Assembly (NCBI RefSeq): GCF_910592395.1 | Contig: NC_088315.1 | Coordinates: 8,806,501 to 8,870,500 of the forward strand | Direction: 5' to 3' | Origin: Lineus longissimus | Lineage: Eukaryota; Nemertea; Pilidiophora; Heteronemertea; Lineidae | Length of the DNA: 64,000 bases | Shown here: positions 1-64,000 of the stretch, piece after piece | Position numbering within the stretch: the first letter of the stretch is position 1 | Layout of the letters: each line of letters starts with the position of its first letter | Notes under the pieces: generated by a model | The model's database searches: none | Seen by the model: the letters and a program-made list of their open reading frames with translations, nothing else | What the model was told of the DNA's origin: nothing | Position numbers and translations under genes: made by a program

Positions 1-209
1 GCAGATTTGGAAGATTTTTTGAGGAATTGGCTGTCAAATTTCGCGATTTTCTTCTAAACCGTTAAACTGATTATTATGAGTTACATATCGACAGGTAGAA
101 CTTGAAATCAAGTGTAAATTGTAAGTTTATGTTTTATCTATCAATATTTTTTATGTACTTTTTTTCAGGTTGATGTAGAAGAAGAGGCATGAAAACTAAT
201 AATATGCTA

Positions 210-434
210 TTAAAGGGACGATACAGGCAGCAGCTACGCAGGCAAGATAAGGTTACACAAAGTTGCCAATGGCGTTCTCTCAAATCTCACAGCAAATCGA
301 AATGATTCTCGCTGGTTAAGAGGAATAGTGCGGAATCTGACATGACCCAGGGCCCTTACAGTCAAACAGTGTATATAAGTCACCTGAAGATGGCCAAACT
401 AGCCCCTCTGCTCCTGCCTTTAGTCCCTCTTTAA
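210..434. mobile_element. TTAA-flanked MITE-like element
   Basis: The segment begins TTAAAGGGACGA and ends AGTCCCTCTTTAA, an imperfect inverted repeat with TTAA at both edges. TTAA target sites and TTAAAGGG ends are typical of piggyBac-type non-autonomous elements. Related ends (TTAAAGGGA) recur at 21794 and 58047. There is no coding capacity. The assignment rests on the ends only. Confidence 0.45.
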
Positions 435-3400
435 AGTCTTAGTAAGAGTAAAAACAATGAACTTGCAAATAAGCTCTATACATGTAGGTCTAGTAGAAGT
501 CTCCAGTAGGGTCATTGTGCAACACTTACTGAAACTGTACCAGTTCATTTTAAAATAAAATCAATAATTGACAATAGGCACACCTCTTCTGGCCCTTCAA
601 GTACCCGTACTGTTCTGTGTTCTGGTATCTCGACACAATTGCAAGCCACGCTATAGAACAAAAGTGGAAAACTGCTATAAAAAATGAATGAGCAACTTAT
701 CCACTCCTCTTCAAGAAAAGTTCATGGACACCACTGCTGTCTGTCTTTATAAGGTAAAGTGGTACAATTATAGCCTACAATTATAGCCTCCACAGTGTAA
801 AAAGGACCTGCAGTACAAATTAATGCACACAGAGTATAATTGTACCACTCTACATTATATTCCTTCTCTGTCAAACTTAGAAATCCAACAATCGCTTTGC
901 TCCGAGAACTGAATGATTTTATACATAAGATACGTGAAATACATGTTAGTGGATTCGTTGGTACTCTGTGACATATGTACTACATGATATCAAGTGCATT
1001 AAATTTCATGATACTTGGGAGTACTTAATGTCTTGTGAATATTGAAATAGGATCAAGTGAGTTGAGTCATGGAGCACTTGATGGCACTATCGTCATCGGT
1101 GTGATTTATTTACTAACTTGCATGGTGTACATGAATCTAATTGAAGGCGTGATATTGCATTTTACAGAAATTCACATCTTCGAAGTGCAAAAACTTTTGC
1201 GGCAGTGTCACACACACACACACCCCTCCCTCAAACGCCCCATTTTGAAGACCCACAGCCTGCGTGCAGCCCAGTTGAAGGCTTGAGAGATAAAATGTAA
1301 AGAGACTATGCAGTAAGAGGAGGTGATCATTGCACAAAATTCATGTCACGAATGTACTAGTATCTACTTGGGATGGTGTTGAAAGTAAAGAGTTAACTGC
1401 CGGCATGAACAATACCCCATCATTATATGCAATACGAATTGATGTAATTGATTGTTTACCCTCACTAATGGGCCATGGCATAGATCACATAACAGAAACA
1501 ATCAATGGGCTAATTATACTCTCGTTATGTTCATTTAAACGTTTTGTGGTGTGGAGTACAATGCCATTAAATTTGTGATAGTTTGTGTTGACGTATCAAA
1601 CAACTTTTCATATACCATACCGTATTTTGTGTTGTCTTTTTCTTTGCTTGCTTATTGTCATGTAACAATAACACCTTGGAGTATCATTTCCCAGCTTGCT
1701 GAGAATCAGGAGGGCTTTCCAACTTGCCGTGCTGGCCTGTCCTGGGAAAGGGGAAAGATTTTCAATATTGTTGGAAAAATTGTGTTACTTCCAATAAAAT
1801 AACGTTGTAGACATCGTGTTAAAGTTATTTTGAGATTTTTGAAAGAAAGTTGGTAAATTGGTGCGAATATTCTTTAAAAAGTGATACCGAGTTGGCTCTT
1901 GTGTGTTCCTGTCAAACCGGACAATTTTAGGTAGTTGTCCATTGAAAAGGGTTAAAATGTCCAGTAGTAATCTGACCTTATCGGAGGGTTCCCAGATGGG
2001 ACCTTTCCTAGAGAACAATTGATCATAAATATCATTGCCATCTGAACATTAATGGGCGGCCTTTGTTGAGCAGTGTCCTGCAGAGTTTGGTTGACCCCGG
2101 GGCGATTAAGGGTCCTAATAACTCTCTTTGATAATCATATTTATTGGTCTGCCTTCTGCTGATGTAAATGTTGCAGTTATCAGATATCGGACTTCATGTA
2201 GTGTTATGAGAAATGGTCATGTGCTGTGACGATGTTGAAACAAAATGTTCCCTGCTCCAGTCATACACTTCCCTGCTACTGAACAGAATCTTTTGTCATA
2301 CAGGACAGTCTCGAGTGTTGACGAGAATCTCGCTAGTGCTGTATTTGATGTTCACACTGAGGACATACAGTCATGACAGTTGGTGATATGAGTATAAGAC
2401 TTGTCATGCTTTTACTTCAGTTTTGCAGAGAAGGACCAAGTGTAAAATTACTTGAAATTTTCTGTAAAAGCATGTATTGTAGTTTGTAATCATATCACCC
2501 AGAGTCTCGCCGATTTTGTTCTGGGACATCGTCGGATTTAAAACGATTTAGTTTAATTCTAACCTTTTTGAAGTGGATCAGTTAATGATTGTCTATCAAG
2601 CTGTCATCAACTTGTAAATGGAATACAGTAGTCAAAGGTCCAAGGTAAGCTTCTTTCATGTTTAGTATAACGCAGGACACCTGAAGTTTTGTCGTATCTG
2701 TGAACTCCCGCTCTTGTGAAGGGGAGCTATACACATATGGACTTGGCCTTGTTCACAGTCGTCACGAAGGGTCAGCTTGGCATACTCAGCTGCTAATATA
2801 ATAATCTTGGGTGCGTGTAGTGACTTTAACTCTCGAAGGGTTCAGATTTCTCTATAAAGGACAGCACTTAGCCAGTCCCAAGGCTGTCCTTGATAGAGAG
2901 GTTCTACTGCAATTTCCGACCATAAACATCTGAAAGGTTGGTGGAAAAGGTTAGCAAACATCTAAAATCAATCAGCGTAAAACATTCACCTGCATTTCGA
3001 CCTATGCTTCCGGTAAAAAAACCATGCTTCCCTGTCAGTAATTGGCAGAAACCAGCTCTAACCCATTTCCCATTTAAATAAAGTTCTGGTAATGTAAAAC
3101 TAGCACATTTTGAAGTCGAATCTCCAACTAATTTCCTACCATACAGTTTTAAACTACTGGAAGGGTTGGCATACATTCGCTGAAATCGTTCAACAGATTA
3201 TTTTTTACCTATAGTGCGGTTTTCTTTCCGGTCAAAAAAAACATGCGTAGTTTCTATTTTAGTAAAACCCCACCAGGTAAGTAATCCTGTAACACAGAAA
3301 ATATCCGATAAGATAAAATGTTTACAGTTGGTATTTTCTGGTCTTCCGCCAAAGCAGTTTTTTTAATGGTACTACATGAACTTGATCTGCTGAAAAAATA

Positions 3401-5283
3401 AATACAAGATTCTTGCGATTTTTTTTGGCCTTGTGAAGAAAAAAAATAGTTGTATTAAAGGTAAAGCACTGCATGTCTGTCGCATTCAAATCAATAGCTA
3501 CACGTTGGGAAAACATTGCTTGGCATCTCATCCCGGAGTGTTGATTGCAGACGGTTAAAACATGAAATAACATTATTGGCCATATAGTTCATCACCCTAT
3601 CCCTTCGGCCTACCCATCTGTGGTGAAGCATGGATCCATACAACGTTTTACGATTTTGTTTAGAGGAAGGGCGAGCGAAGATTAGGCCAATTATGCGAAC
3701 TCGTGATGATGATGATGATTTTATTGGAGAAATTGTGTATTATGTTTTAGGAAAGGTAGAGTTACAAAACTAGATCACCTGGGTAGCCTAACTTGCTCTG
3801 GTGATTGCCTGATCTTTCCTGAAACCATCAAACCTGTTGAAAGGTTGTAAATTCCAAGGCTAGATTTCGATCAGGATTTTTTCAGGATAGACAGAAGTAT
3901 TCGTTGCGGGAATCCTTGGAGGTAAAGTTGAACAGGATTTTCTCTCCTATCATTATTCTCTCTCAGGAAGCTTTCATTTCAGGATTTTTGTTTTATTATC
4001 TAGAAATCAAGTGAAGGCGGTGGATTGGGCCAACAGCTTTTTATAATCGAAGGGAAACTCTTGTCTCGACCCTCAAGGACTTGGTCCTGTGCACTCCAGA
4101 GGAATATCTCTGGAAGTTCAGAGCGGGAAACCCCTAGTCCGTTATTGATTGCATTTCTAGACTGGCGTCTCACCATTAGAAGTGGCCTTATCAAGTTATG
4201 ACCAATGCCGTACTTGAGATTTGATAGACATTATGGATTTTGTTTCAGGTTTATTGACACGTCTATCAGTATTATTTATGATTGTGAGTGCTTACATCCA
4301 CTGATGCATATAATGTAATAGTTTAGATAAGCGAATTTGTTAACCCCCTATAGTTTACATGCACATTCTTGTTAGTTTTGCCGAGGTTCTTGGTCATTAC
4401 GATTTTTAGCTCAGCTAATGAGCTTGTAGAAGAGCTGGTGTCAATCAAGGTACTCATGTTGTTCACATTGACCCATGCATTTCAGCTGAGTACCGGGCCC
4501 TTGGGCCTCTTGTTTTTTCTATTGTTCGTTCGATTTTAACAGACAACCGACTGTAGAAGGCTTAAACATCAAATTCACGCCTTTTATATTCATGATCAGT
4601 GGCCTGGCTCATGCAACAGAAAGTCACATCCGGAATGATGTGGTTTTTAGTCATTTCGCTGATGATTTTATACTCGACATGCAAGTTTTCTGTGCCGGAT
4701 CTTTGCTATTTTCAGGCATGCGCCACGTTATAGCAAAAAATAAATGACTGACGGAAGGAAGGAAGGAAAAAACCATTCATACATGTAGTTACATCCTTGA
4801 TAATGATTTGTGGTGTATGGCTACCGTACCCGGAGTAAGCAAGTTGTAAAATCCGCCACATACCGCGGTTAATTCTGAAGAGGTATGCCATGGTCTCTGG
4901 GCTATTTTTACCTGAGCAGTTAGTTTGTGTTTATTTCTACCTGGCCAAGCTCTCTGAAACAAATTGGATGGATCTTTCCGCCTGCCAGAAGAAACAACCA
5001 CCGGGGGCAAATTCTGCAATTATTTCCTCAAATGATTACTTTCACAGTGAAGAAAAAGTTATCTTCGGCTGCAAGCACAAGTTCTTAGTAAAACTTTTAG
5101 CCTGTTTCCCATTGATTTCTGTCTGCCTGCTTTTAAAGGTTGGGTTTGTTTATGCCGAGTGTTTACATGTGGCCCACTGGTAATGCTAATACTATAAACT
5201 ACATGCAGGTGGCAGCAGCAGTGAAGGCTTACACTGGCACACATCTATAAGTAGTTGTTGTAGTGTGTGGAAAGAAGTATATA

Positions 5284-5443
5284 CAGTAGAACCTCTCTAT
5301 TAAGGACACCCTCTGGACTGACAAATGCTGTCCTTAATAGAGAGGTGTCCTGATTAGAGAGGTCGATTTCAATGGAAACAACCAATTTGGGACCGAAACT
5401 ACTGTCCTTAATAGAGAGGTGTCCGCTAAGGGAGGTTCCACTG
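5284..5443. mobile_element. pogo/Tigger-like MITE, copy 1
   Basis: A 160-bp element starts CAGTAGAACCTCTCTATTAA and ends with the inverted counterpart GGAGGTTCCACTG, flanked by TA on both sides. A TA target duplication and CAGT ends are hallmarks of the pogo/Tigger branch of Tc1/mariner. The interior carries a second, internal pairing of 'taatagagaggtgtcc' type blocks, so the whole unit can fold. It is non-coding. At least eight more copies lie in this window. Confidence 0.8.
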
Positions 5444-6460
5444 TAGTTAAAAAATTATTGTCAATCCTAGAAAATGTGTGTGTTGACTCTGAAGCCATCA
5501 ATCTTGAAGAGTTAAGATGTATGAGGCATTTATTTCTACTTTATCATCCAAAACTGAGTCACTTGTCGACTTTCTGTGCAAGTGACCCCATGGGACAGAA
5601 AGTGTGGAAACGTAATTTTATGGAGCATCAAAGATCAACTAATGATAAAATGATCTAGCACCATGTTGCCAGTTAAGGAATGGGTTTTTTTCATGAACTT
5701 TGGTATCTGGACGATAACGCATTTGTTATAAACACAAATATTTCGATCAAGGCACAAAAAAATGACAAACGTTGACCTTGTTTTGTTTTCTATTTAGATA
5801 AAGTGAACAAAAAATAATGGGAATTGGGTCTGCCGTCACCATCCGAAAGCCAATGACCCTGTGTAGCTGAATTCCATCATGCACCACCAAGTTTTATGAG
5901 TTTCATCAAACATATGCTTTAACCCTTTAGATACTAATTGCCCGCTCCTTCTTCTTAGCATTTAATGACAGCATCATATTTTTACGTCAGCGGGTGTCAC
6001 GAATTGGGCTGTGGCCTTCAGGTCTTCCTCCGTTTCCCACAAATCCTTCTGGACATTTTGTTCTCCAGCCGCAGGCTAGGATCACAGGAGCGGAGCGCAC
6101 CGGACGCAAGCCCCCTTATTCATGAAAAATCTTTGAAATTGACCATGAAATTTGTTAACACACCAGGAATTTCGATGAGAAATGCAGTGCACCCCCTCCC
6201 CTCTTTCTCCTGGATCTACCCCTAGGCCATGTTGACCTCTGGTAGGCTTGAAACAAATCACAGTCTTCGTGAGTTTGCCGACCCGATCCTCTACAAGTGG
6301 CGAAAATAGATAATTTTTTTCAGAACACCTTGTATGTGTCCCATTTCTTTCTGAATGATCACCTAATCTGTAGACACACAATATATCATAACACACTCAG
6401 ATCTTTCAAAGATCAAGACTGGCAGACAGCCAGGGTTATTTTTCTCTGTAACGTATTTAG

Positions 6461-6605
6461 AGCACCACTTCAGTTCGATAAAGTTCTCAAGGAGAACGGA
6501 TGCAGTTATCGGTTCATTCGGACTGTTGCAGACCAGAATGCAGAAACTTTAAATGCCTATGGGGATTATCTTTTATCATCTCAAGACTCAATCTCGAAAG
6601 CCTGG
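6461..6605 (+). CDS. Possible isolated exon, unknown protein
   Basis: A 145-bp open stretch sits between an AG acceptor (...CGTATTTAG) and a good donor (CTG|GTAAGA). Its translation contains the block ENGCSYRFIRTVADQNAETL and reads like ordinary protein rather than repeat translation. I do not recognise the family, and I find no partner exons of matching phase nearby. It could be a relic, a lone exon of a gene whose other exons lie to the left of the window, or chance. Confidence 0.22.
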
Positions 6606-7765
6606 TAAGATCATAATTTCTTCTCTATACTTAGAATTATTTCTATCAAGTTGATGCCTTTCTTGAACCAGGTACTAGTAAATTTTTCATTTATTTATCA
6701 TTGCTTTTAGAATTGGAGTGTGAACCTGGGGACGGTTCTCAGGCCCATAGGTAGCTTTTTGGTCTTGGAGGGCAAAAGGCTCTCGGCGGGGGGGGGGGGG
6801 GCATTATGACTCTCATCGAAATTTGTCAGGCAAAATCACGGTCAAAAAACATTATTCTTTGCCCTCCCCCCTATCCCCTCTAGCTGCTCCCCTGGTTCTG
6901 ACATTCTGACATCATACTGTCAAACCGAGATAGACCGCAATCCCCTCCCCTTGGCCTTGTCTTCACACCTACTCTTTCCTGGTACAGAAATCTATTGCAA
7001 TTTTGGGGAAACTTCAACTATCCTCAAATGATGGTCCCAGGAGGTCCTCCTTTGATCCCACCACTCCCAACATTACTCGGATCAAAATGTTTTAAGTCTA
7101 GCCGGGCCATAATCTTGCTTGAAACCAATTTCTCATTTTAGCTACATAACTGTCAGGGAGTTTGAGATAGTGGTGCTCTGATCTCATCTCTCTTAATCTT
7201 ATGGCACTTAGACAACAGTTATGTACCAAAATCAATTTCACTCAAAGGGAATATTTAATAACTAGCGCATGTATTGTCGTTGCAATGTAGCAGAATGCAT
7301 GTTTCGATCCATTCACGGTTGCGATGATCTTGTGCATAAATTCACGCAACAGATCAATGCTTTATTCTGAAGAAGTGGAAATTTTGTGTCAGCTCTACTA
7401 TTTATATCACCCATAATGCGGGCAGGACCAGGAGAGGGGGTTAACCCCCAATCCATTCATAACAGACATGTATGGCCTACAGGCAAAAGCATGATGATGT
7501 TATTCATGTTTCATGTTCAAGTGATTTTGAAATCTCAAGTACGATTCTTGTCGTGTAGACCCGAGAAGGTGACTCGAATATCAATGAAGATGTCATGCGT
7601 TGTTGAATCGTCACCCCTCCGGTGAACATGTTTAGAAATGTCAACCTACACGTCTCGAAATCATAATCGCGATTCATTAGTGCATGACGTTATTTAACAA
7701 CATTGTTGGAGTTCGTGCCTGCATGTACTGGGTGTCACAAATAAATTTGTCACTTGTCTTCTCGT

Positions 7766-7849
7766 GCATTATGGGCTTTCATATATTGTGCATTATGGGC
7801 TTTCATATATTCTGCATTATGGGCTTTCATATATTCTGCATTATGGGAG
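7766..7849. repeat. 24-bp tandem repeat, about 3.5 units
   Basis: The unit starts GCATTATGGGCTTTCATATA and is repeated at 7766, 7790, 7814 and, in part, 7838, nearly without change. It creates the repeated FCIMGFHI peptide of a short open frame, which I treat as an artefact of the repeat. Confidence 0.8.
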
Positions 7850-10131
7850 CTCTTGTATCGCACTTTTCACTGACAAGGGTCACTATTAGCGCTTTAAAAT
7901 GACTGGCATTTTTTATGTTGGTGCTGAGGCACTCTGGGGTATCATGATGCTAAAACTATCACTGCACTCGCTCGAGTTCAGATTGTAAATGGTTACCGAA
8001 GCGAGGTTTGACCATAATCCTTGGATTGAGTGTTGGACGCCTAATAACCGACATTCAATTTGAAGTTTAGGGGAACACCATTTCCACATCTACGATGTAG
8101 TACTATAGAAGCAAATGCATTCTGATTTTGTCTCAGTGTCCTTGAGCAATACACTTAATCGTACCTTAATTTTTGAGTAGTCCTTCAAATTTAGACCGAA
8201 CAAAGAGGTTTCTTGGTTTTTTTCTCATTTAAGTTCCTTCAACCAAAGAATCTAAGAGGTTTAGCCTTTGCGTGAAATATTATTTAGTCATGCTTTGTGT
8301 GTCCTTACACATGCATTATGTTTATACAAAGGCTTATTCAATCGCGCAAAAGTATATAGGACACTTTAGTACTTCCAATATTGTTCACAGTTTAGTTCAG
8401 GGGATCCTTATGCTTTGCAATAAAATGGAGTGGTAAACATAATACAAAAGAGGACGTTGCATCTCTAATTTGTAAGTTTAGGCTTTCCTTCCATCTCCCA
8501 TTATGTAATGTATTTATTTCTCCTAAATTTTCTATCAGTATTAAGTTATTTATTATTGTAAAGGACGGAAAACTCGTCTTGAAGTTTAGTTGATAAAATC
8601 TTCACTCTCGTATGGTATAAACCTGGGTACACATGGGTTAAAGCAATGTGTAAATGGGTAATATTTGTATTATCACAGTGGTTAGCCTAACTAGCAAGGG
8701 GTGAGGGACATTTTGGTATAATTTTTGCCAATACGGGGTCAAATAAAAAACCCTTTAAGGTTTTTTACAAGCTCAAAAAGGTTCAGGGGTTTTGTTATTT
8801 CATTTCATTGGCTGAAAAACCCTGATGCTCAAAAACCCGCTTTATTTGTAAGAGTGCAGGGGTCACTTATCGGCCATTTTTGGGTGTATGACATCAGGAA
8901 CCACCCCCTCACTCGCTGCCTTTCCTAGCATTCCTTTGACGTTGAAGGAAAAGTCTTAATCACACATTGGCCCACTTATCATACAAAACGAGTAGGCTAA
9001 ATAAGGACAGGTCCTTCAGGTCTTACAAAGGGTCGAGTGGCAGGGGCCTTTCTTCCATTAACACACCTTACATGCCAAATTTCAAAGGTAAACACAGGTA
9101 AAGACCTTGTTCTGGTTAATTATGCGTGTTAAACAAATAGTGAGACAGTTTTATGGAGCTTTTGTGATGGAAGTTTATGTTGGGACATGAAGTGATACTT
9201 GCAGGTCGTTTTGAGGTTTGTTTTTATCTTCATATCATCACAAAGGTTGATAACAAAAACATATTACTTCAAATATGTTTTTGATGATATAAATAAAGAC
9301 TAATAAATGCTTTTATTTCAGAAAGCCCATGTGTAAATGTACATGAAGTTTTCAGTAGAAGCACCTTCCAACTTTTAACTAATTTGGATGTGAAATAACC
9401 ATATTACAGCATTGTGTATTTTCCTGAGCCACGAGTAAATACAATGAACTCGAACGGCTGTACCTTTAATACATGCTACAGGCTAGTTGTCTGGATACCC
9501 CCCTTGGCAGTTCAATCAATGATGCCAGCAGTGACATGCTGATGATGACAATGACACAGATGGAAAATTTCCTCAAAGAACTTGGGATGTCCTGGCCCCC
9601 TATCAGGGATTGCCCCACTTCCCGTTTTGAAATACAATGAGTAGTCTGTCGTATTAGGGGGCAGGTGTGGCTGTCTCCAAAACTGATATTGTCAAACTCT
9701 TTCGGGATATAAAGGTACTATAAGCTATTTAGTAGCTTATGGTAGGAACACATGTAGCTGGATTGATGCTGGATGCTTAACATGGGTGATATGGATTAAA
9801 TAGCTGCATTCCTTCACTAATTCTGTGAAAAGACCATACCAGTTCATGAATTCAAACAGATAGCTTCACTGTGACCATAGACCTAGATGTAGTCGTTGTT
9901 TTGATATGATTCAGATCTTGGTACGGAGGGGTTACTCCTGTCGATGTGTGTGGAGCATCCTTGTACTGAAAATTGTACGACTGGTTTTTTTTCAGTTGGC
10001 AAAAGGTGACCCACGTCGGGCAAAGAGACGGTCGGTCTTTCAGTCAAGCCCGCCGTAAGCCAGTATACTCTAGTCTGTCCTGTCTTTTACACTGCCACAT
10101 TCTCTCATCTCTCCTCGGTTTCTGTTTTCAG

Positions 10132-13100
10132 ATTTGATTTCCACACCCACAGATTAGATGCGCAGTTTATGACGAAAACAAAATGGTGAATTCGACCGAA
10201 CCTAAAGAGAAGGAGAAGACGAGAGACGACGGATGCTGTGGCATCTTCTTCCTAAAAAGCGTCATCGTTATCTTCAATGTCATTTTCTTGGTAAGTACGG
10301 TGGCACCTCCCTTTGTGGGGTCCTCAGTTAGCAGGACACCCTCTGGAGAAAGACATAGAAAATTGCCCCAAATTGATCATTTCCATTCAGCAAGAAAATG
10401 ATCAGTTACATCTAATTTGACCTCTGTAATGAGGAAACTCCTTCATTAGAACAGCAATTCTTAGCCCCTAGGGTTTACTTAATAGGGAGGTTCTTCTGTG
10501 CTATGGTAGGTCTATTGAACTCTTGTTGTGTGCCACTGCAGTTTGGCACCACTTTTGGATATATTAGCGACTCTGTCTTGGTCAGTGCAAGTTAAATCCT
10601 TAATCGTGCTGACCCAAAGCAATTGCGTAGCGGGGTAATTCTTAGCCTCACAAGTCACACCAGTCCCTTAGCTATAAGCAAGGGGACTTGGGGCATTGTT
10701 TCCATTTGTCTCCATAGCATGTCCCTGGTAAAACTAATAAAGATAAATCTACGTCCGACTCTCTTCATTTCATTCAGCATCATTTCTCATTCCCTATGTC
10801 AATCGTTTTTCCAGCTCTCCGGAGCGGCACTATTAGGTGTAGGAATATGGACTCTACTGGCCAAGAGTCATTACGTCGGTCTCCTCGCCACTGCCACATT
10901 CACAGCTACGACCTACGTGCTCATCGGGACGGGATGTGCCGTGTTCGTCTTAGGAATTATTGGGTTTGTCGGTGCTTTGAAGGAGAAGAGAGTTTTACTC
11001 ATGGTTGTAAGTATACCAGTTCAAAGTAGTGATAGAGAGACATCTGTACCAAAGCAATAGACTTGATTCTCATCGTCAGAAGCAAGTTCGAAGCTTCGGA
11101 ACATGTCATGGCGTGACATGAAGGAGAGAAGTGATATCGTGAATCATATGTAGCCTCCTCTTTCGAAATGACTTGTGATCGCTCCCCAATACCTTTCAGA
11201 ACTTCTCACCGTTCATACCGTTTCTCGAACTCTGCGCTCTTCATCGGCCGTTCTTCTGTCTAGCCCAAAGGCCAATGTCATGTCAGTCGGTGGTAGAGCA
11301 TTTTCAATTGGAGCCCCTCAGCTGTGGAACAAACTTCCTTCAACTGTTAGGAACTGCAGCTCTCTGTTATCTTTCAAGGGACAACTCAAACATTTGCTTT
11401 TTAAAGAGGCCTATCAAGCGCTTTGAGCGGCCAGTAAATGGTTGGATAATGCGCTATATATAAGACTCGTATTATTATTATTATTATTATTATTATAAAT
11501 GACACATTTTACCTGTTCTCGTATAATTTGCATATTCTGTCTGTTTCTCTTTCAGTATGCGTTCTTCCTCATGATAATCTTCCTACTCGAGGCCGTCGCC
11601 GGAACGCTCGCTTTCATATACTCAGCAACAGTAAGTAAGTCTACAAGATGGTGTGGTCTAGTTGTGAAGGCTAGGCAGTGGCCTCCTCCAAGGCCAGAGA
11701 TAGAGTCACTAGCCCACAAAGCAGATTTTGGAGAGTGGCACATGAGGTGTGGGCCCCCCTTCAATCGCAGAGCAACAACATCTCACGCACGCTGTTGGCC
11801 TTTAAGGCTTTTGTTGTAGTTTGGTATCAAATCTCAGAGAATAGGCTCAATGATCTTCAGCGCACTGCAACTAGTCTAAAATATCACCTCTAACCTTTAA
11901 AATACGCCTACTTCTTCTAAACTGAAACTCGTCATCTTCAAGATACTTCGGTGTTCAGACTCACCTGAATTTCAAAATATAGCTTCAACCTGTAAATTAT
12001 ACGTTTGGTTTCTTTCATGCACCCAATTTCAATAAATTCTCTCCCTATGTCTACGTGAACCATTCTGTCTGACATCCATCGAGTTAAATTAGTTTTGGTA
12101 TACAGTGTATAGTGTTGGAATTTCATGATGTATTCCACCTGTGACTGTCTAGTTTTAAACTTTACCAGTTTTTCAAATGAGAGAGCACCTTGTTTAAAGT
12201 TTAAATTCCATCTTTAGATTTACTTGCAGAATTTAGATTTCTTTTCATCCCAACTCTAAAAGTTCTAAGGTTTGAAAGTTGGTAATGTTGAAGAATCCTT
12301 ATCACAAATGAGCAGTTTAAAGCTGCTTACATGCACCTTACCCTTGCTGAATTTACGTGTTTTCCTTTTAACGGCAGTGCATGTCAAATATGAAAATAAA
12401 GGTTATATGCAAGTTAGGATGTTTAAAAACAATTGCCTAGCATTCACACCGCAACTAGAGAAAATACTTAAAATATCATTTAGTAATGAAAATCAATTGC
12501 ACAAGGGTAACAATTACCACATGCTGTCTCTTAAGTGTAAAAATCTGGTTGCACTGAACTCAAATTGAGTGCAATGCTGCTTTAAATCTAGTCATGTTAT
12601 GTGGTAAATATCTGGTTGCACAGGAGTCGAATTGAATACCGTGCTGGTTAAAATCTGACTTGTACGTTATTTGGCACAGATTGGTTGCACAGAAGCAAAA
12701 AGGAAAACCGCTTTAAATCTTGCAATGTTTTCCACCTGTGGAATTAAACTCGTATAACTGCTCTCTCTTATCGTATCTTTACCTGAATGTAAGATGATGG
12801 TTGTTTAGACTTGAATGGAATCTTGATTAACGGTATATCTCCCGAGATTGAGACGTCAGGAACCATACCTGTATGTTAAACGTTCAGGCGATTTTTAGCT
12901 TAACCTGTTTTGCGTGGATGGCGCACTTGAGTCTTCCAAGCTTATGCTGGGAATTTTGTGGCATTCAAAAACTCAGATGAGATGATGGCTGCTGAGATTT
13001 GCTCAGAATCTTGAATAGCGGTATCTCTCCAAATTTAGCTTCATGTTGACTTCAATCTTAGCACCAGAGTATTTCGATGATCTTATTGTAAAGCATGTGC

Positions 13101-16100
13101 CAAACCTGCAGTTGCGTTCCGCGGGCCAGGGCCTCTTGTCTGTGCCAAGGACTCGCACTAAAAGATACGGCTCGAGGTCATTGGGACAAGTTGCTCCTGG
13201 TCTGTGGAATGCACTGCCGGCAACGATCAGAGGGTCACCAACTGTTCAATCTTTTAAGGGTCGTTTAAAGACACATCTTTTTAGACAACATTATTGTATT
13301 TCTTAACTTTCGGAGCTGTGTTTTTATATTTCGTATGTCATGTCTGTGATGAATGAATGTTTTGAATGTAAAGCGCCTTAGAGCATTGCTTTTATGAATA
13401 GGGCGCTATAGAAATGTTTTATAATGATAATGATAATGTCGACAAAGATTGAGTTGAAACTCCAATGCCTTTTAAATAATGAAGTACTTTGCAGTGGAAA
13501 GTGGTTGTCATCATATAGACTTAAATTCATACTTTGATTGTTAATGTTATCATCTATTTAAAGTGATACTATGATGTGATTTACAACTTTGCAGAAATAC
13601 GTCCGTTTTTGATTGTTGATCACAAATGTAAAGCTCAAATTTTCCATTTTTGATTAGATTTATTATAAAATCGCTGAATGTAAACCACCGCGACTGCAAA
13701 AATGTTCATGTTGTGACGTCATCAAAGAAAACGGCATCGAAGCGAGCCGTCCGGGCGGGATTAAACCATCAATTTCTAGAAAATGTGCATTTCGATTCGA
13801 AAACCTTACCGATTTATGAAAAAGTTACGTAGTCATTTGTCAAAAACAGCTAAAACATTATATGGTGAAATTTGACACGAGTTACCCTTTAATTGCAGCT
13901 TCACGGGGAGATCATCCGGACATATAACAACACGATTCTTACTAATTATAACATGGACCCTACTGGAGTCATCACCAACTCAGTCGACTCATTACAAACA
14001 GAGGTAAGTGTCTCACTGTTCGGACGCATGTAGGCCTACCGGGCATGACTTGTTTCACTATCATGTTTTAGATGGTTAAGTCTGCTGGGCCAACAGGCCC
14101 GAGCCAATTACTGGAGCTGGAGCTTATCCCCGTTTCTATAGCACTAAGCGACTTACGAGTATAACTCCCCCTGGATGGGATGTAAGTCCATCGCAGATTC
14201 CCCCCCCCCCCCTGGTTAAACTGGTACCCATCACACCTGGGTGAGGTGAGGAAAGTAGGGCGGATGGATTTTCTCAAAATCCAAAGCGAGCAGTCTTGGC
14301 TGGGAATGGAACCCACGATCTTCGGATTATGAGTACGTGGCCTAAATCACCAGACCTCGCCACTCCCTGCATGTTTTAGATGAAAACCTTAGAAACACAG
14401 TGAGTAGGACGGTAATTGAGTCTTGTTTGGGCGTTACCATCGGGACATTTTATATACTGATCTATGGACACTTTCACTCAGAGTGTACCCTATGGTGCCA
14501 TTGCCAGCGAATGCCTCACATTTGAGTTGTTCACGGGGGGGGGGGGGTAATGGATAGATTCAGCAGAAGACCCAAATTCACATACATGTACCCAACATTC
14601 CTGAGTGCTGGGCTTTACTGGGGAATGTATATTTGACCTGTCCAGCTTTAATTCTTAACCCTCCACACCCTGAACCAACAAAATCTCTTCTGTGTTTCAG
14701 TTTAAATGTTGTGGCACGACCTCCTTTAGGGACTGGCGGGGAAGTAAATGGATGAAAGATGAATCTCTTAATAAGTTTGGTCGGAAGGTTCCCGACTCCT
14801 GTTGTAAAACGCCGTCAGATCGCTGTGCGGTGAGGACCCATCCTTCGAATATACAATACGAGGTAAGAATTTGAAATTTTGTTTCTGCTTCGTGGAAATG
14901 ATGACCGTTCCTTTACTCCTCTGTAGGAGTTCACTTGCCTGTTGTACCATTTTGACGTGGTGTCAATGTCACCTTGGAGATATTTACCAAAAACCCCTGG
15001 GCACCCAAGGTGTTAAACGTATTCAGATCCCAATATTCAGATTTCTGTGTTGATTTCAGGGCTGCATCGACAAATTAGAAGGTCACATTAAGGACCATCT
15101 CTTCCTCATTGGGTGCATTGGATTAGGCATGTGCTGTTTACAGGTAAGAAATAAAGTGCATATGGCTTAAGTCGCATTTTCTTAAAATTTTAGTTAGTTC
15201 CATTAAATTGGAAAGCATGGTGGTGTACTGATTAGAATGCAGGACTTCGGACTAAAAGGTCTTGTGTTGAAATATGAATCTCCCCACCAGGAAAAGCCCA
15301 ATCCAGGATAGTGTTCATTTCCTGTGTGATTATTAAAGTAGAGTAGAAAAGGAAGTTATAACTAATAAAGTGGCATTGACATTTCACAAGTTTTATGATA
15401 GCGGGCCAAGGTCCATTTGTAAGTCTGTTTACATGGTGGCCTTCTAGAAATGCTCCTATGAGTAAGTCCATTGCCATTAGTCAATTTTCAAAGGCCTACG
15501 TCGTTCGTTTGAAAAAACTTGAATTTTTAAATTTCGAATTGCGTAAATGCTTGCAAAATTTGAATTTCAGCATTGAACCTGGGCAGAAATGGGCAGCCAA
15601 ATATAGGTCCATAGTAGCCACATGCGACCTGACATCTGCTTAGAAGTTTCTGGGTCATTTATGCTGACTGTGGTTACATTAATGAAGAGGAGTTCTTGAG
15701 TGCAGGTGTAATTGACTTACTCTTTAACATAACTCTCTTAACGTGGCTTCATCTTGTTCATTTCTGTTCTGTCCACTTTCAGATAATTGGTATCATCTTC
15801 GCGTGTTGCCTGGCTCGGCAGCTCAAGATCTGGGAATATAAAAAATGCGCAAAGGATGATCCAGCGAATCAGCCGTACAGGAACGTTTACAAATATCAAT
15901 ACGAATTCAGGAATTCAAATTCGAATTATAATTAGTTCTGACGAAAACTTTACCTGTGACAAAACTATAGCTGTGACTAAAGTTGTGAGTTGAACTTCAC
16001 ATGTGACTTAAACTATAGTCTGTTGTGCCTGGAACTATAGTTATTACTAAAACTATAGTTGTGACTAAAACTATAGCTGTGACTAAAACTATAGTTGTGA

Positions 16101-18590
16101 CTAAAACTATAGTTGTGACTAAAAAATAAGTTGTGACTTAAACTATAGTTATGACTTGAATTGTAGTCGTGACTTAAACTTCTTATGTGACTAAAACTAT
16201 AGTTGTGACTAAAACTAGCTGTGACTAAATAGAAGTTATGACTCAACCTTCACATGTGACTAAAACTATAGTTACTACTAAAACTGTAGTTGTGACTTTT
16301 ATCTTGTTATTGTGTTCACTCTAGACAGTCAGTGGTGTGTACCACTCTGGTATTCTATTTAGAACCAATTATTCACATGTATGTGGGCCAACTCAAGTTG
16401 AGGAAAAGTTGTCAGGATGACATTTCAAGAAGAAATCAATTTTATTTTGTTAATTTTAATTGTTTCCAAGTATGCACAAGTTTGAAAAGATTGGAATTGG
16501 GCTCACGGTACACTTTTTATAATGGATGCAGGATGCTTTGTAAGAATAACAAATACTATGTATTCATAAACTAAACCCGGTGTGGCGGGGATAGTAGTCC
16601 TAGGGCTGATGGTCCGTGTAACAATAGCCCACATTGCTAAATGTTTTGGTACAATAGATCATGCTGCTTAATTGGTCAAATACAATGCTACCGGACTATG
16701 ACTCCAGGGGGACTATATCCGCTGTCACACCGGTATGGGACCATCCAGTTAGAGCATAAAAGAACCATCAAATACTGTTAAACCTTTTACTGCGGCAGCC
16801 ATTTTTCAGTGGATAGCTATGTTGAATGGCGCTAACTTTTATCTGAACAGGCAAATATCATTCAAAAGTGTTGCAATCTATAGTGTTTAAATCAAACTGA
16901 TGTTTTCAGAGTGTTGTATGGTATGATTGGAGAGGCTGCGCCCAATCGATGATGGATTAAAATTATAGTTGGTTATGACGTACTATGTACGTCAACCGCA
17001 CGTGATGAAGAGATGTGACGTGACGTAGTATGTACGTCATCCACAGCAAAGGGGTTAACCGGGATGCTCCTTTCCTTAAGTCCTCATTGTGAGACCTGAT
17101 TGTTCTGTCGATTTCATGGATGGGCCCAGAACATGCATAATATGGTCAGCTTTGATTAACATTTAGAAAAAAGACCGTAATTGTTTAACCACTTAGAATA
17201 TTTCACCAAATGAGAAGTGTCAGATGCAAACCTTGTGCCTTGCATCGGTGTTGACATTTTGACGACGATCGTGCTTTTCCATCGGAGTATGAATTCTGCT
17301 TTAGAAGTACGCCAAATGTCCATTCTTTACACCAAGAAAACACAATCACTATTAAGGAATTCAACTACCGAGACGGCATCATACGATGTATACTTTTAAT
17401 CCAAGCTCTTCCAGTTATTCATTGTAACTTGTCAACAAAAGTGGTAACTTGATCATATCCAGTGAAACCTCTCTTAGCGCAGTTTAGGAATACTATGAAA
17501 GTTTTTTCATTTGCATTGGTCACAAATATTTCTTAATTGCCTAACTAAGTTATTCTAAGCTTAAATTCGTCCAATTTTAATATGCATTTAGCGCCTGCTG
17601 CTTTTTCTCTAGACAGCGTCTTTCACTTAATGAGCTATTATAGTCTGTAAATAATTTCTCCGAAAAGTTAAAATGAAATGTGAAATCTTCTTAGAGATGC
17701 TTAGTATTGAAAAGTTCCTTGGTTTCCAAACCGTGATCACTATTGTGGCAAAATACAGCAGAGGACATCTATCAAACTACTTTTCCTCGTGGTTGAAGAC
17801 TTCAGGACTGACCTTTATACATTAGCGGTGGGCCTAGCCAGAGAGGAGGGGCTGGGGCTTCCCCTTCTTGGCAAAATCGTTTAAAATTCCCATGACTTTT
17901 TATAAAGGAATCCACCTCTGTATACATCACGCACCTAAAGCTGGCCACATCTATACAAAATTTCTGACAATCAGGTTTTTGAGAGACGATTTTTCATTCT
18001 TCCAATAGATAGAGCACAGTGTTGTGTCTGTACTTAAACATTGTAATGTAATTTTTTTAAATCATTCAAATTTTGATACATTTTCAAATTGTTGATGTCG
18101 TAAAGTGATTGATGATATAAAATACCCAATTTTCCTGATATGCCTACACCACATGGGGTTGAGAAAATGAACTATCTTTACAATAGGCCTCACTGTCTTA
18201 GACGGGGACATTGCCTCTGGAGCCCTTGTCACCATGAACACATCTTGTAAAGATGGTGTGTTTTCCCGACCCCAGGTGGTGTATGTAATCAATTTTATGA
18301 TCATCCCGTGAAAAAGATTTAACATTCACCTGATCTCTCTACCAGAAGATAGTTTGAATCTCTCGGGAGCAGAAGTTGCCTAACTGATAGCTTGTTGATC
18401 AAACTGACGTAGAGTTTTCGTCAGTTGACAATTAACGACCAAAACATGTAGTTTTATTTATTGTGTGGTTGACGACTAGGCTTCCACATTTTATTCATCG
18501 TAGCGGTTTTCTAGGGACACTTGATAATGCAAGTTGTAATCCACGTTTTGTATATATAGATTTTGTAATAAAAGAGACGTAACAGACAGA
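10132..18590 (+). CDS. Tetraspanin, CD151/TSPAN11-like (transcript span; CDS 10183-15935)
   Basis: Four-pass membrane organiser that binds integrins and other partners in tetraspanin microdomains. Coding exons are 10183-10290, 10815-11006, 11556-11630, 13899-14003, 14701-14862, 15060-15143 and 15783-15935. All introns are phase 0 and GT-AG; the protein is 292 aa. TM1 is about 26-48, TM2 66-90, TM3 101-123 and TM4 230-252. The large loop has the CCG motif (163-165), then SCCKT, a lone Cys and a final GC, giving the six-cysteine pattern. Blocks such as VPDSCCKT, VGIWTL and IIFLLE match CD151. Cys18-19 beside TM1 are probable palmitoylation sites. The cytoplasmic tail (about 40 aa, Tyr/Asn rich) is longer than in CD151 and unlike it. 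The 5' UTR has a four-codon upstream ORF (10158-10172). The likely poly(A) signal is 18567-18572. MITEs touch two of its splice sites. Confidence 0.9.
10298..10499. mobile_element. Decayed pogo-like MITE next to tetraspanin intron 1 donor
   Basis: A diverged copy runs from CGGTGGCACCTCCCT to AGGGAGGTTCTTCTGTG. Its 5' TA lies at intron positions +6/+7 of the donor GTAAGTA at 10291, so the element starts directly behind the 5' splice site. Copy identity is low but the internal blocks (ACACCCTCTGGA, AATTGATCATTTCCATT) match the family. Confidence 0.6.
11175..11500 (+). mobile_element. 5'-truncated LINE fragment with (ATT)n tail
   Basis: The frame 11175-11426 encodes a typical non-LTR retrotransposon C-terminus (GGRAFSIGAPQLWNKLPSTV and SFKGQLKHLLF) with a stop at its natural place. 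It is followed by a short 3' UTR containing GCGCTATATATAAGACTCG and an (ATT)n microsatellite, as in CR1/L2/RTE-X tails. Upstream reverse transcriptase is absent, so this is a dead insert in tetraspanin intron 2. Confidence 0.7.
13043..13437 (+). mobile_element. Second LINE 3' fragment in tetraspanin intron 3
   Basis: The frame 13043-13306 encodes a relative of the fragment at 11175 (SLGQVAPGLWNALPATIRGS, SFKGRLKTHLFRQ), then a tail with AAGCGCCTTAGAGC and GGGCGCTATAGAAATG ending in a TGATAA repeat. The two fragments are clearly different in sequence, so they are different families or old insertions. No complete ORF2 remains. Confidence 0.7.
13558..13892. mobile_element. 335-bp TTAA element, copy 1
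   Basis: It begins TTAAAGTGATACTATGATGT and ends GTTACCCTTTAA. A second copy of the same length with only scattered differences is at 32090-32429. TTAA flanks suggest a piggyBac-like MITE, although the inverted repeat is short (TTAAAG with partial agreement after). Its last base is six bases before tetraspanin exon 4. Confidence 0.7.
14070..14375 (-). mobile_element. tRNA-derived SINE, reverse orientation
   Basis: Read on the minus strand, the right part has a tRNA-like head with a B-box-like segment (complement of GGAATGGAACCCACGATC) and an A-box-like segment near 14340-14360. It lies in tetraspanin intron 4. Pol III boxes are diverged, so I call it a SINE and not a tRNA gene. Confidence 0.45.
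15215..15480 (+). mobile_element. tRNA-derived SINE remnant
   Basis: The segment GGTGGTGTACTGATTAGAAT resembles an A box and GTCTTGTGTTGAAAT a decayed B box at the usual spacing. It lies in tetraspanin intron 6. No second full copy is present in the window, so the right limit is uncertain. Confidence 0.4.
15488..15585 (-). mobile_element. Partial 'GTACGCC' MITE, reversed
   Basis: Starting AAAGGCCTACG, this matches in reverse the end of the TTAA-type element seen complete at 35311-35544 and 55132-55365, including the AAATTT-rich palindromic interior. It is truncated at its far end. Confidence 0.45.
15960..16300. repeat. 18-bp minisatellite after tetraspanin stop
   Basis: Diverged units of ACTATAGTTGTGACTAAA repeat from just after the stop codon at 15935, about 19 units. 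Because the array lies between the stop and the likely poly(A) signal it is probably transcribed as 3' UTR. On the minus strand it reads as a repeated SHNYSF peptide, which is an artefact. Confidence 0.8.
16778..17058. mobile_element. 281-bp TTAA MITE
   Basis: Ends are TTAAACCTTTTACTGCGG and the inverted CCACAGCAAAGGGGTTAA, agreeing at 14 of 18 bases, with TTAA at both edges. The interior holds two copies of the near-palindrome GACGTACTATGTACGTCA. Non-coding. Confidence 0.65.
18567..18572 (+). other. Likely poly(A) signal of the tetraspanin gene
   Basis: AATAAA is followed within 30 bases by a T/GT-rich stretch (ATTTTTTTGTGTTTATTGTG), the usual layout of an animal cleavage site. It is the first well-formed one I found after the stop at 15935, which would make the 3' UTR about 2.6 kb. 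Confidence 0.4.
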
Positions 18591-18682
18591 ATTTTTTTGT
18601 GTTTATTGTGATCTCACGGACAAAAGATTCGACTCAGAAAATTTGCCTGATGGGTACAAACTGTCTCATCTTGTGTAATCCT

Positions 18683-18820
18683 GGCCAAAGACCAAATCAG
18701 AGGTCAATAAACCCAATTGGTGCCTAACTGTAGTGGCACGTAAAAAAGCTCATCCCGTCCGTCTTGGTGGACAAATACCCCTAAAGAATAACACCACAAA
18801 GTGCAGAGCAAGCGCTGGGG
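18683..18820 (+). mobile_element. 5'-truncated copy of the 'GGAGCCTCATGG' SINE
   Basis: It matches the 3' half of the SINE copies at 21048 and 40627: the blocks CAATAAACCCAATTGG, GTAGTGGCACG and CTCATCCCG appear in the same order, ending in AGTGCAGAGCAAGCGCTG. The tRNA head is missing. Confidence 0.65.
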
Positions 18821-19113
18821 AAAAAGGAGATAAGAAATCTTGAGTAATCCACAATTTCTAAGGAATTAATCAAACCTGAACCCCTGCAGAAGGAATTTCA
18901 ACATGGTGCCTAAGGCCTTGAATCCGTTAAAGGCCAGCTTTTTGGAAGTATCGTAGAGGTTCTCTGGGAAAAAGGAGAGGAAGAAATCTTGAGTAATCCA
19001 CAATTTCTAAGGAATTAATCAAACCTGAACCCTGCAGAAGGAATTTCAACATGGTGCCTTAGGCCTTGAATCTGTTGAAGGCCAGCTTTTCGGAAGTATT
19101 GTAGAGGTTCTCA
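18821..19113. repeat. Tandem duplication of about 147 bp
   Basis: Two head-to-tail copies (18821-18967 and 18969-19113) share blocks such as GAAATCTTGAGTAATCCACA and AACATGGTGCC with few differences. The second copy overlaps the 3' end of the open frame 19059-19316 on the minus strand, so a stop-containing terminal segment has been duplicated. Confidence 0.85.
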
Positions 19114-19316
19114 CCACCAATCATCCCTTGGGGACGGTCCAACCCAACCTGAATTTGCAATGTGTTACCAGACACTAAAGGTCCTCGCTGTATTCTAGCT
19201 TGAAAGGGCGATTTACCAGCTAATTCCTGCTTGAGTTTCAGTGAATTTGGTTGTGTTTCGATATTGAGCAGTGAAGCTGGACCCTCCCCAGGTGCTTGAT
19301 TCACCTGTGGGGTCAA
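19059..19316 (-). CDS. Possible terminal exon or relic, unknown protein
   Basis: An open frame of about 85 codons, with an AG acceptor-like site (CCCCACAG) at 19306, reads like real protein (SLKLKQELAGKSPFQARIQ, then LDRPQGMIGGENLYNTSEKL) and ends in a stop inside the duplicated block. I do not recognise it. I found no further exons of matching phase on the minus strand between here and the ARM-TIR gene. It may be an old retrocopy, part of a transposon, or the last exon of a gene whose other exons I could not find. Confidence 0.25.
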   Translation of the reverse strand: MTPQVNQAPGEGPASLLNIETQPNSLKLKQELAGKSPFQARIQRGPLVSGNTLQIQVGLDRPQGMIGGENLYNTSEKLAFNRFKA

Positions 19317-19569
19317 ACATATGGAAGTCAGCCCCCAGGGCTCTGCTCCTGGCTGACCTGCAGGAAGTTTTCACCTTGAAGCTTGAAAGTTGAGTCCAGA
19401 TTCTTTCTGATTGTGTGTAGAAGTTTAGAATAAGGTAGTTTCGATTTGGGTAGCCCTGTTACTCATCAGAGCACATTGCTAGTGGGTGTTGCTGCAATTC
19501 CACCGTGTCATCATCTTGTGGGGTGTGCTAACAAAATTTCTTCAGTTGCCAACTTGACTAACAAATACG

Positions 19570-20130
19570 CAACAAGGAAAGATCAGTGGCACAGGGGTTT
19601 AATCCAGTGCCAGGCTCATAATCAGGAGGCTGTGGGTTTGACTCACAGAAGCAGCACCCATTTTGTCGTTGTGTTCTTGAGCAAGGCACTTAACCCTACT
19701 TGCTTCTCCCCACCCTTTAGTACCGTAAATGGGTACCTAGCTGGCAGAGATGGCAAACTATGAATGAAGTCCTTAGCACTGTCCCGCTGCAGCTCGGACC
19801 TATCATGCTCCCAGAGAGTAGAGCTTGAATCACGTATGTGCAGGCTAAGCACTTTGAGCAACTAAAACCAGTTGGACTTAGCGCTATAAAAGTATCATGA
19901 TTATTTCTATTATCATAATCAGGAGATGTGGGTTTGACTCTCGGAAGGACCCATTTTGTCCTAGTGTACTTGAGCAAGTCTAAAACTTGCTTCTCCTAAC
20001 CTTGGAGTAAAAGGAGATGGCCAAATGCGAGTGTCAGGCTGGAGTCCCGTGCATTGAACACATGCAACTCTGACATGTAGTCTCCAGGGTGTCGAGCCTG
20101 AATCCGGAACGTACTTGTACATAGCTTGGG
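19570..20130 (+). mobile_element. Two SINE-type copies in tandem
   Basis: Copy one (about 19590-19880) and copy two (about 19915-20130) both contain ATAATCAGGAG...GTGGGTTTGACTC (B-box-like) followed by TACTTGAGCAAG or TTCTTGAGCAAGGCACTTAA, a motif seen in many metazoan tRNA-derived SINEs. Copy two has lost several blocks. Non-coding. Confidence 0.5.
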
Positions 20131-21047
20131 TAATAATAATCTCACGCTGCAGTTGAGACTCACAGTTTTTGAAAAGTCTGCAATACAACCTGCAATCACC
20201 TTTGCAGTAGTAGTTTTCGTCACATGTGATAATGATTACAGGTTGTGGTGACAGAAATCACTTGTTTGTGGGGTGCTAAGAAAAAGAAAACTGAGACACA
20301 TTTGGCTTATTGTAACTTTTATTGAACATATAGTAAAGTTGACAAAGATCACAATTGATGACTGAGCTAAAATGCCTAAAAGTGAAAACCATATCAGATG
20401 GTACACTAGTGCACAAATTAAAACTTATGTAACATTTCCAGTAGGTCTGTGCCAGATCATCTTGACCACCAAGGTTTTTGCATCTTATCAAGATTTTAGA
20501 TTCAAGTTAGATATACCCCGGTTATGTTTAGAGGGAGTATTGACAATGAGGTTCAGGATGGTGTCAGATGTAAACCAAGATTAAAATCTAAATGAAAAAA
20601 ATTAAATAAAATGAGGGCTCTCTCTCTGAAACTCACAGTTTTGGGATTTGAAAGGCCTATTTTTTGCTATTTTACCATACTGCTGCCATCCTCCCCTGAA
20701 TTTAGCCAAAAAATGTACTGATGTCAGGTTACATTAGTTGGAATCTATGACTAGTACACCATGAGAGTGGTTATTGTATAAAAATATTCTATCTTAATAC
20801 TATTAGCAAAGAAATATATACTTAATATACTTACATTGTATAATATTTGGAAGAGAAATAAAGTGGACGGGTTAACATGATTTGATACGAACATGATGGT
20901 CTCGTAGATATCTGGTCCTTCCATCCAACTGACTGGTCTATTCCTTTTAGTGTACCCCTTTGGGACCAAAAACATTGGTTCACTGCATCAAAAGTTAACT
21001 GTAACCAGCGTAAACTTCACTGCAATGTACAAGATGAGACTTGGGAA

Positions 21048-21448
21048 GCAGGAGCCTCATGGCCTAGTGGTTTACACTGCTGGCCACCACGCAATAGGGC
21101 TCGGGTTCGATCCCGGGGAGAACCCATGATCGTATGTCTGGATGAACCGGCGTGGCTTTCAAGGAACTAAAATTCCTGGCTCTTCACAGTCCTTCGAATG
21201 AGACTCAAAACCGAGGTTCCTTGTACCTGGTGTCTATGCCAGGGCAAGCTAAGACCCCACCAAGTGAAAAACATAGTAGCTTGCGTGGACTCTATCTCTC
21301 TCGCCAAAGTCGGACCACCAGGCCAATAAACCCAATTGGCGCCTAACCGTAGTGGCACGCAGGATACGCTCATCCCGCCTTGGAGGAGGATTACTCCTAG
21401 GAGAATGACCCCTCCAAGTGCAGAGTGAACGCTGAAGAAGAAGAAGAC
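21048..21448 (+). mobile_element. tRNA-derived SINE, copy A
   Basis: The head GCCTCATGGCCTAGTGGTTT carries an A box and GGGTTCGATCCCGGGGAG a clean B box. The body of about 330 bp ends in a (GAA)n tail. A near-identical copy is at 40627-41014. Clean boxes and high identity between copies suggest fairly recent activity. The reading frames in it are incidental. Confidence 0.85.
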
Positions 21449-22759
21449 TTGGAAACAGTTCACTACGACAATGTAGGATGAACAAGGGAGGAATGGGCCA
21501 CATTCAGTTGTCAGCCGCCCAATTGATACATCATTCCTTGTCAGAGACTGCCAATTCTATAACAACTGGATTTACAATAAACAGCACTTATACAGTGTAA
21601 ATGCACTGTGCGCCAAAGAAGCTTTGTTTTGAAATCAGCGGTTATGGTTATAGGAAACGTTTTTGCCACACTTTGGACTGTATTTATAATGCACTGAACC
21701 GCATTTCTGTATCGTTCCGTTTGAATCTAATATGAAGAAGAAACTAATTAAGTGTTTTGCTGTCTCTGTATATGATTAAGCTTTGATAGTCCCTTTAAAG
21801 GGAGACTATAGGCAGGAGCTAGGCCAGATTAAATTACAAGAAGTTCACTATAGGAGTCTCTACCATCGCACAGTGCATCATCAGCACTATTCACACATGT
21901 TATGTACATTTATATCACTAAATCAAGACCATAACCAGTTCCCTTTAAGCAGACTGGTCACCTGGAGCCCACCAGTCAGACCCCATAGCTCATGCCTGTA
22001 GTCCTCCTTCAACACAATCAAACTTATTGACGATCATTGCATTGGATGCTATAAATATGCTAATCTCGGTGGAAGATAATTCATGCTATCATTCAATTAA
22101 CACACAACAGCACATGATAAAAATATAAAATAATGGTTCACTATCACAAAACTGCAAATTTGTAAACACGCAAGAGTTCGGTCAAGAGAGACTGGAAACT
22201 ACACACAGAATAATCGTGATAAACTGCAGATTGCAAACCTTAAAATTACACATGTGGTGATACAAAAACAAAGGATCAACGACAAGAAAATTCGCCATTT
22301 TAAAGCTGGTGGTCCAGTTTTGGACGGAAAAACATATAAGGGGTAAAAAGTAAACTCTGCAAAAGCAATATACAATGTGAAAATGGACATTCAAATCTGA
22401 TATGTTTAAACATTGGACGGATATCACACAACAGAGTCCCTAGATGAAACAAAACTCTACTGGTAGTCTGCTCTCATCATTATAGAGTTAGATCCTGCTG
22501 GATTTTTCGTTGTAAATGAAATTGTCTATGTTACTATGATGAAAACATCATAAAACATACTCTCAATTGGCTATGTATCTATGACGAAAACATAATATAG
22601 ATTGTACTTTTTCCACATAGAATTCGCCAAGATTTGATTCTTGCAAAGTGGTCAAGGTATCAGACTGTCCTTCAAGTTTTGTACATAACACAGACACATC
22701 ACGTAGCTTGTGACCTTTGGCAAGTTACTTTCCTTCTATTGCCTCATCCCTGGATTGAG

Positions 22760-22900
22760 ATGTTAATAAACCAGGATTTCTTGTACCTAGGCCTCTGCCA
22801 AAATACCCCATCCGAGTGGCCGATAGCTTGCGATGGACTCCATCACCCTGGCTGAAGACGTTGCCACCAGGCCAACATATCTAGCCAGAGTTGGCTAAAG
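22760..22900 (+). mobile_element. Diverged SINE body
   Basis: Blocks such as TTCTTGTACCTAGG...CTCTGCCA, GCTTGCGATGGACTC and CACCAGGCCAA match the middle of the SINE at 21048 at lower identity. The head and tail are not recognisable. The hAT-like element begins shortly after it. Confidence 0.45.
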
Positions 22901-22922
22901 TTGGAGTCAATGGGCATATATG

Positions 22923-23870
22923 GGCCATGGCGATTTAGCGGATCCTGCGGATTCTGCGGATTCTGTGGAATCTGGTCTGCAGCGGATTTTCTATGTTATG
23001 GGTATCCGGTCGTTTCGCTCCCTGACGTTTTCGCCCCCAAACTTAGCCTAATACCATTAGGCCCCACGTGGTGGCGCTGAAGGTGGCCGCTGCCGTGATG
23101 CAATGTAATCAAGCTAAATCAAGAGAGTGTCTGAGAGTCACTCTACCCAAAAATTAGTCGTTTCGCCTCCTGGGACTTGGGGTGGTTTTAAGGATCGTTG
23201 CCAGGATCTCGGGCTTGTCACCTGTCATCGCATGATCTTGCTGGCTGTTTGATCATCAAGAGTGGGATGACTGACTCGGGTGGACGTTTTAGAAAAATCT
23301 TTTATTTATTATCATGAGAGTGGGAAATTCTCTGTTTAAACTGATTTGTCATCTGGGAGTCCTGGACATCATCAGTCATCATGTGACTTGAATATCTTAA
23401 CTTATGATGTATCATCAAGGCAATCGTATGTTGCTCGTGCACAATTTTGCGATGTTGTAAAATAAAGAGAGATGTGTCAACCAGGCCAGTGTAGAAGTTT
23501 AAAATGTCCCGTGGAAAAAGTGTCCGTCCCTATTGTATTCTGCACGATATTAACAAATTAACGAATGAGCGAAAATGACGTGTGTTTTTCGGGTGCGTAA
23601 CGACTTACACGATTACGGGCCAACTCGGCCTATTACCAACTCGGCCTGGGTTATCACGGCCAATGTGGAAATCGTCCGATAATAGAATGCAGACATTTTT
23701 TTCATGCATGTTGGGTTTTTTCCGAAATGCTTGATAATCTTAGCGGTTTAGACAATTTAACAGTTATGGAATATTACAAATATTTATTATAAGGATAACT
23801 TATCATAATAGCGATATTCTTGTGCTGTTTTTATGCTGATTCCGCAGAATCCGCTAAATCGCCATGGCCG
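22923..23870. mobile_element. hAT-like non-autonomous element, 948 bp
   Basis: Terminal inverted repeats are GGCCATGGCGATTTAGCGGA on the left and its complement ending CCATGGCCG on the right. CATATATG flanks both sides (22915-22922 and 23871-23878), an 8-bp target duplication as produced by hAT transposases. No transposase frame is present. The left end also has short GGATTCTGCGGATTCTG repeats that extend the inverted repeat in part. Confidence 0.8.
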
Positions 23871-24005
23871 CATATATGGGCACACGCGTCCAGTGATACG
23901 CAAAGTCGCCTTGATGTAATGTGTCTGTGCCAGATATTGAAGCCACTATATCAGAATACGAGTCCAATACCTGAACCTCTGCCTCTCCAGTCCTATGATA
24001 AAACG

Positions 24006-24234
24006 CTGCCTCTTTAGTCCTATGATCAAATCACCACTTAATACCTATGAGATCACAACTTTTCTATTACTGCGCTAAACGAGTTGAGAGCATCCAGCTC
24101 CTCCATCGGTAGTTTCCACGCTGCCTCTCTCGTCCTATGATAAAATCACCACTAACACCTATGAGATCACAACTTCTCTATTGCTGCGCTGAACGAGCTG
24201 AGAGCATCCAGCTCCTCCATCGGTAGTTTCCCCG
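24006..24234. repeat. Tandem duplication of the ARM-TIR last-exon end
   Basis: Copy 24121-24234 holds the last coding residues, stop and first 3' UTR bases of the ARM-TIR gene (minus strand). Copy 24006-24120 is the same 115-bp unit downstream, at about 90% identity, with the reading frame and stop kept but no splice acceptor. A partial third unit lies at about 23985-24005. See the findings. Confidence 0.85.
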
Positions 24235-27200
24235 TAAAGAGCCGTCGTATGTACTTGTAATAGAAGTCGGGGGCCGTCCGTTTCATTTCTTGGAAGAACA
24301 AAAGATGGCGCCCTGTCAGGTTACTGATGTGGGACCTGGAATGTACAGGTCGAATTATGAGAAGAAGTCAAAAACTACTGAGAAGGAGTCGATGTTTTTT
24401 ATTTGTACTGTTCCGAAAGTTGCCTCCGTTTTGAGATCATACGAGGTGCACTTGTTATGATATCTGATGTATAACTACACCGACAGTCTATTCCAGAGCT
24501 TGCTACCCTAAAGGCCAGCAATGTCTAAACCCACTTGGCAAAAGATGTAAATCAGCCAGAGAAAGTGTCATGATGATCTTAGAATGATTTTGATACATTC
24601 TCCGTGGTTTTCAATATACTCTGCCTCTCGATATTTTAGGAGTATCAAAAATCTGAATCCCAGGACGGGCCCTTAGATTCAAAAACTTTACCTGTTGATG
24701 CCATTGTCGTCCATCCACTTCTCCACGTTGGCACTTCCCCAGGCCTCAATATCCGATTTAGGACTCGCTGCCTCAAAGATGGGCTGAGGAGGAGGGCGCT
24801 GGGGCGGCGCTGCATGCTCATTGGGCACCAGGACAGACGACTCTGGAGTGATGGTGATACTCGGGTGTCGCTGAGGCTGAATATAAATGAAAAGGACTGA
24901 ATCTCACACTAAAAAAGGGAATCCGTCTTTTTATTTCCAAGTTCCAAGTCTGTATGGATCTATACTTGGTGATATGTATAACAGATTTAATTTATACTAC
25001 GGACAAAAATGCTGGTCTAGTCAAGGCTGATATACATAGAAGGTTCATTGTACAGAAGAACTTCTCTAGTAAGGACACTCTCGCTACTGCCAAACATTGG
25101 CCTTGATAGAGAGGCGTCCTGCTTACAGAGAGGACCAATTTGGGACCCAAATCGGTGGGATTAATATTGAGAGGAGTTCGACCAACTGAAGTGTCCGCTA
25201 AGGTTGGCTCCACTGTAGTACAATTTTTCTTGGTTTCAATCAATGCTGTCAGTGAGGCCTAAAAGAATCTATGACCATAGACTTCAGGCAAAGGTATTCA
25301 AACTTTATTCAAAAGTCTATCTACTCCCTCCTCCAGTGCCTGAAAATTATGGCGCCTACCATACTATGGCCTATTTTTCCCTGGTTTCCAAGCCCTCGCA
25401 TCAAATTCTCCATCGTAGCCTCAAAAGCCTCTCCCCTGCTGAAATTGTAATACAACTTGGCTCCAAGAATCAGCCCCAACCAGCCGTCAGGTTTATATTT
25501 CGGCTCGACTATCAGTGGAATGATCCTCTTTCCTTTCGTAAATGCGTATTCGCCCTCTGAAAAAAGATTAGTATGGTAACCTCACATTAACATGTTTATG
25601 TTTTTGATGAACAATAGATTTACCTGTAGACAATTTAAGATCTCCATGGATGTCAGGACTGTTATCCTCGATTCCTCCCCTCAATTTAGCACCCATTTAA
25701 ATCCAACAATGGCAGTCAGTGTAGAATGATTTTGAAGGAGACGTGGTGGTGTGGTGTAGTGGCTAGGGTCTCTGACCAGCAGTCAGGAGGTCTCCGATGC
25801 GATCCCCACTGTTGACATACGGCATATGCCTTTAAAATGTCACAAACAGGACACTTACCAACCCGACAATTCTGACTATTTTTGTACTTCTGCGACATTG
25901 CAACTATGACCGCTGACGACTGCTCGATTGCATCAGCCATCGCTGAGAGCGTTGAGCCTTGCATGTGCTCCACGTCCATCCAGATCTTGTAGCCGTGACT
26001 TTTCAACATGTCCTTAATCCTGATCATGAGAGGCTGGACGTCCCACTGGTAACTGATCATTATGTGTTGGACGTCGTTAATATCTGCCGTGCTTGGCCGA
26101 CGTTTGGCAACCATTTCTTCAAAAACTGAAAATAAGAAGGACATCGGGAGTGAAAATCTGCTCATCTTGTCCAAGTCATGATTTTAACATTTGGATTTTT
26201 TAGCTTGAGTGTAGGAAAAAACCAAACAGGGCAAAAAGTAATTCATACCAGTTCTGACAGTTGCAATGACTGCCTTTTCAAACAAAAGAAACAACCTTAA
26301 GGTTTGCTTTTTTTTAACCTTTCGAAGCAAAGTGGTTCAAGGATTATAAAGGGGTGGACTCAAGTCTGAATATCATGGGTATATGGGTATGTCCCCTTGA
26401 ACACTAGAATACTTGTGTCCTTTGGTATGTCATCGCTGTGGCATGCAATAAACACTCACTAGAGATACAGATGAAGAAGTATCGTCATAGGCCCTAAAAT
26501 TTGATTTAAGAAAAAAACGAACTTTCAAGTAAAAGGCCCAGTAGTATTCACACAGAGACCAAACGAATGTGGAAATTTACTTTTGAAGCCATCTATAGAT
26601 TTGCAATCTTACTCACCCACTGTGTTACCGGGTTCATAAGCCGATATCTGCGTAACCGTCCATAGTATCCCTTTTGCCATCTTGCGACACTGATGGTCAG
26701 GATCTGCGGCAACAGTTTCAAACCAATCCATCGCGTCAGCATCATCAGCCATCTGGGCCTTGTTGTCTTTGTTGAAACACAGCGTCCAGATAGTCTTTGT
26801 AGATTCTGGAATGTAAAGGTAATTTGTAATGCAAGGTAAAATTAGAAATAAACATTGCCGCAGTACAGTTATTATGGACGCAAATGCAATGAGACTAGGC
26901 ATGTACACCATTTGTATATTAGTCCACACAACTGCATTATCGTAATTTCTATTCTCTTTGTGGATTTTCAAAATTAGGAACTCTCAAAATCTGTTTCTGA
27001 TTTCAAATTTTGGCCTTCAAAGATAGAGTATGGGAACAATCTTGGTCATTGAAAAATAACCAATAAAGCCCTGCTAATGCACCTGCCAAACACGCCCTCT
27101 GTATTTTACTTACCTAACTGTTCCGTCGGTAGGTCCTCTCTCCTCATAGCTTTCATCAATGAGTCAAACGCACCACATTCGACAACAAGACGTTTATTCG

Positions 27201-29213
27201 TGTCATTTCTCGCAAGCACATCAATACCTGAAAATATTTACCAATCTTCGATTAATAACTCAACAATGTTGATATTTTGGAATACTGATCAAATCAGTCA
27301 GGAACTTTTGAGGCAGCTGCTTCGTGTACAGAAGGTTGAAGATCGTGACCCATTGGTAGCTCTTTCCCTGGCAGCCAGTTAGCCACAAGCTAGTTGAATA
27401 CAGGGTAAATCTGTTCAAATCTTCTTTGCGCCTGGCACCTGGCATTAGAGACAGGAGTTTGGATGTGAAGAGCATCCCATAAGCCAAATCTCACTTGATA
27501 CCAGCATATCAAAAGTGCACAAACAATGTCAAGTTACAAAATGTCTTCATTTTGAATTCATTTTGATCCTTTTTCCAGATATTCCCACCAAAAGGAAAAC
27601 TCCGTCCCAAATAAAAATGTGACCCGTCACAGCAAAACCAGGTGCATGTCGCACAGAAGATGAGCCAAAGTGACACCAGGAGATAATGGAAGAAATTGAT
27701 GTGCTCATATTTCACAAAAGGCAGACAATAGAGAATTGATCAAACAGTCCGTCTCAAGCTGCCAAGCTCAGAGCGACATGCGCCTGGTTTTGCTGTGACG
27801 GGTCAAAAATATAAACCATGTGCTTATATGTATGACCAGTTCTTATCTTCAAACATGACAGATCTCTAGTCTACCTGCCCTCAAACTATCATTGCCTATG
27901 CATGCCTCTGCAAACCTACCCTTTATCAACTCCAAAGCTGACCAACCCATATACTGGCGATCCTCCCGCTCTAACGCTGCTGTCAAATTGTTCACAAGTT
28001 TTTCCAGAAGAGGTTTCCGCGCCGCAAACACATGGCTTTTTTCTTCATCCGAGAGATATGCAATGAGGAAAAGGGCGGACATCTGATAGGATGGATACTT
28101 TGAATCGAGATACGCCGACCCCGTCTCGAAGGCTCCGACTTCCAGGAGGCGCTGACGGTTGTCGCTTACTCTAGAGCAGTTGTAAAGAGTAGACAGGCTG
28201 GCTTTGACTATTTTATCAACTTGCTGAAAGCGAGAGAGAAAAATGTAAGAAGAGAAAAATGTTTTTCAGTTTAAACTAGCATTTTAATGAACAGCGTAGG
28301 CCTTTAAATTTAGGAATATGAAATTCAGGAAGAATTTTCTGCTCATAAGAACAGTGACCAAATAAACACTGCAATGGCAATGCCCTACTGCAGAGAAAAG
28401 ACTACTAACAAGAACTACCTTGTCAATTTCCTTAGAAAAGTGGGCTTCTCTTTTCTCCCTCAAGAACCAGACGACCAGCTCCAGAAGACCAGGGGTTCGG
28501 CATATCGCTCGAGTAAACTCCTCTGTTTTATCCGTGAAGTTGAACAAAGTGATCATGACATGGGCCACAGGATTGAAATACTTCTTAACCAACTTCCCCT
28601 CACCGTCAACAAAGTCTAACTTGAAGAAAAGCTCCAGAATTTGATTATACACCGGCATGATATCCGCATCAACTAAAGCTAGGGCGATGTCGTTCCTCAA
28701 CGTATTCCGCAGCCCAATTGGCTGATGCTTCAAAGCATTGATATACGAATTTCTAATATATAAAAGCGCTTCCCGAAACTCCATATCTGTTGCAAATTGT
28801 TCCATGTTCAACTCCGTGCTCTCTGGGACACTCAAGAATTTATTTTTGATGCAAGGGATGCAATAAGAGTTTATCTTATAGAGCATCTTCTGGCGATGTT
28901 CTTTGACCTCGTCCTCAGTCAACATTTTTATCTCCTTTTTTATCTTTGTGGTTCTGGTCTTTGCGTCCCCATCTGCAAGTGTAATCGTATCCTCCAAACC
29001 AGAGAGAGGTCTTCGCCCTGGAGACACTGATGTTGGTGTTGGGGGTACCTCCCCAAATGTCACCCCTCGAGATGCCCCATCGTCAATGTTCATCACCGGT
29101 TCCGCACATCTGTAAACATCATCACTTTCTGCCATGCTTGCCATTGGCCGAGGAGCATCAATTATTTCTCCTGGTTCAGCAGATTCTTTTCGTTCTTCTT
29201 CACAGTGGAACAT
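24167..29213 (-). CDS. ARM-repeat/TIR/SAM-like protein, putative NAD+-cleaving TIR
   Basis: Eight exons: 29213-28419, 28223-27920, 27227-27114, 26805-26617, 26125-25859, 25556-25360, 24876-24692 and 24335-24167. Phases agree at every junction, giving 739 aa. Residues 1-110 are low-complexity and acidic. Residues about 115-465 form an all-helical armadillo-type region (blocks such as YNCSRVSDNRQRLLEVGAFE). The TIR domain is about 487-612: it starts HIMISYQWD, and RVEGEYAFTKGKRIIPLIV has Glu557 eight residues before the GK glycine, the spacing of the SARM1 catalytic Glu. A proline-rich linker follows, then a SAM-like segment (about 668-720). SARM1 is ARM-SAM-SAM-TIR, so the order differs. Such TIRs signal in immunity or axon/cell death; the role here is inferred. 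The start codon is the first Met of the long 5' exon. Confidence 0.85.
25053..25215. mobile_element. pogo-like MITE in ARM-TIR intron 6
   Basis: Starts CAGAAGAACTTCTCTAGTAA and ends GGCTCCACTG, flanked by TA on both sides. The family's interior blocks are present with moderate divergence. Confidence 0.7.
25736..25815 (+). mobile_element. tRNA-like SINE head in ARM-TIR intron 5
   Basis: GGTGTGGTGTAGTGGCTAGG resembles an A box and GTCTCCGATGCGATCCCCAC a B box 45 bases on. There is no acceptor-stem pairing, so it is not a tRNA gene. It lies 44 bases or more from the exon at 25859. Confidence 0.4.
27614..27810. mobile_element. 'GTGACCCGTCACAG' MITE, copy 1
   Basis: Inverted ends TGACCCGTCACAGCAAAACC and its complement (TTTTGCTGTGACGGGTCA) extend over about 35 bases. 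A second, oppositely oriented copy is at 51632-51829. Both yield the same spurious open frame (MKYEHINFFHYLLVS). It lies in intron 2 of the ARM-TIR gene. Confidence 0.8.
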
Positions 29214-29639
29214 CTTTACTTTTGAAGCTTCAAGTCGCCCTCAAACATATCCAAGCCTTCCTGAAACTAGATTTGGAAAAAAGCTGTTTGAGGCATGAAT
29301 ACATTTGATTTGACTCGTCAACCTGTTAGCAATTATCTCCAAAGCGTGCACTGCGCAAACAGGTATTTTAAATAGCTGCAACCAAGGATTATAATCGCTG
29401 CAAAATGCATAAAAAGATCTCTGCGGGTAAAAGCCATAATGGCCGATTTGATATTGATGGCAGGTTGTTACTGTTACCAATTCTTGCTGCAGGCAACTGC
29501 ATGCTGCACGGACCAAATGAGCAATCGCTGTTGCATGCGATCATGATTGCCAGTCGCGGTGATTTAAATCACTTGTTTGGGGGCACTCAAGTCAAGGACA
29601 CCTGCTTTGATCCTGGTTAATGAGTACATCATTTTCTTA

Positions 29640-29970
29640 TTCAGTCACCTGCCCGGAAGTGGCAACGGTACGTTTTAGACAATGGGAGAGTGCCAAAATG
29701 TGGAATTCAATTTCTGCTAATGTCGGTCCATTTGGCATTTGTGTTTACATCATCTTTCATCCTTGTCTTTGAATACTGCTCTCTCACAACCATCAGTGAA
29801 ATCATTGTGCAACAACCTTATTCTGCGGGATCCAGAATTTGGACACTGTTAGTGTTACAATGACATCATATTTCATCTTTGACAGGAACAGGGAAAGTCA
29901 AAGTGAAAGTAACAATGAACATTCATCCAGTCACAACCTACAAAGACAGTGTCTTCAACAGGTATGTCAT
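29640..29970 (+). promoter_or_regulatory. Candidate GTF2H1 promoter and 5' UTR exon
   Basis: CCGGAAGTG at 29653-29661 is a consensus ETS/GABP site, common in promoters of general transcription genes. At 29960 a strong donor (CAACAG|GTATGT) could end a non-coding first exon that splices to the acceptor at 30819 just before the GTF2H1 start codon. The ARM-TIR start (29213, minus) is about 440 bases away, so the region may be a shared divergent promoter. No transcript data are available to me. Confidence 0.35.
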
Positions 29971-30842
29971 TGATGTCAGACCAAAGCATGTCTTACAAAT
30001 TGTTCCATGCACCTTTACTTGTTCATCTGAGTTGTTGCTTTAGATAAGCTGCTACAGAATCGCTGAAATGCGGTGGTTTATAGCTGCATACTTGATGATT
30101 GTCTTCACACAGCAGCCATTTATTTACAATTAAATGACGTAAATGGCAACCAAATTCCTCACGGCAAAGACGGAATCAATATCGCGACAACCACAACAGC
30201 TAAAAGCTTGACGAAAAAAAATCTGTTTTCCTGCATAAATCTCTGTTTTTCTGCGTCAAGAGACATAGTTATAGTGATAGTTCGATCTCAATATAAAGAT
30301 CAAAAGCATCCTTATTGTTATAGGTATGTTTATTGCTGATAAATGGATGTCGTTTGGACAATCACGTGTTTCTTGTTGCTGGTGAAAAACTTGAAAAAGT
30401 GACACACACACATGCACTGCACCACCATGCACACTCGGTACACATCGTGACATACTCAGTGTAGCATGTATGTACATGTACTATGACTTCTCAGTCATCT
30501 GAAATTTGTTGCTGGATTGCTTGAAGAAGTGGTTGTGATTCCAGCAGAGCCTACCGATACTGTACCTTTCTGAAAGTTACAGAGTTCTGTAGTTTAGTCG
30601 TCATCCATAATCAGTCCGATAGTCGTGACGTAGGCTTTGCCCTTTTTAGTTTTTGTATGATACAGCTCTATCTTATTTCTTACGTCTACAGTAGGCCTAT
30701 CCCTCCCCTGTCCAGGCTTTCAGCATTAGACATATTCTGAAGTATCTACACAAGTTGCTGTGTATTCTGGGGATTCATCCATGTGGCGGTATCATTGTTG
30801 TCATATTTCTTCATTCAGGTTTACATGGCCTAGACTTCAACC

Positions 30843-33295
30843 ATGTCATCCGAAGACGTTCTGCTGATTGTGAACCATGTTAAGCACAAGAAGGTTGAGG
30901 GCAATATGTATATGATGGACACAAGGATGGCCTGGATGCCAGCGAGTTCAGACACGTTCAAGATTAGTCATAGCTATGCAGACATTAGAGGTAAGCTGAT
31001 CATTGGAGCATGTGGGTTGTTATCTTGCTCATCTGTGCAATTGTTCGACACCATCTCAATCCGTCAGTTGAAAGTTCTTGCCAATCTCCTTGGGCTACTT
31101 CAGTACAAATCTGTCATGGTGGTCCCCAGGCGTGTAGAATTTGCCTGACAATAAGACACTATGAAAAAAAATAAAATGAAAGTAATGTAACTCCTAATGA
31201 ACTGCTTTATAATGTTCAAAATTCTCAAACATTTACATTTATTCCCCGGCCTACCCTGTAACCTTTCAGTTAAACTGAGCTGTTCGATCAGCGCTACAAA
31301 CTGATCATCTCTCGACCAGGACCCATTTCTAAATTTTGTTCGAGTAAGGCATGTTTATGCACAGTTCTTGCAAATCTGCAAGCTATAATCAAAACCCAAC
31401 TGAATGTCTTCGATAGGTTTTAATGTACCATCCATTTATTTCGACTTTCAGTCCAAAAGATCTCGCCCGACACAAAAGACAAAGTGCAGCTTCAAGTTGT
31501 GATGCATGACAATAGTGCGAACACATTCCACTTCAACAACCCCAAGGGTCGTGCCGTCCAACAGGAGGATCGCGCCAAAATCAAAGAGCTGCTACAAAAT
31601 CTCCTGCCGAAATTCCGACGGAAAATAAACAGTGAATTGGAAGAGAAAAATAAACTTTTGCAGAGTAATCCGGAGATGCTGCAACTATATAAAGACTTGG
31701 TCGTGAGTGGTGTGATCACGGCAGACGAGTTTTGGGCAAATAGAGCAAATGTGAGTCGGTGTTAAGCGCTGCGCAAACGGGTGCCTTAAATCGCTGCTGC
31801 CGGCGATTTTAATCGCTGCGATGTGTGATAAAGGGATCTTTCACCTGTGGATAAAAATGGTAATCGCTGGATTTCATATTGACTCGCTGGTGGCAAAACA
31901 AAACAGCCTCCACAAAATCAATTGAGTGAAAAAACCCATAGATGGTTTATTGACAAAGAATGTTTCTAGTTTTGCTCTGAATTTACGCAGCTGTTGTAAT
32001 GATATGTTTAACTTTTCAGAAGCAAGGTTCAGGCAATACGGGGGGTCAAGACGTTGGGGTTTCTGCTGCTTTCCTGGTGAGTTCCATAGTTAAAGTGATA
32101 CTATGATGTGATTTACAACTTTGCGGAAATACGTCCGTTTTTAATTGTTGATCACAAATGTAAAGCTCAAATTTTCCATTTTTGATCAGATTAGATTTAT
32201 TATAAAATCGCTGAATGTAAACCACCGCGACCGCGAAAATATTCATGTTGTGACGTCATCAACGAAAACGGCATTGAAGCGAGCCATGCGGGCGGGATTA
32301 AACCATCAATTTCTAGAAAATGTGCATTTCGATGCGAAAACCTCACCGATTTATGAGAAAGTGACGTAGTCATTTGTCAAAAACAGCTAAAACATTATAT
32401 GGTGAAATTTGACACGAGTTACCCTTTAAGAACTTATGGCAATCCCCTTTTTCTATATCTCCCATTATAGCTCTCAAGTTTCTTTTTCAGAATATTCAGT
32501 TGAGCCGAACTACTTATTTATCTCTATTCAGAATTCTTTTATCATAAAATTCTCGTTTCCACCATATGCATTCGTGTCCTACTTGGTTACAGATGTCACG
32601 ATCAATACTTGAAGAATGTATATTTTATTTCATATTTCAGGCGGACATTAAACCCCAAACAGACGGCTGCAACGGCCTCAGGTACAATTTGACTGCTGAC
32701 ATAATAGAATCTATATTTAGAACATATCCAGCTGGTAAGTACGTGTAAGGGGTGATTGCAAAAAAAGTTTGTTTATTATGTGTAGACCCTATTAACGAAA
32801 GGGCTAGCCAACTTTGGCTCATGAGACACTGTTTACTTGCAAACTCCTCACTCGACGTCTAAAGCCAGGCACCTGGTGAGAAGGCACTTTGAACCCTATA
32901 TTTAATTAGCTGGCGGCGAACCAACCGGCCACGTCAGAAACGGGTTACCAGGGGGCCTTGAACCTTCGACTGATTGTTAGAACTTTAACTAAGAGCAGCT
33001 GGATTGGAATGGCAGTGCTTTTCATAACTATGGTCAGAGTGAGCATTTAAAAGGAGTCAGAAATTCTATTGAAACTCCATACTGTCCGTAAACAGAAAGA
33101 TTAATCCTGTTATAATCAATATTTTTATTTCAGTGAAAGATCTTCATGCCAATTCGGTGCCAGACAAGTTATCCGAGAGTGAATTTTGGACCAAGTTTTT
33201 TCAGTCGCATTACTTTCATCGAGACCGTATCAACATGAGTTCAAAAGACATATTCACTGAATGTGCAAAGACAGATGAAAAAGGTAAATTTCTCA

Positions 33296-33349
<54 letters not shown>

Positions 33350-36300
33350 ATTGGCATCCTGCAGGGATGCGTCTGAGAGAGACTTGAGTCCATTTGCATT
33401 CATACGTGAATATATGTACCGGTAAACACATTTTTACTACCTACATGTAAGTCACAATAAATAAACAGCTGTGTTAAATAGCTGTGTTAAATAGCTGTGT
33501 TAAACAGCTGTGTTAAACAGCTGTGTTAAACAGCTATGTTAAACAGTTGTGTTAAACAGTTGTGTTAAACAGTTGTGTTAAATAGCTGTGTTGAACAGCC
33601 CAGAAATGAAACAGGCAATAGCTGGTTTTTATGTTGCATCCTGCTACTCCAAGAACTTTGTAGATCGCCAGGCATCCCTAGCTTGAAAAATGGCATTGGC
33701 TAATTGAGATACCTATTTATCATATTTTCTGACGGCTCACAAAAAAAACACGTAACACAAAGAAGATAACACTGTTGCTATCAAGTTAATGATGTCACTG
33801 CTACTGTTGTTTGTGGTAATACATCACCCTATCAGTAGTATTCTGTCTACAACACAATGGCCTCCATCTGGCATTTGACAAGACTTGTTCCAAGGAAAAG
33901 GTTTCTCATCAAACTGTTGTCGTTTTTTCAGATATACAAAAAGAAATCCACACAAGTATCAACGATCCGTTTATTGATCTCACCGAGTTTAAAGATGACA
34001 CTTTGGATGAGGTATGTTCATGGGGTCAGATCATTTTAGGGTTTAAAGGACCAATGGCATTATTTTGATAATGCCTTAAAGAGCATTTATACCAGGCTGT
34101 CGGTTGACCAGTCACCTTCCGCACCTCAGTGATAGTTTCCATCATCAAGTTACGTATGAATTGGAAAAATTCAAAATCTGATTGCATTATCACGCTGCAC
34201 AGATTACCCCTCTATGTAGACATATTTTATGATCCATTCTATATTTTCAAGGGTTATGGTGCGAAGGGAATGGAGGCCCGTCAGCAAATGAACGCCACAA
34301 ATCTCTCGATGATTCGCCGCTTCAATCATCACTCGACTATGGTGCTAAAGTCTCTGGAGCAGAAAGAGGCTGCGTCGTCTGCTGCTGGGTCGTCGTCTGC
34401 TACGACGCAGAATGGAACGAAAACGGCCGAGAGTAGCAAGGAGGAGGAGTCGGAACCAGAGGCTAAAAAGGTAGGCATCAGTAGAGTTGCATCCCGACTC
34501 CTAGGTTCCCTGGGATCGAACCCAACCCTGGGTGGTTTTAGCAGTGATAACCCCTGAGCTTTAGGGCTCCTCAAACTATTACTACAAGGGGACAACTTGT
34601 ACAACATTTAATGTATCTTCTTGTGTCCTTTTAGAGAAAGATAAGAGAGAAAATAGAAATGGAAGATCTTGAGGATGAAGATAAGGCAGCTACATCGACA
34701 TTAAAATTGACCAAATTAGAACGCTATCTCCACGGTCCGACACCGGTGGTCGCCACTAGTGTCGAGACGACAGAATCTCTAATGGAAGCATCAGAGTCAG
34801 CGCTCCGCGAAATGGAAACTTGGAGACCGAATCTGGTGCAGGTAAAGTAACAAAGTTGTCTTCAATTAAGAGGCGTCCTGATTGAGAATAAGCATAAGAA
34901 CTGCCAATACTGTTGACAGTTTCAAAAACTTATTTGAGACATTATTCAAATTACCTAACTCCTCAATTTAAGTTTTAGGTGTTTCCTGCTAAGGCAACAG
35001 AACTTTTCAAAAGTGATGTCCGATATAATGTTGGCCCTGAGAAAAGAATATCAAAACCAGCTTTGACCTATTCTCCATCACAAACATTTTGATATCCTCT
35101 GACCAAGGCCTTTCACAATCAAATATAATCATATTCTATTCAATGGGCCTATTCCTTGCTAGACAATCATAATAAAATTCTATGATTTCTTCCTCTCAGG
35201 TTCTCGACAGCAAGATGGCTCTTAGTGTTTTAGGCGAGCTGTCACCAGGGGGTGCTCTTATGTATGGGACAAGTCAACAACAACTTTCACGTAAGTTCCA
35301 GCTAAGGGTCTTGAAGGGGTTGGTGTGACGTTTGCCATTACTGGTGGTCCAGGAAAATAGAAATGCACTTGTACACAATGCTGTTGTGAAGTTTTTTGGC
35401 ATACGAATTGGCTGAAACTTTATATTTTTGGTATTTGTACATCTGTCTGCACAACAGCAATGCTGAAATTTTAATACGAATTCATGTGGTTGGAAAGTTT
35501 CAAATTCAATTATAAATTTCAAATTTTACGGCGTAGGCCTTTAAAGTTGTCTTATCCAGACCTTGTGGTCGTGACTTTGTCTTCGTAAGACCAGTCGGGG
35601 ATGGCAAATTTCATCAAATATCTCAGAATCCCTCTAGGTGCAACTCGGTGATGATAAAGACATTTGCCACATCTTTCCATTGAATCGGGAGTCACAATGG
35701 CCTCACTAAGGCCTATTATTCAAGGCAGTAAAAGACGTTTTCACAGCCGACAGACACTGGAGATCAGTTTATCGCTTCTGTTTTCAGAAATGGTCCCGCA
35801 AGATCTTCAGCAAGAAATCAAACAGAGTTACTCAGCGCTGTGTGAGCTTTTACGCCATTTCTGGATGTGTTTTCCAACGAATACAAAATTTTTAGAAGAA
35901 AAGGTATGTACTCAAGTTTGAAACCCAATTAGGACTCTCTGATAATGACTTAGAGTGTGTAGATAACTTCATATGACATGCAGCTTGACATATCAATGAT
36001 GGAAACGCCAGAAGAGTATGAGTGAGGTTACCAGGACGTGTTGTCCTTGATGTTAAGTCCTAACGGCGACCTCAATTCAGCGATTTAAATTTCTGCTACC
36101 TGTGATCATGATTGTGTGCAACAAAAATTGCTTGTTTGCTATGGTTGTGACAAGAATGGGTGATTGCAGTGACCTGCCATCACTATCAAAACCGGTGATC
36201 AGCAATTGTTGTCATTGGCTTTTATTTCCTTCTTTCAGGTAATACGAATGCAATCGAATCTTGAGCGATTTCAACAAGCAAAGTTAAATCCATTGAAGGA

Positions 36301-37056
36301 CAAATTACGTCATATCAGTTACAATGTAAATGTAAGTAATATGGTAGAATGAGGTGTTTCCAAAATCACTAAAAACTTATCAATGGGGCAGTAAAATGAA
36401 GTATTTCAGTGCCCTAAAACTTTATCTGAGTTACTGAGTCAATACTGAATTTTTGGTAAGGTATAAGAGTTATAATCGTAGCAAGTTCAGTGTTTGCGTT
36501 ACTGAGTCAATACTGAATTTTTGGTAAGGTATAAGAGTTATAATCGTAGCAAGTTCAGTGTTTGCGTTACTGAGTCAATACTGAATTTTTGGTAAGGTAT
36601 AAGAGTTATAATCGTAGCAAGTTCAGTGTTTGCGTTACTGAGTCAATACTGAATTTTTGGTAAGGTATAAGAGTTATAATCGTAGCAAGTTCAGTGTTTG
36701 CGATCTCTCTCAAATCTTTGACAAATGTTTTGCCTAAAATATCTCAATCTCGGTTACACATTGTTGGATTTCGGCAAAGTGAGTGTTTTAAGTGTTGTTG
36801 GGGTTGTGTTATCAAGCTAATATTATGTTTATCTGGTCTTGAAGTGAATTTTTGGAGATTGGATAACGTTATTTCATTAAACAGACTATAGATAGGAGTC
36901 CCTTTAGCAGACGTTGATCTCCTCAAGACCATTTTATACATCCTCATTTAACAAAGCATACCTTTTTTGCAGCTGACTGGACACATAGAGGAACTCTTAA
37001 ACGCAGCCTACATCAAGTTCGAAACGTGGCAGGCCCGCCGACAAAACAAGCGGTGA
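30843..37056 (+). CDS. GTF2H1: General transcription factor IIH subunit 1 (p62/TFB1)
   Basis: Core subunit of TFIIH, needed for Pol II initiation and nucleotide excision repair in the nucleus. Twelve coding exons: 30843-30990, 31452-31750, 32020-32076, 32641-32734, 33134-33283, 33932-34011, 34252-34470, 34635-34841, 35200-35290, 35788-35903, 36239-36331 and 36973-37056. All phases agree, giving 545 aa against about 548 in human. The N-terminal PH-like domain is residues 1 to about 105. The first BSD domain includes ADEFWANRA (about 139-147) and the second [16 protein letters not shown] (about 213-230). Further matches to the family are [17 protein letters not shown]-like [15 protein letters not shown]-like LSPGGALM and [10 protein letters not shown]. 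The Ser/Glu-rich stretch around 320-349 is the least conserved part. Introns carry MITEs and tandem repeats; none of the exons looks damaged. Confidence 0.96.
32090..32429. mobile_element. 335-bp TTAA element, copy 2
   Basis: Same element as 13558-13892, in the same orientation, starting TTAAAGTGATACTATGATGT and ending CCCTTTAA. It begins 13 bases after the donor at 32077 in GTF2H1 intron 3. The two copies differ by scattered substitutions and a short insertion (GATTA). Confidence 0.8.
33297..33349. repeat. (TCA)n microsatellite
   Basis: About 17 TCA units begin 13 bases after the GTF2H1 donor at 33284. They produce poly-Ser and poly-Asp readings that are not protein. Confidence 0.95.
33468..33597. 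repeat. 13-bp tandem repeat, about 10 units
   Basis: GCTGTGTTAAACA units with small changes (GTTGTG, GCTATG, AAATA) in GTF2H1 intron 5. Confidence 0.9.
35311..35544. mobile_element. 'GTACGCC' TTAA MITE in GTF2H1 intron 9
   Basis: The right end GGCGTAGGCCTTTAA is the complement of the left end of its sister at 55132 (TTAAAGGGGTACGCC, less one substitution or two); here the left end has mutated to TTGAAGGGGT. The shared body includes GGTCCAGGAAAATAGAAATG and a palindromic AAATTT-rich 3' part. Confidence 0.75.
36431..36702. repeat. Four identical 68-bp tandem units
   Basis: Units start at 36431, 36499, 36567 and 36635, each beginning TTACTGAGTCAATACTGAAT. By eye they are identical, pointing to very recent expansion or possibly an assembly artefact. 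Located in the last intron of GTF2H1. Confidence 0.95.
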
Positions 37057-38047
37057 CAGAATGAACAAGCATAGACTATGACAATATTTTTGTACTCGGA
37101 TGAAAATTATGACAAGGAAATGTCACAGGTTTTGCAGTAACCACAAGAAAGTTCCATTGTTCGATGGTTTTTACCTCTGTCGTTTTGGCAGGGGTGCCGT
37201 TCAAAACTGTTTGTTGTTGTTGTTACCTTGAACACAAGGAATTCAACCATCTACGAATAGCAGTGTGTTGTTAACTGCTCCGCTGTCTAAAACCAATTCT
37301 TTTTCTTCCAAAACCCGTCAAGAAATGTACATTATACTAATCAAGGTAAAAAATAGTTTCTGATGACAAACTTTTTAAGACAGCCATCCCTGTATAAGCG
37401 TTAATGAGTTTTGTGTCAGTTTGAGAAGGCCTGTGATATTCCTGTTGTGTTAGTGTAACCATGGCAACTATGTAAAGGATGTCCGACATTGAAGGATAAA
37501 GTTGCATGTGATGATGCAAGAGGGTTCTGAGCCCTTGAACAAAAACGTGAAAGATCAGTGTCCTGGACACTGAAGTGGAGGATGACCAATATGATCTCTT
37601 GCAAAAACCCATTACTTTAGGTTCTTGCCAAAAAATATTACTTTGAAATAATAGTCATTAGAAAAACCCATTACTGTGAACTAATGGGTTTTGCCTCTAG
37701 CTAGTCCTACCTCTGTGAGTTAGTGTCTCCGTACTCCGCATCAAACAACAAAATAATGGATAGCTTATATGCACTCCGTGGTATACTATGAGCCTACGCT
37801 CTCAAAAAGGTGTAGAAGAATCTCTTATTGTATAAATAATGGCCCAAGTCGAAATGTCCTCGAGTCAAATTGTCCCCGGGCTAGCAGGCATCAAAACGCC
37901 CTTGATTAACTACTTGCAAATTTATAGGCATTTAGACCAATTTAGTACCATTCTCATCGTTGAGCTATTGGAAGGAGAGAGAAAATAACCTTTTAAACAA
38001 ACATTTCTTTAAAACATATTTGACAAATGTAAATGTCGAAATGAATT

Positions 38048-38208
38048 CAGTGGAACCTCCCTTGCAGACACCTCTCTATCTATTTAGATCGCTGGGTTTG
38101 GCCCCAAATTGATTGTTTCCATTCAATTTGATCTCTCTAATCAGGACACCTCTATTTAGGAGAGCACTTGTCAGTCCCGCGGGTGTCCTTAATTGAGAGG
38201 TTCTGCTG
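38048..38208. mobile_element. pogo-like MITE after GTF2H1 stop
   Basis: Starts CAGTGGAACCTCCCTTGCAG and ends GAGAGGTTCTGCTG followed by TA. It lies between the GTF2H1 stop and the likely poly(A) signal at 38844, so it may be transcribed in the 3' UTR. Confidence 0.75.
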
Positions 38209-38353
38209 TACATAGCAGACTGGTTATGATGGTACTGGAGTTGGACCAGAATCTAAAAGCGAGGACACTTCGAATTTCATGACAAGGGGACTTGATGTCC
38301 TATAATTGCCCAATACTGCCATGCATCATTACAATCAGTGTCAATCATTCACC

Positions 38354-38822
38354 CGTGATGACATGTATGATCACAATCATTGTCAAACATTAACCAGTGA
38401 TGACATTTATGATCCTTATCATTGTCAAACATTGACACATGATGACATGTATGATCCAACATTCAAACATTAACCTGTGATGACATGTATGATCTTAATC
38501 ATTGTCAAACATTGACACATGATGACATGTATGATCACAATCATTCAAACATTAACCTGTGATGACATGTATGATCACAATCATTGTTAAACATTGATAC
38601 ATGATGACATGTATGATCACAATCATTGTGAAATATTAACACATGATGACATGTATGATCACAATCATTGTGAAATATTCACACATGATGACATGTATGA
38701 TCACGATCAGTGTCAAACATTAACACATGATGACATGTATGATCACGATCAGTGTCAAACATTAACACATGATGACATGTATGATCACGATCATTGTCAA
38801 ACATTAACCCGTGATGACATGT
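38354..38822. repeat. 42-bp minisatellite, about 11 units
   Basis: Units contain TGATGACATGTATGATCACA and CATTGTCAAACATTAAC with small indels. In one frame they read as a repeated THDDMYDH peptide over 38594-38824, ending when the array ends; I treat this as a repeat artefact. Confidence 0.9.
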
Positions 38823-38843
38823 AATATGTGCTCCTTTTGTATC

Positions 38844-38849
38844 AATAAA
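38844..38849 (+). other. Likely poly(A) signal of GTF2H1
   Basis: AATAAA followed by a clear GT-rich stretch (TTGTTGTATTGAAAGTTGTT). This would make the GTF2H1 3' UTR about 1.8 kb and include the MITE at 38048 and the 42-bp minisatellite. Confidence 0.45.
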
Positions 38850-38959
38850 CCACATTGTTGTATTGAAAGTTGTTTTGGAGATTGTTGTTTGCTTTTGCGG
38901 CTCACCACCCTAGCACATCCCAGTCGAAGATTTCTGGAGAGTTCGTTTACCTGGCAAGG

Positions 38960-39090
38960 AGGTCAGTGGCATAGTGGTTAGAGTGCGGTGAGAGTGCCTG
39001 GCTCGAAATCAGAACGATCACCTCTGCTTTGAGCAAGACATCTGAGAACCTACTTTGCTTCCCTCGGCCTAACAGTATCGGTGGGTACCA
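38960..39090 (+). mobile_element. SINE head and core
   Basis: GGTCAGTGGCATAGTGGTTAGAG is an A-box region (given in part), CTGGCTCGAAATCAG a decayed B box, and TTTGAGCAAGACATCTGAG the shared SINE core motif also seen at 19670. Confidence 0.55.
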
Positions 39091-39251
39091 GGAAAAATCA
39101 GGCCACTGTAGCAGACGCTATTTTGCACGCTCCGAACAGGAAAGTGGGTGTGGAAGTACAAAGCACACCCCATTGGGCAGGTATGCTGTACATAGGCATT
39201 CAAAATATGGTAGTCATTGTTCCAGGGGTGTCATGTCGCAAGCAGATTGCT

Positions 39252-39366
39252 TTAAAGGGGTACGCCGTTCATAATTACTATTGGTCCAGGAAAATAGAAA
39301 TGTAGTTATACATAATGCTGTAGTGCAGTTATTATGCATACAAATTTGCTGAATCTTAATATTCTA
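39252..39366. mobile_element. 'GTACGCC' TTAA MITE, 3'-truncated
   Basis: Starts TTAAAGGGGTACGCCGTTCA, the same end as 55132, and carries the shared body GGTCCAGGAAAATAGAAATG. The match ends near 39366. Confidence 0.7.
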
Positions 39367-40097
39367 ACACACAAAGTGGGCCTGCTGATAACCGGTTGGT
39401 GAGGCTGATGAGATCACATCCAAATGGTCCTGGAATCCTCTCCCAGTGGATTTTCTGCCTATTTTGTGGTGTCAGCACCGATACCCCATCCCGACAATAT
39501 CGGGCCATTTCACTCGATACATACATACTCCATCGGAACCATGCGTAAGGAGAAGTCGTGTTGTAGGCCCTGTTTGCAAGAGGATGCCGATACCCACACT
39601 GCAAGTGAACAGTACAACTCAGATCGAGAGGGAACATTTCTCTATATTGTGCCAGTTTCATACCTGAATTAACAATCAAGCAAGGCTTTTTTCTTTGACA
39701 CGTTTCAGCTTTATTCATATAACTATAAGGACTGAAAAATTTAGCAAGGTATAGCGCTACACACACGTCGGGACTAGTCCTACAAACACGTAGGCTTGCG
39801 ATTATGTGAGGCATCAACATCAAACAAATCAAGTGGAGTCTCTTTTAGCCCTTTCACTACCGCAGGGTTAAGGCAGTGTACCGCAAGCCTGGCCCACAGC
39901 CGGTATAAACCAAGCGGCCAACTTGGCTTGGGAAAAGTTTCATTGTAAAAAACTAGCATTACCAAATTTTAGAGACAAAATCTGCATTGAATTGACTTCA
40001 GTTCTGCCATCCCAATAATTGTGATTCGCTAGAATCAGATATACAGAAGTTCTATTAAAATTTTATTCAAGTTAATAGAATTTCAAAATGCCTATTG

Positions 40098-43000
40098 TCA
40101 TAAGCTTGAATCTTTGCTGGAAAGATATTCTAAGAACTTTAATATTTCCTCGGCAAAAAATTGTGGGTACTTGAGGTGGGGATGGTGACCTCCTGCATTC
40201 AACTTTACACCTCGAGGATAACCTTTGAAGTCCACTCCTGGAAAAAAAAGAGAAGATTGCTTTCAAGAACTTTTACATAACCATGATAACTTCAAAAAGC
40301 CTCGAAATCTATTGCATGAGGATATACAGTCATGAGAGAGACTCTAAAAGCTTTAAATTGAAGGCAGTGTCTATTCTATCGAAATTTGACGATGTCAATT
40401 GGATTGATAGGCCACACTGCCAACTCCATGGTTTACAAAGTAGACTTGTAACATTTTAAAGAGGTTCAGATTTTGATCCGAAAACAAGAACAAGGTGATT
40501 CTTTCTCTGGTTTCTGAGCATATTCCATGAGAATTTACACACAAACAACTGTTACCACTTCTACAGTGTTCATTGATTCCTCCCCATAGAATGGTCACGG
40601 TCATGCAAGAAAGATTAGAAGATTATGCAAGGAGCCTCATGGCCTAGTGGTTTACACTGCCGGCCACCACGCAATTGGGCCCGGGGAGAACCCAGGATCG
40701 TATGTCTGGATAAACCGGCGTGGCTTTCAAGGAACTAAAATTCCTGGCTCTTCACAGTCCTTCAAATGAGACTCAAAACCGAGGTTCCTTGTACCTGGTG
40801 TCTATGCCAGGGCAAGCTAAGACCCCACCAAGTGAGAAACATGAGCAGCTTGCGTGGACTCTATCTCTCTCGCCAAAGTCGGACCACTAGGCCAATAAAC
40901 CCAATTGGCGCCTAACCGTAGTGGCACGCAGGATACGCTCATCCCGCCTTGGAGGAGGATTACTCCTAGGAGAATGACCCCTCCAAGTACAGAGCGAACG
41001 CTGAAGAAGAAGATTAGGCAGACAAATCCCATGCTCACCTGACGTCTCCACACCGCCACCCACATCAAGTGTGGCCACCCGGTGTGGACTGATGCCAAGA
41101 AGATCTAGAAACTCGGCAGCCTTATCTGGTGAAATGAACCGGTCATCGTCAGTGTACACGGCCAGGACTGGGACGTGCTTTAGACTGAGGGACATCGCAA
41201 AGCTGCCTATCTGTCGTGAGAAGAGAAACGGATTATTTTGTCCGCTGCAGAAATGGCAAAGTACGAGCTGCAATGCCAATGATAATCACAGCGAAATGCA
41301 CAGGCGAGGGAAATTTAACAATGTTGTAAAGGGAGTCTGTAGGCAGGAGCCAATAGGGGTCTCTTCCATCTGACAGTACATCAAAACCATTCACGCTTGT
41401 ACGAGCAATGTATTTCATGCCAAATCAAACACAACTTGGTTCCCTAACTGTGGATAGAAGTCACCCAAAGATGACCAATTTGACTCCCTGGCACCTGCCG
41501 TTTCATGACCACCACACCAATGATTGTGCGCTGTGTCAGAGTATGAATTCGGCCAGAGAGAGATGAAATTAACACAATGCCTTACGTCTCTGAACTGCGA
41601 GTTTGATATGGCAAGAAGGGCTTGCATCATGTGTCGAGGGTCTTCAGCTGTGAATCCAAACTGTGTCGACTTATTTCTGACGTACTTCTTGGCAATGTTT
41701 TTCCAAAACAAACTGTCTTGCTTGCTGGCCAAACTCTTCACAAACAGATAAGTCTCAATGCACCTGAAATATGATTGATTTTGATAGTGATAAATTCACT
41801 TTCAGTAATCATTTCAGTGGAACCTCCCTAAGCAGAATAATCTATGAGTAGGTCACCCTTTTCACAACAGCAATGTTGAAATTTATATTCAGTATGTATT
41901 CATGCAATAGGAAATTTTCAAATTTAATTGAAAATTTCAAATTTTTCACCAATGGCGTAGGCCTTTAACATATCCCCGAGATAGGACAATTTGGTCAGAA
42001 TTACTGAGCTACACTTGAGGCAGGTCGAAAGCGGAGTGTCTTCATGTCCATTTCTTCCGTGAACATATTCAACTTACTCGAGATTGTGTGGTAAAGGACA
42101 AATAGTGGTCAACGCTTTGACCTTATTCGACTGTGACAATATCTTCAAAGCAGCAGAACTTCCAGAACTGTGGGCAACAATCATGTCTATTCTGGAAAAA
42201 AGAAAATAATTCTTGTCCATGTACTATATCATAAACTACATTTTTAATTTTAATTTTTGATTAGTTACTCAGTAAATAACAAATTATTGTCAGTATCTAT
42301 CTTTTGATAGAACAAGTACAGTGGAACCGCCCTAGGCAGACACCTCTGTATTAAGGACACCCTCTCTATTCAGGACCCATCTTTTGGTCCCAAATTTGTT
42401 CTTCCCTTTTCATCTGACCTCTCGAATCAGAATGCCTCTCTATTAAGGACAGCATTTGCCAGTCCCGAAGAAGTCCTTAATAGAGAGGTGCCTCGGTAGT
42501 TCACATTTCTTGTAGGCAGATTCTCTCATGAAATAATAATAATAATAATAATGAGTCTTTTATATAGTGCAATTCCATGACACTATAGTTCTCGCTCAAA
42601 GCGCTTTGGGATATCATATTATTACCCCGGTTTCCACAGAAATCAATCAGGGGTTTCAAGGAGCAACCAGAAGGTGCTCACTTGAACTCGACCAGTAGGG
42701 GAACTAAGCAGTGACTCGGCCGGGAGTCGAACCCACGACAAATATCATCGGTCAAGTAATTGCTCCGTTGATAGGGTCTGTTAGAAACTACATAACCATC
42801 CCCAGTTATGCATGGACTGTTCGGCTGGAACTTTACTCACTTTGGTACACCTATTTCACTAAGGAAGTCGAGCAAGAAGTCTGTACGTTCTTCTGTACTC
42901 TGTATAAAGGCCTCATCGTCCATCTGTACAAGGCCTTTTGTAAACCCATATCCTAGAGAGAAATTTGTTTTTTATTGTAGATCTATGTATACTAGTTAAT

Positions 43001-43832
43001 TTCATAATTGCAAAAAAAGTAATAAAACCGAGAGGAAAAAGGAATGCGTATTTATGTCTTGATCACCCTGACAGAGTTTGCTGCCAAAAGTCTAAATGAA
43101 GTCTAAATTGTTTCGAAATATGGCTGCAGAACCTGGCCAATGAAACCAAAGGTGGAGAAAACCGATGTATTTCTTACCAGGCATATTAGGTGCAATAACT
43201 CGAATTCCTTTCGTTACAAGAATATCGATGATGGGCACGAAATCATGATGGGATCCTGGCGCTCCATGAACCATCATAACTGTCTGACATTCCTCATGAC
43301 CACGAGCTCCAGTATCTATGTAAGAAGTACTGAATTTGATATGATACGGGTCATCCTCGTATATTTCTCCACATGTTTCAACAAGCGTTTCTTTTATCGG
43401 CCAGCGATCGTCTGTATGTTTGCAGGTGTGTACGAAGTCGAACTGTCGTTCTTTGCCTGCTCCGGAACCAAAAAGATGCGCTCTTTGAAAGAAGTTCACA
43501 CGTTTGGTGAGACTGTCCCTCTGATTGAAATTTGCGAATGACTGTGCCAGTGGCAGTGGTGATGCAGAAAACAGCGACAAATTAGATGAGATAACGTCCA
43601 TTTTTCTTTGCTTAACATGGGTTGACGATTTTCCTACCGGGGACAGGAGATCATCTTTAATTGAGGTCAACGTCACAAAAGTTCTCTGGTTTAGCAGTGA
43701 GGTAACATTTTGATGTGTCGACCCAAACTTGTTTTGTTGAAATTTTCCAAAAACGTTTTCTGCACTTTTTTGTAAATTTCTGTTGTTGCTTCGACTGACA
43801 AGCCGACACAGTTGAACCTGAGTAGTCCACAT
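40098..43832 (-). CDS. Alpha/beta hydrolase, DUF1057 family, probable mitochondrial leader
   Basis: Six exons: 43832-43178, 42952-42841, 42191-42078, 41763-41586, 41210-41039 and 40237-40098. Phases agree at every junction, giving 456 aa. The oxyanion-hole motif HGAPGSHHDF is at 189-198. The nucleophile elbow is AHSSG with Ser264. The acid is one of Asp374-376 (YTDDDRF) and the base His428 or 429 (AGGHHPHLKYP), so a full catalytic triad is present. HGAPGSH-DF is typical of the DUF1057 group known from nematodes; its substrate is unknown. The first 60 residues are rich in Arg, Lys, Ser, Thr, Asn and Gln and poor in acids, as in a mitochondrial presequence. Residues 60-130 are less conserved-looking. 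A SINE ends just inside intron 5. An AATAAA on the minus strand lies at 40067-40062. Confidence 0.9.
40627..41014 (+). mobile_element. tRNA-derived SINE, copy B
   Basis: Near-identical to 21048-21448 with small deletions, including one that removes part of the B box. It has the same (GAA)n tail and ends 25 bases short of the hydrolase exon ending at 41039. Confidence 0.85.
41817..41968. mobile_element. Composite of two MITE fragments
   Basis: A pogo-like left end (CAGTGGAACCTCCCTAAGCA) runs into the right half of the 'GTACGCC' element, which ends GGCGTAGGCCTTTAA at 41968. One element seems to have inserted into, or recombined with, the other. Confidence 0.55.
42319..42499. mobile_element. 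pogo-like MITE in hydrolase intron 2
   Basis: Left end CAGTGGAACCGCCCTAGGCA after TA; the right end is decayed (GAGAGGTGCCTCGGTAG). Family interior blocks are clear. Confidence 0.7.
42537..42790 (-). mobile_element. LINE-type 3' tail, reversed
   Basis: Read on the minus strand this ends CAAAGCGCTTTGAGCGAGAA...CTATATAAAAGACTCATT(ATT)n, the same plan as the LINE tail at 11420-11497. A related stretch in the other orientation lies at 59325-59420. No protein remains. Confidence 0.5.
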
Positions 43833-46800
43833 AACTAGTTCTTCAAATTCAAAAGTAGATTTTCAGTAGATCTTCCTGTAAATCATGATTTTGATGCGAT
43901 TCTAAATGTTCAATGTCATGAAAGCCACATGGGGGATTTCCCAATGATTTGTAACTCAGAAACTGTAACATTTCAATATTTCACCGCAAGTTAATTTCTT
44001 TAATGGATCATTAAGAATAATTCTATGATAACACATCAAATATGGTTTTGATTCAGAGTTGACAGTAAACATTTACATTATTTATTGATTCTTTAGAAAA
44101 CTGTAGAACAGGCTTTCATAACCATTACATTTATCTGATCTGTTATAGGATTCCCCAGTTCCTGTGACGTCATCACAAAAGGTAAACACGGAAGTAAAAA
44201 ACTTTTGAGGTTTTTGTGGTAATGTGGTTTTCAAAGTTATTCTTGTGGTCATTTGGTGATCGAATTGTCGTTTCTTTGCCATGTTTAGTTTCAGATGCAA
44301 ACCCAGCATTATTTGAATATGTTGTGGGTTGATGGCAGTGCTGTTGTCTAAGTAATAGGATTTATAGGGAGTCGAAAAGTCCCATCTACCTTAATTCCTA
44401 ATCCCTTCCTACATCCTAGTTCCTAATTCCTTAATTTCTTTCTTCTTTCCTGTTCTTTCTCTTTCAAAATGGTTTTTCTTCTCATAGCAGTTGCCACAAA
44501 GTGCTGGCTAGGCCTTGACCAATACGGTTTTGCCTGTGAAGACCTATTGGTTAGGCGATTTATTGTTACTCACTTACTGTCATCATGTCCATCTATGCCT
44601 CAATATGAGGTCACGTCGCCAAAGATTCATGACTTTTGAAATACGAATGGTTTATCACCAGTATGAATCCACATTCCTCAGATGACCACAGTCACTTGCA
44701 TCACCAGGTGGAACCCCAAACCCTCTTGGAAGGCCACCTGATACTAGTATACTAGAGGTGGCTAAATTGGATTTGATTTTAATGTGTCATCAATCTCTAA
44801 CCCTCAAAAGGCCCCTGCCTGCTAAAAAGCTCCCTAGGAAAACATAATATGAGTATCAAACTCTATTGTAAAATTACCTAAACCACCCCATCCCCACCTG
44901 ACAAGTAAAAACCAGAAAGAAAACTCTGCTGGAACCCCAGGAAACTCCCTTTAATAGTACCAATTAATCCATGTAATTAAAGAACCTCCTAACACTGTAA
45001 ATCACAACAGTAAATTGCTCAGGTCCACATGGTTAAGTTTACCTTTCCAAAATCAATAATTTTTCAATAAAATTATTAATTTAAATCATGAATGGATGGT
45101 AGTATTGTGTGATAAACGATTTCTGTTTTCATTATGCTAATATAAGTGCTGCAACAGATGGTTGCGTGAAGAACATCTTATTGAAGTAACTTCGAGTTGA
45201 TTAAGGAGGCCTACATCTATGGCTCCATGAAAGGTGGCTTGATATTTCCCACAAAAATCAATTTCAATAGAACTTGTGGCATTGTCTGTGATGGGCTGAC
45301 TGGGGTTCAGTAGGGGCGGGCTGCATTATCTACTCATGGTCAGTCTACGTTTTATCTAAGGCTGTCCCATCCCTTAAAGGCTTACACCGTTTGTTTACTT
45401 TGCTGGCCGTAATGAAAATGTCACACGTCACTGCCATGCCAGCATGCCCAGAGAAAACCTATCGTTTTTTGCAGATCTGTGATGATTAAAACAATACACC
45501 GTGTAATATTCTCGTACGACAACTTGAGTACACAGATACGCCAAATTAACATGCAGTGTTTGGGAAAATTGATCCACGCAGCAATTGTATACATATAACG
45601 TGCAATGATTCAGACTATCAGCATCGCCTGGACTTATATTTTTCAATATGACGACATCGAATGGTTTGAGAGGGACTACGTCCGTCCCCAAACCTCGCCC
45701 CAGTAGACCTTCTAATGTTAGAATCATGCGAATGAGTAATTATGGTAAACCTGCCTCAGGTCTGTCCAAATTCACGCTAGGGCGGTTGACTCGGAGCCTC
45801 AATGTGGCCAAACCCAAAAAAAGCTCTTGCCCACCCACAGATCAACACAGCTGCGTGTTTGAATACCAGCAACTTTGTTTGCCAGACATGTGGAAACAGT
45901 CGATATTGTGAGCCTCCCTTTGGGGCCCACATGTCCACAGCTGTTCGTGATGTATACATTCTATAGTTCGGCTGTTGGACTCGACCAACCGCTATAAAGC
46001 AGAATACTGATGGTAGTGTCTGTTCGGGTCAGTCTGTATCTTAGGGTGTAACAATTTGAAACATAAAGAAAGGATAATTGTTTCAAGCGGAAAATTTTTT
46101 AAATTTTTGTGGTGAGTATATTTATCTCATATTTGCCCTTATCATTTCGAATTGTGTGATATTGCATTTCTTGATGATGAGCATGATGGGTTGCGCAATG
46201 ACAGTTATGAAGGATTAACTGGTCCGTAGAGGCCTATTGGCGGAACAAGAATTCGTGGAGGTCTAACGTGGGATTTTCCCACTGTCAAGTGATCATCCAC
46301 TCTTTCAGTTCAGTAGAAGTTATCTTTTGAGCAGTTTTGGGGAGCTTTGGGAATTGGGATTTGAAATCTTGTCATGAAATTATGATCATAATGTAAACAA
46401 AGCATTTGTGAAAGGCATTTGTAATAGTATATGCCTTTCGCTTAATCAGCTCAGTTAATCATATCAATGGATAACAAATGAGACTACATGTATAAGTCAT
46501 TTCTACTTGACCTATTGACCTGGCATAAAAAGCTGTGACGTCTGAAATCCCATGATGTTGGTGATAACAAATATTGACTACATCATTGCATAGAAGTATT
46601 GGTACAGCCTTTGTCAAAGATCTACTTCCTGGTGGGTACTAGGGCCAGAATATTTGCTGAAGAAGCTTTGAGGTAAGCCTGTGTCCATATTTTGCTTGCA
46701 GTGTAGCATACCTGAATATTTTCTCAAAGTTCTTTCTCACTGATTTGAATTTTGTCTGGCTCATGGCTTCTGTCCTATTGTTTCCTTTCTTATCAAATAA

Positions 46801-46880
46801 AATTGACTGAGTGGACTTGGTTTCAGTGGCCGTCATTATATGACCTTGTCATGGTCACAGCAGTTAGAATTGATTGGATT
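43833..46880. other. Intergenic region upstream of the hydrolase
   Basis: I see no gene. A consensus CRE (TGACGTCA) is at 44165-44172, about 330 bases upstream of the hydrolase start and in range of its promoter. Two overlapping open frames at 45428-45911 lack any family signal. The rest is A+T-rich unique sequence with a MITE-like end near 45375. Confidence 0.4.
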
Positions 46881-48433
46881 ATGTCACAGCCATCTGGCAG
46901 ATACAGTCACAGCTGTCTGACAGATGGGCTTCAGTCACAGCCGTCTGACAGATCGGGCAGCAGTCACAACTGTCTGTGAGATTAGGTTACAGTCACAGCC
47001 ATCTGTCAGATTAGGGGACAGTCACAGCCATCTGACAGATTGGACTGTAGACAAAACTATCTGACAGATTGGGCTGCAGTCACAGTTGTATGACAGATTA
47101 GGTTTCAGTCACAGACATATCAGGCAGATTGGGCTACAGTCACAGCCATATCTGACAGAATAGGCTACAGTTTGAGCCATCAGACTGATTGGGCTGCAGT
47201 CACAGCCATCTGACAGATTGGACTACAGTCACAGCCATCAGACAGATTGGGTTACAGTCACAGCCATCTGACAGATTGGGTTACAGTCACAGCCATCTGA
47301 CAGATAGGGTTACAGTCACAGCCATCTGACAGATTGGACTACAGTCACAGCCATCTGACAGATTGGGTTACAGTCACAGCCATCTGACAGATTGGGTTAC
47401 AGTCACAGCCATCTGACAGATTGGACTACAGTCACAGCCATCTGACAGGTTGGACTACAGTCACAGCCATCTGACAGATTGGGTTACAGTCACAGCCATC
47501 TGACAGATTGGGTTACAGTCACAGCCATCTGACAGATTGGGTTACAGTCACAGCCATCTGACAGATTGGGTTACAGTCACAGCCATCTGTCAGATTAGGT
47601 TACAGTCACAGCCATCTGACAGATAAGGTTACAGTCACAGCCATCTGACAGATTGGACTACAGTCACAGCCATCTGACAGATTGGGTTACAGTCACAGCC
47701 ATCTGTCAGATTAGGTTACAGTCACAGCCATCTGACAGATAAGGTTACAGTCACAGCCATCTGACAGATTGGGCTACAGTTACAGCCATCAGACAGATTG
47801 GGTTACAGTCACAGCCATCTGACAGATTGGGTTACAGTCACAGCCATCTGACAGATTGGGTTACAGTCACAGCCATCTGACAGATTGGACTACAGTCACA
47901 GCCATCTGACAGATTGGACTACAGTCACAGCCATCTGACAGATTGGGTTACAGTCACAGCCATCTGACAGATTGGGTTACAGTCACAGCCATCTGACAGA
48001 TTGGGTTACAGTCACAGCCATCTGACAGATTGGGTTACAGTCACAGCCATCTGTCAGATTAGGTTACAGTCACAGCCATCTGACAGATAAGGTTACAGTC
48101 ACAGCCATCTGTCAGATTAGGTTACAGTCACAGCCATCTGTCAGATTAGGTTACAGTCACAGCCATCAGACTGATTGGGCTGCAGTCACAGCCATCTGTC
48201 AGATTGGGCTACAGTCACAGCCATCTGACAGATTGGGCTACAGTCACAGCCATCTGACAGATTGGGCTACAGTCACGCAGCCATCTGACAGATTGGGCTA
48301 CAGTTACAGCCATCTGACAGATTGGGCTACAGTTACAGCCATCTGACAGATTGGGCTACAGTCACAGCCATCTGACAGATTGGGCTACAGTCACGCAGCC
48401 ATCTGACAGATTGGGCTACAGTCACAACCATCT
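46881..48433. repeat. 29-bp minisatellite, left block (about 53 units)
   Basis: The consensus unit starts CAGTCACAGCCATCTGACAG and ends with nine bases that vary between ATTGGGTTA, ATTGGGCTA, ATTGGACTA and ATAAGGTTA. The left edge is diverged and the right part is homogenised. Longer-range patterns of variant order repeat (for example runs around 47580-47700 and 47690-47760). A 31-bp variant has an extra GC (CACGCAGCC). Confidence 0.95.
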
Positions 48434-49195
48434 CATTACCAGCTATTGCGGGCCTAGCCAATTAAGCCAATTAGTGCACCTGCTTAATTGGTCCTGGCAA
48501 GCCTAATGGAAAATGCATAGGAAATATCAATAAAGTAGGCTTTTTGGGCGGGGTGTTAAAATAATCCCAACTCCCGACTTCTGACACAATTCTATATATG
48601 TCTAGGTATTTACTGGCAAAATTTGGAGTGATTTGGATGGAAATTCGATGTGTCCATCTATAGGTTGAAAATTTTGGTAAATCTGTAATGCTTCACTCGT
48701 AGCCTGTAGTGTAAATTCCTGAGAAAGTGGGTTTTGGGGGCTTTTCTAGCTGCACTAGCTCCAAAACTATACATTTGATACAAACTCCCGACTTCAGACG
48801 TGGTTGATATAACTCTTAGGATTATATTCCCAAGATTTCAGCTTTATTGGAGAAAAATTCATAGTGTCCATAGGGGGGTTGAAAATTGGAGGATTTTCAA
48901 TTTTTTTCCCAACAAATATGCGAAAAATATTACTTTCCACCTAGAATTAATCAAAATTTCGCAAACTATCATAAAGTACTTCCTTGCAACAATCATTTGT
49001 GAAGCTTTCAAAACTTTTGGCTGATTTATTTGACCCTAAATCAGCAAAAACCAAACATTTTAGTGTTTGTATGCACCAATGCACAGGAGGCTAATTGCCA
49101 GATTAATTCACACCTTTCCAATCTCAAACAATAGGAATGATGGAGTCTCCCTCTATTCAAAACAGAGTGTGCTAGGCCCGCAATAGCTGGTAATG
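48434..49195. mobile_element. 762-bp inverted-repeat element inside the minisatellite
   Basis: Ends are CATTACCAGCTATTGCGGGC and its exact complement, a perfect inverted repeat of 24 or more bases running on into CTAG(C). It splits one minisatellite unit between CCATCT and GACAG, leaving at most a 1-bp duplication (T). It has no long open frame, so it is non-autonomous; I cannot assign a superfamily. Confidence 0.8.
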
Positions 49196-49690
49196 TGACA
49201 GATTGGGTTACAGTCACAGCCATCTGACAGATTGGGTTACAGTCACGCAGCCATCTGGCAGATTGGGTTACAGTCACGCAGCCATCTGACAGATAGGGTT
49301 ACAGTCACAGCCATCTGACAGATTGGGTTACAGTCACGCAGCCATCTGACAGATTGGGTTACAGTCACGCAGCCATCTGACAGATTGGGCTACAGTCACA
49401 ACCATCTGACAGATTGGGTTACAGTCACAGCCATCTGACAGATTGGGTTACAGTCACGCAGCCATCTGACAGATTGGGCTACAGTCACGCAGCCATCTGA
49501 CAGATTGGGCTACAGTTACAGCCATCTGACAGATTGGGTTACAGTCACAGCCATCTGACAGATTGGGTTACAGTCACAGCCATCTGACAGATAGGGTTAC
49601 AGTCACAGCCATCTGACAGATTGGGTTACAGTCACGCAGCCATCTGACAGATTGGGCTACAGTAACTCTCATCTGACAGATTGGGCATTT
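49196..49690. repeat. 29-bp minisatellite, right block (about 17 units)
   Basis: Continuation of the left block after the inserted element, with many 31-bp CACGCAGCC-type units. The last units before 49690 are diverged. Confidence 0.95.
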
Positions 49691-50672
49691 GACCATCATC
49701 ACAACTTGTCTTACAGAGTTTTATCTTGAAAGTACCAGAAAAGATCGATATATATATAAATACGAATTGGGGAACTGGCAACAAAGCATTTATAGGTGGC
49801 AAAACAAAGAGTGAGAAGGTTACACATAATTTCATGCACTTCTAGCTTGCATGGAAATTTGCCAGTGATAAATTGCAATTATTGTTGACTGAGCTGAGGT
49901 AATGTTAGAAACGCATACATCAGCAATTTCTGTACAGTTAAGTGGTATCTGTATTACTCTATGTCTTAATGGTGTAATTATTAGGGTGCAGCGAATACTG
50001 AATGCAAGTAATGAGGAGCAATTTCTCTTTGACTGCTCTTGATACATATGAAAGCGTACTTTACATATGAAGAAGAGAGGTAGTGACGTAATTTTGGGAA
50101 CCTCTGATATATGCACTTCTACCAGCCTATGATGCGATGTTTCTTTTTAGCCATTCTTTGCGTTAGGCCTAAACTGTTGCAAAACAGTCCCTAAGGAAAA
50201 TTGTAAAGCCGTCCACTTGCATGTGCAAAGCTTCAATCCTGGTAGTGCTGATTTCGGGCTACTGGAATTCAGTAGGTTGATCTATTTTCAGTTGACTACT
50301 AGACCACCTGTTTGTGCTCCAATGCCTTATGCTCACAGTGGTGTGATCAAGTTAGCATGTGACATGGACAGACTGCTGTCTTATACTTTCTTTCATTTAA
50401 CCTAGACTTGGACGTTGGATCTCTACCAACTTCTTCATGTGAATATTGTACACTGTTGGGACACAGGCATTCAGTGTTCCCAGGAATTGGGCTGGGATCT
50501 GATGGGTCCAGTGGGTGTACCATTCTTGCTTGTCTATCAAGCCCTAAACAGTTTAACTTGGCTGACCTAGATGGTTGAACATACAGTGGCGGTTTTGGGG
50601 TGGACTATGAGGTGCCCTATTGCGTAGCAACGATTTTTCTGCAAATTTCTCCAGAGGCATGTCATTATCATA

Positions 50673-50836
50673 CAGTAGAACCTCTCTATTATGGACACTC
50701 CTACTGGCCTTGATAGAAAGGTGTCCAGATTAGAGAGGACAAATTCAATGGAAACAACCAATTTTGCACCAAAACTAGCATCCTTAACAGAGAGGGTGTA
50801 TTAGTAGAGAGGTGTCTGCTGAGAGAGGTTGCACTG
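50673..50836. mobile_element. pogo-like MITE upstream of LITAF
   Basis: Starts CAGTAGAACCTCTCTATTAT and ends GAGAGGTTGCACTG, flanked by TA on both sides. It ends 52 bases before the acceptor of the first coding LITAF exon. Confidence 0.8.
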
Positions 50837-50887
50837 TACTATAAATTTTAGCCCTCCAGTTCATACTTTCTTTTCATTTTTTTCCAG

Positions 50888-53800
50888 TTTTGGCTGACTT
50901 AGCCAGTGACGATGGAGAAAGAAGCACCACCCCCGAGCTATGGGGCTGTGGACGGGCAACAGCAGCCACCATATCCACAACCAGGTGAGTGATCATCTTA
51001 TAGCTAAACTGACATTTTTTTCTTCATCTTACAGGGCTCATCCTTAAATTTGGCAGCTGAATTCTCAATACTGTTTTTTGATTCCAATATCCTCACTGGA
51101 GCCGACTTCAGCACCAAAAAAATCAGTGCTTATACAAAATATCTATTGTCATTGATAATTTAGATCATTTTAACTTTTATTCTGCCTTTGTTCCTTTGAA
51201 TCATGTTACTATTCCAGGCATGCCTTATCCCCCTGCCCAGCCGGGCCCAACAGGGGCACCTCCAATGTATGAGCCTCCAAAAGACAGGGCACCCCCAGGG
51301 GCAGGATATCAACAACCTTACACCCAACAACCACAGCCAGGTAAAATTTGAAAGCATTTTTGCCTTCTTTTTCTGTGATCCTCAGGCCAGGTCAGATGGT
51401 TGTGAGAGTTTAGACAGAACTAGTCAAGCCACCTGGGTTTCTTTGGGGCCACTCCGGCCAAGTCCTTTGATCAAAGCCACCCGCCATCACAGTGTATCGC
51501 AACTAATTGCTCACTTGGCCTTCGAATTGAAAATTTTCAACCCTCTTAGTCGTGGCCCACTGAGTCACTGCACTTCCAACTGCCTTCAAATGTATTGAGT
51601 GACATGTCGCTGGTTGTACCAGAGCAGATCACAAAATGTGACCCGTCACAGCAAAACCAGGCGCATGTCGCTTTGAGCTTTGCAGCTTGAGACGGACTGT
51701 TTGATCAATTCTCTATTGTCTGCCTTTTGTGAAATATGAGCACATCAATTTCTTCCATTATCTCCTGGTGTCATTTAGACTCATCTTCTGTGCGACATGC
51801 GCCTGCTTTTGCTGTGACCGGTCACAAATGTCCATCGACACCTTTGAATGGACTTTAGAAAAGGGCGATCAGTCCTATAATTTTCTTGTTGGTGAAAATA
51901 TTTACGTTAGGATTTTTACCGTTAGGATTTTTATCGCGTACCCTAACATGGTTATGCATGAATGTTTCATTCTAATGCAACACTACATCAATGTATGTCA
52001 AGGGTTTTGTTGTCGTTCAGACACATGTATGCAGTTTGCATGTGACAGGTGTAAAAATTAAAGGAAACCAGTCGCGAAATGCTTATGAAAATGGGAGCGT
52101 TTTAAATGGCCCAATAAAAAAACCTATGCAATCATATGGAGAGAAATTTTTTAGTTTATTTCAAGCTTGAGTTTGTTTATTTTGTTTTCTTTACATTCCT
52201 TAATTTCAGTTCTTCAAACGTTTCTTTTTGGCAGTGCTTTCCTTTATGTTCAATTTAATTTCAGTTCATCAAACTATCATTGTAAATGCGTCTTTTGGTC
52301 CGCAACCCATGACTACGACCTGTCCAATGTGTAATGCATTTGTCACCACCACTGTTGAATATAACGCCGGGGCCCTCCCATGGATTATTGCAGGATTATT
52401 ATGTCTGTTTGGGTAGGTAACAGTTTTGAAAGCACTGGTCAGAATTATTGTAAACCCCTTGTATTTTTGTAAAATAGATTTTTTAAATCTTTTATTATTG
52501 TGTCAGTATCAGTGTGTTGCAAGTGTTTGAACAAACTGCTGCTGCCAAACCAAGGGGCAGTAAATATGTCCTTCATTCTAATTGAGGTGTGCTGAAGAAC
52601 TGGACTGAGAAAAAGACACTCCGGAGAACACCATCAAAAAGCTTGACTGCTTGCAGCTCCACCCTGGGATTGCAGGCCGTTTCGAAATTTAGACTTGAAA
52701 CACTAAGTTGTTTACTCAAAGAATGCAAAAATAATGGGGTTTACAGTAATATACAGACAAGCCCAAGTCCCATGTTGATAGCCTCCATATAATGCAATTT
52801 TCTTCCATTTTAGCAAAGATGGCGCTGCCGGCTCACTCTCAGAAGCATGGGCTGCCAAAATGGCCACTATACTAATGATTTAAGCATTTTTCAGGTCGGA
52901 CCATAATCGTCATGGAGGGGATCCGATTTGAATCCCTTCCTGTCACCTGTCGGTGTCCATTTTGTAAAGCATGTGTGACTACAACGGTTGATTATAATGC
53001 GGGCATCATAGCATGGTTACTCTGTGGGTTGCTGTGCTTGTTTGGGTATGTAGATTGTGGGAAACAAACGTTTTCAAGGGTGTAGCCTTGTGGACTGAGG
53101 AAGTAAAGAAAATTGCTCTCCGATGGAATTTTCAAAGGAGACATCAGGCAGCAGTCGACGAAATTGCTATCAACTCCTTCCTAACCTTTTACAGGGGATG
53201 ACAGCACGTCATGTCCTGCGGCCCCATCACATACGTTGACGTGCATAGCACGTCTTACGCTACGTGTTATCCTTGTAATCCTCAGTCCCAAGGCATCTAG
53301 GGTTTCTAACTTGCAGCGTTTGCATATCTCTCTGTATGCGGCATATCTCTTGAAATTCTTCCTCTAGGTTAATGGTTCACTAACATTTATGTCTTACAGC
53401 GCAGCAGACTATAATTATTGCCAATATAACATTTGGTCCTCATCCCATTACGATGCAATGCCCATATTGTGAGGCTCATGTCACAACGACAGTTGCGTAT
53501 CATGCCGGGGTTCTGGCGTGGTTGATATGCGGACTGCTCTGCCTATTTGGGTATGTGGCGGTAATGGCATGATTTTTTTCACTGGGAGAGTCCCTTGCGG
53601 GTTGGTCCTTGCTTTCACCCAGTTGTTGGTAAAGGATGCATGTCTCTTGGTTCCGTAGTTGTGAGCTTACTACTAAGCTAATGGCTTGGAGAATAACTTC
53701 CAGGTCCCTCCCTTCCCCTTGTCCTGCATATTGCCAAAGGGCGTGTTTAATGTCACTGGGAAGATGCTGGCAGTATTGAAATTATCATCAGGAATTTCAA

Positions 53801-56470
53801 TAGCAAACACGTTCTTTTCTGAATTGTCTTTGGCGCATTCAATAAATCTTGGTGGTGATGTCTTTGCTTTGGATACCCATGCTAATGATCAATGCAGCGA
53901 CCTACCACTTCCGTTCATGTTTTAAGGCCCATTAAACTTCTGATCACGTGACAAATCGAGTGTTGTGCGACGTCACCGGTGACATCAGACATGCCGTTTA
54001 CCTTCATCATGACGTAAGGACGTCATACAACACTAGATTTGTCGCGTGATCAGAAGTTTAAAAGCCCAAAAACACAATTTTATGGCACTGCGAGCGCCAC
54101 CTTCTGACCTTACACCAAAGCAGCAAGTCCCATTTTGGTAACCAGTTTCGCCTAGCGTTTCCTGTCTGTCTTTCTGGGAATGGTTCTGTTATTTTCTTCT
54201 GCTTCATCTCTTTGAGCCATTCTGCCTGGTTTAGTTTGACTTAAAGTACAGCATCGTTATTTTGTGCTTTTGAGAGAACTGCTTGGCTCAAGGGTAAACC
54301 TTTTAGAGGAGCTTTGGTAAAGGGTATGTCACAGCTTGGTGAAGGAAGGTGGAGTGCATACAGTGGAACCTCCCTAAGCTGACCCTCTTTAAGCAAGACA
54401 CCCTCTCTTAAGGGCACTGATTTTGGTCGCAAATGGATCACTTCTATACAATTTCACCTCTGTAATCAGGACACCTCCTTAATAAGGACAGCACTTGTCG
54501 GGCCCTAAGTTGTTCCTAATGGAGAGGTTGTGCTGTACTGGTAAAATAATTGCAACAAAAACCGGGGAATAACTCTTGTGAGTGTCTGCTTTGGTGCCAA
54601 ATCGATTACACCATGAAGCCTGTACATACGTCTTTGAAATGCCATTATATTTTTGCAACGTTGAGTCATATAATGAATAATGATCACATTTTCACTGTAA
54701 ATAATGTCATGATAATATGAGGCATACGGTGGAAATCTGAAATTTGATATTTGAGGACGTATGTTCCCACGATACCCACTAGTACAACTGTATTGCGTGG
54801 GGAATAGATTTCCGGTAACAATACACCTGCCCAATCTTTTTCGACTGGTAAAATTAAGGGGTGTAAGGAGTACATTACACCCCTCTGAAAGTCGCTTGAG
54901 AAAAGATGGTATGGGACTATTGTTGCCGGAAATCTATTTCCGCAAATACCGTTGTATGATTGGTCAGTGTGGTCACATGGATGCCCAATTCATACAAAAT
55001 GTCCCCCTTTTCTCGCCTCAAAGTCAAGCTTAGTTGTTACATGAAATGTACAAATCATATGGTGATGTTGAAGTACGGTCAGATTGATTTTCATTGCAAA
55101 GTCATATCAGCTGCTGTGCTTGAAATTGATGTTAAAGGGGTACGCCGTTCATAAATACTAGTGGTCCAGGAAAATAGAAATGCAGTTATACACAATGCCG
55201 TAGTGCAGTCATTATGCATGCAAATCTGCTGAAACTTGGTATTTATTGTATTTGTATATCTGTCTACATAACGGCAATGTCGAAATTTATATCCAGTATG
55301 TATTTACGCAATTTGGAATTTTCAAATTTAATTACAAATTTCAAATATGTCACGAAAGGCCTTTCAGCAGTGTATATTGATCTTGGGCTTGTGGATATAA
55401 TAATATATCGCATCTATGAAATGAATCAATGAAATAAAGCTTGGAGTATTGACAACTTGCCGGATGCACTAATCGTTAAAGGTCCGGTCCATAAATGAAC
55501 TGATTTACGTTTTTGGCCCACCAGAAATGTTCCCCTTTGAACTGGTGGTGCCAGGCAAAGATGACGTTTTAAATTTGTTGCCGAGTGGAATGGGTCATTT
55601 TAGGACACAAAGTTTTTATCTCTCATTTGGAATATGGGGGACTTTCTTTTTTGTTTCGGTTAATTTGTAGAGCTACGCATCAAATATTCTTAAACTGGTA
55701 GTTAGATGGCGCTAGAGTGTCATCATAGAAAGACAAGTAATCAGCCAAATTTAAATGTTCGTGAGTTATTCTATGAGTGTTTCTTATCCCTTTCAGATGC
55801 TGGCTAGGATGTTGCTTAATTCCATTCTGTGTGACAGACCTCCACGACTGCACGCACACGTGCCCGAATTGTAATCGTGTCCTGGGGCGTTACAATCGTA
55901 TGTAAGACGAAAGATCGACCATCGGCAGCCGTCGAAGCAACGGATTCGACCAATGGCAGCCACAGCAGCAACGGATCGATTGAGGAAATACAACGCCATG
56001 AATTGTATTCTCTAAAAGCCATGGAACGTCTTATTCAATTAAGTGAATGCCCATTAAAAAACCTATGAGGCCGTTATCTGCAAAACAAGGAATGGCTCCA
56101 ACCTCAAATTTGGCATTCACTTCGTTTTAAAAGAGTTTTAATTGCTTTGAATAGTTGTACAAATGTAAATGATTACAAAGAGTGATGATATATCTATACT
56201 GTATTTTAGAAATATTCAAGAATGGGGTGTGTGGGGGGGGGTCTGTTGAGTGCTGTCCTTTTTGATGTAACATTTATTTTTCAAACATCTTCCAGAAATC
56301 CAGTGTGTTCCAATGTGTGTCTCTATTCATTTTTTTTCCAATCTGATTCCACCAAACACGATCCAGTCAACAAAAGGTGTTATTACATGACCGCTGTGAA
56401 TCCTTGCGCCTGATTGGACCAACAACATCATGTGACCGATCAATAAAAATTGACGTTTCTTGGTGACGTC
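50888..56470 (+). CDS. LITAF-domain protein with three alternative domain exons (transcript span; CDS 50912-55905)
   Basis: LITAF/SIMPLE proteins are monotopic zinc-binding proteins of late endosomes and lysosomes. Coding exons are 50912-50984, 51218-51340, one of three (A 52265-52412, B 52895-53045, C 53400-53550), and 55797-55905. The protein is 150 aa with A, 151 with B or C. The N-terminus is Pro/Gln/Tyr-rich and has two PPxY motifs (PPSY 7-10, PPMY 39-42) that bind WW domains of NEDD4-type ligases. Each alternative exon gives the first CxxC knuckle (CPMC, CPFC or CPYC) and the start of the hydrophobic segment (GLLCLFG). The common last exon gives GCWLGCCLIPFC and the second knuckle HTCPNCNRVLGRY. 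A likely poly(A) signal is at 56442-56447. The 5' UTR starts upstream of an acceptor at 50887. Confidence 0.92.
51632..51829. mobile_element. 'GTGACCCGTCACAG' MITE, copy 2
   Basis: Same element as 27614-27810 in the opposite orientation, with ends ATGTGACCCGTCACAGCAAA and TTTTGCTGTGACCGGTCACA. It lies in LITAF intron 2. Confidence 0.8.
52265..52412 (+). CDS. LITAF alternative exon A
   Basis: 148 bp, entering in phase 1 and leaving in phase 2. It encodes VHQTIIVNASFGPQP, the knuckle CPMC, VTTTVEYNAG and GLLCLFG. The acceptor is TTTAATTTCAG and the donor GG|GTAGGT. It is one codon shorter than B and C. Confidence 0.9.
52895..53045 (+). CDS. LITAF alternative exon B
   Basis: 151 bp with the same phases as A. 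It encodes GRTIIVMEGIRFESLP, then CRCPFCKACVTTTVDYNAG and LCGLLCLFG. The acceptor is GCATTTTTCAG and the donor GG|GTATGT. It is the most diverged N-terminal part, with two extra cysteines around the knuckle. Confidence 0.88.
53400..53550 (+). CDS. LITAF alternative exon C
   Basis: 151 bp with the same phases as A and B. It encodes AQQTIIIANITFGPHP, CPYCEAHVTTTVAYHAG and ICGLLCLFG. The acceptor is TGTCTTACAG and the donor GG|GTATGT. It resembles A more than B in its first 20 residues. Confidence 0.88.
53932..54061. mobile_element. 130-bp palindromic TTAA MITE
   Basis: Left arm TTAAACTTCTGATCACGTGA pairs with the right arm ending CGTGATCAGAAGTTTAA; the arms are about 35 bases each, leaving a short loop. 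TTAA at both edges. Lies in the long last LITAF intron. Confidence 0.75.
54361..54535. mobile_element. pogo-like MITE in last LITAF intron
   Basis: Starts CAGTGGAACCTCCCTAAGCT and ends GAGAGGTTGTGCTG, TA on both sides. Confidence 0.8.
54783..54956. mobile_element. 174-bp inverted-repeat MITE
   Basis: Left arm TACAACTGTATTGCGTGGGG continuing into AATAGATTTCCGG pairs with a right arm ending CAAATACCGTTGTA over about 37 bases. Possible TA target site. Confidence 0.7.
55132..55365. mobile_element. 'GTACGCC' TTAA MITE, full copy
   Basis: Starts TTAAAGGGGTACGCCGTTCA and ends GAAAGGCCTTT; related to 35311, 39252, 41861 and 15488. It lies in the last LITAF intron, about 430 bases before the terminal exon. 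Confidence 0.75.
56442..56447 (+). other. Likely LITAF poly(A) signal
   Basis: AATAAA about 540 bases after the stop at 55905, followed by a T/G stretch (TTGACGTTTCTTGGTGACG). Confidence 0.5.
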
Positions 56471-56717
56471 ACGTCCGCGAGCAACACTGAACTTTCAAAA
56501 ATCATGAATTTATATGCAGTGGCTTGTCGGTAATTCGCAGTGGTCATGTAGTAAAGAAAATATAGCCCTTTTTCTCAGGCAATATGAGTTTTTCTGTCCC
56601 ATGAAATTTGACATTGCCCTCAAAATGGGCTATATTCGATGATTACCATATTTGGCAGGGAAATACATTTGCCAGTCCATTTACACCTGAATTTGTTACC
56701 AAGTAACGTTTGAGATA

Positions 56718-56901
56718 CAGTGGAACCTCCCTTAGTGGATACCCATTGGTGGACACCTGTATGTAGGACACCCTCTGTATAAAGGACAGTGATTTTGGTC
56801 CCAAATTGGTCATTTCTATACGATTTGACCTTTGTAATCAGGACAGCTCTCTATTAAGGAGAGCATGTCCCAAAAGTGTCCTTAGTAGAACGGTTCTACT
56901 G
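56718..56901. mobile_element. pogo-like MITE
   Basis: Starts CAGTGGAACCTCCCTTAGTG and ends GAACGGTTCTACTG with TA on both sides. Confidence 0.8.
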
Positions 56902-58046
56902 TATTTAAGATTTTCTTGTACCAGATTTAGCAAACAAAGTGACTATGCAGCCTCTTCCTCCTAAACAGATTTTGACCTATGTAACTTTGAGGTTTTACAA
57001 TTAATTCGTGTCATTGATTAGCTGCTGAAATAAGATAAGTGTGGAGAAGTTGCTGTATTTTAGATTTAGAATTAGAATTAGAAGGTACGTCATTCTTAAG
57101 CTGTTACTATAAACTGGTCGAAAGTTGGCGAAGTTTTTATTTGGTAGAGACTAAAGTCCATGCTTTACTGCAAAAAATTTGATGGTTAACTGTGAACTGT
57201 AAACTGTAAACTCACTCAGGAGCCAGCACAACCTTCAGTGGGGCAGTATTTGCACCGTTCATACTGCAGTCGGGCATGGCGGAATTGGGGAAATTTGTGA
57301 GACTGCTCCTGATCGATTTTACAGTAATGGGAAGCCTGCTTTTGTGTAACTTCCATAGATGAAATGAGATGTATGGTTGCTGTAGAGTTTATCCGTGGTT
57401 CAGCTTTATTGGGATAATCCATCGACTCCCAGCTTGCTGCTATCAAGCTCCAGCATGTTCCTGTCAAAGTCCCAGAACTGTTAGAGTTCTTTGATAGAGT
57501 AACGATTAATAACATAGTTTTTGAAGATGTAACCTCAATCTCCCCAATCCGTACTACTAAATTTTCATAAGTGCTATTGTTCCCGCACAGTCCCTGTAGG
57601 TTTTTGGTTGGTTAGCCTAAATGAGATGGCAGCACTGCATTAAATTCAACGAAGACACAGCCCTGATATTTGGTAATGCTCGTTATTTTTAAATGAAACT
57701 TTTCCCGAGCTAATTAGTTGGGATCCGGGCCACACGGTGTTTACCGGTGCTGGTCAGGAGATGATGGATTACCCTCATTAATAAATTAGCCTGTGATAGG
57801 TATGTGTACTTTCTGGTGGTGGATGGTAACATTTTGATTTAATGTGCTGTGTAATTGTGTGATGAATATTATATATATTAGCATAAAATTTTCTTGTCTT
57901 CGTTTTCAAATTTTCTTTGCCCTACAAAACTTAAAAGATGCTCAATGACCTTTTAGTGTGCTAGAGGACTGCAGAGACTTCTGTTATACCAAGTGCATGG
58001 ACCCATCTTACCCCAAAGAAGTCCATTTCCACTTTAATAGAGCACA

Positions 58047-58469
58047 TTAAAGGGACAACATTGGCATGAGATAGCATGGTTTCTTACCAAAAGTGGCTTC
58101 CAGTATGAACGTTACTTCTCCATGCAGGATCACTGAAAAATCATTAGCAATAATCTCGACCAGAACGAAATGTTACCGTAACCCTTCATGAAATTTGGAG
58201 GCCATGTACATAGCAGCTCATAACACTAGCGAGTTGGGGACATCATTAGAGATAGCTTGAGTGGGTTGCTATATGTGATGGCGCATGGTGGTGAGCAGGG
58301 GTATTATCCTCCTGCCTGGCCACATCTTGGCCCTCAAGCCTTGGATCCTCTCCGCCAACCCGGACTCCGTTACACCAAGTATGAGGGGAGGTAACGGACC
58401 GATTAATTCCGATGGTTCTGAACGCCTGGCCAGGGATATCCCACATCCACAACCAAGTTGTCCCTTTAA
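58047..58469. mobile_element. 423-bp TTAA element
   Basis: Left end TTAAAGGGACAACATTGG and right end CCAAGTTGTCCCTTTAA form an inverted repeat of about 17 bases with TTAA at both edges, as for piggyBac-type MITEs. The reading frames inside are incidental. Confidence 0.75.
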
Positions 58470-59782
58470 AGGGGCTTTGCAATCTCGGAGCCTTGTGTGT
58501 CAAGATGAAATTCCTTAGTGGAGATATCATATCATCACTTAGCGCATTTTTACTAACAAGCTCACTATTATGAAGGAGGGGATTGGACTAATAAGGGTAA
58601 TAAGGGTAAGATGATACTGATTGATAGGCCTTTCTATTAAAATACAGTTTAGGATGACAAAGTTGGTGGATTGTCGACACCGGGATTGTGGATCCTTGAC
58701 CTGCTGTTCCGACAGTCAAACTCACAACATCTAGACTCGTGGGCCAGTCTATAACGTCATCCTAATTTGGTCTCACGGTGAGAGACGAGGACGGTCCACT
58801 GCGTCCAGAGTGCATTACAACCTCCTACTTGTGTACCAGTCTGGTGTTCTAACCACTCCACCCATTGATGTCCATTTTCAGACGTGCTGATATGAGGATT
58901 TGAGTAAAAGAGGACCCATTACCACAATGTCACAATCAACTACCTGTTTGTCGGCCGAAGACGAAAGTGTTGGCGGCCGTCATGGAAATAGTCAAAAGAA
59001 AAGATAACAAAAAATAATAACAAAACGAAATTTTCTAAGAAATCCATCATGAAATGTGTCTGAAAATCACATTTTTCTAATTGAAATAATCTTAAGAATA
59101 CATAGATCATCACCTGCAAGGTACAGGTGAGTATACATTGGCAATGTCAACTTGAAAAACGTTGAAAGAACCTCGGAATAGCAAAATGTGTGAGGTTACT
59201 GTCACTGACTGTCAGATCTGCACTGCAGATCATGAGTATGATTAGATGCAATATAGTGATAGATGATCAGATATCAGATGCATCTGCTGGATGACAGATG
59301 CTTACTGACAGATGGATAATGTCAAGTTCAAGTGAGCGCCTTCTGGTTGCTCCTTGAAACCCCTGATTGATTTCTGTGGAGACTGGGGTAATAATTTGAT
59401 ATCCCACACCGCTTTAACAGTTCCGCTACTGAGGAGCGCTGCGTGACATTATTATTGTCATTAACCCAGGAGGATAAATGTTGATATTCGCAGATTCTGG
59501 TTCCGCGTCTGTGAAAGATTTGATTGCTATACCCTGGCTGGGAGGGACTATCATTATCACTATCCGTATCGATTTGTCATTGATGGGAACTAATCTGTAT
59601 TGTGGATGGTGACTGGGCAGCTGACACTAGTGACAGCTTCGAGATAATGTTCTTGGCCTTAATAACTCTTGTTGTCCTGTAGAAATTGGGAAAACCCATA
59701 TTGCACCATGCATTACATGTCTGAGTCATTGTTACTCATCTAATCATCATGTGCTTGAAGAACTAGGTCAACAGAAGAGGTA

Positions 59783-59956
59783 CAGTAAAACCTCTCTATA
59801 GAGAACATCTGGACTGACAAATGCTGGCATAAGAGAGAGGTATCCTGATTACAGAGGTCAAATTAGATGAAAACAGCGACTTTGGGACCAAAACAAGTGT
59901 CCTTAATAGAGAGGGTTTCATTGATAGAGAGGTGTCTGCTAAGAGAAGTTCCACTG
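59783..59956. mobile_element. pogo-like MITE
   Basis: Starts CAGTAAAACCTCTCTATAGA and ends GAGAAGTTCCACTG with TA on both sides. Confidence 0.8.
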
Positions 59957-60063
59957 TACTTAGTTCTAGCGGTGCCATCGCCTGCTGTCCCTCCCCTAAA
60001 TAGCCAGAAGTCAATGAAAATGCATCAAAAATCAGTACTATACTATACAAACTATAGATTGAA

Positions 60064-60413
60064 ATACTCTAGTATCACCGACCTAAGACCGGTTGATTTT
60101 ATTTATTATGAAATCGAAACAAGATTATAGCTAGAACAAAAGGTCATGATGAGCCACAGACAGCTTTGTGTCCAGGGGCGTAGCTAGTAGGAGCAAATGC
60201 CCCCCCAAAGTCTCCTATGACCAGGGAGCCTTTTACCCCCCCCCCCCCGCTCCCAACTAAAAAGCTAGCTATGCCCCTGGTGTTGCCAATTATCGTCTAT
60301 CAATCAATCTATCAAAATTGAACGATTTGAATGGCATTGAACTCCTGTGGGCATGATAGCTAGCTTTGAACTGAATATTCAGAACCGGTCTTAGGTCGGT
60401 GAAATTAGAGTAT
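60064..60413. mobile_element. 350-bp inverted-repeat element
   Basis: Left arm ATACTCTAGTATCACCGACC (continuing TAAGACCGGTT) pairs with the right arm starting AACCGGTCTTAGGTCGGTGA. The arms are about 31 bases. It encloses a second element at 60172-60280. Confidence 0.75.
60172..60280. mobile_element. Nested MITE with CCAGGGGCGTAGCTAG ends
   Basis: Inverted ends CCAGGGGCGTAGCTAG and CTAGCTATGCCCCTGG enclose a C-rich centre. Ends of the type CAGGGGCGTAGC are common in hAT-group MITEs; I could not see a clean 8-bp duplication. Confidence 0.6.
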
Positions 60414-60905
60414 ATTATATAACATATTTAAGCTCGATCCAAGTCACAATCCAAAGAGTAAAGCATAAAAAGTAAGTTAATTACCCTGGGGTGTCCTAAT
60501 GGACGTAACAGCCACAGCTTTTCATCTATGTCTAAACTGGGCCTGGGAAATTACCGTGTCTATTGATAGCTGGTCACATGAAGCTATTATCAGTATAAAA
60601 TGAAATCACATGCTGTTGGTTTCTCACAAACACTGCCTGGCCTCGCCTGGATAAATAACTTAATATATAGTGATACAGTCTCGGATTCCTTGAATCTTCT
60701 TTAGGAAAAAAACTTCTTTTTTTGTGTTTAATTCAGAAACTTTGCAGGTTGGTCTACTCTAGTCTAAACCTTGTACAGCCTTAATGCCATGATAAACAAC
60801 CTGTATAGCGATTCGATCTTGGATTCATTGTTATTCTTGTTCAAGATGAAAAAAGTTTTGATTTGCCAAGTCTAGACAGATAAATGGATACTGTACATGT
60901 GTATA

Positions 60906-61066
60906 CAGTAGAACCTCTCTATTAAGGACACCCTTTGGGACTGACAAGTGCTGTCCTTACGAAAGAGCTGTCCTGATTAGAGAGGTTAAATTGAATGGAA
61001 ACACCCAACTTGGGACCAAAACTAGTGTCCTTAATAGAGAGGTGTCCACCAAGGGATGTTCTACTG
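60906..61066. mobile_element. pogo-like MITE, last full copy
   Basis: Starts CAGTAGAACCTCTCTATTAA and ends GGATGTTCTACTG with TA on both sides. It ends 45 bases before the first coding exon of the DRAM-like gene, just upstream of its polypyrimidine tract. Confidence 0.8.
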
Positions 61067-61111
61067 TACCAAATTTCAGTGAATTCATGATTTTAAACTT
61101 TTTTTGACAGC

Positions 61112-63226
61112 ATGTGCGGGTGGTACCCAAACTTGAGCTGGATCCCCATGTTTCTCGGCTGCCTGACGGTGGTTACATTCTTTGTCTCGTACGCCATCGC
61201 CATCTATGAAGGAGATGTCGCAGCATATTTCCCGTACATCAGGTAGGTGGCGGTCCCTGTCACTATAGATTCATGCACTTGATTGGGAACAACGTTTACA
61301 TGACGTAGTGTTGGCCGTCGTCACATCACCATGCATTTTACATTACGGTAACGTGACGAGACGCGACGTTTTCGTAAACGTTGGTCCCAATCAAGTGCAT
61401 GGATCTATACATGCTTCCCGAAATTGGTGGCTTGCATGGGAACTAATTTTTTCCCCCTTGTCCGTCATCAAAGGCATTCAAGTGAGTTGGTCAACCATGT
61501 CCCTCCACCATGAGGCCTAGTTTCCCCTTATGACATCATTATTTTGGACACTCAGCGCCCCATTTCTTGAAAGGTGTATTGTTGGAGCCAATAATGGCAT
61601 TGCATTCTGACACTTTTGCGGCTTATGATACATGATAGTGTCCGGTAAGGGATGTTCCACTGCACTCTTATTTGCAATCTCCACACACACCTATGCCACG
61701 TCAGCCGCTTACACCTCTGCCACAGCCTCTAGGATCTATGTGAGTAGAGATTGCGTATTCCCCATTATTCCCAGTGCAAGACATTTGCTGCTGTAGTCAA
61801 CGACTGGCAAACCAGCAAGGTCAGGGTCAGTAACGATAAAAATTTATGAAATTCTTCTCCTTTTTTCAGCGACACTGGAGCTAACACTCCAGAGAGTTGT
61901 ATTTTTGGTGAATTTCTCAACATTGCTGCTTTTTTAGGTGAGTACCTGTTATATTTGAAGAAAACATTTATGACGTCATTTGTGCTGTTTCAGTCTACAG
62001 CTCTGGGGCATTTTCATCATCCTCACTCAATCACGCCTGCAACCTGACATTTCTATGTCAACTGTGCCACTTCGTCCCTTGAGGCATAACGGTCATGAGA
62101 CCTCTGTGTCAACACCTCTCTTGCAACTCCAGCACTCTCTGCATCGAGGGATACAATACATCCATCATGCATGTCTGGCTCAGTTCCCTTCATCGTTTGC
62201 ATCCAGCATCCTCTGGTTGCCACTCCATAAGTATCTTGGGATGCCTTACTGGTTCCATGGCTCCATCGGACACACATTTCCAAACCAACAATACCAGGGC
62301 CTGGTTGTTCAAAGACACAAACTTCACGTCGTCTCTAACAGTTACTTTAAGTAGTGGACCCAATGGATGTGCCTTATAATTTTGGTTGGAAAGAACTATG
62401 AACTTGTGCATCCTTTAGACAATAATAATACTAGACATGCTAGAAGCTGACACATGGAGTAGTCATATCTATGGGCTTTATTTGACCTTGAAATTTGGCA
62501 TGTTTGTTTAAGATTTATGTGATATTTCTGTCCTCTATTTCAGCCTTCATCACAATTTTCATCCGGTTCAAACTGGTTAGTTCGTTCACCCGAGACACGA
62601 TTCGATCAGTGAAGATTTTGAACGTAATTGGTATGGTTATTGGTGCTATCTCAAGTTTCGGGCTTACAATGGTCGCTAACTTTCAGGTAAGAATTATGGT
62701 CTTGTGCATTATCCAATCTCCCTGTGCAAACTCAGTTCCACTCAAGTGGCTATTTGGTAATTCAAATTACCTATCAGTATGGTAAGTGAGAGGCAAAAGT
62801 GTCTCCAAAATAATCACTGTTATAATCCGTGGTGAGTCTAAGTGAAATACCTGTTTTTTTACAAACTTTGGTGCAAAAATTGGCCTTTCACTTTCAGAGG
62901 CTGCTATTGTTTGGCGCTTCAGCACAGGCCAAATTGTTTACAGCTAGTGCTCTGATCTAAAAAAAGTCTTAGATTCAAATATGCTTCATCAATAGATCAA
63001 CAACTTAAAGTGGCTGTAAGTCTAAACCTATCTTGCATTTCTTTTCAGGACAATAAGATCGAAGTTGTCCACATCATCGGTGCCTCGTTCGTTTTCGGCC
63101 TGGGTGTTGCCTACACCTGGGTCCAGGTTGCCATCTCATTCCTCATGTACCCGGATTACAACGCGCTCACTATATGTGTTGTGAGGGCTGTCATGTCATG
63201 CATCTCTACGATCAGTATGGTCATGG
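61112..63226 (+). CDS. DRAM/TMEM150-family membrane protein, 3' end outside window
   Basis: DRAM proteins are multi-pass membrane proteins of lysosomes or plasma membrane that modulate autophagy. Four coding exons are present: 61112-61242, 61870-61937, 62544-62686 and 63049-63226, with agreeing phases, giving the first 173 residues. Family blocks are the SDTGANTPESCIFGEFLNIA motif after the first loop, IGAISSFGLTMVANFQ, and ASFVFGLGVAYTWVQ. Four hydrophobic segments are visible (about 8-30, 56-70, 93-113, 120-140) with another starting near 155. Human DRAM1/2 are about 240-266 aa, so at least one more coding exon lies to the right. The exon at 63049 could read on to a stop at 63318, but the donor GG|GTATCC and the family's length argue for splicing. 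The start Met follows the acceptor at 61110 by one base. Confidence 0.88.
61266..61407. mobile_element. 142-bp palindromic MITE in DRAM intron 1
   Basis: Left arm TAGATTCATGCACTTGATTG pairs with the right arm CAATCAAGTGCATGGATCTA; the pairing continues to about 35 bases (AACGTTTAC). TA at both edges. It starts 24 bases after the exon 1 donor. Confidence 0.75.
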
Positions 63227-64000
63227 GTATCCTTTTTAAAAGATCAATTTCAGCTTCTTTTTGGGACCGACGTAAAGTTTCTTCAGGGTGGTACAGAAAA
63301 ACTTTCCTCAAAACTTGAAGTTTTGTTCTCTCCTCATCGGGCATAACTTGTAGCAGAGCATTTTAAAAGGCTCCTATTTTCAGAAAACCAATTTCCACAA
63401 AGTTAAGAGTCTATGTTTTTTGTCTAATCTAAATTTCTTGGTATCATCATGTTACATCAACTAACCAAGGATGTGCAGTGCAGCTTAAAAGGCTCCCATA
63501 GAACACAAATTTCGACAAATCTTGTAGAAACGGTTTAGAGTCGATGCGTTTAGTTGAATCTAAATTTCCTGGTAGGAACATGTGCTGAGACAGGAAGTGC
63601 AGTGCATTTCAAATGACATCCCATATCCGGAAAGACATATTACAACAAATCTCCTGTCGAGTCGTTGTCAATTTCTTGGTAATATCGTGTTACATGATAG
63701 GAAATGCAGTGCTGAGGCCTGACTTATGTTCGGGATATTAGAACTTGGCTTGGTCATGTCTTCTCTTTACTTCCGAAAGTTGTGCTGTGGGAAAAATTTC
63801 ATGTATAGCCTCTCTATGAAAGACACTTTAGTATAGAGAACTGTCCGTGCTGTGCAGTGTTATTTCCTTAACCCTCAATCCTTTTGCGTGTAAAAATACT
63901 AATACCGGTACCGGTTTTATAAATCGCATGCAATTTTTCAATTCATTTCTGATTTCAATTCATTTTGTCCTGAAAGGGTTAATTTCACTTTTTCTTTGTT
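63227..64000 (+). other. Intron of the DRAM-like gene up to window end
   Basis: No coding exon with DRAM features seen. It contains two or three diverged repeats of a block with AAAAGGCTCC and GGAAGTGCAGTGC (about 63365-63720) and a decayed pogo-like MITE near 63808-63860. Confidence 0.45.

Follow-up and report, generated by a model that had tools for sequence, protein, structure and literature searches.

How can one gene hold, in a row, three exons that each encode the first half of the same domain, and are these exons used one at a time? The question is raised by a single plus-strand LITAF gene on chromosome 8 of Lineus longissimus, which was assembled by its splice signals from positions 49500-57500 of the window, that is, of the whole stretch of 64,000 nucleotides that we analysed, which covers 8806501-8870500 of contig C8. 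The gene opens with two coding exons common to all products, continues with three internal exons that resemble one another (A, B and C), and closes with one common last exon. Judging from the sequence, we consider it quite probable that A, B and C are mutually exclusive and make up one cluster, which arose via tandem duplication of one internal exon.

Layout of the gene and its predicted proteins

The first-pass annotation of this DNA had described three exons of 148, 151, and 151 bp with an entry phase of 1 and an exit phase of 2, each coding for a full first CxxC knuckle and the start of the membrane segment. Its coordinates proved exact to the base, as GT-AG is found at every boundary that it gave, including the upstream donor after 51340 and the downstream acceptor before 55797, and translation yields the expected knuckles (Table 1). 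Each length leaves a remainder of 1 on division by 3, and the introns between the copies measure 482 nt (A-B) and 354 nt (B-C). One upstream exon pair and one downstream second-knuckle exon had been assigned to all three copies, and this was borne out, because the exon at 55797 is the only convincing second half in the window by tblastn, a six-frame motif scan, and an HMM scan, in which the other second-half matches score 1.2 bits or less; the tblastn match of the last exon ends at 55902. N- or C-terminal exons specific to one copy, which the annotation had named as refuting evidence, were not found for A or B in the window. Immediately 5' of exon 1 there is an acceptor that ends at 50887 (…TTTTTTTCCAG before 50888), so a 5' untranslated exon probably lies further upstream. 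The acceptor region of exon A is duplicated 55 nt upstream, where splicing would, by arithmetic, shift the frame.

Table 1. Features of the Lineus longissimus LITAF gene, in positions of the window
Feature	Position	Strand	Description
Upstream exon 1, common to all	50888..50984	+	ATG at 50912, coding 50912-50984; PPSY motif; donor GTGAGT
Exon 2, common to all	51218..51340	+	123 nt; proline-rich; PPMY motif
Duplicate of exon A acceptor region	52200..52219	+	19/20 bases same; 55 nt upstream (direct-repeat family D3)
Alternative exon A	52265..52412	+	148 nt; encodes CPMC of knuckle 1 and the beginning of the hydrophobic anchor; contained in protein P0001
Alternative exon B	52895..53045	+	151 nt; most divergent copy; CPFC in knuckle 1; 6 Cys, 4 Lys/Arg
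Alternative exon C	53400..53550	+	151 nt; knuckle 1 CPYC; nearest of the three to other phyla's LITAF
Last coding exon, common to all	55797..55905	+	Remaining anchor, knuckle 2 (HTCPNC), stop TAA 55903-55905

The predicted proteins score 83.9 (A), 76.5 (B), and 86.1 bits (C) with the Pfam LITAF model PF10601, all above its cut-off of 23.8. They carry the LITAF hallmark, namely CPMC, CPFC, or CPYC together with CPNC from the common exon, on either side of a hydrophobic stretch, as well as an N-terminal proline-rich arm with a PPxY motif in each upstream exon. Exon B encodes six cysteines and four basic residues; A and C encode three or four cysteines and no Lys or Arg. The exon A isoform agrees at every residue with a database protein of Lineus longissimus, P0001 (“LITAF homolog isoform X2”), an entry that represents 2 member sequences, and its label as isoform X2 implies that another isoform exists. 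When the isoforms with exon C and exon B were used as protein queries, no entry of their own was among the hits, and the exon A protein alone was recovered, at 87% and 83%. These values are also the full-isoform identities for A-C and A-B (a score-based estimate gives 96% and 92%). A sequence search of solved structures with P0001 gave no match.

Reading frame, splice signals, and the choice of copy

Inclusion of A, B, or C alone leads to an intact protein of 150, 151, or 151 aa, respectively, with an identical end, and stops were met in all five other combinations tried (none, AB, BC, AC, and ABC). By hand count, the premature stop lies 114 nt upstream of the last-exon junction in AB and 78 nt upstream of it in BC and AC. 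The usual rule for nonsense-mediated decay is a stop at least 50-55 nt before the junction, so the two-copy mRNAs should undergo such decay. If all three copies are skipped, the stop falls within the last exon, and the product, a truncated peptide, might evade decay. Exactly one copy is required for a productive mRNA; the frame permits double inclusion in splicing, but the outcome is unproductive. Thus, the claim that exactly one exon must be chosen stands for productive mRNAs and fails for splicing itself, in view of the intron lengths, the GT-AG borders throughout, and the lack of a pairing signal described below.

Splice sites were ranked against the 444 GTs and 360 AGs in positions 50000-57000 with matrices that represent a general consensus and were not trained on Lineus longissimus. 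On this general scale, A, B, and C have donors at the 97th-98th percentile and acceptors at the 91st-94th, next to the 90th for the exon 2 acceptor, at least the 99th for the exon 1 and exon 2 donors, and the 99th for the acceptor of the last exon. The alternative sites are therefore somewhat weaker, in their donors than exons 1 and 2 and in their acceptors than the last exon. Branch-point-like motifs are present about 20 nt before B (CTAAT) and about 17 nt before C (CTAAC), and no CTAAY was found in the 50 nt upstream of A, exon 2, or the last exon; such a motif occurs within 50 nt upstream of 15 of the 360 AGs. Another AG lies close upstream of the B acceptor, leaving an AG-free stretch of 8 nt.

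What could enforce the use of a single copy was examined in several ways. Competing RNA pairing is one known means, of which Dscam is an example, and pairing intron sequences that enforce exclusivity had also been raised in the first-pass annotation. We scanned two docking positions in this single species with 30-nt windows and the worst-of-three duplex energy, a design from which weak or long-range pairing could escape. For docking/selector pairing with all three copies, shuffles were as good in 3/7 and 2/7 cases, and in a repeat at a coarser step they were as good in 76/80 (docking after C) and 26/80 (docking before A). Competing pairing was rejected as unsupported, since its duplex energies were no better than those of shuffles. 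Steric interference and U2/U12 incompatibility were rejected as well, given the length of the two introns and sites that are all GT-AG, with donors GTAGGT or GTATGT. The introns contain 6 direct repeat families and 12 inverted pairs, which on reading appear to be matches of the kind expected by chance, intron-internal hairpins, and the acceptor duplication upstream of A. With intron length, site class, and pairing all unsupported, frame plus decay remain as enforcement, and the choice of copy is probably made by splicing regulators. In the mechanism that we propose, one internal LITAF exon would have been tandemly duplicated into A, B, and C within a single gene. The splicing machinery would then pick A, B, or C, proteins that bind the flanks of the exons probably setting the choice by tissue or condition; mRNAs with two copies would be degraded by nonsense-mediated decay, and skipping of all copies would give a short truncated product.

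Origin, age, and constraint of the copies

A genome search with the LITAF model listed 28 matches, 4 of them within this gene, and we examined 11 stretches around the others; the search scored the best candidates only, and more distant LITAF copies could be missed. In every one of the 13 other LITAF genes found, a single first-half exon is paired with one main second-half exon, some with weak scores (24-27 bits for the first halves of L013 and L019, 16.5 bits for the second half of L018). The GG|GT donor lies at the same place as here in 10/13 genes and is not plain in L009, L013, and L017, which together with the single first-half exons indicates that the family as a rule splits its domain between two exons. 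Among the LITAF genes found, only this one has three first halves for a single second half. A normal LITAF gene on C1 is followed downstream by an additional second half, on the minus strand of L017 (1635-1736), which is degenerate and has its knuckle broken to CPSY.

One tree was built from 26 first halves, namely those of the three copies, the 13 Lineus paralogs, and 10 others; there, the three copies group against the 23 other rows with a support of 85/82, where the bar of the tool is 95/80; this grouping was not recovered in an earlier 29-row tree that lacked the Lineus paralogs. C has the shortest branch and is the slowest-changing of the three, and B has the longest. C scores 183 with Lingula, 172 with A, and 166 with B, and A and B are each nearest to C. 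We infer that a C-like exon was duplicated in tandem inside the gene, a single origin being suggested and not proven by these data.

The likeness of the copies is more than chance would give, as indicated by tblastn of the copies against the window, with E values of 1.4e-18 to 1.7e-18 for A-C, 6.4e-15 to 7.7e-15 for A-B, and 3.6e-18 for B-C. Synonymous differences are near saturation (pS 0.81 for A-B, 0.71 for A-C, and 0.89 for B-C), and replacement differences are fewer (pN 0.35, 0.24, and 0.27; Fisher p 1.0e-6, 2.5e-6, and 2.2e-10, respectively). Thus, the duplications are old, and the proteins were constrained for most of that time, although constraint between pairs is no proof that each copy is in use today. 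Identity between the copies is 50-65% at the protein level, and B matches C at about 27/49 residues (55%). In neutral simulations starting from C, 1 substitution per site left a mean of 8/49 residues alike (maximum 18 in 1000 runs), and 0.5 substitution per site left a mean of 18/49 (maximum 29). An open frame by itself is weak evidence of constraint, with 11-14% of such exons staying open by chance at 1 to 2 substitutions per site (14% at one; substitutions only).

These data bear on the possibility that only one or two copies enter productive mRNA and that the remaining copy, for which B would be the likeliest candidate, is either a relic in decay or a frameshifting poison exon which lowers expression. 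This would fit the presence of exon A alone in a named protein, the early stops after double inclusion, and, for B, the longest branch and the nearby upstream AG. Nevertheless, we regard it as unlikely, because B keeps an open frame (to the extent that the chance rate above allows), good splice sites, and a branch-point-like motif, its differences from C are strongly biased toward synonymous sites, and its roughly 27 C-like residues exceed both neutral means, although synonymous divergence has passed saturation; C, in turn, is the slowest-changing copy.

Another explanation is that B or C serves as a first exon with its own promoter, from which an internal in-frame ATG would give a short LITAF protein that lacks the proline-rich arm. 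An in-frame Met does precede knuckle 1 in every copy, and the ATG of B has G at -3 and +4, which counts in its favor under the Kozak rule. However, all three copies have good acceptors, which a first exon does not need, and they agree in entry phase and nearly in length. The four introns from 51341 to 55796 contain no PPxY or PTAP/PSAP stretch (the same scan of 46000-50911 gave one antisense PPLY), and the available part of PMC5142333 describes the proline-rich arm as retained across eukaryotes except apicomplexans, so that we consider this explanation very improbable. It is harder still to believe that tandem LITAF genes are in the making here, with C and the last exon as the old gene and A and B as remnants of duplicated neighbors: neighboring LITAF genes do exist on Lineus C1 and C10, but no private second-half or N-terminal exon of A or B was found in the window, and the named exon A protein uses the common ends, with A joined to the last exon if that entry is transcript-based.

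Mutually exclusive use of A, B, and C is therefore the best reading, as it accounts for frames that are open with a single copy, good splice signals, constraint, and one second half for three first halves. The mutual exclusivity put forward in the first-pass annotation is upheld to this degree, and on the other side stands the fact that exon A alone is seen in a named protein.

Predicted function, known systems, and surroundings of the gene

Researchers have found that the two cysteine pairs of human LITAF jointly hold one zinc, that the protein binds zinc and inserts into endosome membranes in a monotopic manner, and that alteration of one cysteine in either pair abolishes membrane association (PMC5142333, PMC5095921; available portions of both). 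Each copy encodes knuckle 1 with the residues that precede and surround it, as well as the initial portion of the anchor, the remaining anchor being encoded by the common exon. Because both cysteine pairs form one zinc site in human LITAF, each copy would supply half of the zinc site and part of the anchor, and an alternative exon would by analogy make sense only when it is spliced to the common last exon. The idea that the “membrane-contact half” is swapped thus applies to knuckle 1 and the first anchor part and does not extend to the remaining anchor. Partner motifs would be common to the isoforms, which would differ in residues beside the membrane, by which membrane binding or location may be tuned; for exon B, an altered membrane preference or cysteine acylation is possible. 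We tentatively suggest a three-way LITAF switch, in which splicing swaps half of the zinc site and part of the in-plane anchor and so retunes membrane preference, most strongly with B, while the PPxY partners are kept; this goes beyond the exon cluster itself and is rather less probable than not.

The gene is similar to LITAF and CDIP1 (PF10601, LITAF-like zinc ribbon) in its PPxY proline-rich arm, the two CxxC knuckles around the anchor, and the C-terminal position of the domain, and differs from them in that its first half comes in three alternative versions. Alternative splicing occurs in human LITAF (PMC9336024, as far as its accessible text goes). The human tandem exclusive clusters treated in PMC5740500 likewise consist of neighboring similar exons with near-equal length, equal phase, and frame-shifting joint inclusion. 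According to the accessible sections of that paper, incompatible frames leading to decay were present for validated exclusive exons in 20/28 orthologous genes, and joined reads were seen for 18/20; LITAF does not appear in its main text, and the present case involves three copies in a nemertean LITAF gene and is predicted from genomic sequence. Exclusive exons governed by competing RNA pairing, in the portion available of PMC6071210, also form an array of similar exons from which one is kept, but the Lineus gene shows no docking/selector signal above shuffles. The oyster alternative oxidase gene (PMC5589949, in part) is another spiralian gene that makes two mRNAs via a duplicated exon, and differs in gene, domain, and number of forms, which is two.

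The first-pass annotation knew of no such arrangement in LITAF genes, and we found no description of exclusive exons in a LITAF gene in open-licence PMC texts, including the available portions of PMC9336024, PMC9205547, and PMC13113599. The splicing mode is well known, and its use in the LITAF gene family seems to be new. If transcripts confirm it, the gene would offer a natural swap experiment that shows which membrane-adjacent residues may vary, and would illustrate exon duplication as a route to LITAF diversity, where the 13 other genes found keep one first half.

We also looked for equal ends with a swapped first half elsewhere. The 140 proteins listed by the searches with the exon C and exon B isoforms were compared without gaps, ends and middle separately, and no clear pair was found. 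One candidate pair from two tick species (P0092 and P0136) was rejected, since P0136 has no knuckle 1 and seemingly carries an out-of-frame stretch. The isoforms of Lingula (3) and Mercenaria (2) differ only within the proline-rich arm. Four frog-like proteins (P0018, P0043, P0097, and P0111), which come from different species or an unstated source, are alike at 24-26/30 and 26-27/30 residues in the ends and at 29-35/50 in the middle; they could be paralogs or another case of a varied first half.

Several other features were noted in the window. Two arrays of a 29-base tandem repeat are located just upstream of the gene (46902-48433, about 53 copies, and 49196-49685, about 16 copies; 90-92% matches), and a 42-base tandem repeat array of about 12 copies at 38320-38823. 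Similar dispersed stretches (gaacctc...gacaccctctct...) were seen by eye at 50687-50850, 54363-54540, and 56710-56890, perhaps a short interspersed element, with one copy in the intron before the last exon, and an 18-base unit at 42339-42376 resembles them. A TIR-domain exon (PF13676) is found at 25716-26183 on the minus strand, and near it is a long open frame at 28284-29240 without a Pfam match at 0.001. Further exons are TFIIH p62-like (PF08567, 31424-31765, with BSD also matched below its cut-off), tetraspanin (10596-11060), alpha/beta hydrolase (DUF1057, 43092-43862, minus strand), and Frag1/DRAM (62956-63318).
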